Positions 1-64,000 of a stretch of 64,000 nt of DNA are shown piece after piece. A program made the translations under genes and the position numbers. How positions within the stretch are numbered: position 1 is the stretch's first letter; every line of letters begins with the position of its first letter. The DNA lies in contig OZ025276.1 of assembly GCA_964019165.1 (NCBI GenBank), forward strand, positions 4,277,840 through 4,341,839, given 5' to 3'. The notes under the pieces are model-generated. The model had not been told where the DNA came from. It saw only the letters and a list, made by a program, of their open reading frames with translations, and searched no databases. This stretch comes from Mastigias papua (lineage: Eukaryota; Cnidaria; Scyphozoa; Rhizostomeae; Mastigiidae).

Positions 1-1155
1 AGCGGTGACAACTGATATCTCAAAGTGAAATATGCTAGTGACAAATATCCTACAGGCAGACAATCAAGCACTATATTGGTATGTGTTTCATCTAAGGACA
101 TCAATTCAAATGTATGACTACCATTATCATCTAGGCACACCCAGTAATATCTTTCAAACTCCTATAATAGCTACCTTGAGGCATTCAAGTAGGCAATATA
201 CAATCCCAATGTATAAAGATGCTTCATAAGTTAAGTTCATAACAGCTAAAGAATATTCCTATAAGTGTGCTAGTCAAAAATGATTTGAAACTCAGAAATT
301 GTGTATAGATGTGGCATAACCTTTTATACATAATACTCATTCACATTAAGTCCCTTGTAACATTTGATTACAAACAATACTGTTAACTGGGCAGCGGGCT
401 TAAAGACCGGGCTCCAGGAATTAAGTTTAAACAATACAAATCATTGTTATCTAATACTACTTGATCCAGCTAAACCATATTATCATGTGCAGAATGATGA
501 ATAGAAATCATTAATGGTCTTTATAGCAAATAATATTAGGATGAATGGGAGCTGGTTTCCCATGAAATGGAGAGTTAGGACTAAAGCAACCATAGGCTGA
601 TTCCTCCAAATAACACAGAAATCTTTATGTAATACAACGATTACACTCTTGTAAAGAAAGATTGTTATGCTGTTGTAAATACATAGGCAACCAGTAGAGC
701 ACTATACTGAATAAAGTATTGTAAATAAGGTACTTAAGTGTGTTGACTACAAACCTACTTTAGAACACAATATCAGTGTAAATAAATGAAGAAAGACCAA
801 AAGGAAAACGCACAGTACTACACATTAAAGTATCAACGAATTAGTACATACAAAATATCTGTATAAAACTTTCCACTTTTAACTATAAATTTACCAGCGA
901 TTCAGAGTACTAAGTGTTCTACTGAGAATAAGGAAGGCATCAGCTTTAGTGACTGATAGTAACATGTAACGCCCCACAAGGTTTCAGAGAGAATACACAT
1001 AGTACTTTCCTCAAAATACTGTAAGACAACCAAATGGGAAAGAGAGCTATTACACTCCAATAATCCAAGGAATAATTTGAATAACATCTTAGCTCCAGCA
1101 TACAATAAGTGTGTCGGAAAAACTAAGAGCTAACCAGAAGTGACTGACTGACTGA
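1..1155. other. Unassigned AT-rich sequence
   Basis: I see no coding exon, RNA gene or repeat that I can support here. The short open frames have no recognisable domain and biased composition. Confidence 0.5.
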
Positions 1156-1263
1156 ATTTTGAAAGAAGTAGGTATGAACAGTTAGGCTGCTTTCTGTATG
1201 CTTGATATGTTTATCAAGCATACAGAAAGCAGCCTAACTGTTCATACCTACTTCTTTCAAAAT
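1156..1263. repeat. Perfect long hairpin (52-bp stem, 4-nt loop)
   Basis: Positions 1156-1207 and 1212-1263 are exact reverse complements, separated by the loop TGTT at 1208-1211. RNA from either strand would fold into an uninterrupted 52-bp stem. It could be a small-RNA (miRNA/hpRNA) precursor, a templated snap-back insertion or a minimal foldback insertion. I cannot decide between these from sequence. A (TGAC)n-like stretch sits just upstream at 1138-1154. Confidence 0.9.
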
Positions 1264-1379
1264 CACGCACAAATGCAAAGTATCAACAGCATACGCCACA
1301 TTTGTCTTAGTATATCAGTAAATAATACAGTAAATATCCCCTGAATAGTATACTGAAACTTCTGTAGTAACTAAATGGT

Positions 1380-3450
1380 AAGTTACAGGTGGACATCAAG
1401 GGAACATGACAGGAATTGGCATGATCACACGGCCCCCGAGGCAATGGTATGGACTCTCGATCAAACCACGTCATTAAATCTCATCCAACAGGGAAAGTAG
1501 CGACCATTCTACACAAAACAATCCTGGTAACACTAAATCGACACATTCTCAATGAAATAAGCCACTTACCTTATAGAAAAGAGACGAAATTCCATGAAGA
1601 CTTGAACGAAATCCATCCAATCTGTAAACACGCCCTTAACTGCAACCTTGCGGCCTTGTGTAAACACTGTTGTTCGCAAACAATGGATGAGAGGTTTCTG
1701 CGATCATGATCTTGAGTTGGGAATCCCCTCGCATTTCTATCTACAATCTACAACAAAATAAAGAGTGTAAGGACACCACAACATCATAGAAATAATAGAA
1801 AGAAAAGTTAGGAAATAAAATATACACATTATACACCTCTCTGTACAACCGTGTTGAGATATTTTGTGGCTAGTGGCAATGAGAATGAAACACACAGAGA
1901 AGTGGCGTCCTTGACTGAACTGAGGGGGAATGCAACCTTCTTATTACAGTTATATTACCGAAAATAACTTACACTCTTAACTATAAGTAACACAATAAGT
2001 CAAATATACAGCTACAAACTTGGACCTAAAACACTTGATCAATGCCTAACTTCGGCATTTCATGTAGCACAATCCATCCGCAAACATACAGATGTCGTAT
2101 CTCCTTTATGCACACATTAACTTCAAGGTATAAACAGCAATCTAGCAAGGAATAGGACAGTAAACATTTCATCCCAAATATTGTAACAGAACCAAGACAA
2201 TTTAGAGAATAAAATGAATCTGATCGGAGAGGAAGTGTCATGGCGACATACCCCTGAGGGCAGCTCGCTCGAAATACTGAGATAAGATGTGTAATATGAA
2301 ACATGTATCGTAGGCAGAAACAGTACAGGCAATCTGAAAACAAACCTTATTACATGAAACAACGACTTACCTGGTAATAGAAGGAAGAAAGTTCGCTTGA
2401 CTTGACACGGCAACAGAGAATAACATCAAGCAAGGAGGAGAGGAACTGTCATGGCGGAAAACACCCGAGGGAAGCTATTGCAATCTCGCTGGCAATATTG
2501 AACAACAGTGTAGAAAATACTATAGAAAGTGCCCACAGAGCACAGGGGAACACAGGCAAGATGACATCAAACGTTATAGCAGTAGAAAACCACTCACCTG
2601 GTAACAGAACCACAAAATGTTCCTCAACTTCCTACTGGAACATCAGTCGCATTCAAATCATGTCCGAACTGAGAGTTTCATGATCGGTTTATCCTACTTA
2701 CAACGGAGGAAACAACAGCTAAACACTATCCTAATACACCAAAAAATACAACATGACACATCAGTTAAATGTGTTAGCACAACTTACCAGTTAAAGCATT
2801 GAAATCTGGCGAACAGAATCAAACAGATGGAGAAGGACTGTCATGGCGGCGAGAATACCCCCAAGGGAAGCTCTTCCAATGTGGCCTAGAAAATGAGGCA
2901 AATACAGGGCTCACATCACCCGTAAATCGCATCTAAAAGGCAGAAGTGCTATAATTTCACTGAATAAAGGCTGGCAATGATAAATCGAATCTTCAGATAG
3001 CAATGAAGCGACGAATTAGGTGCTCAACTGATATGGCGAATAACAATCGCGAGGGGAGGGTGTACGAAACCACCTCCATACATCGAAAAAGATTGCTTAA
3101 AACACCAGACAACGCGCGGAATCGAGGAATAAAATATAAGCGAACCACAATACAGAATTTAGAGAGGAAACATAGCTACTAACCTGGTAAAAATCCACCA
3201 AACCTCTCCTCAAAAGTCAGTAAACCCGATCCCGATCGCACACGCCTTGTACTGAGAGCAGTGCCATCCATGTGGACGATAACAATGGAGCACAATAGAG
3301 GACAGACAAAGGTCCGCGAAGAAGCTCAGAGAAGGTGGAATATCTCGGCAACCAAAAACGATAAAAACACGATCAGACAGTCGCTGCAATCTAGACTTAC
3401 GTAGAGACACTCAACCAGACTCTGAGACTGATCCCCCAACTATCCTAGGA
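1380..3450 (-). other. Minus-strand cluster of repeated candidate 5' exons
   Basis: Read on the minus strand, five consensus-like splice donors follow one another. Exon ends lie at 3184 (CAG|GTTAGT), 2788 (CTG|GTAAGT), 2598 (CAG|GTGAGT), 2371 (CAG|GTAAGT) and 1570 (AAG|GTAAGT). Three of the preceding segments share an ATGACA in a good Kozak setting (CCGCCATGACA or a close match) near 2842, 2450 and 2240, each followed by a CT-rich stretch. These are degenerate tandem copies of about 200-400 bp. The frames after these ATGs are short and different, so the copies look like alternative or duplicated untranslated first exons, or a lncRNA, rather than a protein-coding exon set. The acceptor exon would lie towards position 1 or beyond and was not found. 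No product can be named. Confidence 0.4.
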
Positions 3451-3830
3451 GGAGTATCCTGTACAGCATCGGGGGCCGGTCTGTTTGATGTAAACAATTG
3501 GCGAGCTCATTTGCATTTAGGGATCTTAGTATATAGAGAAGCAGTTTTTTGATAGCCCGCTAGACGCAGGCTCCCCTACCCCCAACCGAAGCTGGAGATT
3601 AGCCTTGGAAAGACTAACGCAGTCGCCCATCGAAGCAGCATGGTCCGCATTTTCAATGAGGATCACGGGAAGGTGACGTCATGGGCCTCTGCGGTGGAGC
3701 ACATGACCATCAGCATTGCATTGGTCAACTCAAAAAAATTGCGAGAATAAAGTGTGCAAAAAATGCTCGGATACCTGCGCTAGGCTACGGGGCTGTATAA
3801 GGGAAGGCTGAAAGCCCTGTAGCGTGTTAT
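3420..3830. promoter_or_regulatory. Candidate promoter with CRE and octamer
   Basis: This block is richer in G+C than its surroundings and lies just upstream (minus-strand sense) of the repeated donor-bearing exons. It holds a perfect palindromic CRE (TGACGTCA, 3674-3681) and an octamer ATTTGCAT (3509-3516) followed on the plus strand by TATATAG. Together these suggest a promoter, perhaps bidirectional. Motif matches alone are weak evidence. Confidence 0.35.
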
Positions 3831-3837
3831 AACATAT

Positions 3838-4870
3838 TGTGCATAACACCTCATGTGTCCATACAATACAAATAATATACTACATATACAGCTGTGTATA
3901 ACTTGAAAATGAATAACTTTCACTGCTATTGGGAATAAACTTACCTATAGAAATGTGTGCTGCTAGCTTGTACTAATTCCTTAACATACCACAATCACAT
4001 GCATTCTCAAGCATGTAAAACAATTCTAACATAAGGAGTCTGGTTTGAAGTAGCAGGGTAAATGTATATTGTACCAAGGTTACATAGTGTGCAGAACATT
4101 GGTGTCTCCATAGAATACAAATAATATACTACATATATAGCTGTGTGCTAATGAGAATGAAAAACCCGCACTGCTATTTGCATGAAGGTTACCAAATGAG
4201 TATATGTGGTGCCAATGTATACTACTTAATCCCTCACAATAGTACAACCAAATGTCACCTGTATTCATATGCATAGAAATCAATTCTACCCTAAGGAGTC
4301 TAGTACAATGTAGGAAGGTAAATTTGCATTGTATTACAGCTTAAATATTGCATATAAATTGAACTACATGAGTGCACCTGCCATGTGGTTGTAACCATTA
4401 ATGTTCCTACATCTCCTACATTGTGGTAATGGAAAGATATAATATATTGTCTCTTGCAACTTTTTATTCATACAATAGAATACTTTGCTACATATGTTGC
4501 TGTATATCAATGCACATGAATAACCTTCCCTACTATTTGAAGTAAGAATATGAAATAAAAAAATATGAGCCAATAGCTTGTACTATGAAAGCCCTTAAAA
4601 CACCATCAATCATAGGTACACATATTGGCATGGATATGACCTGGTACCTGAGGATTCTAGTACAATGTAGCAGTTTACCAGTTGGTTGTAACCACTAATC
4701 ATCTCCCATCAAATAACACTAAATTAATCAAACTCTATACAATATTATATTATGTATTTTCTCTCTAAATGCAATGATATATTTTACTGGATATATAACT
4801 GTGTATGACCTAAAACAAATAACTCACACAGCTCTCTAGATTACAGTTAACAAATGAATACATGTGGTGA
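3838..4870. repeat. Degenerate tandem repeat, units of about 250-350 bp (about 4 copies)
   Basis: Blocks resembling 'aataatatactacatat..agctgtgt' recur near 3871, 4120, 4480 and 4780. Each is followed by an Asn-codon-like AATGAATAAC stretch, a conserved 'ctgctattt' segment and 'aaggagtctagta'. The first two units (offset 249 bp) are clearly alike and the later two are more decayed. No coding potential is seen. Confidence 0.6.
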
Positions 4871-4891
4871 TTGAATTTACTGACTTCTAAA

Positions 4892-4971
<80 letters not shown>
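4892..4971. repeat. (CAT)n microsatellite, about 27 copies
   Basis: An uninterrupted CAT/ATC trinucleotide run spans these positions. Confidence 0.98.
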
Positions 4972-4972
<1 letters not shown>

Positions 4973-5379
4973 TTTAGTTTAACTACTATATTCAATTGTC
5001 AACTTGTGGATACAAATAAAGTCTAATCATTAACACTGTGTCATAGATAAAGGTTTCCATCCAAATTTAAATGCAAGATGGTATCTGTCATCTGGTATAT
5101 TAGTCTTTTCTAATCTCACATAAAATTCTGTAAGGGGCATAAAACTTAGCAATTATACAATTATAATACCTCAAAGGACTTCATAGCTTGTGTTCACAGA
5201 ATTAAAATAATATCAAATACATAATATATATTATACCCTCATACAATAACTGCAGAAGTGCTTATTGCATGACTGAGTGATACACTGTACAACATGAATA
5301 ACAAAATCAGATTTCAACAAAATATAGTAGTTGCATAACTAGTAATTTGCACAGTCACTCTAGTATGTGTCACATGTGA

Positions 5380-5445
5380 GCTGTAACATTTGCTGTATTG
5401 GTAGTGACATTTGCTGCATTGGAAGTGACATTTGCTGCATTAGTC
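5380..5445. repeat. Short tandem array of ACATTTGCTGCATT motif
   Basis: Three copies of a ~21-bp unit around GTGACATTTGCTGCATTG lie in tandem. The motif resembles the minisatellite core ACATTTGCAAC seen at 16.8 kb and 63.9 kb, so this may be a diverged relative. Confidence 0.6.
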
Positions 5446-5985
5446 CCTACACAAGAAACATAGATTGTACCATTCGTTCTATATCAAGTAATATGTTCAG
5501 CAGCTAAGAAGAAATAACTACAGTCACATAATCAACATATCACTGTCAAATCATTGTTAGGAATGACGCTCTATAGTATGAAAATAACTGTTTCATGTCT
5601 AATTCTGATTCACATTAGAATGCAGTGAGCTCCTTTCATAAATGCCGCCAGTGTAAAATTAAGGCTACATATTGTACCGTGTGAGAGACTTAGGAGTCAT
5701 TGCTTCTGTGGTTTTCTGTGAATAGTTTCGCAAGTGATTGAAGACGTCTGCAAGATATGTTTTCTTTCTCTTTTGTGATTGTGCCATATAATGTATTGTA
5801 GAAGTCGCAATGTTCACAGTTAGTTCAGAACATTTGTTCTATAGAGTAAATGAGTAAGTAATGAAGGTTCAATATTGCATCCCAACTCGAAACGTTTATA
5901 GTGGACCTTACTTATGCTCTATTAGCTCAGATATTACTTGCATTATCACTAAAATTATTCCACGATAATTGATTGTTCTTCATAG
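5446..5985. other. No recognisable feature
   Basis: Nothing supportable is seen. It could hold upstream non-coding parts of the decayed recombinase gene that follows. Confidence 0.4.
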
Positions 5986-7328
5986 GCTCCAGTGATGTGC
6001 TCCAACAAGACATGAATCAAGAAACAAAGACTCTCCGAGTAGCAAGTAAGAGTTCGTTATGAAAGATATCCATTACCACGGAAATACATCCACCTCTATA
6101 ATCACTTTGGATCTCAAATGGCAACTCGGCTATAGATGTGTCCACAAGAAGCAAAATAGGGGTATGGGTAGGAGGGTAAGACATAACTAGTAATTTGCAC
6201 AGTTACTCTATTATTTGTTCCTATAATGGTCAGTTTGTGTCAAAAACCCTAAAACCTAGTCCATGCTGATTGTCCTTCCCTTACGTCCCCATTGCAGCAG
6301 AATGGTAGTATGACACGTCCCCATTGCAGCAGAATGGTAGTATGACACTTCTTGCCATTCCTTGCTGTGGTCATCTTACTGTGCCATCCCTAGGGTGTCA
6401 ATTTTTATTCTGTCTACTTCCTCTGATACTGTTTTGTAGTCCATCCCTCTGAATGGGAAGCCCCTCCATTGGATGATCAATTGATTACACTTTCATTACT
6501 TCTTGCATTGCTCTAGCAATAAGGTTTTAGTTTGATGCAATGTGTGGCACCACTGTGTTGCATATATGACATTGTAATATTCTCAATACAGAATAGCTGC
6601 ATCCCTGCAGGTGTTATTTTTACTTTTCATGAGTGATTGATGCACCCCTACACTAGTTGTGTCTCTTACAAGATTCATAGAATACAATAGGAGTGATGAA
6701 GATTGCTAATTCTCAGCTTAGCAAGTCATCAGTCTCTGATGTCTTAATCCCCTAATTGTGTCCACATGCAAAATTGAATTGGTTAGGACCCGAGGCAATG
6801 TAGCTACCAACACAACGGTTTAATGAGTAGACACTGAAGAGAAAGACACTTCAAAATTGCTCCCCAAAAGCAAGAGAACCTGTTCATTATCTTTTCTCTG
6901 ATCACTATATGGCTTGACTTGCATTGTAGAACTTAACAAATTAACTACTGCAATTCTCCAATTGTAATCTAGTGTTAAGAGGCACAAAAAGCGCTCTCAT
7001 GAGTCCCCCCCCCAAGCTGCATACACGCAGCTTGGTTGTCAGTTACATCAATTGTGTCTTGCATTTGTATTATTGAAATATTGTTTGAAAATAGACAATT
7101 TTTGTCATTGAACTTTCACCGATTCAAGTAAACTGAGAGGGCAAAATGAGATTACGGAACCACAATATGGGACAGGACACCAGGAAACACTTTATTGGAC
7201 CTGCTCATAGACAGAAATTCATGAGCAAGCTCATTGTCCACTTCTGATGTCGCAACTGATGATAGCACAATACAATGATACCCTTTTAGTCATTCAAAAG
7301 GAAACTATATGTTATCTAAAGCAGTATT
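5986..7328 (+). pseudogene. Candidate upstream micro-exons of the decayed recombinase paralogue
   Basis: Two small open segments have good splice signals and the same phase as the exon that follows. Segment 5986-6045 (60 bp; preceded by TTCATAG, followed by GTAAGA) reads GSSDVLQQDMNQETKTLRVA after a split codon. Segment 7290-7328 (39 bp; preceded by CCCTTTTAG, followed by GTAAGT) reads IQKETICYLKQY. Both start two bases into a codon and end one base in (phase 1-1), exactly as in the micro-exon linker of the intact paralogue at 48-53 kb. The zinc-finger exon at 7406 also starts in phase 1. The encoded peptides match no family I know. A 32-bp perfect tandem duplication (6283-6346) sits in the intervening intron. 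The rest of the interval is unassigned. Confidence 0.45.
6283..6346. repeat. Perfect 32-bp tandem duplication
   Basis: The segment beginning ACGTCCCCATTGCAGCAG is repeated once, head to tail, without change (6283-6314 and 6315-6346). Confidence 0.95.
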
Positions 7329-7405
7329 GTAAGTTAAGAACTTTCAGTGTAGCCGAATCAATGTTCAATACTCTCCTGTTCTAATAATTCTCTATTCTTC
7401 TTCAG

Positions 7406-9665
7406 CTTCTGCTAAAAGAAAGCGAGAAACAAAATGCCAAGTTAAGTCTTGTGGAAAGCTAAGGTATGACCTTCCTCGTCACATGAGACTTGTCCATAAG
7501 TGGTCGGATGAGTATGCAAAGCATGTAAAAGCACAGTACAGGCTTAGGAAGGAGTACACTAGCGTAACGCATAGGAAACCCAAGATTAAGCCAGATTATC
7601 ATAAAACAAAGGCTTGTCCAGGTGATGGTTGCAAAGCTGTGACAAAAGTGATGTCCAGGCATTTAAAGAGGAGTCACGAGATAAGTCCTAATGACCCACA
7701 GTATAAAGTCCTACTGAAGCGCGCAATTACGATCGATAACCCGAGAAGGAAGCAGATACCGGAGAAAAGTGTCGTTAAGAAACAATCGCTTGTTCCATTG
7801 CTTCTACAAAAGGACGAGTTGAGCTCAGGCTCCCATGATTCAACCTTTGAAGAAGACACTAGCGACTGCAACAGTGGCAGTGAAACGTTAGAAAGGCATA
7901 CAGGATTCATCGATGATGAGAGCTCACAATCATCCTATTCGTCAAATGCATCAAAAGAGAGTGCTTCCACAAGTTCTGATGTTGAATCAAATAAAGCTAC
8001 AGCAAAGGACCTGCTGAAAGCATTTTATCAATTTCTTACATCGGCTGATTCAGGAAATAAGGATGAAAGGTCAGCAAAGCAGTGTCAATCCAGAATGATG
8101 AAGATTCTGAGAGTTGTCGATCAAGATATGGACATCCAAAGTATCTTTGACCAACATCTACTTAGAGAAATTTTTCCTAAGCGACATTGCACAAATCAAA
8201 GTTACGAACCAAAAACAATTCAAATGTATTTGAAAACCTTGGAGCACTTTTATGACTTCGTTATTTCGGAAGGTATTTCAGCATATGATATGACTGCAGT
8301 TACCAGCTTAAAAAGCAATTTTAAAACCTGGAAAAAAGCATATGTAACAAAAGTAAAAGTCGCTGACATGGCAAAAATGGAAAAGGAGAGAAGAACAAAG
8401 ATTACACCAGACCACATTTTGAAATTTGAGCAAAGTGCACTTGTTCGAGAAATTATAAAGATGTTTGGCAGACTTGGAGAAGGAAAAAGGTACGAGATAA
8501 CCCAGTCACACTTCACATGTGCCAGAGACTTCTTAATGACCGAAATCTTAATCGACAATGGACATAGAGCTGGGGTTTTAGCTAACATGACAATTGAAGA
8601 ATTCAGTAACGCTGAGACAAGGAAAGGGAGACATACGATCACGGTTTTCAAGCACAAAGAAGCTAGAGCTGGACCCATACGAGTCACTTTGGCTCCAAGG
8701 CTGTTTGAATGGCTCTCAATTTTTGTGGAGAAATTTTGTTCAGTCGTTACATCTGATATGAGCTCCACTTCTACAGTCTTTGTGACATGGTCTGGGGAGA
8801 CTTTTACCACTTCTGGAGGAGTTACCACTGCTTGTTCTGCACTTGTTGTGAAGGGAGAATAGGTGCCAATAAGCTTCGAAAAGCAGCAGTCTCAGCAACA
8901 AGAGAAACGTGTTGAGGTGATGAGCAAATCCATAAAGATTTAGCGAACGGGCCACAAAAAGTCTACAGCAGATAGATACTACTATCTAGAGGAAAAGATA
9001 GAGTCTTCAGATCGAGCTGCTGAAGCACTTCCATTGATAATGCGTCGATCTGCCCCTGGGGAGCCATGTTACAATAAGGAGGAAAGCGACCAAAAACTAA
9101 GTCCCATTGAAGAGCAAGCTGAAAGGAAATGGACCACATTTTCAATCGGTGAAATTGAGGAAATACAAAATACTTTCAGCTTAGAGATCAAAGAATGGGC
9201 TCCGGTTACAATGGACCAAGTCCGAAAAAAATGGAGACAAATCAGTATTTACATGGGAAGAATCCAAGAAGGATTTATGATAAAGTACACAGATTGCAGA
9301 AAGAGCAGAAAGAGCAGTGTAAGGTGGGTTTACCAAGTAAGGAGGAGTCATTAACGGAGCGTATTGCTCGATTCCAAGACAGCATGAACTCTGAGCATAA
9401 ATCTCAACAAGAGAGTGATTATGAATTCACCTGCCAATCGTCAAAATCCTCTAAGGATCTTTTTACGAAGACTGATATGGCGCTGGTAAGGAGAGGATTT
9501 TCTGCGATCTTGCAGAGAGCAAGTGTCACTGACAAAGAAATCAACTCTGCACTGGCAAGCAATGAAGCAGCAAAAAGTATTGCGAGCAAATTCAAGCGTG
9601 AGACAATAAGGAATCGTCTCAAATACGAAATTCGAAAAGCAAGAAGGGAAAAGAAACATTCGTAA
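7406..9665 (+). pseudogene. Decayed zinc-finger / Crypton-like tyrosine recombinase / Myb-like gene
   Basis: An acceptor TTCTTCAG precedes 7406, and an open frame runs to a TAG at 8860-8862. The frame carries two C2H2-like fingers (C-x4-C-x9-H-x4-H, CQVKSC.. and CPGDGC..), an acidic Ser-rich spacer, a SAM-like helical region (DLLKAFYQFLTSADSGNKDERS) and the recombinase box I Arg in DNGHRAGVLANM with a following Lys in FKHKEA. After the stop, homology to the intact paralogue continues in other frames. KLRKAAVSATRE keeps the box II Arg, GHKKSTADRYYYLEEK (near 8958-9000) keeps His and Tyr, and ERKWTTFSIGEIEEI starts the Myb-like part. A C-terminus IRNRLKYEIRKARREKK ends at 9665. Shifts near 8860, 8900-8950 and 9190-9260 plus in-frame stops make it non-functional. 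It lacks the two introns found in the paralogue at 55.6 and 56.3 kb. Confidence 0.85.
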
Positions 9666-11085
9666 AATCTTTTTGACAAGTCAAGGTTTGTTCAATTAAC
9701 AATGTTGTTAATGCCACGAGTTCTTCATATCTGTGCTTAAAAGTCCAGGTCAACATCGAAGTTTTGCGGTCTATCTGCAATTGTAGTACAGCTCCATTCC
9801 TATGTGACTTTTCCTTACCTTATTTACCAACGGCTGGTTGGCAGAGTGGTAGGACTCTGTCACCAATTGAAATGTACATGTCAAAAGATATAAAAGAAAC
9901 TCCATTGAACAGGCATTTTGAAAAAAGCTTATTAGCCTTTGCAAACTGGAAATTTCATTCTCCCACTCAAAAATCATCTTACTCGAAGCTCTTAAGTACT
10001 TTATCCCATCCTCTGAGAGCCATCATATTTGTTTTAGAATGACATAAACTCAACAATGTAGGAATTGAAGCTGACGCTATGTTTCCAAGAAAGATGATGT
10101 TAACAAGGACTTTTAAACTTCTTTGAGCTTGTTCTGTTCTTGTTTATTTCATAGTTTTACCTTTGTGTGCTCTGTTGTTCAAGCTAGACCCTAACCCTAA
10201 CTGGTCTGCAAAATTGACAGTTGAAACACTCTCGAACAATCATATGAATCAGGAAACCAACAGAGACATGTAACATGTCTAAATTTAGGCCACTCTTTGG
10301 ATAGCCTACTTTAGCAAACATTTTACTTGATTGAAGGACATGAATGTTTCAAGAAGTTATCTTGCAACATCACTGCATGCAAAACACATGTAGGAACCAC
10401 CTGCTCAAATCTATGACCAGCCCACACTAGCCATCTTTATATGATATAGGTAGCATTTTCAAATATGAATGAGAAAAATGTGAATGAGAAAAATAATGAT
10501 GAACATAACATTTTCCAGAAAAGCAATAATGATGATTTTCTGATTGCTTCATAGATACCCTCCTTCCCATTTTGATATAGATTTGCCTTCTTTTTCGTGA
10601 GATTTTGAGAGGGTACCCTCTGTTCAGCATTAAATCTTGAAATCTGTTAGACGTATTTATGCTACCACATCATCAAACAGTTAGAGGTATCATCATAACT
10701 AATGTAGAGGCTTTTGTAGAAATAGTCATAGTCATATTCATATTCATATAATCATTATTTTACGTTGGTTTACAGAGACTAGTATTAGTAAATTCTACTT
10801 TTGACCAACCTACATAAATACAAAACCAATTTGCCTAATTTGCAAATGAATTCTGTGCTTATTTTTATGCGCATAGTTTTTTTTGCATGAGAAAGCATCA
10901 AAACGACATGACCCGATGATGAACAGATAGAATCCTGTGTGCTGGATTGAGGATTTAGACACATTGTCACTCAAATAGATAAAACAAACCGTGAAGGGCT
11001 TTTATAGTATGGGTTGTAAAAACACTCTGAAACATGTGAAAACAGCTCAAATTTAGATATAGCCGTGGACACAGTTGGGAGAATT
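9666..11085. other. No gene recognised
   Basis: No supported coding sequence. A very short telomere-like (CCCTAA)2 stretch occurs at 10190-10201. Confidence 0.5.
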
Positions 11086-11089
11086 GTTT

Positions 11090-12200
11090 TTGTTAACCAA
11101 TCAAGATTTGAGCACTATGCTTGATAGGTAAAGTTTGTCTGTAGGAATTTTTCGTCCATAATACACGGACTTGGGTGATTTATGGTTTTACGCATCTCTG
11201 CTAATGTAAGTTGCACATTCTTTTGGTGCATTGTGACACATTTATCTATTTCTAGTAAGGTTGCAAAGCTAGTAGAAAAGTCTCTATTCGCAATGCGCAA
11301 TGGCCTTTCATGTAACTTATTGATTTTACTATTCATCTCTCTGCCATGGAATATTGATACAAACGGACAATGTTGGAATTGGCTAGATACAATACATGAC
11401 AACACGCCTTTTTGCAAAGGCTACTTGCAAGCTTTTTTAAACCAACATGTTTGTCAAGCAAAGTCCCCTAGATTTTCTGCTCTTCCAAAGTGTAAACTGT
11501 AACGTGGTCAATATCAATGTATAACTGTAGCAATACTTTCATCAATAATCATAAATCGATATTTCCATTCATTCAATTTCATGATGTTGTTTAAAACCAA
11601 TCAAGTACAGTTTGTGAGTCATTTTCAATCCTAACAATAATATTTTCCATACTCTTTTCCCATGCATATCTGATTGCATCCTTGACAGCAACACATATAT
11701 CCATATGATGAATTGACAGGAGGTCATTACCTTACATATTGAATAGGAGAGGCCAAAGATGGACCCTTGGAATATGCCACGCTTTATATGTTTATAGTTA
11801 CTGACAGCTTTATTAATCTTGGCCCATTGTTACCGATTTTCCAGATAGTTGTGGATTACCAGTGGCTGAAGCCATGTTAATACAAGTAGTTTAATGTTAA
11901 TTTTTAACAAAGGATTTGCTTCAGCCAAGCTTAGCTCATCCAGAAAAGAAGAGTGCTCCATTGAAGGTTGAAAATGTTTTGGAATGATGTAGAAAGTAGA
12001 TCAACCTCTCATTTTAGCAGCATTGGCGTGGAGGGGATGTAATCTTGAATGTGGTAGGGGTGGATTTTTGTCTGAGATAAAAAGCTTGACAGTTTTCCAA
12101 AATTCTTTCTTGTCAGTAACTGCTAAAATGTCAAGTTGATTATAGAAATTTCTTTTTTGCCTAGCAGGATATTATCTAGTATCAAGCCTTGTACTTAGAA
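11090..12200 (-). mobile_element. Decayed jockey/CR1-like non-LTR retrotransposon fragment
   Basis: Read on the minus strand, translated pieces follow the usual order of a LINE reverse transcriptase. A linker resembles RNFYNQLDILAVTDKKEFWKTVK (about 12180-12090). A decayed 'VPQGSILGPLLFN' region lies near 11750. An LCKKA-like block is near 11430. The RT C-terminal segment (11115-11417) reads QFQHCPFVSIFHGREMNSKINKLHERPLRI and LLEIDKCVTMHQKNVQLTLAEM. This C-terminal signature (HxCPxxWMFHxRxxNxKINxxHERxLR) is common in invertebrate LINEs. Frames are broken many times and no 5' part (endonuclease) is seen, so this is a dead 5'-truncated copy. Confidence 0.75.
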
Positions 12201-12491
12201 TGATTACTTTGCGAGGAGGTCAATTAATGAAAGGACTATCAAAAATCTACAATCTTATATCTGCGTTTTTATCTAATCTACAAGGTTTTCAGAAACTATG
12301 CAAGGAGAATTGCCCACCTGGAAAGGATGGATCGAGTCTTCCAGCAATATTCACTAATGCTTCAAATTTTTTCCTGGTTGAATTGATAGTGTTATACAAT
12401 AACAAAACGATTCACGTTACTTACTCTCAATATCCAAAGCAAATCACTTTCACAAGGATCAACAATGATAGCACAGCATTCATATTCTAAA
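12201..12491. other. Unassigned sequence between LINE remnant and MITE
   Basis: It could be further 5' LINE sequence on the minus strand, but I cannot recognise it. Confidence 0.4.
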
Positions 12492-13251
12492 GGGGTCATT
12501 CAATTAGTACGTACGCTCTACATTGGCTAAAATTTGACCCCCCCTCCCCCCTCGTACGCACACGTACGCTTGATACTCATCCCCCCTTTTGCGTACGTAC
12601 TCTTGGTTGTCGATCCCCCCCCCATCTCTAAAAAAGGTTTCTAGGCATCTGAAACCACGGAGAAAGACTTTTCAAGCTTTCATGAGACATTAAAATGATC
12701 ACTTCAAATGTATTTCATGAAAAATCTATAATACTGTTCAAACAAATGGCCACTTAGGGTATAATATGGCGCCACAATGGCCTGGTAGGTTGACGGAACC
12801 CGAGAGGGCTAGGTAATAGGGGGCTTTCAAATATACATAACTCATCGCATGTTTCCTATCTGGCACGCTAGAAAACGGCGAAAAACTGGGTATTCAGCCT
12901 TGTAAATGCCACTAGTAAATGCCGCTATTATAATGGGAAAAATATCGCTAGGTTTCAGTCTATTCAAAATTCCTAGGGGCCACATTGTCGGATTCGGCCT
13001 GCGGGCTGTATGTTTGACACCCCTGTACTAGAAGTAATTTCAACTGAATACGTACGTCACTAATTAATTGTTTGTGAAGGGTCCTTTGCAAATGGAAATA
13101 TTGCAGGATGTATGCAAAAAGCTGATAATTTTTTGCTTTGCGTACGTACTTCATGTGTCAACCCCCCCTCCCCCCTTGTACGCATTCGTACGCATTTGCT
13201 TGACCCTCCCTCCCCCCCCCCTTCGTGCATACGTACTAAATGAATGACCCC
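12492..13251. mobile_element. 760-bp MITE with terminal inverted repeats
   Basis: The left end GGGGTCATTCAATTAGTACG (12492) is matched, inverted, at the right end ...GTACTAAATGAATGACCCC (to 13251). Subterminal C-tracts alternate with CGTACGC and GTACGCA motifs at both ends, a typical subterminal array. AAA flanks both sides (12489-12491 and 13252-13254), a possible 3-bp target duplication. The interior has no transposase, so it is non-autonomous. The superfamily is undetermined. Confidence 0.85.
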
Positions 13252-13859
13252 AAAGGTATAGATGGAGAAATGGGAGGAGTTGTAAAAATCTCAAGATGTG
13301 CTTCTAGGGTGCACGTTTCACTTTGGATTGAAATATCACACCACAAATTCATCAAATTATTGTCAATATTTCTGGAAATACCTGCTGTATTGTCACACCT
13401 ACTTTAATTTAATGAGCTTGTGGATAACAAAGTTTCATTGATATGAGGAATGTTTAAGGAGCTATATCTCCATACTACAGTCGTTTCTTCAACGCATACT
13501 ATGGTATCTGGTCATAAAGTCAAGAAGAGTACCAGTCAGGTTGTTAATGAAGTGGAAATTGAGATATAAGCTCTATTTATCTAAGTCGTTGCCTAATTTA
13601 TTACCATGCACAATAACTTTCATACAAGTTCCCAATACTCCAGCTTCACCAGTTCATTCACATGAAATCTTTTTCTATCAATACCATCTGAATCAGTCCT
13701 TCTGATTATACTTAAAAGTAAAGCATGTTCTATTTCAATGTTATTTCAGTAGCAAGACCGACCATTTTGTTTGCTTCTTCCTCTAGGAGCGTTAGAGCCC
13801 AAGTCACTTCGGCACAAAAACAATGTTTCAAAATGTACTAGCATCGCGAACCCATAGAT
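13252..13859. other. No recognisable feature
   Basis: No coding potential or repeat that I can support. Confidence 0.45.
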
Positions 13860-15440
13860 GCCGAAGCATAAATGTAAAGATTCAAAGTTTTATAGTATCG
13901 AGTAGAAAGAAGCGTAACACCCTACTCTTTACACATGAAAGAGATGCTTAAAATTTGGGGGTATTAAGCCAAAACTTAGATAAACTCTACACTCTTAGGA
14001 TAAAAGAAGGGTCTCACAATTTGCTAATGATGAGCTAAAAGTAAAGATAATCCCTTACACTGTATGTAAGGGAGAGAGGTTTGAAACTATGATAGATATC
14101 TGTTGAGCGGTGTGTTTTGACATCAGTTATTAATGTTGCTCTGTTCATGTAAGCAATTACTTCATAAGTTTGATTGAATTATCTAGCACTATACTTCAGC
14201 CTCTTTTGAAGAAGAGGAAATTGCTACTTACCATGGCTTCACAGCTTACATACAAACATACATACATATATACATGCTTTATTTGGTGTAGCAGATCAGT
14301 AGGGGGCAGCTTATAGCTGATGTGGACCTATTGTGATAATTCAACAAAGCAATTTTAAGTAAATAAATAAGCTAAAATCAACTAAAATTTGCATTGACCT
14401 AAGATTATCCTATAATTTCAGTACAATGGCTTCTGACCAACTGACACTGTGGTCTGGTTTCTGGGAAATATTAGTTCCACTACCTGAGATTTACTGCCAG
14501 CAGATTCATTGCACCGAAATTTAATATGAACCCTAAATAATGTATTGCTAGTCAATACCTAAAGTGTTACTAAAGGCAGTTATAGTTGCCTAGGTCCTTA
14601 TTGTGTATGAAAATATAATTATTAAATGAAATTGGTTCGACTACTGTAGATGAAAAACCCAGCTGGTCTTTGACTTTCTCATAGTTCTGTATTCTCTTTA
14701 ATGTTTCTGGTAAGCAGTTCCACATTATTGCTGATCTATGCCTGAATGCTGTCCTGCAAATTCTGTATTTGGCCTAATAACTCTCATTTTTGTATTGTCC
14801 CTCATATTACGAGTACCATTATTGCTTGACGATGTTTATCAAACTATCAATATACCCCTACACTTTAAGCATGAGAGAAAGGTTTTAACATTTTGCTATG
14901 TCGAACTAAAACTTAAGATAAGAGCTTCCACCTCAAGCAAAGAAGAGAGGCTTCAAACTTTGATGACATGCAGCCAACATGCCAGGTAAACCCTAACTTT
15001 GTAACCTGAAAACAGAGGCTTCAAACTCTGATGATACTAAGAAAAATAGGAAAATAAACCCCTAAGTATTAAGAATATACGAGGTTTCAAAGGTTTATAA
15101 CACTGAACCAAATAGTACGGTTAATCTTTCACTCACACCAACAAAAGCACGGCGTTTGAGATTTGATCATCTTGAGCCAACGTTACGGTTAGCAACTGAG
15201 AATTCAGGGGTATAAGTGAGGCCTCAAAGCTTGATAGTAATAGGCCAAAAAGATAGATAAATCATGCATCTCAGCATGAAAACAGAGTTTCAAAGTAGAG
15301 CTAAGTAGCACGGGTAGCGCCTACCATTATAAGCAGAAAAGAAGCCTAAAACCCAGAAGAGATAGATCAGTTAATTAAAGTGAATTTCCTACATGTTAAA
15401 GATACAAGGATAGTTTGAAAATTAAAGCATTAGCAAGTGA
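13860..15440. repeat. Degenerate satellite, monomer about 69 bp, two clusters
   Basis: A unit of the form GAGGCTTCAAACTTTGATGA..AGCCAAAA..TAAACCCT..ACTTTAAGCATGAAA recurs. Anchors 'gaggcttcaaac' or a near match lie at about 14947, 15017, 15082, 15150, 15219 and 15288, spaced 65-70 bp. A smaller cluster lies at 13860-14110. Between them (14120-14830) is unassigned sequence with a CATA-rich stretch near 14250. Monomers are strongly diverged. Confidence 0.65.
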
Positions 15441-15589
15441 AAACTGCGTAGAGGGGCTATGGAATCTAACCACTGTTCATTGCTGGATAGGCTTCAGAAG
15501 TACTTTACATCAAAGCGTTGGAATATGGTTCAATGGTCCGTGATGAATGATTAACTATTCCTTGGCATGCTTTTCTGACCATTAGACAC

Positions 15590-16130
15590 CGTCATAGCAA
15601 GTACTGAGTTTCAAGAGACAAAGATATCATGAGCTGTAATAGTTGGTGCATCAAGAAAAAAAGTAAATGCAGCAATCGTCACCTCGTTACAATTTTGAAG
15701 AAGATTCCTGTAATTCAGACTTGTCCCTAGATTACAACTGTCTCATGTTCTTAATACGATACGTAGAAGCTTTACTTCTGCAAAGAGAAACTTACTATGA
15801 ACTAAAATAAATTGTGAATTCTTTTGTTCATGAATATCGCTAGGATAGATACAAATATCGGAAAGCAGTAACAATAGCTGCTTCAGGAAAATAGAACAAT
15901 GCAGCACTTGTCACCCATTCAAAATAAGGGGGGAAGGTCAAATCAATGAGAAGTGTCCCTAAAGTCAAATTTCTTTGTCATTTTAATACTTGCATTAGAG
16001 GCTTCAGTTTTGCAAAATGATATCTATTATCATGTAAAAGAACTTATTAATTTTTCTGTTTGTGAATATCGCGTAGAGCGGTACAAATATCTCAAATCTG
16101 TGACATTTGCTGAAGCCCCGTAGCTCTACC
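15590..16130. repeat. Degenerate tandem repeat, about 225-230 bp, about 2.5 copies
   Basis: The block 'gttcatgaatatcgctaggatagatacaaatatc..gctgcttcag' at 15827 recurs at 16058 as 'gtttgtgaatatcgcgtagagcggtacaaatatc..gctgaagc', and a more decayed copy begins near 15615. The intervening stretches (Tyr-codon-like 'aaacttactatgaact' / 'aagaacttattaat') also correspond. Confidence 0.6.
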
Positions 16131-16139
16131 TATACCAAG

Positions 16140-16690
16140 AAAAACTTTCATAAAAGGCAAACCAATCGCTAAATAAACGTGAAACTAACAAATTATATTC
16201 TATGTTAATGTGCTTTTCAGATGGTATATCACATTGTATGATTTCATTTGTCTTTCTTCATTTATTTGCAAGTGATTGAAAAGGGTGAGAAAAGTTGAAC
16301 CAAGAAAATTTTCAAAACTTTTTTGGCTCTTACACTTTAAAGTAGCAAGAACATTTCAATGGCGCAACAGTCCTGATTTCTGATGACTGGGATAAGGAAA
16401 GGTACTCTGAAAAAGTGTAATATTGACTGCTAAGGTACCTTCATAACCAAGGAGAGATGACTAATTCTTGTTAAATTTCTTATCACAATGAGTGTAACAT
16501 TTGCTGCATATACAGGATACTTTGGCTTACAGTACCCGTATAGGAAGAGAGGCAATCCTATGCTGTTTGCCACAAAGTGCTGTTGCTTTATAGAGTACTA
16601 CTTACGTTTTGTTTGGAGAAAAGAGGTGCTACTATTTAAAGTATATGCAAATAACCAGTTTTGCAGCAAATGGTACAAATTTTAAATATC

Positions 16691-16691
<1 letters not shown>
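16140..16691. other. No recognisable feature
   Basis: Nothing supportable. It ends in an AT-rich stretch leading into an (AG)n tract. Confidence 0.45.
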
Positions 16692-16774
<83 letters not shown>

Positions 16775-16995
16775 AATATTTGAGGGTACATTTGCAACAC
16801 GAAATAGGGGACATATGCAACATTTCTGGGACATTTGCAACCATAGGGGACATTTGCAACACTAAATAGGGGCCATCTGCAACACTGCTGTGACATTTGC
16901 AACACTGCATAGGGGACATTTGCAACACTCGTGGGACATCTGCAACAGTTCGGGAACATTTGCAACACTTATGGCACAACTGCAACAACAGCGGG
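16692..16995. repeat. (AG)n tract plus ACATTTGCAAC minisatellite
   Basis: About 41 AG units (16692-16773) are followed at once by CAATATTTGAGG and then by about ten irregular repeats of a 20-28-bp unit with the core GGGACATTTGCAACAC (to about 16995). The same composite, in the same orientation, recurs at 63844-64000, so this is a dispersed module rather than a chance neighbour pair. Open frames across it (Glu-Arg or Ser-Leu runs) are artefacts of the repeat. Confidence 0.9.
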
Positions 16996-19900
16996 AAAAT
17001 GCTACTCATGCCGCTACCCTCGATCACAGCTTTGGCAGTGCCTTCTACAACAAGTGAGTTCCGTGCCGAAACTGTTTATTTTTGTTATATATTCTGTTGG
17101 TAAGGATGAAGAACTCTACATAATGCTACATGAGCAACTATTGTGCATTGAAAGCGGTTAAAGGGCGCTATTATAGTCTATTCTTCGGCATCGGATTATT
17201 GGCCTAAGTGTAGTGAAATGATAAAGATTCGAAAAACATTTTGTTTTTAATGGATCAGGTGAAGATATAGACCCAATATGCGAAGAAGGCTGACATTGAA
17301 TAATAATTGATAGTTGCCTTAACTGGAAAAGTAATTATATTTCTATTTAGGGAAGATTTCCTGTACAGACGGCTTCGAAATTTGTTCAAATAAATCGTAG
17401 AGCCCAGCACCAACTACTAGTTCTATGTGTAGGCTCTTCTGCTACGAAAAGTTGTAAGGATATTCCAATAGGTTTAGTGTAAAACTGTTAGGGAAATAGC
17501 AAATGGATCCTTTGTAAGGGGTAAAACAAAGTAGCATATGAATGTACACATCAAATGATGTATAATGTGTGGGGTAGCCCCTCTATTTCATCAAGAGGTA
17601 TGTACCTGCATTAGTCCCCCTAGACTTGATTGACCCTCTCGTCAGGATTTGATCACTGCATGGTTTATGAATCTCTTGCTCCTCAGCATCTATGTGGTTT
17701 TGTATGAGGTCTTCTAGATGTCACAGAAGAATGTTTAAAAACTCTGAAACATACTCATATTATGCCTGAATGTACTACATTTTTGCAGGGCAATTCTCAA
17801 TGTTGTTTTTAATGTTGTAACTCCAAACATGGGACCTGTTTCACAATCCCATTTGCCAAGAGAACACATGCTATGTGGGCATGGACTGTTTGCCATTGTG
17901 TTAGTAAATATTGTATGGTGAAGGTTTCTATAATATTGAATGATCAGATGATAATAGGATGAATTCATCTTATCAGTATCATACAAAGGCAAATTTGCAG
18001 CCAAAGAGCACAAGGTCTAAGCAAACAGTTTTCAACCATGACATTGTCCATGGAGATTTGTGCTAAATTCATGTAACAGGCTCTGTATAGACAATGCTAT
18101 GGTTGAATTTATCCTTCCATTGAAATTAAATTTTAATTTTTAGGCATTCAAGTCTGAGTATCATAAGACTATCAGTACAGTTTTGATTCCTTTAGATAAT
18201 TTCCTATTGTAATAAAGTTAGCACTATTTGTGCATTTTGCTCAGTCTACTCTAAGATCCTCTATTGATTTTGTTTTGTATTGTTTCAGTGCAGTTATTCT
18301 GCATGCTGAATTTTTTTCATCTTATTAAAATGCATTATATGTTGAATTGATAGTACCAGAATCACTACAAGTTATCCCAATATGATGACCATCTCCATAT
18401 AAGCCTAGGTATCAATTCCTTTGAAACAAATTTTGTCATCTAAACAGAAACAGGACCATCATTCAACCAAACTAACACTAATTAAAATTGAATGAAAATG
18501 AATGCACAATAAGCAATGAGCTGAGTACAAGTTTCATACTGCTGTAAAATACATTTCTTTAGTTGAAACAGAGCATGACTAAAATCAGAAGTGTATACTA
18601 CACTAGCAATCCTTGTTTAACTCTAAGAAAGCAATAAGAAACATTCTAAGGTTATAATGACTGCTGGACTTATAAAGTAAGGAAAATGTTAAACACCCTG
18701 TGAAAAGTAATGCAAGATTGCAACCTGGTTTGTTAGTAAATGGAATGTGATCTAATACCACAATGCACCCTACACTTGTAGAAAAGATTGTCTATTTCTG
18801 GCACAGTAGGCGCAGAGGTGGGAGCAGGCAAAAAATGATGTGTTACTTTAGGTTTTTCATTATATCACTAACAGCAGGTTAAATTTCTGAGAAAACAAAG
18901 GACATAAAGTTTTTATCATAATTTTGAGTAATTTTTTGATATTTTGACAGTGTAGAAAGCAATTTGCATGCTGCAACCTTGATTAGTGTGTGCTTTTCAT
19001 AAGCAGAATTGTGTCAACTTTAGGAGAGCACTCCCCAATGCCAATAACTCTGTATTTGCAGTCTCTTTACATGCTTTATGGGCTTGTCACTACTGAAAAT
19101 CAACTTATCAGTTCAAAAAAAATCATTAAAATGTCAATAGTTTTAGAATAATTAGTTTTTGCCTTCATTTTCCTGAGTAAACAACAGGCAAGAAATGCCT
19201 TTTTATGAAAATTAATTTATTACAACATCAACAACAATTAACTATACTTAATCACAATACTACATTCAATAATTATAAGAAAGAAACAATATAATAGATA
19301 TAATTCATAGTCTAATGTAAGATATTATTAAGATAGCTGAATTTCAGGGTAGCTGAATTTAAGGAGGAGCTCTCTAAGTAGGTTAACTAACAATTAGCAA
19401 ACATCATTGATTGATTTGGGCCTAGCTTCGAAACTTCATAGATTGGCTAGGACCTTCTGGGTGGGTTCACACATTCTAGAATGAAGTAGCTTTTGTCACA
19501 AAACAGTATTCCATAGCACTATTTATCCTTTTTATTTTGTATGTTTGACCTTGACTGACTTAATACCCCTATTTCAACAAATTGGTGTTCTGGGCCGACA
19601 GTGCCTGGTCTGGTAGATTACCTATGACTAGAGCCATATACATTGATTATCATCCAATGCAGCGGTTGTATTTGTTACAAGTTTGGATTATGTTTCTGGT
19701 TATATGATCACCAATCAAACATTTTTAGAACTAATGAGATATCTTTGGGTTGTTCTATATCCAGCAAAATAGAAACCTCCATTAGCACTTCCTAAAACTT
19801 TTTCTTATTGCAGACTCTCAACACATACCACCTTTCCTTTTTATTTAACATTTGACTTATCAACAGAGAAAATCTTCTAAAGACTAAAAAACTACCTCAG

Positions 19901-20430
19901 TGTATAATACACTCTATAAGCAGCACATATTTTATTTATTATGGTGCTATATTGGACAACTGAGATCAGCAGAAAATCCAGCAATATCCCATTGCTGATT
20001 ATATAGCCAATTAGTAAATTACGTACAAGTTCTTACGTGACTGCAATGTATTAATAGCTGTTAATCCTCGTATTCATTTGCTTTATTCTAAGGCTAACAT
20101 TAATAGATATACCTGTCTGTTTTCTTATGTTAGGATTCTTAATGTTTGATTGACTAAGTTCCTATCAATTGCCTTTTGTTCAAGGGTTATTTAGAGGTAA
20201 AAGTCACTTGACATTTTAAGTGCCCCATTCAGACTATAATTGGAGAGAACACCACATCTTATATCAGTCCAGGACAATCCTACAAATTTAATACAGATCC
20301 AAGTCAATCTATTGTACAATATCTGCAAAGATGTAGCAATAGCAGGGCAGTATCTTTTAGAGGCTTCCCCTGCTCATCTTTCTCTTTACTAGAGAATTCA
20401 CTAATAATTCTAAGGGGCCCTTCACACTAA
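16996..20430. other. Long stretch without a recognised gene
   Basis: About 3.4 kb of AT-rich sequence. I see no domain-bearing frame, no clear exon pair and no clear repeat family. Short open frames lack codon structure. Confidence 0.45.
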
Positions 20431-21018
20431 GCGCCTGATTACTTAAGGCGGGTTGACCCGCTTCTAACCCACTTGCAGCTCGGTAACAGAGAATCAGCCA
20501 GCTCGGCATTATGGTAAATCCATATGGATATTATGTTTCAGATTACATGAGGCGAGTCAACCCGGCAAAGCGGGTAGGCTCGTTTTTCCAACCTGGATTG
20601 GCACGGCTTGACAAATATTTCACAGTAATACATGCACACTAACACCAAACCACCGTCGAATTATAAACTTGAGGGATGAAACGTTCATGTGACTCCTTTA
20701 TTTAGTTCTTCCATTCCTTATACAAAGTAGATTGTCTTTCCCGGATGTTTCTTCTTCTACAATTTTTCACTGTAATGATGAGTTTGCTGGTATAGCTACG
20801 TGTATTGAAATAAGTATAATCGGCTGCGTTCTATGAAGCATGTGTATAGCGTTCATGTTTGCCATTTGTAAATCGTTTGCTATTTTGCTTTGCCAACCCG
20901 GTATTGATCCGGGACCATCCCGGGCTGACTTTTTATCATATAAACGGATAAAATTCACATGAGGCAACCCACTTTGGCGGAACAGTAACGGGTCAACCCG
21001 CATCATATAATCAGGCTC
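20431..21018. mobile_element. About 590-bp MITE with imperfect terminal inverted repeats
   Basis: The left end GCGCCTGATTACTTAAGGCG-GGTTGACCCG matches the inverted right end (GAGCCTGATTATATGATGCG-GGTTGACCCG). The interior is rich in short palindromes built from AACCCGG / CGGGTT. There is no coding capacity. The exact edge is uncertain by about 10 bp: the sequence GGGCCCTTCACAC just outside the left end may belong to it. Confidence 0.7.
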
Positions 21019-21199
21019 AAAGAGCGAATAAGCGAAGTGAAGCAACTAGATACCTGAGAAGTAGTTGATCGCTCCTGTTCGCTGTCCCTCTTATGTGATT
21101 TTTCTATTGTTTCATCTAAGATCCAATATATTTCAGTGAGATATTCCACATGCATTGCAAATGCTTTGAGCTCCGGAGATTATTTATTGTTGTTTCGTT

Positions 21200-21658
21200 G
21201 ACAGATTCTTTGGTATTCATGACTTAGAAATAAGTATGAATCTATACATTTTAATACGATTTTCTTCATGTATTCTAGATGCACAGTGCCCCCAAGATTA
21301 TTTGTACAAAAATGGGTGTTTGCTGTGCATGCCTGCTAATTCCATGTTATATATGGCTTGCAAATGAGAAAGACCATGTAGAATATTCTGCACATATCAT
21401 GGATGTAAGGGGTACCATAGATTACAGGTAAGTTTATCTTATCCTTCAAAACTAAACCTAGGTAGCCCCTGGCTAAGGAATTGCTAAGATTCTGTGTCAT
21501 TTAGAGCGGCATTCTACTTGTGCTTTAGATGCCTATAATTCCATAGACCATGCTTACACACATTGCTGTTTCCTAAATGAGATCACTGAAATATCTATGC
21601 CATTAAAGGCTAAAAAGTAGGCAGAAATCTGAATCATTTAGCGCGGCACTTTGCCAGA
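21200..21658. repeat. Left end of the ~136-bp satellite array (degenerate)
   Basis: Phrases such as ATTCATGACTTAGAAATAAG and 'tgaatctatacattttaatac' at 21210-21290 match the monomer seen at 28.5-31.7 kb. Similarity fades towards the RTE insertion. Part of this interval is unassigned. Confidence 0.5.
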
Positions 21659-21668
21659 ATGAAATGCA

Positions 21669-24600
21669 TGTTGTTACGTACCATCAAGTCGCTGTCGACT
21701 TTTGGCGATTCTCTGAACAAACATTCTCCAATCTACGCTCTTCATAGCTGTTTCTTTTAATTCATATAATGTTATCCAAGTTATGTCTTTTAATGTGTCG
21801 AGCTATTGTGTTCTTTGCCTGTCACATCTTCTTGTCCCTGTACTTTCCCTAGCATGGCATCTCTCTCTATTCCGCTAGCTCGCATAGTATGCCCAAAGAA
21901 GGTCAGAGCTCGTTTGTTAATCGTGCCTTCTTGAGAAGTTTCTGGCCTTATTTCATCTAAAATAGACATATTGGTTCTTCTGTCCACCCAAGATATTCTC
22001 AGCAATCTGCGCCAGCACCATAATTCAAAAGCATCAATTTTCCTTCTCTCGCTTTTCCTAATGGTCCAGCTCTCACAATCATACATCACTATAGGAAAAA
22101 CTAATGCTTTCACTAGCCGCACCTTCGTGAGTAATGATACCACTGTCTTTCATGACTTTATGTAGGCCAGTCATTGCTGCTTTCCCATGGAAACCCTCCA
22201 AGCAATCTCTGATGTGGAACCTCCATCCCTGTCAATTTTTGCACCTAGGAAGGTAAAACTGTCTACTACTTCAAATGTTTCGTCCGCAGCGGTAAATTCC
22301 TCCAATTCAGCTAACGTGACCATTACCTTCGTCTTCTTTGCGTTCAGTCGAAGATCAGATTTCTCACTTTCCTGTTTTACCCTATTTAACATCATTTTGA
22401 GACCTTCTTCTGTTTCAGCTAGTACCGTGGTGTCATCTGCGTACCGAAGATTAGTGATATTTCGGCCACCTACCCTAACTCCCTGTTCTAGCTCATCAAG
22501 GCCAGCCCTTCCTAATAATACTGTCACTGTTCGGATTGAATAAATAAGGTGATAATATACCGCCTTGTCTTACTCCTTTGCGGTCTTAAACAATTCTGTA
22601 TTTCCGAAGATGGTTCATACAGTTGCCTCTTGATCATCATACAACCCGCGTAGCAAAACTATCATATGCTCTGGAATGCCCATTTCCCTTAAGCAATTCA
22701 GAAGGGCCTGGTGGTCTGCGTAATCAAATGCTTTACTATAGTCAATGAAACACATGTAAACTTTCCTTTGATATTCTCTGGTTGCTTCCATTAATTTCCT
22801 CAAATTTGATATCTGATCTCATGTTACTCTGTTTTTACTGAATCCACTCTGTTCGTCAGGTACTCCACGCTCTAAGTATTGTCATAGACGTTTTTGTATT
22901 ACTTTTAGTAATATTTTGCTAGCATGCACAATGAGAGAAATAATTCTGTTGTTTTCATATTCACGTGAATCCCCTTTTTTGGTATTGGAATATATATTGA
23001 TTGCTTCCATTGTCTTGGCCATTTAGTAGTGTCCTATTGTATCACGCCTATATAGATCCTCCGTGTGTTCCTTCCACCTTGCTTTAACTGCATCTCCTTC
23101 GCTCAAATCTTTGCCCTGCTTGTTCTTAACTATTCCTATCCTAGGTTTAAATGTGCCTGTTATGTCTCTAATTGTCTTAAAAAGGTTCCTTGTTTTCCCT
23201 TTGCTACTACTCTCTTCTATCATATTGCATTGATCATTGTAAAATGTTTCCTTATCTCTTCTAGCTTCTCGTTGAAATGATGCCTTTAGTTCTTTGATTC
23301 TATCATGGTTACCCTCTCCCTTTGCTATCCTTCGCTTCTCGGCTATATTCATGGTCTCTTTTGACAGCCATTTTGCTCTCTTTAAGCGCTTACGCTTTAT
23401 CAGACGTTTATTAGCTGCCTCCTTAACTATATTTGTAACATCTTCCCATAATTCATCTGGACATTTCTCACAATCAACTAAGCCTTCAAGTCTATTGTTT
23501 ATTTCTACTGATAAGTCTTTGGTAATATATTCCACATTAAATTGCGCTGGCACTTTAGAATGATTGACTTTCGTTTTAAGCTTTATCTGGATTTTTGAGA
23601 CCAATAGCTGATGATCAGTTCCAGAATCTGCGCCAGGCAGGGTTTTTACTACCTCTACTGTGCTCCTTCATCTTCTTCTACACAGTATATAATCTATTTG
23701 ATTTCTATACTTTCCATTTGGTGATACCCATGTATACTGTCTGCGTCTTGGTTGTTGGAAGAAAGTGTTTGTTATAAAGAAATTATTTGCGGCACAATAC
23801 TCAATCAGTCTTTCTCCTGCTAATTTGCGATTTCCAAGTCCATGTTTTCCTACAATTCCTATCTCCTCTTTGCCTCCCACTTTTGCACTAACATCCCCAA
23901 TGATAAATAATGAATCTCCATTTGACGTTGTGTCTATTACTTGTAGTCATTTATCATAAAAATCTTGAATATCCTGATCTTCTGCATGAGAAGTTGGTGA
24001 GTACACTTCTATGATTGAAAAGTTCACAGGATAGCCTTGTATTCTTAGAGGGAGAAATGATTCGATCATTAACTGGTTTGTAACCGAGAACAGTCACTAC
24101 TATATTCCTATTCAGGATTATTGCTACTCCATTTTCCTTAAACTTTTCGTTCCTTGAATAATATATTGTGTATTCGTCCGGATTGAAGAAGTCCATGCCT
24201 TCCACCTTAATTCACTAATTCCTATTATGTCTGTCCTTGGTCTTCCCATTTCTGACTTTACAACATCTAATTTCCCTTGACTCATTGTCCTCGCATTCCA
24301 TGTTTCAATTGTATGCAATTTCGAAAGCCTAGAACCCTTTTTTCTGAACCTGGTGATACTTTCAGCAACTGATCCTCCAATAGGGCTTTTCCCAGCCGCG
24401 ACATGACAGCCAGGTATACTCGAATGGTCCTGTTCTCCTTCCCCAGTAGCTCTATAGGCGCAGTCCAACCTGGGGGTCTCATTTTCTTGCACCATGAAGT
24501 GTTGTACATTTCCATTTCTAATCATTATTCAAAGAATATTCTTGGCAAAGATACAGAAGTGGGTTGCGGTGCCTTCTTCTGCACAGCCCCATCTAACTAG

Positions 24601-24826
24601 GGGATTGTCCAACTGACTAGGACTGGCGATCCCCGCCGTTGTCCCATATAGAGATCTTCCGCCGACGAAACCATCCCTTACTGCTGCTTCCCAGTAATTT
24701 CCTCGTTACCCTGATTTGGGCGGTTTGGGGTGTCTTTACATTTGCCGATGGTGTAGCCCCAGACTCGTGGTGTGCGGGAGCGCCTTAATTTCCCGTCCAG
24801 GTCTGTTAGACCTGTCCACTGTCATT
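21669..24826 (-). mobile_element. Decayed full-length RTE (BovB-like) LINE with 10-bp target duplication
   Basis: ATGAAATGCA occurs at 21659-21668 and again at 24827-24836, bracketing a ~3.16-kb element read on the minus strand. Translated blocks appear in the proper order but in shifting frames: endonuclease start (TWNARTMSQGKLDVVKSEM..IIGISELRW, about 24290-24200), endonuclease middle (NGVAIILNRN; ERLIEYCAANNFFITNTFF..NQIDYILCRRR), the linker/RT start (23.0-23.6 kb), RT (CFIDYSKAFDYADHQALL; NLRYADDTTVLAE with the catalytic YADD) and the typical C-terminus (FELWCWRRLLRISWVDRRTN, near 21.95-22.05 kb). Its 3' end carries a CGACAGCGACTTGATGG-like stretch, as in BovB-type elements. Many stops and shifts make it dead. 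It is inserted in the ~136-bp satellite. Confidence 0.88.
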
Positions 24827-24836
24827 ATGAAATGCA

Positions 24837-25234
24837 GAGAGCACCGTAAAGTCCCATTCAACTGCAGCGTTGTTTACTAGAAGAATTCACTGTTTTATTC
24901 CATGTACTTCATGGTATAGAATTAGCCAAGAATCTTCACTAGTCTGTGTCCTATTCTACATCCATTACTAACGCATAGATCCCCGTAAAGTGCATTCAAA
25001 TATCTGGTTGTTCGCTTTACTAATTCATTTTTCTATATAATCCATTTATTAGGAATAGCTGAAAATCTACGCTAGTTAGTATAGATTTTGTCTTGTCTCA
25101 AACATGTATACCATCTTGCAGAGTGCATGTGCATTGCTCGTCTTTTACTAAGTCCATTCATTCCCTGTTCCAAGTAATCATGGCTTGTAGGGACCTGCAA
25201 ATATTCCTTACTTATTGTCAAATTCTATAGCCGT
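24837..25234. repeat. ~136-bp satellite segment between the two RTE insertions
   Basis: Monomer phrases (AGAATTCACTG..CCATGTACTTCATGG; TAGCCAAGAATC; GCATAGATCCCCGTAAAGTGCA; ACTAAGTCCATTCATTCC..AATCATGGCTTGTAGG) mark about three degenerate units. This is the surviving array between two later LINE insertions. Confidence 0.7.
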
Positions 25235-25245
25235 CTCTCATGCGT

Positions 25246-28200
25246 CATCATCATCATTAACGCAATGTTCGAGTTCGAACTGTCGTGGCCCACTGAACAA
25301 AGCTCCTCCAGTTTCCTCTGTCCTGCGCTTTTCTCTCAATCTCAACCAATGAGTGTCCGCATGCCTCCTTAATATTGTCACAGAACCTGGTTCTTGGTCT
25401 TCCACGGGATCTTTTACCATATACTGATCCAATCAGTAGTGTTTTCTCAAAAGAGTTGGATTTTCTCAACTGATGTCCGACAAACGATAATTTCCTTTCA
25501 TCCAAGACAGTAGTAAGACGCTTCCTGCAGTTTACTCTTCTGATAACTTCCATATTGGTCTTCTTCTCCTTCCAACTGATTCTTAGCAATCTTCTATAGC
25601 ACCACATTTCGAAACTGTCTAATTTCTGCCTATCTGTAGCTTTTAAGACCCAACATTCTGAACCATAGGATATGATTGAAAAGACCATGGTCTTGAGAAG
25701 CCTAATTTTTGTTGTCAAGGTGATACCTCTATTCTTCCAGATGTTATTTAACGCAATTGTTGCGTTGTTCGCTATGCCAATTCTTCTTTTGACTTCAGTT
25801 GAGTCTTCAACAGTATTGGTGAAAGTTGCTCCAAGGTAAGTAAATCTATCAACGTTCTCAACATTATATCCGTCGATCTCAAGTCCTTTTTCTGTTGGAG
25901 TTCTTTGAATTTTCATCACTTTGGTTTTCTTCAAGTTAAGAAACAATCCAGCTTTCTCACTTTCTAACTTCACTCTCTTTACCAGATTCTGGAGCTCCTC
26001 CAAGCTTCCTGCGATTAGGACAATATCGTCCGCATATCTCAAGTTGGTAACCTTGCGACCTCTGACAGCAATGCTTCCTTCAAACCCATCCAGAGCATTT
26101 CTCATGATGACCTCAACATATATGTTAAAAAGATGAGGTGAGATGATGCAGCCTTGTCTGACTCCTTGTTGAATCTCAAACCAATTTATCAGTCCATAAG
26201 ATGTCCTCACTGCCGCCTTTTGCTTACCATATAGTGCTTTTATAAGTTGGATTATATGGATAGGAAAGCCCAAATTCTTCATAGCATACCACAAGATATC
26301 GTGCGCAACCGTGTCGAAAGCCTTGGAATAATCAATGAAACAAAGAAACATATCAATTCCTCTTTCTCTATTCTTCTCCACTATCATTTTCAAGTTCATA
26401 ATTTGATCTCTAGTGCCTTTCCCAGGGCGAAAACCCGCTTGCTCCTGCTATTTCTTCATTTAGTTTGATTGCCATCCTTTTTGCGATTATTTTCAGTAGG
26501 ATTTTGCTGCTATGGCTTATAAGAGAGATGGTTCTATAATTACAGCATTGTAGAACATCCCCCTTTTTAGGAATGGGTAAAAAAATTGATTGTCCCCAGT
26601 CATCAGGCCATTTTTTCTCATGCCAAATGCATGTGCAGAGCCTGTGAAAGAACTTCTCCACATTCTCTCCTCCATTCTTTATCATTTCAGCAGTGACTTC
26701 GTCATTCCCGGGACTTTTGTCAACCTTGAGTTCTTTGATGGCTTCTTTGACTTCCTCAAAGATTGGTGGTGGTTCAGATGTACTATCGTTCCAATGTGTG
26801 TTATGGGTAGTCAAGTTTTCATTCTTTTTGTATAGCTTTGAACAATATTCTCTCCATCGATCCTTGACGTGCTCTCGATCACAAAGTATCACACCAGCTT
26901 CATTTTTGATTGTATTGATGGCTGGACGGAATTTCCTGGTGAGGGACCTCACACCATTAAAAAGTTCCCTAGTGGAGTTCGTCATGGCATTTTCTTCAAT
27001 CTTTTTGCATTGATCTTCAACAAATTGCTCTTTGTCTTTCCTCATCATACGTCGAATTTTAGAATTTTGTTCTTTATAAATTGCTTCTTGCACAGGATCT
27101 CTAATGCCTTTGGATTTGACCTTTCTTCTCACCTCTACCTCTTTAAGAGTCGTCTCCGTTATCCATCTGTTCTTTGTAGCCTTCCTCTGGCTGATAGTTT
27201 TCTTGGCAACCTCTAGAAAGATTCTCTTTCCTTCTTGCCACAAATCATTGGGTTCTTTTTCCTCTTCAGAATTAAGTAGAGCTTCAAAACTATTAGATAC
27301 GTTAATTCTGTAATTGTTGTGTAAGGTTTGATAGTTGAAACGAATTGGTTGAGGTGGTTGTTCAATGTTTTTAAGTCTGAGTTGAAATTTGGCTACTAAC
27401 AGTTGATGGTCACTGTTGCAATCTGCACTTGGTCCAATCTTTACATTCTTGACAGATGCTCCCCATTTCTGGTTCATAATTATGTAATCAATTTGGTTTC
27501 TAGTTCGTGAATCTGGTGATGTCCATGTGTAGAGATGGCGAGGGTGGTGTTTAAACATTGTATTGGTGATTGATAGATTGTTTGCGATGCAGAATTCATG
27601 TAGGCGTTCTCCTCGTTCATTTTGATCTCCAAGTCCAAAAATACCACAAGCGGCAGTTGGTTTTGTCACTTTACCAATTTTAGCGTTCATGTCACCCATG
27701 ATTATTTTGATGTCCCGGTTTGGTATTGTGTCTATAGCTTCTTGTAAGCTGTTGTAGAAATTTTCTATTTGCTCATCACTGGCTGTTGAAGTTGGTGCAT
27801 AGCACTGGAGAATAGAGACGTTATGAGGTTTAGCTTGGATTCTGACTTTTAGAATTCGGTCTGTGATCGGACTGTAACCGATGAAAGAATTGCTTGCTTC
27901 TTTTACCAGGATCACAGCCACTCCATGACTGTAATTTTCTTCTTTACCAGAATATATTACCATTTGTTTGTCATTAGTTTTGAAATCCCCTGACCCATTC
28001 CAGTTTGTCTCAGATATTCCTAGTATTTGTAATCCATATCTACTCATTTCATTGCAGACACAACTTAATTTACCTTTTTCTTTAAGCTTTCTAACATTCC
28101 AAGTACCAATGGTGATTTCATTTCTTAATTGAATGTGCTTTCTTCCAGTAGTACACTTTTCGTTGCAAGCCTGGTCGCCCACTGAACAACGCGCCCCTTG

Positions 28201-28504
28201 TTGACCCACGCGACGGGCGATGTGGTATGGAACCTTATTAAAAGTGTTCATTTGTACAATGGGTAGTCAGGAGTAAAATTGAGATGAGTGGAGACTCACA
28301 GATTCCTTCTCAAATCACAGTCTCCAACTAACTAGGAGAAGATATCTCTACCGTTGCACAGTGATCTGCACTTCCGCTAGACATAAAAATCCGTTGCCCT
28401 GCTGCCAGCAACTTCACCGTGACCCTGGTAAGGGGAGCTACTGGGGTACTACTCCTCGCTCAAGGGAGCCCCAGGGATGCAGTTTAACGTCCTACCCAGG
28501 ACGA
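25246..28504 (-). mobile_element. Young RTE (BovB-like) LINE with 11-bp target duplication
   Basis: CTCTCATGCGT at 25235-25245 is repeated at 28505-28515, delimiting a 3,259-bp element on the minus strand. The 3' end (low coordinate) is a short (TGA)n tail, as RTE elements have, directly after the stop codon of the ORF. The 5' side has about 250 bp of leader (28252-28504). The target lies within a ~136-bp satellite monomer (GCGTAGAACCCCATAAACTG matches the monomer's GCATAGAACCCCGTAAATTG). The single coding frame has only one shift, so insertion is recent compared with its decayed neighbour at 21.7-24.8 kb. Confidence 0.93.
25257..28251 (-). pseudogene. RTE endonuclease-reverse transcriptase, one frameshift
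   Basis: The frame starts at the ATG at 28251. An N-terminal AP-like endonuclease spans roughly residues 45-280: TIGTWNVRKL, ILGISETNWNG, IIMGDMNAKIG, and NQIDYIIMNQKW with the SDHQLL motif. A linker leads to the RT N-terminus (ELKVDKSPGNDEVTAEMIK; FLPIPKKGDVLQCCNYRTISL). The frame ends early near 26410 because of a one-base shift in the segment coding EQAGFRPGKGTRDQI. It reopens at once and runs to 25257 with CFIDYSKAFDTV, QQGVRQGCIISPHLFNIY, LRYADDIVLIAG (catalytic YADD), and the C-terminal FEMWCYRRLLRISWKEKKTN and GHQLRKSNSFEKTLLIG. With the shift ignored, the protein would be about 990 residues, the usual RTE length. The shift could also be a sequencing error. Confidence 0.93.
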
Positions 28505-28515
28505 CTCTCATGCGT

Positions 28516-31500
28516 AGAACCCCATAAACTGAACTTAAATCTCTCATTTCTCATTTCACCAATTCCTTGTCTTTTATGTAATTCATGGCTTATATCCAGA
28601 TGAAAATGCACACTAGCTGCTACCAACTTCTACATCAATCACTCGCACATAACACTCTTTTACATAAGCACGGTTCTTCTTATTTTACGCAATTCATACC
28701 TTAGAAATACCAGCACATCTACCTTGGCTAGTACAGTGCTTTGCAATTATCAGTCATCTCCTGAACCCTGTAAATTGCACTTGAATCTCTTGCATGTTAC
28801 ATTATCAATTCTCTATTCTATTAAACTCATGGCTTGCAAGTAACTACAGATCTACCTTAATTAGAGCCATCTTTTACATCAATTGCACATCCCTTGAAGA
28901 GGGAGGATTGCACGCAATGCTATTTTCTTTTTACTAAGTCAAATCACTGTTTCATGTATGTAGTTCATGGCTTAGAACTAGACCGGGATCTACACTTGGG
29001 CAACTGCTACATTCTAAGTCTACGATTTGTACATGGAAACCCGTAATCTGAACGTAAATTTCTCGCCTGTACTCGAGCCATTCACCACCAAATCTATGTA
29101 ATTCATGGCTTTCAGACATCTACATATCTACCCAAGTTACTTTCATGTTCTACGCCATCCTGCATGCATAGAGCTCCTTGAATTGCAAATTCATCGCCCT
29201 TCACGCTACGTACTCACTGCCTTGTGCCCTGTTTGTTATCATGTTTTGCAACTATTACTGATCTATTGAACTTCGTAAATTACAAGTAAATCAGTTGCTC
29301 TTCACTCTAACAATTAACTTCTTATTCAATGTCATCCATGGCTTAAAAATAGCTGCAACTATAAGTTAATTAGTACAACGTTGTAGCCCAATTGCACACG
29401 CATAGAACCCTTTGAAGTTGCTACATATTCTCACGCAGTTAAAGGCTTCGGTCTAGCAAATAATCTACACTTTTTATTGCAATGATCTAGAACTATCATG
29501 CATGCAAAGAACTCCGTAAACTCCACTTCAACCTCTCGTCCTTAATTTTAACGAAATCACTGCATATTCCCGATAGATCATTGCTTGCAACATGCTACCT
29601 ATTAGCCAAGTTAGCGAGCACCGGACTCTGCATCCATTATGCACACATATAACTCCATAACCTACGCTTCATCAGTCCTTCTTTACTTTGCCAATTCCCT
29701 ACATGTTATTTTTAATTACCTGCTTCCAAATGCCTACAACTCTATCCACTTCAGTATGATGTTCCTGATATATCACACATGAATACGCCCATAAACATAT
29801 CACTTGACTCCTTTCTGATTTAATAAGTCAAATCAGTGCATATACCACGTAATTCATTTCTTAAATGTGGCTAAGAATAAATCCTAGTTTGTGATATCTT
29901 TCACATCCATCATAGTTGCATGCTACCTCGTAAGTTTGACATTAATCTCTATCTTTGTACTTGAGCAATGCACTAATGCACTGCTTACTCTACGTAAACC
30001 ATAACCTAGAACTAGCATGGATTCCACACTAGCTGCCGCGAAGTAATTCATCCATCATTCTCTTGTGGAATTCTATAAATTGCACTTAAAATACCTCAAG
30101 TTTTACTTAACTAAGCAACTTTCTTTGAAATAGCCACACATTTGCCCTAGGTAGTGTCATGTATTACGATTATCAATCATCCATAGTATACATCATCCAT
30201 AGAACCCTGTAAATTGCAGCTCAATGTCTTGTTAGGTACGCTATTAATTCCTGCAATTTCCTATTTAATTCATTGGTTACAAAAACGTACAAATCTACTC
30301 TAGTTAGAGCCATGTTCTATAGTACATGAAACCCTCCATTTATGGACTACTTCACTGTCAATTCCTTGTAATTTATAGCTAACATGAAGCTACGAATCTA
30401 TGCATATAAGTGCAGTGGGTTACACCTATCGTACATGCATAGAGGAATTTAAAGTGCACTTAAATCTCTGGTCTTTAACTAGAGTACTTCTGAGTGCATT
30501 GCATGTATATCATGGCTTTCAAGTAGATAAGAATCTATACATTTAAGTACATTCGTTTAGACGTATCATACATGCATAGAAGACTATGCAGTTCACCTAA
30601 ATCTCTCGCATTCTACTAGAGAAATTCACGCTCCATTCCGTGTAATTCACGGTTAGAAGTAGCTACGATTCTAAACATGTAAAGGCAGTGGTTTACATCT
30701 ATCGTAGATATCTGGTGTGCTACAAAGTTCGCCTATATGTCTCGCCCTCTACTAGACGTCTCACGATCCATTCGATGTAGCTCATGGCTTACAAGTAGCT
30801 GTGAATCTATACATTTACGTGTAGTTTTTCCACCTACCGTACATGCTGATATCACTATGAAGTGCACATGATTGTCTCGCCTTCTACTAAAGTACTTCCC
30901 TGTCCATTCCATTTAGTTCATAGCGTGCAGTTTATTAAATGTCCACATGTTTTACTACGATATTGTACATCTATTACGCGTGGTTTAATAGCACAAGATG
31001 CATTTAAGGCTACTTTCTGTACATCATTCAAACCCACTACCTAATCCATGCAATTCGTGGCTTTTTCAAGTTGCTGAGGACCTTATAGTAGGGGTTTACC
31101 TTATAGTAGGCAAATTTACTGATTCAGCATATATTGTTGATGAATTGAGCACCCTATATTGAAATTTTGTCGCTCCCCATGTATTGAACGAAATCACTTT
31201 CTATTTGTGTTAATTCATTGCTTGCAAATAGCTAAGACACAATCATTGTAATGCAACATTCTTCTTCTATTTTAGATGCATTTAGAAGTATGATTGTTCG
31301 CTTTTTACTAAAGGAACTCACCTCCTTGTGCTTGTAATTCATGGCTAAGAAATGGCTGAGAGTATATCAATTTTAGTTCGATATTTTACATTTATCGTTG
31401 ATACATAGAACACACATGCGACAGAGGGAACCCAACTACTATAGATTTTGGGTGTGTATTTCATAGAGCTGTGTGCTATTCATGCAGCAGAATTTGCTTA

Positions 31501-31741
31501 TATTAGAGGGGCAATTTGTAGATGTAATAGTTAGGAAGAACACAGCTTTTGTTTGTCTAAACAACCATGTATAACTACTCTGATTCACTGTAAACCTGAT
31601 GTTAGATGGGCTAGAACTATACATTGTAATGCGCCTCTCTAGAATTGTCTACATTTATATAGCAGTATAGATTGCACGTAGATCTCTTGTCATCTATTAG
31701 ACCAATTCACGGTCTATTTTATGTATATAAATATGTAATAA
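28516..31741. repeat. Degenerate satellite array, monomer about 136 bp
   Basis: About two dozen diverged head-to-tail units follow the pattern AATTCATGGCTTACAAGTAG - 'aatctatacatttaagtgcag' - 'tacatctatcgtacatgcatagaac' - 'tgtaaattgcacttaaatctctcgc' - 'ttactagacgaattcactgtccattcc'. Anchors 'ttcatggctt' or a near match lie at 28582, 28693, 28825, 28963, 29102, 30511, 30648, 30783 and 30919, giving a spacing mostly of 132-139 bp. No gene is present. The monomer's palindromic-like parts are not obvious. Confidence 0.85.
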
Positions 31742-32470
31742 TTCATCCTACTCATCAAGAAACCCCTCCAGATGTAAGGATCAAAATTGGCAGTAACAGA
31801 ACTACACATGTAAACTGTTTAGGCCTCCTGATCGATGTAACTTTGATTTGGAGATACCACATAAATGACCTGTCACAAGAACTATCCACAACTTATGCTA
31901 TGCTTTATAGAATTAGAAATTGTCTACCCCTCATTTGTTTGATTGATGTTTACAACTCTTTGATTTTTTCAGTTGTATGATATGGCATATCCGTTTGGAG
32001 CTATCACCTGCGTCATACACTGGCTGCATTTCTAAAATTCAAAAATTGGCTGCCAGAACTATATCTTTTCAGTGCTATCTTTCTCATTATCTTCCTGTCT
32101 TTAAAGAATTGAAGTTACTTTGTGTTTCTGATATATTCCAACTGAAGTTAGAAACATTTACTTATGAATGTGTGAGTAGTAGTCTCATTCAGTTTCCACT
32201 AATGGTTCTATTTCAACTCATCTATTCATAGTCACAAAACAAGGCAGTCCCATCTTTGCGATATATGCGTGGTCCAAAAAAACAGCTCGCTACATGGGCC
32301 ATATCTTAGTGCTAAGTTCTAGAATGAGCTACCAATGGATATCCGTAATCCACATTCCAAACCACTATAGATATTTCTCTCTCTAGGGGTGTTGCCTTCT
32401 TGCTAGGTTGCCTACTTAGGGATCTTCTCCTTAAGAATTCACAGCATGCATTTCAATAATTGGCCTTACG
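31742..32470 (+). mobile_element. LINE reverse transcriptase 3' fragment (jockey/CR1-like)
   Basis: Two adjoining frames give an RT C-terminus: GLLIDVTLIWRYHINDLSQELSTTY..LYRIRNCLP (31820-31930) followed by SKIQKLAARTISFQCYLSHYLPVFKELKLL (near 32020-32120). These match the LGI-x-D-x-L-x-W-x-x-HI and IQkxAxRxI landmarks of non-LTR RT C-termini. The piece interrupts the satellite. The 5' part is missing and stops are present. Confidence 0.7.
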
Positions 32471-32699
32471 GAGCGATGATCTATTCGGCACCACTCTCCT
32501 TTTATTTTTCCTTTTTTTAAGCCCTTAAAGTTTATTATATTAGTCATCTGGCTTGACCAGTTGATATATTTATTTCTATGGTTTACACATCAATAGTCTC
32601 TTTTATCTTTAAATCAATATTATTAACACTTTATTCTTGTTGTTATTTTTGTTTCTATGATTCTAACGTACTACCAGCCATATCGTATCAATTCTATCT
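32471..32699. other. AT-rich junction sequence
   Basis: Nothing recognised. It may be 3' untranslated sequence of the LINE fragment to its left. Confidence 0.35.
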
Positions 32700-33765
32700 A
32701 ACTGGTTTCAGGACAATTCCATGAAGGTCAGAGGGGGAAAAATGCCACCTGATGTTCTTCAGCAATGTACAGAACTCTAGCACTACAATAAAAATTAACA
32801 ACGAATTAATTCACGAGAGCCGAGAAGAAAAGTTACTAGGTGTTATATTAGATAAAACTTTATTTTAAATCACATGTTACGTCTCTTTGTAGGGAAGCTA
32901 GCCAAAAGTTGCATGCTTTATCCCGTATTGCTCATTATATAAATTCTGAGAAGTTCAAATATGTTATGAAAGCATTTATTCTTTCACATTTCAGCTATTG
33001 TCCGTTGGTATGGATGCTTATTGAGAGAGGCCTCAACAATGAGATAAATCATTTCCATGAAAAAGCTTTACGGATTGCATATAAAGATGAACTATCTGAC
33101 TTCGAGACAATGCTAGAAAAAGACCATGCTCTGACGATTCACGTTAAGAATTTGCAAGTTCTAATGACTGAGGTATTTAAGACACAGCATAGCCTCAACC
33201 CGACTTTTATGAAGGAAATATTTGTTTTCCAAAAACAACCAATATGCTCTTAGAAATGAACATCCTATCAAGCTTCTAAGACCACGAACGACTACTTTTG
33301 GGGAAAAAAGTACCTCTTCCTGGGGGAAAGTTGTGGCGTGAACTGTCAGTAGAAACAAAGCAATCTCTGAACTTGAGTCAATTTAAAACTCGCATAAAAA
33401 ACTGAAAGGCAGAAGAATGTACCTGTTATTTATGTAGGCGCTATGTGACTCAGGTTGGATATATTTAATGAAAACAGAAGAGCATAATGATGATAATCTT
33501 GGTGTAAAACGTAATCTCATTTGTATTTTTCGTACTCTGTAAATTTCATATTCTGTATATTTCTTATTTTGTATTTTCGCATTTTGTATTGTGGCATTTT
33601 GTATTTTTCGTATTTTGCATTTTCCGTATTTTGTATTTTAGTTCCATTTAATTGTATTGTAAAATTTTACTACCTTACCTTTAATTAGCTCCTTAGCTAC
33701 TCTTTTTTAGCCTACTGTAAATAAATTTATTATTATTATTATTATTACTATTATTACTATTGCTA
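32700..33765 (+). mobile_element. LINE RT C-terminal fragment with (TTA)n tail
   Basis: The translation contains EEKLLGVILDKTL, then CREASQKLHALSRIAHYINSE, SYCPLVWMLIERGLNNEINH.FHEKALRIAYKDE, EKDHALTIHVKNLQVLMTEV and FKTQHSLNPTFMKEIF (about 32800-33250). This is the standard C-terminal signature of a common invertebrate LINE group. A 3' region rich in 'attttgtatttt' repeats leads to a (TTA)n-like tail at 33726-33765. Stops and shifts occur and the element is 5'-truncated. Classification as CR1-like or jockey-like is from memory of the family. Confidence 0.8.
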
Positions 33766-33915
33766 TAACTTCAATTTGAGAATTTGTTGTTTTTTTTGTT
33801 ATAGTAAAAACTTAAGTGGCAGACTTGCCAATTATGCACTGCCTTAATATAGTGAGGCGTATGATTGTATACTTAGATTGTATTAATATCATGAGGTTTC
33901 AAAAACAAAAGAAAA

Positions 33916-33916
<1 letters not shown>

Positions 33917-33986
<70 letters not shown>

Positions 33987-33988
33987 CA
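33917..33988. repeat. (TTA)n microsatellite
   Basis: A trinucleotide run of about 20 copies, probably the tail of a LINE 3' end like the one just upstream. Confidence 0.95.
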
Positions 33989-34249
33989 TTTCAAAGTTGT
34001 CAACCATAGTCATACGCACAACGTACTACATCTTTTGCATGAGGAACAAACCATGGTGTGATCCGGAGCTCCTTACCTATTAAATTTTCTTTTTTGTTTG
34101 TTTGTTTGTTTTTCCAATTTTCCAATTCATTTTTTTTTCTATTACCTATCATTGTAGCATTTTAAGCCAGCCAAATGCAGATTACCTGTTAGTGAGATTT
34201 GTATTTGTAGATTTGAATATGATATGTGATGAAGTTTAAACAAAAATTA

Positions 34250-35060
34250 TTAAAGTCGTGTAATTCATGGCTTACGGATAGCCAAGAGTCTTTGCAGTTT
34301 AATGCGATAATCTACATCGATCACGCATGTTCTGTAGCACCATAAGAGTGCTCAAACGTATTTATTTTGTTAGGCGAACTCACTGTTTATATATGTTCCA
34401 TGTATGAACTAAAATCGATTCGACATTTTTATGCAAAGTTAGGCGAATCTTAGTGAGTTACTGCATTAAGCGAACTCATATTCAATTCCATGTAGTTTAT
34501 GGCTGAGATATAGCATTGGGTTTATAACTTTTAGTGGATGTTATAGATCTATTCTGCATGTTTTAGGGCAAAGAAATTGAAATTATATCGATCCCCTTCT
34601 ACTAGACAAATCCACAGCCCATCTCTTGTAATTCATGACTTAAAAGGCGATCGCAATTAATACAGTTTAATGCTATGGTATACATCTACGGTACGTGCAT
34701 AGAACACCAAAAATTGTAGTTAAATCTATCACTACTAAGAGCCTACACAATTTAAAGCGATTTTCTACATGTATCTTAGATCTATTGAACGCCGCATATT
34801 GTTAGTGAATCTCTCGCCGTCTAGTTGACGAATTCGTGTCCCATTGCTTGTAATTTATGGCATACAAATGGCTAAGGATCTATAGATTTTAGGCTGATGC
34901 CCTACACGTATGGAAGATGCAAGAGGCCCCATAGAGTATGGATATCCCTACTGTGGTATTTCTACCTAGCCGACTGTCAATTGTGAAATATTCATGGGAT
35001 ACAGCCAGCTACTTATCTGTACATTTCAGAGTGATATGCTACATATATAATTGATGGATA
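34250..35060. repeat. ~136-bp satellite, right-hand part
   Basis: Monomer phrases resume after the LINE pieces (GTGTAATTCATGGCTTACGG, 'cttgtaattcatgacttaaaagg', 'cttgtaatttatggcatacaaatggctaag'). Units are shortened and more diverged than at 29-31 kb. Confidence 0.7.
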
Positions 35061-35100
35061 TTGCATCGCAAGTTGCTCTTAAACCAATCAGCATGTTGTG

Positions 35101-36034
35101 CAGGGTATAGCTGGCCGTTTGTAGCAATATTCAAACATGTGCTATATATATTAAATGAACTGTGTTTTTATGTTCAAATCATGTTTTGGCTTCATTTTCC
35201 ACTTCCATGATTGGCTTGTTTCATTTTCAATTCAATACTGAAAGTTTGTATTCGCACTATTTCATTCAATCATTGTATTTCAAATTCAATCTTTAACTTT
35301 TATATTCAATATGTATTCAATTTTAAATCAAGTTTTTTATTCAACCAATCAACAATTTAATTTTCAATTTTATATATACATTCATTCCTAGCATTTATAT
35401 CTAATCCCAACCTTTTTGCTCGAACCTTGACATTCAAATTCAATCCTCAAATTCTGTATTCAATCTTACTGGGAACGAGTGTGCCATTTTGAAGCGGAAA
35501 AATCAAAATTTCCCTCTCGTGAGACTGGTTCCTTAACGTTGAAAAGAAAGCAAGAACTGCGCCTAAATATTCAGGGCAGTAAAATAGTAGCAAAAGATCA
35601 TAATAAACTTCTTGGGATTAAAATTGACAACAACCTAGAGTTCGACAAGCATGTGCAAACTCTGTGCCAAAAATCAACAAAATGGCTAGTGCTTTTTCTA
35701 GGCTAAATATGTATATCTCCAGAGAGCAAGCATTATCAATTTGCAATGTGGTGATTTTGTCGAATTTCAAGTATTGTCCTTTGATCTGGTTATTCTGCAA
35801 TAAAGGTGCAAATTGAAAAGATTTAAAATTGAATATAAACGTTAAAGATTGAATTTGAAATGCAATGATTGAATGAAATAGTACGAATATAAACTTTAAG
35901 TATTGAATTGAAAATGAAACAAGCCAACCATGGAAGTGAAAAATGAAGCCAAACATGAATTGAACATAAAACACAGTTGATTAAATACATATAGCACATG
36001 TTTGAATATTGCCACAAATGGCCAGCCATAGCAG
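35101..36034. mobile_element. Foldback element with ~215-235-bp inverted arms
   Basis: The left arm (35101 to about 35333) and right arm (about 35822-36034) are imperfect reverse complements. They share CAGGGTATAGCTGGCC-type termini, AATATTCAAACATGTGCTAT and a long run of 'ttcaattcaat' motifs. The core (about 35470-35815) carries an RT C-terminal scrap on the plus strand: GSKIVAKDHNKLLGIKIDNN and LEFDKHVQTLCQKSTK, then NMYISREQALSICNVVILSNFKYCPLIW in another frame. So a LINE piece sits inside, or was captured by, a foldback element. Confidence 0.75.
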
Positions 36035-37085
36035 GGACAGTGTTTACAGTCGACTTATATGGTCAGATGTTGCAATTTCGCTTATTGGCTTAAGTGTACT
36101 GCACTGATGACCGATCAGGAGGATCTCTTGTGAGTTGTTAGCATATCGACTTGTTACTTACAAATGGAAGTATTTTTAACATATGATTGATAATTGCCTC
36201 AACAAGAAAAGCCATATAAGCATGATTCTAGCTCAACTGGCCTATCGCATCATACCTGCTAATCTGTTCAACAAGAATGGCAGCATTGCAGAGTTCTTTT
36301 GGTACTACACGAAGTATAATTCGAAAACTACAGAGCAAGGCAGCCTGAGAACGGTAGCAAATAGTTCGTATGATATGCATGTGACTCAATTGGATGGGAG
36401 ACTCGGTTTGACATTTATGCAAATGTTGGTACATAGAAATGCAACCTGCATTGTGTACTGGCCACTAGAATTCAGCGTCTGTACAACCCTGTTTACTAGA
36501 AGATGAACTACATGGAATAGAATAGGAGCAATGTATAGTAGAGTCTTCATAGATTTTTTGCATCAGGCACACCGGAGCCGGGGGGCTAGGGGGCTGTAGC
36601 CCCCCCCCCCGACTTTTCTGCTCATGTATCATGTCAAGATTTAGGCATTCGATCCAAATAGAAAGTAGATCTCCTTTTTCCGTGTTACAGTTCACTCACC
36701 TTTAAAAAGTACCAGTGCCGGAGTCATCAGGACCTATTGGAGGTAAATAACCCAAGTTTTTTCAAAACTTTGTGTTATGGACTGGTCCAAAGTCTGATAC
36801 ACTTGTAAAGTCAAGGAAGGGTTCTGCGCCCCTGGTCACCTAGCGCTTAGCATGATCTCGTTGCTCTGAAAATTTATGTCTCTATCATTTTACCTGACCT
36901 GGCAACAATCTTTATAGAGTAGCGAAGAGGTCTATTCAATTTTCTCACCAACACTTCAATGATTTTATCTGTCGATTTTTACCAAGACAGGATGCATATC
37001 TATATTGAAACAGGGCGTTTCCCACGGAACTATAGGGAGTGTATTGCAAACGTTTTCAGGAACTCCGTCCCTGACCTCCTACTAC
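36035..37085. other. No gene recognised
   Basis: A frame at 36183-36506 is open for 107 codons but has no recognised domain. A G-run/C-run palindrome (GGGGGCTAGGGGGCTGTAGC followed by a C-run, about 36576-36610) resembles MITE debris. Confidence 0.4.
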
Positions 37086-38596
<1,511 letters not shown>

Positions 38597-38615
38597 TATA
38601 TATATATATATACTA

Positions 38616-38845
38616 AATGAAATAAGAAATCACACAAACAACATGTGGGAGGGAGACAACAAGTCTTTAATTTTGCAGAATGGTAAGTTATCAATTTTAC
38701 CCCAGATTACCCAATTTACTCCAACAGACCATAGCCAGTAAGTGAGCATGTTACATAATATCTCCTCAAAGTTCATGCTGTGTTGATGGCAAGCAAAAGT
38801 AATACTTACAGTTATTCATCATTTACACCACTGAAGTATTGAGGG
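38616..38845. other. Unassigned sequence
   Basis: Nothing recognised. Confidence 0.35.
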
Positions 38846-39085
38846 TATATGATTTTAGAATTAAAATACTCTGCGAGCTTCCACCTGCCAGATCAGATTT
38901 GGTACAAATTCATTGAAATTTAAAGGCAGCCTAGTCTGGAATAGCCTCAGTGGTGAAACGAAAACTGCACAGAACTTAGCCATATTCAAATAAAAAGTCA
39001 AATCCTGGAATTACACTCATTGCACTTATAACATCTGCAGACACTAGTTGTTGATATAATTATTTTATTTCCTTTTTTTCCTAAC
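38846..39085 (+). mobile_element. LINE 3' end fragment
   Basis: One frame reads SLKFKGSLVWNSLSGETKTA..QNLAIFK (stop) KVKSWNYTHC. This is the terminal 'GPxxWNSLPxxI..AxxxxxFKxxLKxW' block found at the end of jockey/CR1-like LINE proteins. It is short, contains a stop, and is preceded by a frame-shifted LPPARSDLVQ-like stretch. Confidence 0.65.
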
Positions 39086-39840
39086 ATTTTTCCGCTTAAA
39101 AATTAAGTTCTTTACTTGTTTTAGTATTCCGGTATGTTGGTTTTAATTAGTTATATAACTATTTCGTTCTATACCAAATAATTTTAAATGAAATGAATCG
39201 GTTACATAATAGATAATGGCCATTGCATTGCCCCCACCGTACATAGAAAATATCAACATCAATCGCTTAGAAGTTGCCAGAAAAAGGATGATTAGAAAGA
39301 GGATTGTACTGGAATGAAAGGGGAGAATCTCACTAAATCACCAGCCAACCTGAAACTAACAGGTCGCCACTTCATGGAAGCCATAAAAAGACCCTCCTTT
39401 CTATTATCACTTTCTATACACCGTACACTTTGGAGAGGGGATACTGCTCTGTGTTCGCTTTTTGACAGGCAATAAACATGATGATAAAAACTGTGAAATC
39501 CATATCACTAATATCTTTCGACTTTTCACTTTGTACTCTCTGAGGGAGTAGGGGCTGAAGAAAATATCTACTTTTCAAATACTTGTGAAAATGATGCTAA
39601 AAAATACCTAATCCCAAAGTATGCAGAGCCGTAATTTGAACAAAGAAATATTTACACCGTGGTTCAAGTGAAAGTGGATTAACATAATACTTGCGGTAGG
39701 AATTGTAAGCAGTAATCGGCAAATTAAAATCTGGAGTGAAGTACCATCTGTTGAGACTGACTATATTGCATGAGCGTATGTCAACGTAAACCTTACACTT
39801 CACACGCACGGTCATTGACTTATTTTGGGAAAGTGAAATC
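39086..39840. other. No gene recognised
   Basis: Nothing that I can support. Confidence 0.4.
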
Positions 39841-40053
39841 CTGTAAATACTGGCAATAGTGCATAAGTGCATTTAACATAAGTGCCGCACTTCACACCTA
39901 CGTACTTTGAATTATTTGTGAGGAAGCAGTATTCTTTGAAGATTGGCAATATTGCATAAGCGCATTTAACATAAGTGCCGCACTTCACACCTACGTACTA
40001 GACTATTTTTCGAAACAGCATCCTTTGAAAACCAGCAATACTGCAAACACAAT
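39841..40053. repeat. ~93-bp dispersed satellite, cluster 1
   Basis: Two clear and one partial copies of the unit GGCAATATTGCATAAGCGCA-'tttaacataagtgccgcacttcacacctacgtactt'-'gaattatttgtgaggaagcagtatcctttgaagatt' lie in tandem (39852, 39945, about 40033). The same unit forms clusters near 42.1 and 44.17 kb. Confidence 0.8.
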
Positions 40054-40398
40054 ACACGTTTTGTTTATAAGAAAAACACTTATGTTCCTGAGGCTCATTT
40101 TTCTTAACTTTTCACAAATTTGAAGCTGAGATTTTTTTAAGATTTTCTTAACATTTGCAGGAATAAAATGGCTGAAACAGGCTACTCTGTATTTGCCGGG
40201 CAACCATAAGTCTCGATCTTTGTACGAGAGTTTGCAAAAATGAGCCAATATCAATTTCTGGCATGTAAAGAAAATGAACTGTGATTTTCTTAGCATTTTC
40301 TTGAACTTGAGCCTTGGGATTTTCTTAGGTTTTTCTTAAGATTTTGGCCATTTGAGCCTCATTTTCTTATAAACTGTTTTCTTATAAAAAAAACGTGT
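40054..40398. mobile_element. ~345-bp MITE with imperfect terminal inverted repeats
   Basis: The left end ACACGTTTTGTTTATAAGAA..CTGAGGCTCATTTTTCTT matches the inverted right end (ACACGTTTTTTTTATAAGAA..AATGAGGCTCA). The interior repeats 'gattttcttaa'. No coding capacity. It sits directly beside the ~93-bp repeat cluster. Confidence 0.7.
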
Positions 40399-42094
40399 TT
40401 TCGAGAAATTTTGTAAAGGAAACGTGTTGCAGAGTCCAGAAAAAGTCACGGCTGCACGGTTCTGAACGGGAGGAAGATTTTGCTTTCTATTTCGTATTTG
40501 AGGAAGGTTTGGTAATTTGCATCAACAATCCAGATTCAGCAAAGTTTCAGTTCATAGGGCATCGACTGTGAAAGGTATAGCCCTTCTACAATTTAAGTTT
40601 CCGAGACATACACAATGCAGAGTTCAAAAACTTCGGCTAGTTTTGAATGTGTTAAAAGAGGAACGTTTGTGATGAAGATTCGATAGCCGGAGGAAGGATG
40701 GAGCTTTTTCTGGACTCTGACGTGTTGGCTCGAGAGCATGTCAGAAAGCTTTTTTTGTCAAGATAGATTTGCTCTCAATGAGTAGTAACAGAGCCTGTAG
40801 GTATATGGGACCGAATGAACCTGCAAATGTTTCATAACAACTGTTCATTTTATAGCCGTGCACAGCAAACATTGTAGAGCTGAGAATAGAAAATAACATG
40901 ATAGCTCCATGAAGCAGATCAATGGTATTCTTGCCAGTGATATGTGATGTACGGTGGCAATTATGTGACATTTGGTGTGTGAATGTGTAGAATAAAGAGG
41001 AGGAAATAAGAAGCAGAATTCACCAGGCAAAAATATTCTTTTCTCTCCCTAACCCCTTTGTGAAACATCAGTTTGAACAATATCTGCTGAACAATTATGT
41101 AGCTTCTGGCAAAGAACCTAATGTACAGTGGCGTAGATAGGAGAACAACAAAAGCCTAATAGGTATATTCCTTTTTCTTTATAGAAGAGAAAAACGACAG
41201 TTTCAGTTTTCCTTCGGTATTTATTGTAGTATTTTTAAATGAAGGGCCCCTTGAAAAACAGCATTTGCTGAAGGGTTACCCTTCTTAAATATATCAAATC
41301 AAAATCAAATCCAATACGATAACAAATTTTCCAACAAAACGGCAGTCTAGCTCTACACCGGGCTTTTCCCCGTACTGACCCCATTCCATCTACACCACTC
41401 CTAATGTAGCAGTATCGTGAGTTTAATATCTGAAGCAGTCAGCTATGAAACTTTATAAAGGAAACGGCTCTTGCCAACAAGAATTATTTTAGGTTCAGCT
41501 ACCTTAGCTAGTTAGTCTTCCAAAATGAGATAAAGCTGATTGCCTGGAGTCTCAGTAAGAGCTGGGGTGTTGGAAAAATATTCAAAACTAATTAACAGGA
41601 GGGGGCGGATATTAGACACCAAAGGGTAGAAGAAGCTAAGGAAATAATAATCATCATAACCAGTATTGAGAATCAAACCTGATTTCGAAAATGGAATTAC
41701 CATAATTATAAAAGTGCCTATGAATGATAGTAGAGGCCCGTAGTCAGTGGGGGCAGGGGGGATGTCCCCAATAATTCATAAAGATTGTATGCTGATCCAA
41801 ATAGTCACTTTGACTCATATCATGATGCGATTCCGTAGCTTGATTTGACAGGCATACATAACACAGGTATATATCTATGGTGTCATCATTAAAATTTGTT
41901 TTTAAGAATTTTTTACAAGGTTGAGAGAGACCGAGAGCATAATTCCAGTTGGTACCGAAGATCCTCGCATATCCTCAGTGAAAGTGCTATCGAAACTGTC
42001 AAAAGTTTCATGCATAGTTCCTTCGTCCAGGTAGATTGTCTGAAACTTAAAATATCAAGGTTTTAACTGCTAATGCACGTTTGAATTATTTGAA
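40399..42094. other. No gene recognised
   Basis: About 1.7 kb without supportable genes. A G-rich stretch 'gtgggggcaggggggatgtcccc' (about 41747-41770) resembles MITE debris. Confidence 0.4.
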
Positions 42095-42375
42095 TAGCAT
42101 TCTTTGAAGATCGGCAATGTTGCATAACGCAAATATCCAGAGTATGTGCTACCGTTCACACCTACGTACTTGAATTATTTTGGGGAGTAGGATTCTTTGA
42201 ACGTTGGCAATATTGCAAAAGATGAATTTTCAGCGTAAGCCCTACACTTTGCACTTACGTACTTGAGTTCTTTTTGGGAAAGTAGCATCCTTTGAAGACT
42301 GGTAATGTGTCATAAGTGCATTTAGCTTAAGTTACACTGCACATCCATGTACATTAAGTTATTTTGGGACGTACT
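42095..42375. repeat. ~93-bp dispersed satellite, cluster 2
   Basis: Three diverged tandem copies: GGCAATGTTGCATAACGCAA (42110), GGCAATATTGCAAAAG (near 42206) and GGTAATGTGTCATAAGTGCA (42300), each followed by a 'cacacctacgtacttgaattattttggg' type stretch. Confidence 0.8.
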
Positions 42376-43149
42376 GTGGTTACAAAATAGCTTGAGCCTG
42401 TATATTATGGACAGGATACTTTTGCAGCCAAAAGTTTCGGACAGGATGTCCCTATTTCGAGCTATACATCTTGATAATTTCGGACAAGGAATTGACTCAG
42501 TGAATTGAGCTGCACTGAGTAAAAATGATAGAATTGACGGACTGAAAACAGACACAGTTAAAATTTTCAATTAGTGTCCCTTTCTCTGTTTTTATCTGGA
42601 TCCTCTGGGGGAAGAGTAATGTAATCTTGAAGCAAAGTGTGTAAGAAAGCTCTTATCTCCATGTTAAGATTGCCATGAAATTTACCAATGGGACAGCTGG
42701 GCTGGCAAAATACACTCTTATTCATATAGGCCTGCACATATTATTCATTATTCATTGTTGGTAATCTAAGTCAGTATTAGAAATACTAATTAGGGGCAAC
42801 TCAAAATATACAAAAACTTCAAAGAAAGCATATCCAACAATGACAAAAAGCGATAACCATGTTCACATTAACTGCATATTCTGTACATGCACATTTCACC
42901 TGCCCAATGTGCATATTGTCTTCGCAACGTGCGAGTGTTGATTCTTGCTTTATACTATTATCAAGGGTCTTCCAAAGAGAAGTTCCCTGAATGATAAAGA
43001 TTATATTCCGTACGATGTTATCTCTGCTTTTGGACTTTTGCAATGCCCTTTGTCTATGATCATATGTTCAGGTACGGTACAGCCAAATAAAAATTGGTGG
43101 CTGAACATAAAAAGTGTGCGCTACAAACAATAAATTGCTTGATAAAGGC
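42376..43149. other. No gene recognised
   Basis: Nothing that I can support. Short AT-rich frames only. Confidence 0.4.
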
Positions 43150-43182
43150 TAAACAAACGACGGGTTGGCAAGAAGTGGGGAG

Positions 43183-43780
43183 CTAAGGCCCCCAACTTTC
43201 CTCAACGGACGCTGTGTTTGAAGTTACACAGAGTTTGTCATAATACCCCCATCCAGTTGATGAATTCATGTTAATCAATGACCTGTATGTTTCACTAATT
43301 ACGTTTTGTACATGATTCACATGGATGGTAAAACTGTTGCTAAGTTCAAATATCGATTGAAGTAGGGAGTCATAATCATTGTGGAGGATCATTTATGCAC
43401 CCTTATTGGCGCGATCTAGCAGCTTGCTTGCAATTTTATTACAGAATAGCTATATCAAAGGAAAATGATTAAAATTTGACAGAATTACCACATTAAAAAT
43501 AGATAATGCTAGTTTGCTTGAAATGTACTTATTCATCCTGGAAAATTCACTTGTATTATTGTTCACTTTTTGGCATAGATTTGAGCCATCCCTAGCAAAT
43601 GCTTGCAATGCTTTTTCTGCTGGTATTTTATTGCCGTTTGTTTTATGTGGAGTCCATTTCGCTCGTTCTTCATTCAACTGGGACTTTTTGGGGGTTTCCT
43701 ACTTTTTCATTACAAGCCTTATGAAATGCTGTTGAACTGATTGGTGCGTGTAGAAAGTGATATTGTTTCGTTCCTTGATA
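43183..43780 (-). mobile_element. LINE RT C-terminal fragment
   Basis: On the minus strand the frames read KIPAEKALQAFARDGSNLCQ and FSRMNKYISSKLALSIFNVV..ILSNFNHFPLIW (43450-43677), then NDYDSLLQSIFELSNSFTIH and VNHVQNVISETYRSLINMNS (43240-43390). These are the same RT C-terminal landmarks as at 33 and 35.6 kb. It is 5'-truncated with stops. Confidence 0.75.
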
Positions 43781-44149
43781 ATACCCGAATATGCCATGCA
43801 AGTACCATTATCTGAAGCAACAAGCAAACATAGGTATAGCAACTGTTAAATGTGAAAGTCCAGTAAATCTGGGTATAAACACTATTTCATACACATAGGA
43901 ACATGTGACAATAGCTGTCTCTTATGGCAATACATGAGGCTTTCATGATTATCTGGTATTGCCAGTGCTACTGATGATCAAACCATTTAGCATTGATGCC
44001 AAGACTCAGAGTAGATAACAACATGCCAAGGGCAATTCTTGGTAGATTAAAAATAATAGCATTCGGACTTTTAAAATTTCGGACAATGTAAAATCTCGTA
44101 CATTATAATTGCTGGACAAACAAGTTGCACGAAATTAAAAGTGTCCGAA
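43781..44149. other. No recognisable feature
   Basis: Nothing supportable. Confidence 0.4.
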
Positions 44150-44335
44150 TTTTTCGCAGTTGATGTAGAATCTTCTGCATACTGCCAATGTTGCATAAGC
44201 GCATTTAATGCAATTGATACACGTCACACCTAGGAAAATTGAAATATCTGGGGAAGTAGCATCCTTTGAAGATTGGCAATGTTGCATACGCACATTTAAC
44301 ATAATTGTTACATATAACATCGATGTGTGATTTTA
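44150..44335. repeat. ~93-bp dispersed satellite, cluster 3
   Basis: Two tandem copies, with GCCAATGTTGCATAAGCGCA at 44185 and GGCAATGTTGCATACGCACA at 44274. It lies just upstream of the first candidate exon of the SET-recombinase gene. Confidence 0.8.
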
Positions 44336-44453
44336 ACCATACGTTCAGTAGGAATAAAGGATATTAGTACACTTTGCCTCTGCGCTATTTTAAGTCACTT
44401 CCTGTAATTTACTATATATCTCGATGACAATGCATTGCTAACTTATTATCAAG

Positions 44454-45298
44454 AAAGATTTGGTAGAGCCAGTGAGAGTGAAGAAAGAGCACGAACCAGA
44501 TCAGAAGAAAGAAGGGATCATACGATAACGGATTCTCAGCAGCAAGGAATTAACGGTACGTTTTATGTGAAATCATTTACTATTGACACTATGAAGTTCC
44601 CCGAGATCATTAGGCTACAGCATGTAGAGAACCAAAGAGAAAATCATTATGTTTTGGAATTCACGCCATTTTATCGGGAAGAGTTTTCTAGCCAGTATTG
44701 GAACTTTCTTAGCTTTCTAGCGATTGCAGCACCAAAACGTACTTAAGAATTCCATAGCAAAATTATTTGAGTTACGATGTCTTGCGTGCAACAGAAAAAG
44801 AAAGTGCAAAAAGCTGTATTTACATCTGCAATAATGGCGAATCAAAGTTAATATAACCTAAACACTCATTTACTTTCATTCTGCTTTCCCATAAAATCTA
44901 ACACATATCATTTACTTTGTGAGACAGTCAGTTTCACCAATATTGAATAGACTGCCGTATTTTGATTTGCTACAAACTTATAAGTTCAGGGTTTCTTCAC
45001 GCTGGTTAATCAAAATAAGTTCACTTATTCTGTCCAATAAAATTGGTGTTAACTTTTTTACGATTTGCCGTTGATCCTCTGACGCCCATGCTTGGGCTAC
45101 ACAATAACTAGATACACAATAATTTTAAATGTAAAGCCGTTCTTCAGTCTTCAGATACTACAAACAGATATAAATCCCCTGTTAAATGTAAGTAAGAGGA
45201 AAATTCTGGTTATCTATTACTAAATAAGAACTGACACTGAAATTATCTCAACGCATTTTCAGGCTATACTTCTTTGGTGGAGAATGAAAAGAACTTTG
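44454..45298 (+). CDS. Candidate upstream micro-exons of the SET-recombinase gene
   Basis: Two small open segments have splice-like borders and phase 1-1. Segment 44454-44555 (102 bp; after TTATCAAG, before GTACGT) encodes a charged stretch RFGRASESEERARTRSEERR followed by DHTITDSQQQGIN. Segment 45263-45298 (36 bp; after CGCATTTTCAG, before GTAAGT) encodes YTSLVENEKNF. They resemble the linker micro-exons further downstream. They do not join in frame to the SET exon if that exon starts at 45504, which needs phase 0. They would join it at a weaker internal acceptor (start 45562, TTGTTAAAG|AT). Either an exon is missing, the weaker site is used, or these segments are not coding. The true start codon was not identified. 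Confidence 0.4.
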
Positions 45299-45503
45299 GT
45301 AAGTTTTTACTTGTAATTCTTTCCTTCTAAATATTCACAAATTGGCAATATGGTCATTTTATAGAATTCATATGTAAAATTTGCGTAATTAAAAAATTGT
45401 GAAGAATGAACACTGTCTACAATATAAATATATTTTTTATAATTATGAGGAGGTTCTTATAAGTGTTTTGTGTGTCAACAGATACTCTTCTTTCTTTCCG
45501 TAG

Positions 45504-46636
45504 AGATCAAGAACTCACAAGGTGGACCCTCTCACGGAGGCCAGAAAATGGCTTGTTAAAGATCAACCTGGACTTGAAGCAAAGTTCATTGACAATTATA
45601 TTGGTAAACTAATCTATCAGTATTTTCTACGTATTTTCTTTAAGTATGATTTTTCTCCCTTGCTCAGCAACTCTTTACTCAGCTATAATAGACCATACAT
45701 TTTTTGTAGGCATGGGTGTTTTTGCAAGTAGAAAATTTTTGAAAAATGATTTTCTACTTCACTATGCCGGTGAATTGGTGGAAAAAGAGGAAGGGGAGGA
45801 AAGGGAAATGTTGTATGGCGATGCACCTCGGAGCTATATTTATTTCTTCTCACATAATGGCAAAGAGCTATGGTGGGTATACATTAACTACTGAGAAGTG
45901 CATCAAATTAGAAAAATACCATAATAGAGAACACCTAGCCTAATATACACCTTTCTACATACAATTTCTTTATTTGTAGGACTTCATTTGATCAAGTCTT
46001 TGTACCAAACATTCCTTACTAGTTCCTTGATTCAACTTCACACTAAGCTCTTAGAAGTTGCACATTTTACATTGATGTTCTGCATTAGTTTCACTAAGTT
46101 TTTAACTGTAGCTAGGAAGCAAAGAAAAACAGAAAGCAAAAGTCAATATATGAAAAGTGGAAATTCAATCAAGAAGGAAAATGCTTGTTCCATTTATATG
46201 GTCTGGTTTAATATAGCATTCACGTATAGGATTCGATATCTTCAAGCATAGTGTTATAGCACATTGAGCTAATTGAAACAGTTTTCAGAGATAAAATTGT
46301 TGGCAATGATAAAAATATTCAAAATTGAAAAAGGCTTTAGGGTTTTTGTCTTTAGTATTAGTAAAAAGCCAATGCCATATATTTTGAGTGAAAGAACAAT
46401 TTGGAGTCGATTGACCACAAAACTAATAGTTTAAGTATATCTTTAGTGTTGATGCAACAGCTGAAAACGGGCGGCTTGGCAGGCTGGTGAACGACTCCCC
46501 CCGTGGAAACTGCCAGATGAAGAAAATTGTTATTAACAAACTGCCTCATCTCAGCTTGTTTGCCACCAAGGATATACGCGTTGGTGATGAGCTGCGCTAT
46601 GACTACGGCGTAGAAGGGTTACCCTGGAGAAAAAAG
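45504..46636 (+). CDS. KMT5A (PR-Set7/SET8)-like SET domain, three exons
   Basis: Exons 45504-45603, 45710-45872 and 46447-46636 (453 nt, 151 residues) give a full SET domain. It starts with GLEAKFIDNYIGMGVFAS, the GxG strand, like the family's GKGRGVFA. Next comes ELVEKEEGEEREMLY. The CVDAT motif is split by the second intron. RLGRLVNDS, GNCQMKK and the LPHLSLFATKDIRVGDEL strand follow, then YDYG with the catalytic-pocket Tyr and PWRKK at the end. KMT5A enzymes monomethylate H4K20, use AdoMet and have no post-SET cysteine cluster, and none is seen here. The NHS motif that lines the AdoMet site in most SET enzymes reads NDS, so activity may be altered. The last donor is weak (AAG|GTTGGT); using GTT G|GTTAAA instead would skip the next exon yet keep phase with 48258. 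Confidence 0.9.
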
Positions 46637-49600
46637 GTTGGTTAAAATATTTATGAATGAAGCTTGATTATAATTCATTACTCTTCAGTCTTGAATAAAC
46701 GACCCCGTGGTTATTAGTTTTTGAACAAATCCACCCAAGGTATCCTTCTGCTAGATCCATTTATTATTCCTGTGTAGGTAATTTGATCGAAAATTAAGTA
46801 ACATGAGAAATCGAGTTTTTCATTTTGTCTACAGTTGAAATGCGTTGTGAAACTTATCCTTAACTATCATACGTAGGGTAAAACTCTCTTCAAAAACAAC
46901 TAAGCAGGATGGTCTTGTTGACCTGGGAAAGGGGGAATTTTTCCGGATATCAGGCCTGTCATGCGTTAAGTATTAACACACTCTATTCTACGGTCAAATA
47001 CCTTTTAAGGAATTTTAAACCAAATAACATTAAAAGTTAGTTGATTGTCTAATCAAACAAGTTTTCAAAAAGGATTTATAACTAAGAAGAGCACTCAAAA
47101 CGTGAATGCAATTGCATGGTATCTTTTGGAAAATGCAAAACAGAGAAAAACTACTTCTTGACATTGGCCTTTGACACTTCAACTTAATAAAAAAATTAAT
47201 AAACAGTGGATCTTAATAAGCTTTGAGGGATGGAAGTCTGAAAATTTAATAGGCATACTAGCCCATGTACTAAACACCCAAGAGTATAGTATATTAAAAT
47301 AAGCTTGTTGTGAAAATAAAAGAACCTATTTTAAGAATCATCGTAGCCTAAATTTCCTTTAAGTGCCATCTACAAAAGAACTCATCTAGATTAAACTGAA
47401 AATTGAATTAAAAAATTGTTATTTTTCACCGTCTTAGGCAGCGCTTCGAGCGAATGGTTCCATTTGGAACCGTACCAAGTGGGTATGTATAGGCCCTGCA
47501 TTTCCACAAGACCTATTTCATTTGGAACTTATGCTTGATAACTGTACAGGAGACAACTGCCTAGCATGTATGCAAGAAAACAATACAGGAGCAGAAGAAG
47601 CGCACCAGTCATTTTTCATTGAGCTTCGTCCACTTCCTATCCGGACCCATCTGGAACAGTTTCGCCCTTTTCCACGAGTACGGTACCAATTGGGACCTAA
47701 TTCGAAAGCGCACCCATTTGGAATCGATTAGCAGTTCCAAATGGAACCGTCCCAAGCAGTTCGGTGAAAAAGAGAGACCTAACAGTACCCTGTGCTCCGG
47801 TTCTACTTGGAACCGTTCCCAGGGAAATGCAGCGATAGTTATACAAGTCTTCAAAAGCCTGCAATTCTCAGGGTCGGAATTAATTGTTGAGTATCTGCTA
47901 AGAAAAAGATGTTTGTTTACTATATAGGTGAATAAAGAAACAATGGAATCTCAATGGGAATGCGCAGAACCATCATTCAGCATAGGTAGGGGATGTATTG
48001 CATGTCTTACACTTTGTGCAATGTCCTAATTACATTCTATTACATCATTAATGCTAAGTAGTCGCTAACTATTTAGACTACATTTAATAACTTTTGGATA
48101 GACAGTGACATTGAATGAAAGCCTGTCCATAGAGTGAAATCGTACAATTCATTTGGTATATTGACACAAGTGTCCACATTTGGCTAGACTGCTTTGCAAG
48201 CATTCATGTTTTTCAAATGAGAGACTTTATGCTTGGTTTTCTATCATTATCTTATAGTGCAATCAATAGAATGCGTAGACTGCATGGCAGAGAACATCAC
48301 AGTAGGTGAGTTGATTGAAATACGTAGGCTATCATTCCTGCGACCCCGCATGAGAAAAGCCTTCATCTCTACAACACAAACTCCGTATTTTCAATGATAA
48401 ACTGAATATTCTGTACTTGGACAGCGAAAGAGGAACAGACAATTGACACATCATCACAAAACCAAGATTTCCATTGCACATACAGAACCTATTATCATCA
48501 CGATCTTAGGCTTTGACAATTTTGTTTCCTTCAATTTTCCTCTCTTATGTACGACAACACCAAAACCTACACTATAGACTCAGCGATACTCAATCACACA
48601 CTTATCATATTTCACTTATCATACCCCTCTTTTATACCTACCTTGGAGGATACGTTGCACACAGTTGATCATACCTCAACGTCTATCGTCTCTCAGAGCT
48701 CTATTATCCTTAATTATAGTTCGAAGGGAGCCATCTGATCTTCCTTCTTAATTCTAACGTAGCTCGTGGCTACTTGAAACATTCTGATTTATCCCTTTTT
48801 ATAGAAGATGAGACAGAGCCAATAAGGAAGCCATCCGTTGATGATGACAGTTGTCTAGTATTGGGGAGCAAATGTACTGATAAACTGAGTACGTTTACCA
48901 ATTGTACACTGCACTCTATATTCTATTTCTCTTCCAGAAAATAGGATCCCATTGTTAAGTCATCATTTTCCGGTTATAACATCATATTCCTAGTCTTCAT
49001 TACTATTCACTCTACTTCTTATTGGCACCGTCCTTTCTTTCCTGGCTTTACATTCTCTCAGACTTAAAGATCTATACACATCTTCACTCTATTTCAAGCG
49101 TATTTGACATGCCATTGACTATAATACTAGCTACTTCATCCTTCTCACTTCTATCAGACTTTATAATGTTTTACGAGGTACACGGTAGATCTTCTTTGTT
49201 ATATCAACAGATATCGTAATTGTTTCAAATACTATTTGTGCAATTTTCCATTGTAGAAGATGAGGGAAAGAAGGTTAAGAAGTCGCAATATATGGACGAA
49301 AGTTGCTGCGCAAAAGAGAGCAATAGTAGTGGTAAGAATCGCAACTTGCACCATTTCTTCATTGTCCCTTCATGTCTATTTCTCTTCCTTGATGTAAAAT
49401 TCTCCCTTTTCTATCTAACAATAACAATGTCTCAACTTCCTTATTTATTCTTGTTTGACACAAATCTCATATTATTGGCTTCTTTGCTCTGTACTTCTAC
49501 ATTCCTAAATCTCCTGCATCTCCATTTCTTTCCCAACTTTTCATACACTCAATGTACAACATAACCCTATTTTATTCCTACCTTGGAGGATACGTTGCAC

Positions 49601-52600
49601 ACAGTTGATCATACCTCAACGTCCATCGTCTCTCAGAGCTCTATTATCCTTAATTATAGTTCGAAGGGAGCCATCTGATCTTCCTTCTTAATTCTAACGT
49701 AGCTCGTGGCTACTTGAAACATTCTGATTTATCCCTTTTTATAGAAGATGAGACAGAGCCAATAAGGAAGCCATCCGTTGATGATGACAGTTGTCTAGTA
49801 TTTGGGAGCAAATGTACTGATAAACTGAGTACGTTTACCAATTGTACACTGCACTCTATATTCTATTTCTCTTCCAGAAAATAGGATCCCATTGTTAAGT
49901 CATCATTTTCCGGTTATAACATCATATTCCTAGTCTTCATTACTATTCACTCTACTTCTTATTGGCACCGTCCTTTCTTTCCTGGCTTTACATTCTCTCA
50001 GACTTAAAGATCTATACACATCTTCACTCTATTTCAAGCGTATTTGACATGCCATTGACTATACTACTAGCTACTTCATCCTTCTCACTTCTATCAGACT
50101 TTGTAATGTTTTACGAGGTACACGGTAGATCTTCTTTGTTATATCAACAGATATCGTAATTGTTTCAAATACTATTTGTGCAATTTTCCATTGTAGAAGA
50201 TGAGGGAAAGAAGGTTAAGAAGTCGCAATATATGGACGAAAGTTGCTGCGCAAAAGAGAGCAATAGTAGTGGTAAGAATCGCAACTTGCACCATTTCTTC
50301 ATTGTCCCTTCATGTCTATTTCTCTTCCTTGATGTAAAATTCTCCCTTTTCTATCTAACAATAACAATGTCTCAACTTCCTTAATTATTCTTGTTTGACA
50401 CAAATCTCATATTATTGGCTTCTTTGCTTTGTACTCTTACATATCGAAATCTCCACTTCTTTCCTAATGTTCAACAGCTTTAAAATATTGCATGCTTCTG
50501 CAGTATACTCTTGAGAGCTGATACTGGGACAAATGGAAGTTTTGCTAAGTCGTGCCACTTTTCTAGACGACGTGAAATTGTCTATGTACCTTCATATATG
50601 GTCCGTGGCTTTGATGGGACCTCAAGTAAGTGAGAATCATGCTTAGTGGGGCCAATTTGTATTTTCCCAGCCGCCTCTTTTCTCCACCTAACTTGGATTG
50701 GGACCAAAATAGTGCATAACAAGTTCTGTAAGTCCAGCACTGATTTGTCTAAGTATGGTTCCCTACACAAACTGAATTGCATGGCTGAGCTTAATAAAAC
50801 TTAGAAAGTGACGGGAAGGGAAAGACAGATGCATACAGGATCATCCGCTTAGGCCGGACTACAACTGTATTTCGTCGAATAACTCCCAGTCATCAAGAAC
50901 TCCGCTTTAATGGGACTTCCGCTAACTAGGGCTGATTTCGGATTCCCAATGGGAGTCCCAGTTATCGGGAGCATACTGTATTCTGTACTTAGCTTTTAGG
51001 ATAATTTACATACAGTTGACCAAGCATCGAGCTCTGTCATCTCTCTAAGTTCTGTCCTAGTTTATTAGCTTTGAAAAGGGACTTCTTTATCATTCTTTAT
51101 CATCATTCCCAAATTCAGAGCATCTTGTTATTTTCTGAACATTCTAATTTAATCATCTTTCATAGAAGATGAGACAGTGCCAATGCGGAAACGACCCTTT
51201 GAGGGTGCCAGTTGGCCAAACATGGAGAGCAACGGCATTGATAAACTTCGACAATTTTGGCATTGAGATTCCCTTTTTAGTCAGTCCTGAAGGCCTGTCA
51301 TCATTATTTCATCAATGGGCATTTAAGTGCATTTGAACCTATTAACTCTCGTAGACTTCAATATCACATATGAAACTTTCGTAGCTTTTCAGGAGTCGAG
51401 CACTATTGTTTTATAAAACACTTCTGTTAAAAAACGAAATGTACCGTCTGTCCATTATATCATAGATCATGTCAATAGTTACAGTAGGATTTTATAGATA
51501 ATACTAGGTAAAACCAAATATTTAAGTAAAATTAGATAATAATGCAACTAAACCCCTATTTGCAAATTACTCAGCTTTTAAAATTTCTATGCTGAACTCT
51601 CCATTTCTACATGGTTATGGAAATCCTTTTACTTGTTGCTTGCATTCTATGATGGTTAAGCTAAATTATCGTATCTGCATCTTTCGGAATATAGACATGG
51701 CTGAAACAAAGCAACATCGTTTTTATGACATCACACCTAGAGCCCTTCTGTTAGAATTTCTGGGAATCACCACAAAATGAGTGCTTCTGTATACATGCTC
51801 CCCCACTTTTTGAGTACTTCCTGGCTTCTCACTTGCATTTGGTGACGGCCAAATTTGTGTTGATTTATTATCTAACTTTTATGTCAAATTGAAAGAACCT
51901 TCTCAACTTTCCATATAGGATTTAAATGTTCTATTAGGAAGTCAGATTGTATTACGCCAGAGAAAAGAAAGACCATAAAAAATCTTTTACGTTTAGTAGG
52001 GAGCATTAATTAAACTTCTTTTGTCATCAAAGAAAGTAACATGTCACAAAAATAGGCAAGCTTTGCTGGTAAATGATAACTTTATCAGCACATGTCAATA
52101 GTTTCCTTTTCTTGTACTTTTATTTTATTTCTTTCGTGTCATTTTGAAACCTGTGGCCCAAACAAACCTTTTGCAGGCTGTGTATGCAATAAAAACTTTA
52201 CTTGAATATTTTAGTTCAAAGAAGCGTCGAATATGGTGATGAAGGTATGAATCTATGCAGTGAAACCAGAATATCATTATGTATAGCTTTCGAGAATTTT
52301 GATAAATATTAGGACTCTTAGATAAATGCTTTCACTTTCCTTAGGCTAGATATTACTTTTGAATTGTCTACAAAGCCGATGATGTTTTATATATATTTGC
52401 TACGTAAATAAAGCATTATTGCATATAATGTCACGTACCTAGCAAGTCATCTCTATAGACATCTTAATGTATTCATGAAAGAAGATTTTGTCTCACTATC
52501 AACCATCTCAAAATTTTAAGCATTGGCTTGCACGTCCAAAGTTCTTAATACTTGCCTGTTATACATTCTCTGCAATCACAAACCATATAATCTTTTCCAA

Positions 52601-55600
52601 AGTATCCTTCAAATAAGAATATTTTATTGCTGTAACTCACTTAAGTGGTTAATAGTATCTTTAAACCCTCTTTTAGTAAGCATCTTATTATTTGAAGATA
52701 CTAATGACGAAGCTAAGAATGACACTGGAGGTAAAAATCCCTTCTATTTGCATGATGAAAACTGGCAAAATATGTCATTACATTTTGTAAACACTCGAAC
52801 AAATCTATTTCGTATTGACCTAAGAAATCAAATTTTAATTTGTTTTATTTACTTAGCAAACGTCAGATGGGACTTGCATGAATGTATTCTTTTAGTAGGA
52901 TATTTTCTTCCTTTTCTTGTCTACAATATGCACTTATGCGTCTTTTATATCATCTAGTTGCCATTTCATTATTCGAAGATAGAAATGAAGAAAATATGAA
53001 GGATATGGAAGGTACAAACTGCTTACATTTTGAACTATAGATATGACACATGAGACTAAATTAGTTGGCAATTTGAACAAATTATGCATCCTGGCAACTT
53101 GTGAAGTGCATTATTTAATTTATTGCATTTATTCATGATATACATTGAGATCAACCCGAGTTGCAATATGATTGGTTTCTCTGTATTCATATTCATATGA
53201 ATACAAGAGGTCTCCAAAACAGATTAACTATGAAATGGAACTAAAGTATGCATCATCTAGAAAATTGCTACATTCTGAAAATCAGCAAGTTGACATATGT
53301 TGAATTAAATTCTGAGTGACCTTGGATTTCACCATATCGCCAATGATTATTCTGAGTGCTCTTTGTTGGGGACTACCAGTTCTCTTAAATATGTAGAGTA
53401 CAATTAGCTTCAAACTACATGAGAACTTTAAGAAGATCTATTGTGCATTATGTTACATTAAAATGAGTGCCAATTCAACTTTTCTAAATACCCTTCTTCT
53501 TTCAAAAGCACCCCGGGCGCTTTTTCAATTGTCATTTCATCAATTTATCATGAAAATGTACAAATAAAAATATCACTATGAGCTTATTTGTACTCGGGTG
53601 GTTCCCAAGAGAATTTATGTCAAATATGGAAAGCACGTTGTAAAATAGAACAATGATCATAATAGTTCAAGAAGTCATGTTAACTCCATTTTGTACTTCT
53701 CATAAAAAATAAGTTGTAATAAGTTGTGCAAGCATTATAGATACCTTAAGACTAATGAAGTTGAGATGATTATCGATGCCAGTTTCACTACAGATTTGGA
53801 AAAATGAGTCTGAGGGATTACTAAGCATATCGAGACCGCTAATGCAGAGAGCTAATATAGTTTTTTTTGAAACATCAGGCTTTTTCGAGGAAATAGGATA
53901 TAAAAGCAATGCATACCCTATTACTCCAGTTCAGGGCGCTGCGCCCTTGCCCTGGACATTCAACGAAGTGGGGAATTTTCAGTAGCAAAAAACAATGAAA
54001 TTTGGCGCAAAGTGGGCAAAGACATAAATGAAAGGCTGATTATCTTAGACCCTGTTGTGATACTCCTCTTCACATTCAAGGTATAATAAGAGAATTCTTA
54101 CAAAGAACAAAGTAACTAGACATTTTACACATAATTTCAAGTTTTGTTACATTGACCATCTGTTCGATAATTCAAGACCGCATGCGTTGTGGTCCCCCAA
54201 AGGGTTGCATAGAGCTAAATTTCTTTCTATTTTTTCAGATGATGGTGCTACATCGAAAAAGAGGCGGATTCAGACGTGCCCTTTGAAAGAATGTGGCCAC
54301 AGAAAAGTTAGCTCCGCTTGTTTTGCAAGGCACCTTTCAAAGTTTCATAAGCTAACCAAGCAAGAAAGACAGAGAATCCAGTTCATACATAAAACAAGAA
54401 AAACGTACACATGGAAGGCGGAAAGACCTGCAGCCAAGTATAAGGACTACCATGTGCAAAGGAAATGTCCTGTCCACAAATGTGGTGCAGTTGTGAAGAG
54501 GTTGAAGCCGCATCTTACTGGTAAGTTCCACAACATAACGGACCCGGAACTTCTAAAGTCGCTAATGTTGAAGTGGAAAGGGACAGTACCACAACCAAAG
54601 AAAGGAGTCCCGCATTTTATCCTGTCAAATCCATTTCCCGAATCAGACTCAGGATCTGAATTTCACGAAACAAACCATGAAAGTGATGACCTGGTGGATT
54701 CAGATACCAACAGCTCTTCCAATGATGAAGATGTGGAGTCAGCTAGTTCTAGATCCCTCATAGATGAAGTCAAGGATTTGCAGACTCCACACATAATGAA
54801 CAATTATACTGTAGATGCTATCCTGGATAGTTTCTATCAGTACCTGATTTCAGCAGATTGTGGCAACAAGGATCAGCGTTCATCGCGTCAACATCAATCC
54901 CAGGTACGTGCTATACTCTGTGCCATCGATGAAACAATGGACATTGCCTCATTGACCAATTGCAAGCTAATAAGAGAAAGGTTTCTGAAGCTTCATTGCA
55001 GCAGAAAAAAGCTTGGACCTCGCACAATAAAATCATACCTGCAGAGCCTGAACCATATCTATAATTTCTTTTTGTCTGAGTTCACCGCTCTTTTCGAGAA
55101 TGAACTGCTAACGCAGTGTCAGATAAAAGTACGTAACTGGATGAAAAGCTTTCAAAGAGAGTGCAGCATGCAAAAGCACTTGAAAGATGACTACGAGGAG
55201 GAAACCATACTCACTGCTGAAAAGATACGGAAGTTTGAACAGAGTGAGGTATGTAGAGAGGCCATTCTCCTTCTTGGGAAGCTAGCAGAGACAAACAGAG
55301 CTGCTATTAATTTGTCTCAGCAGTCTTTTACAAATATACGAGACTTCATCATGAGTGAACTTCTCATAAATAATGCTCATCGCTCAGGAGTGCTGGCTAA
55401 CGTAACGTACAGTGAGTTTCTGAATCACAGAATGAAGGACGGCTTATATATAATCAAAGTTCACCGACACAAAACGTTGGGAAGCCATGGGCCAGCCCGA
55501 ATCATTTTGAACGAAACAGTATTCCAGTGGCTGGAAACGTATGTTACCAGAGTTCGGCCATTAATAAATTGTCTTCCAGCAGCTAGTGACAGACTATTCC

Positions 55601-57236
55601 TCACTTGGAATGGAGGGGTCTTAACTTCTGGTGAGTTACTTTTCATCTTAACTTAAATTTTAGCTGCCTAAATTTGAATGAATGAATGAATGAGTGAATA
55701 AATGAATGAATGAATGAATATAGAGAATATAGAATAAGCAAAAGAATATAAAGAGCGTCAGAATCTTTGCGTTAAAACCTGTAGACAGGACAAACATTAT
55801 TTACTATAGACTAAAGCGTGAAAATGGCATGGAATAACTGAAAATTCCTTCAGGGTATGCCCAGGTCATGATTCTTACTACATTTTAAGAAGCACCATTG
55901 TCACGATTAAATTACTTCACTGGATTTTTAGGAACTTGACATTCACTTGAAAATTGCAGGTATGGTTAGCGGAGCAATCAATTCGATTTGGCAGAAATCC
56001 GGTACTGTTTGCCACCGTGTAAACGCTACAAAGTTTAGAAGAGCAGCGGTGACTGCAACTAGAGAAAAGGGAAAAGAGCTATCTCAAGCGGCGGCTGACT
56101 TGATGGGGCACATGAAAGCAACGGCAGATAAAGTGTATCACGTAAGAAGGAGAGAAGACAATGCGCTACAAGCTGCTGCAGAAATGGGTACACTTATGAG
56201 AAAGAAAGAAAAAAAAGAACATGAAATTGTCTCCGATACGATGCCTGATTCAATTGATGCTGCGGCGAAACGGAAAAGATGGAGTAAAGAGGAGAATGAG
56301 GCAATCCAAAAAGTTTTTGCAGGTTAATTTGAATTAATTTGAATTCCAGCTTTGGAATTGGCAAATGACTTTATCACCTTAAAAATAGATACCAACTGTT
56401 AGTGATCTGGCCTGTTGAGATTCTTGGTAGATGTCTAGTTTGTATGCTAAGCCTAATTGATGCATTGAATTGCCATTCCAGCTTCTAGGTGTTTTATGCT
56501 TATCATAAATTATCAAAACAAGCACGCTTGGGCGCAGAAGAGAGTGTGACAAGGGGGCTGCAGGCCCCTAGTTGGACAGTAAACCATGTCACTCAGCAAT
56601 TTTTCTCAGAAAAGCAACAGCAAATTATATTCATACTTCTCAAATCTCTTTGTTACATCTGGATTGCAAAGGTTTGAAAAATGAGACTGGAGTAGGATGT
56701 TTGTTGGGAATGATTTTTTTGCCATTTCACTTTTAATTTCTGGTTGACATTTCAAGATCTTTCATATTTTTGCAGACGACATCCGTTCCAAAGATGTCAC
56801 CATTGAGGATGTAAGAAGAAAATCAATAAATCATCCTTTGCTTGCTGATATCCCGGCTAAAAAAATCATAGATAAGGTGCGAGAATTTTTCAAAAGGGAT
56901 GAAGCTACACTTCTAACAGAGATCCCTGAGGAAAAATTGCAAGATAAAGTTGAGAGAATGTTTCATATTGAGGAGGCTTCTCAGTCCCAAGCAGCAGAGG
57001 TAGCAACTATTTCAAATACGACTTCAAACAAAGGAATTTTTTCTGAACAGCAAGCGCAGCAGTTGAGAAACCTTTGTTCACATATTATAAATGATGGCAG
57101 GGTTCATACAAGTCGAATACAGGAGGCCCTCAATAGGCAAGCAAGTGGTCAGTATTTATTGGAAACTTTTGAACTAGATCAAATTAGAAATAGACTCAAG
57201 TATGAAAGAATGAAATATGTTAAGAGTAAAAAATGA
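45504..57236 (+). CDS. SET methyltransferase - zinc finger - tyrosine recombinase - Myb-like fusion gene
   Basis: Fifteen inferred exons join without stop: 45504-45603, 45710-45872, 46447-46636, 47928-47985, 48258-48305, 48805-48888, 49257-49331, 49745-49828, 50197-50271, 52215-52244, 52698-52730, 52979-53011, 54239-55630, 55960-56322, 56776-57236. Their sum is 3,189 nt, 1,062 codons plus TGA. From exon four onward every junction is phase 1. Domain order is a KMT5A-like SET domain, a low-complexity acidic linker, two C2H2-like fingers, a Crypton-like tyrosine recombinase and a Myb/SANT-like C-terminal region. A nuclear chromatin or DNA-rearranging role is likely from the domains. The biochemical activity is inference. 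An AATAAA lies at 57764-57769. Alternatives are two separate adjacent genes (a SET gene and a recombinase gene); the consistent phases across the micro-exons argue against this. The 5' end is incomplete. Confidence 0.72.
46637..47455. other. Intron sequence, nothing recognised
   Basis: This lies between the SET exons and the first linker exon. No exon or repeat is supported before the motif cluster at 47456. Confidence 0.45.
47456..47830. repeat. Cluster of a self-complementary TTCCATTTGGAA motif
   Basis: A perfect palindrome GGTTCCATTTGGAACC (47456-47471) is followed by several variants: CATTTGGAAC near 47519, CATCTGGAAC near 47648, CATTTGGAAT near 47711, GTTCCAAATGGAACCGTCCC near 47732 and GGTTCTACTTGGAACCGTTC near 47799. 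The layout resembles a small non-autonomous element with subterminal repeats inside the intron. Open frames across it are not credible genes. Confidence 0.5.
47928..48305 (+). CDS. First linker exons after the SET domain
   Basis: Exon 47928-47985 (58 bp, phase 0 to 1; after CTATATAG, before GTAGGG) reads VNKETMESQWECAEPSFSI. Exon 48258-48305 (48 bp, phase 1-1; after CTTATAG, before GTGAGT) reads VQSIECVDCMAENITV. Both keep the reading frame from the SET exon to the later micro-exons. The peptides are acidic, contain Cys, and match nothing I know. Splice-site quality is good, but no independent evidence of expression exists here. Confidence 0.55.
48632..50468. repeat. 940-bp tandem duplication carrying two micro-exons
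   Basis: The block 48632-49571 is repeated at 49572 to about 50468 with an offset of exactly 940 bp and very few differences over about 870 bp. Examples are ATAATACTAG/ATACTACTAG near 49120/50060 and TTGGGG/TTTGGG near 48861/49801. Each copy holds an 84-bp and a 75-bp exon with intact splice sites, so the duplication adds 53 codons to the linker in frame. Copies diverge after the 'ttggcttctttgct' stretch. Confidence 0.95.
48805..50271 (+). CDS. Duplicated pair of linker micro-exons (two copies)
   Basis: Exons 48805-48888 and 49745-49828 (84 bp, after TTTTTATAG, before GTACGT) read DETEPIRKPSVDDDSCLVLG then SKCTDKL; the second copy has F for L in SCLVFG. Exons 49257-49331 and 50197-50271 (75 bp, after CCATTGTAG, before GTAAGA) read DEGKKVKKSQYMDESCCAKE then SNSSG. 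All four are phase 1-1, so adding or removing any of them preserves frame. The segments are acidic and Lys/Ser-rich and look like a flexible linker. Alternative inclusion is plausible but unproven. Confidence 0.65.
50501..50978. mobile_element. ~480-bp Tc1/mariner (pogo/Tigger)-type MITE in an intron
   Basis: The left end CAGTATACTCTTGAGAGCTG..TACTGGGAC and inverted right end CAGTATGCTCCCGATAACTG..GGACTCCC share the CAGTAT..CTGGGAC pattern of pogo/Tigger-type ends. TA follows the right end; the left flank reads TG, so the TA duplication is not perfect. No transposase remains. It separates the duplicated micro-exons from a third exon-like copy. Confidence 0.55.
51166..51249 (+). pseudogene. 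Third copy of the 84-bp micro-exon, donor lost
   Basis: After CTTTCATAG comes DETVPMRKRPFEGASWPNME then SNGIDKL, the same length (84 bp) and clearly homologous to the exons at 48805 and 49745. The position of the splice donor reads CTTCGACAAT instead of CTGAGTACGT. Without a GT the exon cannot be spliced normally and reading on meets a stop. It is an older, now dead, copy of the same exon. Confidence 0.75.
51250..52214. other. Intron sequence, nothing recognised
   Basis: AT-rich. A 63-codon open frame at 51589-51780 lacks recognised features and splice context. Confidence 0.45.
52215..53011 (+). CDS. Three very small linker exons
   Basis: Exon 52215-52244 (30 bp; after ATATTTTAG, before GTATGA) reads VQRSVEYGDE. 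Exon 52698-52730 (33 bp; after TATTTGAAG, before GTAAAA) reads DTNDEAKNDTG. Exon 52979-53011 (33 bp; after ATTCGAAG, before GTACAA) reads DRNEENMKDME. All are phase 1-1 and resemble one another (D/E-rich, TTGAAG/TCGAAG acceptors), so they are probably old duplicates. The acceptors of the last two have weak pyrimidine tracts, which lowers confidence. Between them lie ordinary AT-rich intron stretches. Confidence 0.5.
53012..54238. other. Intron sequence with a short GC-rich palindrome
   Basis: No exon is supported. A palindrome AGGGCGCTGCGCCCT (53934-53948) in a GC-rich island may be MITE debris. Confidence 0.45.
54239..55630 (+). CDS. Zinc-finger and tyrosine recombinase exon
   Basis: The acceptor TATTTTTTCAG precedes 54239. 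The ATG further upstream at 54187 lies in the intron. Residues about 14-36 form a C2H2-like finger (CPLKEC, C-x4-C-x12-H-x4-H) and about 85-108 a second (CPVHKC, C-x4-C-x9-H-x5-H). An acidic Ser spacer follows. Then comes a helical core-binding region (ILDSFYQYLISADCGNKDQR.., TIKSYLQSLNHIYNF) and the start of the catalytic domain. That part has box I Arg in NNAHRSGVLANVTYSEF (Arg codon 55381-55383) and the beta-hairpin Lys in HRHKTLGSHGPARI (Lys codon 55471-55473). It ends RLFLTWNGGVLTSG at a GTGAGT donor. Tyrosine recombinases cut and rejoin DNA through a covalent Tyr-DNA link; Cryptons and related elements use such enzymes. Confidence 0.88.
55960..57236 (+). CDS. Recombinase catalytic C-terminus and Myb/SANT-like region, two exons
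   Basis: Exon 55960-56322 (after AAATTGCAG, before GTTAAT) carries the rest of the recombinase: ATKFRRAAVTATRE with the box II Arg (56037-56039), DLMGHMKATADKVYHVRRRE with the box III-like His (56109-56111) and the presumed nucleophile Tyr (56136-56138). The usual His three residues before the box II Arg is Thr here. The exon ends with KRKRWSKEENEAIQKVF, the first helix of a Myb/SANT-like domain. Exon 56776-57236 (after TTTTTGCAG) continues this with DVTIEDVRRKSINHPLLADI and KKIIDKVREFF, then a Gln/Ala-rich stretch. It closes with IRNRLKYERMKYVKSKK and TGA. The decayed paralogue at 7.4-9.7 kb has the same two parts without introns. Confidence 0.85.
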
Positions 57237-58639
57237 GCTCTATTCTATGAAGCAAATGCAAGCTCTATAAGACACATAAAGACCCCGTTTCCGAGATCAC
57301 GTGGTGTAGAAGTACACTGAGAGCTTGGATGGCTCTTCTCGTATACTTATTATTACAAGAAAGTGAGAACTTGATCCACCTAGCAAGATACGAAATTGAG
57401 GTCACTTTCCGAATGAAGAGACTGTGCCTCCTTAGATCACAGCTGGGAGTCCGTGTCCTTCCCCTAGCCTCATTTTCTATGCCACTAAGGACATTTTATA
57501 TAACTCGCAGCCTGAAGTGTTTTCCAAACTAAGAGTGTTTAAGAATTTGCAGCTTATAAGTTTCTATGGTTTCAGACCCTATTCAAATCTATTCCAGAAA
57601 AACTTTAGAATAATAATGCTTTGCTTGGATGCATTTTGCATGAGAAATTGCTAAGCAAGCTTTAACAAATGAAATTAACTCACTGGGGCCTAATTAAACC
57701 ATCACATACAGAAGATGGATGAAAACGGTATCATATTTCAATTGAATCAAAACTTTAAGAAAAAATAAATTGACCTACATACTTGTTGAATACTAGCTTT
57801 TGATGACAAATCTTTTGGTAGAAAGTTGCTATACAAAATTGTACCTTAGAAAGTTGTTGAACTTTATTTCCTATTTGCGGGATCCTACTGACTGATGTAG
57901 GAAATGTTCAAAAGTTTAAGCAGTCTGATTTTATCTCTGCAATGCCTTGACCCAGATAATGATTGCAAAGTGCGGTCTACTTATATGTACATGGTTTCAC
58001 ATTAAAGACTTTTTCAATATCCATGTAAAACAAGCCATTAACAGTCAAAAAATGTGATTTTCAGTTATCACTCACATATCAACATATAGTGAGAGCTTAG
58101 CATCTGCTTTATGCTTCTGCTATTCAAGATTTTCTCTCCTTTACCCATAATCTTTAAACGTTGATTTGATGTAGCGTATTATTAGAAATAGTCATCATCG
58201 AACTCGAGTTCAAATGCTGGTTTTCAAAAATTTTTGCATGTTAAGCCCAAGTGGTCGCAAACAGTTTACATCGACATCCTTTGACCAGTATAACTCCCCT
58301 TTGGTTGATGTCAAGGTTGCTATGACGTCTACCAAATGAATTCACTAGTAAAGAAAGCTCTATATGACATCGTTTTTATCTTGAAATATAAGAACGTTAA
58401 TAAAAAAACATTTTAAGCTGTAGGTGTTACAAGTATGAGATATTTTCAGTCTTTTAACCAAACTATCACTTATGAGCTTGTTACGTGAAGATTGTGAAAG
58501 AACATACATGAATTTGATACAGCTGCTGATAAAGCCGAATGCTCCTGGAACGTAGAAAACATCCATAAGAAAATGCAACATGGCATTGTGTTTTAAGTTA
58601 AATTTCAATCACGGACTTTTGATCTGAGTTTATTCCATT
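57237..58639. other. 3' flank of the recombinase gene, no further gene seen
   Basis: A consensus AATAAA (57764-57769) could serve polyadenylation of the SET-recombinase transcript. Otherwise AT-rich and unassigned. Confidence 0.45.
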
Positions 58640-59031
58640 GTACTGCTTCACTATAGCCCGAAAAAGCGGGAACATTCTTTTAGCATACTGCAAGCTTTTC
58701 GTCAGACACTGGTTAGAATATGAAACGTTGTCTGAGTATTAAGCCAGATGCGGATACTAGTGATATGATAAATCATGCGTCTATTTGGCACTATGACTGA
58801 CCGATTAGCACCTATGCACCATTGTCTACTTGAAGATTCCAAGTGAGAAAATGAACTCTGTTTGCTTACACAAGTCTGGGCTTTGAACTTTAGTGTAAAC
58901 TGATTCCAAAACATTTACATGATCGTCCATTCATTTATGTTTCATATTCTGACGAGTGTCGGACGAGAAAAGCTGGCATTATGCTAAAAGAATGTTCCCG
59001 CATTTTCGTGTTATAATGAAGTTCTGTAGTG
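58640..59031. mobile_element. ~390-bp MITE/foldback with ~85-bp inverted ends
   Basis: The left arm (58640 to about 58728) and inverted right arm (about 58940-59031) share GCGGGAACATTCTTTTAGCA and AGAATATGAAAC. Short mismatched stretches separate these blocks. No coding capacity. Confidence 0.8.
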
Positions 59032-59550
59032 CCAACAGATTTTTCAGATTGTACTGCTCTTCAGTAAATTCTGAGTGCATATTGTAAAAGTATGGAACTC
59101 AGGATATACTTGCTATTAATTTCTTCTGAAATTTTTTAGTAGTTGAGTAGCATTAAGAGTGTTTTTTAATAGTATTTTATACTTAGATAGCCTGTGTCGC
59201 CTGTATTTGTTATTGCTTTTTCTCATCATCTTCAACATAAATCTGCAAGCTTTTCTTCCATTCATTTCATTCTTGCAACAAATCAAGGGAGTGCTCTAAA
59301 GCTACGTGTTTATTGGTCTGTTCGAAACATGTGCATCTGGAACCACTAATTTGAAAGGATTAGTTTGGCAGGAAATCAACAAAATCTGTCGTACCGATTC
59401 TAAAGCTTCCGACGGATCACATATGCAAAATCATATTGTTCTCATACACTTTGCTCAAAGGAATGATGGTCAGGTGAATCGAGGGTAATGGGAGTTATCC
59501 CTATCAGCAACCACATATGCTCATTATTTCTTTATGGAAGTAATAGCCCG
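59032..59550. other. No recognisable feature
   Basis: Nothing supportable. Confidence 0.4.
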
Positions 59551-59949
59551 TACTCTTAGGTTCCTAATAAACGGGGAGGGGGTCATAATAGTAGGGGGTT
59601 GGAAAATTTTCGAAAATTTAATAAACGGGGGGTGTTATTAAACGGGGGGTCGGAATTTCAAAAACAAGAGAAACTAATAAGGACAGTTTTTAAGATAACC
59701 CAAGAATAAGAAATATAAGCCAAATACAGCATGAAAATCTATGTATATACTGTAAGCATAAAAAATATCTCTGATCTATTAACGGAGCACACAAAGGTAA
59801 ACAATTTGCAAAAGTTGAAGAAAAAAAGGACAACCTCATCTCTCAAATATTTGAAAATTAATAAACGGGGGGTCCCAATAAGGTTTGGGGGTCGTAAAAA
59901 TCGGAAAATTAATAAGCGTCCCGGGACGTTTATTAGGAACCTAAGAGTA
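59551..59949. mobile_element. ~400-bp MITE with perfect 23-bp inverted ends and TA flanks
   Basis: 59551-59573 and 59927-59949 are exact reverse complements (outer bases TACTCTTAGGTTCC). If the outer TA is the target duplication, the element is CTCTTAGG...CCTAAGAG flanked by TA, as for Tc1/mariner-type MITEs. The interior repeats TTAATAAACGGGGGG several times. An open frame through it is a by-product. Confidence 0.88.
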
Positions 59950-60384
59950 GATGCACAGCGTTTAGCATTTAGCTACACATATGGTGTAAGGTTGATATAT
60001 ATGAGATGGTTCGACTTAACACTCTTGATGCCAGAAGCATAAGCTACAATCAATTTAGCCAACGTGAATGATTGTTTAAGCATATTTGTTAGTTCACCTT
60101 TTGCTAATCACCCTCTAAGTCGGCATTGATTTCTAATCACTTTTGCAAATGACGTTTTAACATGGTTGGAGATTAAAGAAATATTTGAAAATGGCCGAAG
60201 AAAACGTATTTTCAGAGGATTGATCCACTTAGGGCAGATGCTTATTAAAAAGTATGGGTCTATTGGCTCTTAGAAATTCTATTGCGGGAGCTTATGCAAG
60301 GGGTTGCAATATGGTTGCACTAAGAAGTTTATCGTACAGATATAACTGCTAAGTCTTCAATCCACCTTTTGCTTATTTCTAGGA
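59950..60384. other. No recognisable feature
   Basis: Nothing supportable. Confidence 0.4.
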
Positions 60385-60838
60385 CTTACCGTAAATCCTC
60401 GAAACAGCCCCCGGGGGGCTGATTTGCAAAAATGAATTTTTGTGTGGGAGCTTATTCGAGGGGAGGGCGTATTTCAAAGTTTGGCATTTTCCTGAAAAGT
60501 TGACATAAAAAGCGACATCATTTTCTCAATAAATTAAATTTTGAGCTTCTAATTACAGACGCTGATATCGTTAAAAAGAGTTACACAGTGTTGTGTGAAG
60601 ATATAGAAAAAATTATAATGTTTTCATTATCATGAAAGTCGCGTTTCTCTTTGCTTTTTTGCCTCCATTCAAAGGACGTGATACGGTACAGCTACTGTCC
60701 TGTGAGGGCTTCTTGAAATAGGATATTGTTCGACAATTATGCTTCCCTTGAATAAGCCCCCATGGGGGCCTATTCGAGGGAGGCTTATTTACAAAAATGA
60801 TTTTTGTAGGTGGGGGCTTATTCGGGAATTTATGGTAG
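60385..60838. mobile_element. ~450-bp MITE with AATAAGCCCCC-type inverted ends
   Basis: The left end CTTACCGTAAATCCTCGAAA..CAGCCCCC matches the inverted right end (CTACCATAAATTCCCGAATA..AGCCCCC). A second inverted layer lies inside ('ggagcttattcgagggg' against 'ccctcgaataggcccc', and CAAAAATGAATTTTTGT). No transposase. The design resembles the widespread 'GCTTATTCGAGG' MITEs of invertebrates, in my recollection. Confidence 0.8.
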
Positions 60839-61429
60839 TTATGGATAGGCGTTCTGAAAGGCTACAGGTAGCCGCTATAGCTTCATCTACATGTGAATCA
60901 ATTTGTAGCTGATAGTGCAATGTCAGAGCTAAAGCTAATGATTGTTAGCCTGAGGAGAATTGACAGCTTCCTGACTTCTCCCCTTCTCCTCGTTAGAAAA
61001 TATACCTGTTTCATAAATATCCAATGTTGTCTAATGTCTAAATTGCCTATACCTCAATAACTTAAAAACATATCACGAACAACTCAGCCTCAAAAGTTTG
61101 GAAATATTAAAAACAGCCAGCCTGAGCCTCAATTTTACTGATTCTTATAAAAAATATCGTTCATAGCTCAAGCTGCCTTGAGGTAGAAGAGAGCAGGTAT
61201 TGCTCAAGATCAAATACGGGCTGCCTTTCATCTGTATTGTATTTCTTGGAAGAAACCTGTGCCATTTCAAGGTTATGCTGTGAGATAGTGAGATTTGATC
61301 GAAATCCTGAGTCTCTCGGCCAAAACGGGAGAGTTGAAAAGTCTCGTAGGAAGCAAGCATAGACTTTGGGAAGCATTGAATAGCCGTCTACTTGGACATT
61401 TTACACATGAAGATAGCTCCTCCACGCAT
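60839..61429. other. No recognisable feature
   Basis: Nothing supportable. Confidence 0.4.
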
Positions 61430-62200
61430 GTTGAGCAAATCTAAGGTGCAAATGAGGTTCCTATGTACATCTAATTTTTAGCCCCCTTTAGCCGAACCAT
61501 ATGCTATCATCATATCTTTAGAGACTACCTTTATGGAAAGCGAGCATAAATTTCTGGAATCATTCTTTCACCGTTTTTTACGAAAACTTTGCCATTTAAC
61601 ATCGCTTCTTGTGAAATAAAATCCGGCCCTTTATGCATGTAATTTTCCAACTCATTGCCTTGCATGTCAAATATACTATTACATTTTTAGGAAATACCTA
61701 TTTGTTTAGAGAGCAGAACGTTTTGGAAGCTCTAGGTAGCCACTTTATAAGACAATTCTCCCTATAGAAATGGCGCATCGTGGGAGGTGCGCGACATTTT
61801 TCAAATCTTAGGTGCACAACTGCTCCATATCTGCATCTAATTTTTCGACACCCTTTCATTATAAGTCTTTTTTAATGTCTTTAAAGACTACCTCTGTGGA
61901 AAATAAGAAGAAATTTATGGAATATACATTTTGTTGATTTCTGGACAAATACTGCTGGCAAAAGTAGCCCAACAACACAAAGTTGAGGCCATTGCAAGAC
62001 TACTTCCACACGCTTGAATTTGAGAACCAAATATTATGTGATACGTTCAGACAGCATCTCTGTAGAAAGAAAGCTTACATTTCTGGGCCCTCTTCATGGA
62101 TGTCCCTTAACAACCATTACCCTCAGAAATCCGCCCAATGAGGCAGAAAGGTACACTTTTTCCGACGAGGAATACTTCTCAACATCGTAGGTGCATTGAG
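61430..62200. repeat. Degenerate tandem repeat, about 365 bp, about 2.3 copies
   Basis: The block 'aaatctaaggtgcaaatg..tacatctaatttttag..cttta' plus 'tctttagagactacctttatggaaag..aaatttctggaat' (61437-61562) recurs at 61802-61922 with an offset of about 365 bp. A third, partial copy begins near 62045 ('gacagcatctctgtagaaagaaagcttacatttctgg') and near 62180. Confidence 0.65.
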
Positions 62201-62619
62201 CGCTGTACATGCAACTGGCCCCTTCTCCATCTATCAGACAAATTCACTCCCGCACATAGATGATGTTTCTGTCCCCGTCTGCAGAAGACAGCCCTATCTT
62301 TCAAATACCTCTCAGCATCCCTCTTGTAACATTATTTTAAGCAAAGTGTTCGATATGGCTGTGCTTTGTAATCATCAAGTACAACCTTGCAATAAATGGA
62401 TGGGTAGATACCTGGCTTCACAGCCACCTCCATGCAAGTACGTCATTAATTATGATAACCTCAGTATAATCAACTTTAACGCGTGAAATCAAACAACAGA
62501 GCCGAGAAAATGATGCTACTTTTGCAAAGAATATATGAGAGCTTCATAAAGGATGCAAATATAGCAACTGCTATATGCCATACAAGCTGTGAGCCCGAGC
62601 CTGAGCCCAAGCCCTCACT
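62201..62619. other. No recognisable feature
   Basis: Nothing supportable. Position 62590-62618 is a GAGCCC/GAGCCT-like run leading into the telomere-type tract. Confidence 0.4.
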
Positions 62620-62659
62620 CTAACCTTAACCCTAACCCTAACTCTAAACCTAAACCTAC
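62620..62659. repeat. Interstitial telomere-like (CCCTAA)n tract
   Basis: About six to seven units of CTAACC / CCCTAA with variants (CTAACCTTAACCCTAACCCT, then AACTCTAAACCTAAACC). The TTAGGG type is the usual animal telomere repeat. The tract is degenerate, so it is interstitial. Confidence 0.85.
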
Positions 62660-63840
62660 AATTGTTGCAAATGTGCCAGGTTGGTGAAATAAATGCTTTC
62701 ATTTAGACAAAAAATAGTGATAAAATTGTTAGATTGGGATTCTGCAACTCATATGATACATTTCTAATTGATGATCGTAATTGCAAACAAAACAGCCCGT
62801 TGCTAATCAAAATAATGGAAACATTGAATATTGCAGCAAGAGGAATCTCTTTTATGTTGCATTTCCTCCCTATACTTTTGAAAAACTCCAATAAAGCTGA
62901 AAATAAAGATCAAACTGCCACGTTTAAGCGATATGCTATAAAAAAATGCAAGCGAAGCCTTTCTATGAGGTTCAACTCAAAATATGTTGGGTAACAAATG
63001 AAATAATAAACATTTTATATATTGCAGAAAGTGTATCTAAATTGTTGCATATGTTCAGCAAGAGAGTGGTTGTCAACTGTTTAACAGAATTTCTGATAAA
63101 AAGGTTTAGGCTATGCGTTTGAAACTTTAGACTATTAAATCTGCTTGTGTACCACACACGCAGAAGAAAGTTTCTCGAAATTGCAGAATTTAAAACTGAA
63201 ATTTCAAGCATAGTTAAATATTGCAAAAATTTCTCTAAATATCGCAAATGTGGCACATAAGCAACAGCGCCAAAATAGCCGGGGCAATACAAAATGAGCC
63301 TCGGCACCCAACCTAAGAAAAATGAAAGTCTGAAACTTTGCAGAAACATAGACAGTGGCATTACACACTAACACAAAAAAAAGCGCATGAATATAAAATA
63401 TTCTGTTGGTGTTATTCACATTTTTGCTTTTTGGCCGAAAATCGATCCGAATCAAAACCGATGGTGGACATCAACTGTATGAAGTAACTAAGATCTTGCG
63501 AAAAAACTTCAAACTCGAATTCCTCTCTAACGAGAGGGTGGGGAAGTGTGGAGAATCGTATTTATGTAGCAGGGATATGTGTTTCAACGTCACAAAACTT
63601 AAAATCTGTGACGGAAAGCAATTTTACCATACTTCCCTAATAACGTGGAACAATTGCAACATTTAGAAGTTTAAAACTTTATATTTTTTTAAATGAAGCA
63701 ATTAATGCACCAAAAACCATCTCTTGTAGTATATCCATGGCTCTACTTCTATAAGCAATTCATCATTTCAATTTCCCTAGTATTTCTGAGTGTGATATCA
63801 CAATTGGATAAGAGTGTTGCAAATTTACCAGCCTTTGAAT

Positions 63841-63843
<3 letters not shown>
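62660..63843. other. No recognisable feature
   Basis: AT-rich sequence without a supportable gene. Open frames of 60-130 codons on both strands have no recognised domain. Confidence 0.4.
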
Positions 63844-63881
<38 letters not shown>

Positions 63882-64000
63882 AATCTTCATTTGCACATTT
63901 GCAACACCAAAACGGGCACATTTGCAACACGTCTGGCATATTTGCAACATTAGGGCACATTTGCAACACTAGGGCACATTTGCAACATTAGGGCATATTT
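63844..64000. repeat. Second (AG)n plus ACATTTGCAAC minisatellite, cut by window end
   Basis: About 18 GA units (63844-63880) are followed by CAATCTTCATTTG and then at least five copies of a 17-22-bp unit, core GGGCACATTTGCAACAC. It has the same order and orientation as the module at 16692-16995 and runs beyond the window. Confidence 0.9.

What the first reader, a model, noticed from the sequence alone, without database searches (positions are those of the whole stretch)
45504..57236. A KMT5A-like SET domain joined to a Crypton-like tyrosine recombinase in one gene
Sequence: fifteen inferred exons (3,189 nt) join in frame from a full SET domain (CVDAT, RLGRL, YDYG) to two zinc fingers, a tyrosine recombinase with Arg/Lys/Arg/His/Tyr, and a Myb/SANT-like end. 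Known: KMT5A enzymes write H4K20me1; Crypton-type recombinases move or rearrange DNA. Inference: this pairs a histone-writing module with a DNA-recombining module. It could be a mobile element that marks its own target chromatin, or a domesticated host factor. I know of no well-described system with this architecture.
Basis: partly seen in the sequence, partly recalled or inferred. Interest (0 to 1): 0.92.

Follow-up and report, generated by a model that had tools for sequence, protein, structure and literature searches.

The report
Jumping gene fused to histone methylase
A cnidarian-like animal genome carries large mobile DNA elements that sit in simple DNA repeats and whose DNA-cutting enzyme is joined to a histone-modifying enzyme, a combination that may explain puzzling extra histone-methylase genes in other sea animals.

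Summary
The fusion is real at sequence level and lies in a mobile element. Sixteen exons (45284-57236), AG/GT at every intron, join in frame into 1,081 aa: KMT5A-type SET, linker, two C2H2-like fingers, a tyrosine recombinase (YR) with R-K-R-H-Y, and a helical end. The gene sits in a 47.1-kb element (16773-63843); a copy on another chromosome is about 99% identical over its length, bounded by (GA)n tracts. Five right ends and six left ends share fixed boundaries beside purine microsatellites. The ends form an inverted repeat that, joined, resembles a YR site around AGAGAG. Genome-wide, 22 of 61 YR loci of two divergent families have a same-strand SET within 15 kb upstream; none has an opposite-strand SET. 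Copies of a second family, over 99.7% identical where compared, end in (CA)n or (TACA)n, so the repeat belongs to the target. The SET is under purifying selection between subfamilies. A sea cucumber protein has the same SET-finger-YR order. Most likely a giant YR transposon carrying its own histone methyltransferase. The SET's job is inferred; no transcript was seen.

The parts
16773..63843 (+). Whole mobile element (47,071 bp between the flanking tracts)
   Evidence: About 99% identical to C6:8147335-8193602 in collinear blocks of 99.0-99.4%; left alignment starts in the (GA)n tract; at the right the alignment runs 222 bp on because both right flanks begin with a left-end-like minisatellite
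16693..16772 (+). (GA)40 tract at left junction, read as target-derived microsatellite
   Evidence: tracts of other length or type at the other left ends
16774..16800 (+). Left terminal arm CAATATTTGAGGGTACATTTGCAACAC, followed by TTTGCAACA minisatellite
   Evidence: 6 left ends share this start, one of them with CAGTATTTG; inverted repeat of right end
63814..63844 (+). Right terminal arm GTGTTGCAAATTTACCAGCCTTTGAATATTG
   Evidence: 5 right ends stop here (C13:2236320 reads AATAGTG); inner 13 bp match the left arm 10/13, reached by 50 of 200,000 shuffles
63844..63879 (+). (GA)18 tract at right junction
45284..45298 (+). Exon 1, ATG start (MKRTL)
   Evidence: frame and splice donor only; same in C6 copy
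45504..46636 (+). Exons 2-4 (45504-45603, 45710-45872, 46447-46636): KMT5A-like SET domain, with NDS where KMT5A has NHS
   Evidence: PDB KMT5A 7.6e-31; PF00856 3.6e-17
47928..53011 (+). Exons 5-13, acidic linker: 47928-47985, 48258-48305, 48805-48888, 49257-49331, 49745-49828, 50197-50271, 52215-52244, 52677-52730, 52958-53011
   Evidence: inferred from phase and AG/GT; 940-bp tandem duplication single in C6 copy
54239..55630 (+). Exon 14: two C2H2-like fingers, core-binding region, catalytic Arg (55381) and Lys (55471)
   Evidence: 48 matches in own genome
55960..56322 (+). Exon 15: catalytic Arg (56037), His (56109), Tyr (56136)
56776..57236 (+). Exon 16: helical, homeodomain-like C-terminal region and stop
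   Evidence: aligned over its length with coral relatives in the query; structure rows of relative P0003

Best explanation
It is a giant DNA transposon moved by a tyrosine recombinase, whose recombinase gene starts with a KMT5A-type histone methyltransferase domain. Shown by sequence: one open, spliced gene; fixed element ends; a near-identical copy on another chromosome; ends lying in simple repeats that differ between copies; SET and YR kept together in two divergent families; purifying selection on the SET between subfamilies. Inferred: the recombinase excises or copies the element through a circle whose joined ends form inverted arms around AGAGAG, and inserts it by strand exchange into a matching purine microsatellite. 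Inferred and untested: the SET domain methylates a histone (H4K20 by homology) or another protein at the element or its target, to keep a freshly inserted element transcribed, to tie insertion to a cell-cycle state, or to make the target accessible.
For: gene and domains; 47-kb copy on C6, host-side left flank without element homology; 6 long left ends, 5 on (GA)n, 1 on (GGTA/GATA)n; 5 long right ends; 5 left flanks share no pairwise BLAST match; 3 of 5 right flanks unrelated, the other 2 begin with a left-end-like repeat; 6 of 6 GA/TC tracts of 8 or more units in 240,200 fetched bases lie at element ends; the DNA was chosen around elements; second family, (CA)n at three copies and (TACA)n at one; inverted arms; 9 of 26 plus 13 of 35 YR loci with upstream SET; 88 (SET dN/dS about 0.26, 0.14, 0.13 in three subfamily comparisons); 87 (recent pairs relaxed).
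Against: No transcript or protein evidence for one joined product. 39 of 61 YR loci have no SET hit within 15 kb upstream; among them is the intact 509-aa YR frame at window 7333, for which only 7.4 kb upstream could be read. The copies that supplied three of the five right ends (C21:4396991, C13:1003317, C13:2236320) carry YR fragments without a detected SET, and the left end at C8:15679426 has neither detected nearby. No empty target site was obtained. A 47-kb segmental duplication that happens to end at tracts cannot be excluded for the C6 copy taken alone. The NHS motif is NDS here, so methyltransferase activity is not certain.
Confidence: 0.82

Rival explanations
1. Tandem and segmental duplication of a host SET-YR gene cluster, without transposition: the family grows by unequal crossing over between simple repeats.
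For: Family members cluster on C13, C18 and C21; two elements lie head to tail on C6 with about 82% identical left parts; simple repeats favour ectopic recombination.
Against: The same end points recur at sites with unrelated flanks on different chromosomes; second-family copies over 99.7% identical end in different repeat types; inverted arms at the ends; intact YR.
Confidence: 0.1
2. A domesticated host factor: the fusion gene now serves the host (for example early embryo chromatin), and the mobile copies are by-products.
For: In Hydractinia, KMT5A-like genes, most with N-terminal SET, are activated in early embryos (passages of PMC10368294); purifying selection on the SET.
Against: Very recent copies differ without a silent-site excess (W/C6A YR 1 silent, 3 replacement; C13n/C18n YR 2.5 silent, 18.5 replacement), one copy is frameshifted (C21:114787), and copies are numerous and dispersed. 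Selection between subfamilies is also expected for a transposon gene.
Confidence: 0.06
3. Two separate genes lie side by side in the element (SET gene, then YR gene) and the linker exons are a reading artefact.
For: Linker exons are short and low in complexity; corals have the finger-YR protein with no SET match; no cDNA.
Against: Continuous frame through 16 exons with AG/GT at every intron; sea cucumber P0013 and eukprot model P0009 hold SET and YR in one predicted protein, though P0009's SET is partial and P0013 is itself fused to a GST domain.
Confidence: 0.12
4. An endogenous large DNA virus with a YR integrase, as in nimaviruses of crustaceans that insert into microsatellites.
For: Same insertion habit: YR and simple-repeat targets (passages of PMC10871703).
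Against: Ten of the 11 non-LINE frames of 100 aa or more in the element outside the gene had no significant Pfam match; spliced genes were not searched for.
Confidence: 0.04

Closest known systems
Unexplained KMT5A-like gene expansions of Hydractinia, Hydra and sea urchin (PMC10368294, passages seen)
   Same: Many divergent genes with an N-terminal KMT5A-like SET and long C-terminal part; C-terminal ends similar between Hydractinia and sea urchin.
   Different: The passages treat them as host methyltransferases; 'integrase', 'recombinase' and 'Crypton' do not occur in the main text. Their sequences were not compared here, so identity with our family is inferred.
Telomere-repeat nimaviruses of crustaceans (PMC10871703, passages)
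   Same: Large animal elements with a YR that has a C2H2 zinc-binding and SAM-like domain, inserted in simple repeats.
   Different: Viral gene sets of hundreds of kb (pemoniviruses 300-360 kb); no SET mentioned in the passages seen; targets (TAACC)n, not GA or CA repeats.
Cryptons (PMC3212892, passages)
   Same: Animal DNA transposons that move by a YR; YR sites described as 11-13 bp inverted repeats around 6-8 bp, which the joined ends here resemble.
   Different: DUF3504 not matched here; element about 47 kb; SET domain added.
Starships of fungi (search listings only; otherwise recalled)
   Same: Giant, YR-moved, multi-copy elements.
   Different: Fungal; recalled captain domain DUF3435 not matched here; no clear cargo here; YR gene lies toward the right end.
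KMT5A/SETD8 (PDB)
   Same: SET domain homology, CVDAT, RLGRL, YDYG.
   Different: Fused to a YR; NDS instead of NHS.

Membership tests
Tyrosine recombinase | Arg, Lys, Arg, His and Tyr catalytic residues in order | tested here: met
   Codons read; alignment with relatives. The first residue of the usual HxxR box is Thr (recalled motif)
Tyrosine recombinase | Profile or fold match to known YRs | tested here: met
   Relatives only: P0001 PF00589 1.7e-6, XerD 4.4e-9; P0003 model to XerA E 1.8e-4, pLDDT 55.7. Window protein alone: no significant match
Tyrosine recombinase | Site of inverted arms around a short spacer | tested here: met
   13-bp arms, 10/13 matched, at the predicted joined ends around AGAGAG; spacer length is inferred
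KMT5A | SET closest to KMT5A | tested here: met
KMT5A | NHS cofactor motif (recalled) | tested here: not met
   VNDS in the window and most family copies read, and in Rhopilema P0006/P0007
KMT5A | H4K20 monomethylation | not testable with these tools
   needs an enzyme assay
Crypton | YR transposon with DUF3504-type YR (animal groups) | tested here: not met
   DUF3504 not among Pfam matches up to E 10 for the window YR, nor up to 0.1 for relatives; no tree was made
Starship | DUF3435 captain gene at the element's 5' end (recalled) | tested here: not met
   DUF3435 not among Pfam matches; gene starts 28.5 kb from the left end
Endogenous nimavirus | Viral core genes | tested here: inconclusive
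   No significant match in ten of 11 frames of 100 aa or more; introns not modelled
Mobile element | Copies at unrelated sites with the same end points | tested here: met
Mobile element | Empty site or insertion polymorphism | not tested
   Flank searches did not complete; no second genome

The most novel reading that the evidence does not exclude
A class of giant YR transposons, spread over at least Cnidaria and Echinodermata, carries an H4K20-type methyltransferase fused to its recombinase, inserts into microsatellites chosen by repeat type, and writes its own chromatin mark to support insertion or escape silencing. The large unexplained KMT5A-like families of Hydractinia, Hydra and sea urchin, switched on at genome activation, are these transposons.
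Probability: 0.5. Interest if true: 0.93.

Novelty: new variant of a known kind. Interest (0 to 1): 0.86.

Why it matters
It joins a histone-writing enzyme and a DNA-joining enzyme in one mobile gene, with defined ends and targets, so the question whether a transposon brings its own chromatin writer becomes testable. It offers a simple explanation for reported KMT5A-like expansions in marine invertebrates that were read as host chromatin regulators. It adds an animal case of giant YR elements that pick simple repeats as targets, outside the reported crustacean viruses.

Tried and rejected
Structure of the YR from five relatives gave a poor model (mean pLDDT 49) and was replaced by one from 13 sequences (55.7). 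A PDB sequence search with the YR alignment gave nothing useful (best E 0.15). Rfam and tRNA scans of the window: nothing. Search for the second family's left end: not reached; homology runs at least 42 kb (C3:7919001-7961589), and the follow-up DNA search gave a tangle of repeats. The exact 18-mer of the second family's right end occurs five times; the fifth, on C14, has other upstream sequence and no microsatellite after it, so I do not count it. C21:114787 (L007) is frameshifted; its dN/dS lines mean nothing and are not used. Weak short matches to the left end (4 of 10) and right end (2 of 7) were left out of the end counts. Family search hit counts are lower bounds (one search scored 58 of 110 candidates). 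The one YR locus with a downstream SET is C21:1494834, whose neighbour SET also counts as upstream of the next YR locus. The gene cannot be called a Crypton or a Starship on the tests made.
Full report
What is in the window. Sixteen exons on the + strand (45284-57236) join in frame with AG/GT at every intron into 1,081 aa. Residues 1-157 are a SET domain whose 14 best PDB matches are KMT5A/SETD8 (7.6e-31 to 4.1e-29; next chain 4.1e-14). The NHS motif of KMT5A reads NDS here (alignment). The recombinase lies in exons 54239-55630 and 55960-56322, with the five catalytic residues in order.

It lies in an element. Window 16692-63843 is about 99% identical to a stretch of C6 (collinear blocks 99.0-99.4%). 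The left homology begins in a (GA)n tract; left of it the C6 flank has no DNA match to the element. At the right the alignment runs 222 bp past the tract because both right flanks start with a left-end-like minisatellite. On C6 that right flank is the left part of a second, about 82% identical element, which lacks the LINE insertions of the window copy. The gene in the C6 copy keeps the splice dinucleotides of all mapped exons.

The ends. A 1-kb left-end probe has 10 matches, of which 6 cover more than 900 bases: window, C6 twice, C8 twice, C21. Five start directly after (GA)n tracts of 26 to 272 nt and one after a (GGTA/GATA)n tract. A right-end probe has 7 matches, of which 5 are long; all five long ones stop at ...TTTGAATATTG followed by AGAGA, one with AATAGTG. 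Five left flanks share no BLAST match with each other; three right flanks are unrelated, and the other two share only the left-end-like repeat. In 240,200 fetched bases there are six GA/TC tracts of eight or more units, all at element ends; these bases were chosen around elements, so this is not a random sample. The two ends form an inverted repeat; the outer 13 bp match 10/13, which 50 of 200,000 shuffles reach. Joined in a circle they would give two arms around AGAGAG, close to the YR site described in PMC3212892 (11-13 bp inverted repeats, 6-8 bp apart; passage seen).

A second family with the same design. A search with relative P0008 found 65 matches of a different YR family. Merged, there are 26 loci of family 1 and 35 of family 2; 9 and 13 have a SET match upstream on the same strand within 15 kb, 1 and 0 downstream, 0 and 0 on the opposite strand. 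Six of seven near-full-length family-1 loci have the SET. The other 39 of 61 loci, many of them fragments with stops, have none. Family-2 copies on C3 and C18 are 99.8-99.95% identical over the 27.6 kb compared, within a span of at least 42 kb whose right end was reached. That right end is followed by (CA)n on C3 (two copies) and C21, but by (TACA)n on C18. The repeat therefore belongs to the target rather than the element.

Selection. Between subfamilies the SET shows dS 0.67/dN 0.175, 1.88/0.27 and 1.73/0.23. The YR is saturated at silent sites with dN 0.41-0.45 between the window copy and three subfamilies' copies. Very recent pairs show no silent excess (W/C6A YR 1 silent, 3 replacement; C13n/C18n YR 2.5 and 18.5). 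This is the usual pattern of a mobile gene: constraint along active lineages, decay after insertion. It says the SET has been kept working along with the element.

Relatives elsewhere. Two Rhopilema esculentum models (Scyphozoa) hold a SET 50% identical to ours, then fingers and the first part of a YR; the models stop before the catalytic part. Sea cucumber Holothuria leucospilota (Echinodermata) protein P0013 holds SET, fingers, a YR with the catalytic residues and the same kind of end, fused in the model to a GST domain. P0009 (organism not shown) holds a partial SET and a YR. Coral, beetle and snail relatives show no SET match.

Reading. I take this as a giant YR transposon whose recombinase carries a KMT5A-type SET domain and which inserts into simple repeats. 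Steps shown: gene structure, ends, copies, target repeats, co-occurrence, constraint. Steps inferred: circle intermediate, strand exchange at AGAGAG, methyltransferase activity and its purpose. The Hydractinia paper (PMC10368294; passages, not the whole text or figures) reports up to 65 KMT5A-like genes there, 24 in Hydra and 61 in sea urchin, most of the Hydractinia and sea urchin ones with N-terminal SET, with similar C-terminal ends in Hydractinia and sea urchin. I think they are relatives of this family, but I did not compare their sequences. Ten searches of the open-access library found no paper describing a SET-YR fusion (listings and abstract beginnings only).

Known kinds. Nimaviruses of crustaceans (PMC10871703, passages) are the closest functional precedent for YR insertion into simple repeats. 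Cryptons and Starships share the enzyme class, but their marker domains were not matched here.

Noticed in passing
window 7333-9665: A second, diverged YR gene (34% identical) with fingers and similar end, part of a neighbouring element; no SET match in the 7.4 kb upstream that the window shows.
   Followed up: partly
window 21793-28266 (- strand): Two LINE-like retrotransposons nested in the element (RVT_1 4.7e-31 and 1e-10), absent from the diverged element on C6.
   Followed up: partly
window 48620-50454: 940-bp tandem duplication that doubles two linker exons; single in the C6 copy.
   Followed up: yes
window 16773-57236 against C8:10191945 and C8:10223901: Left end and SET of the window copy are much closer to the C8 copy (about 86% DNA; SET dS 0.67) than the YR is (silent sites saturated), as if halves had been exchanged between elements.
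   Followed up: partly
window 37086-38596: 604-bp inverted repeat, 99% matched, around an AT-rich repeat.
   Followed up: no
window 59551-59949: Small repeat with 23-bp perfect inverted ends, just right of the gene.
   Followed up: no
C6:8193603-8202000 (L032, L034): A second element lies head to tail with the C6 copy, sharing one (GA)13 tract.
   Followed up: partly
L051, L052, L053 (C3, C18, C21): Near-identical SET copies of a recent burst of the second family.
   Followed up: partly
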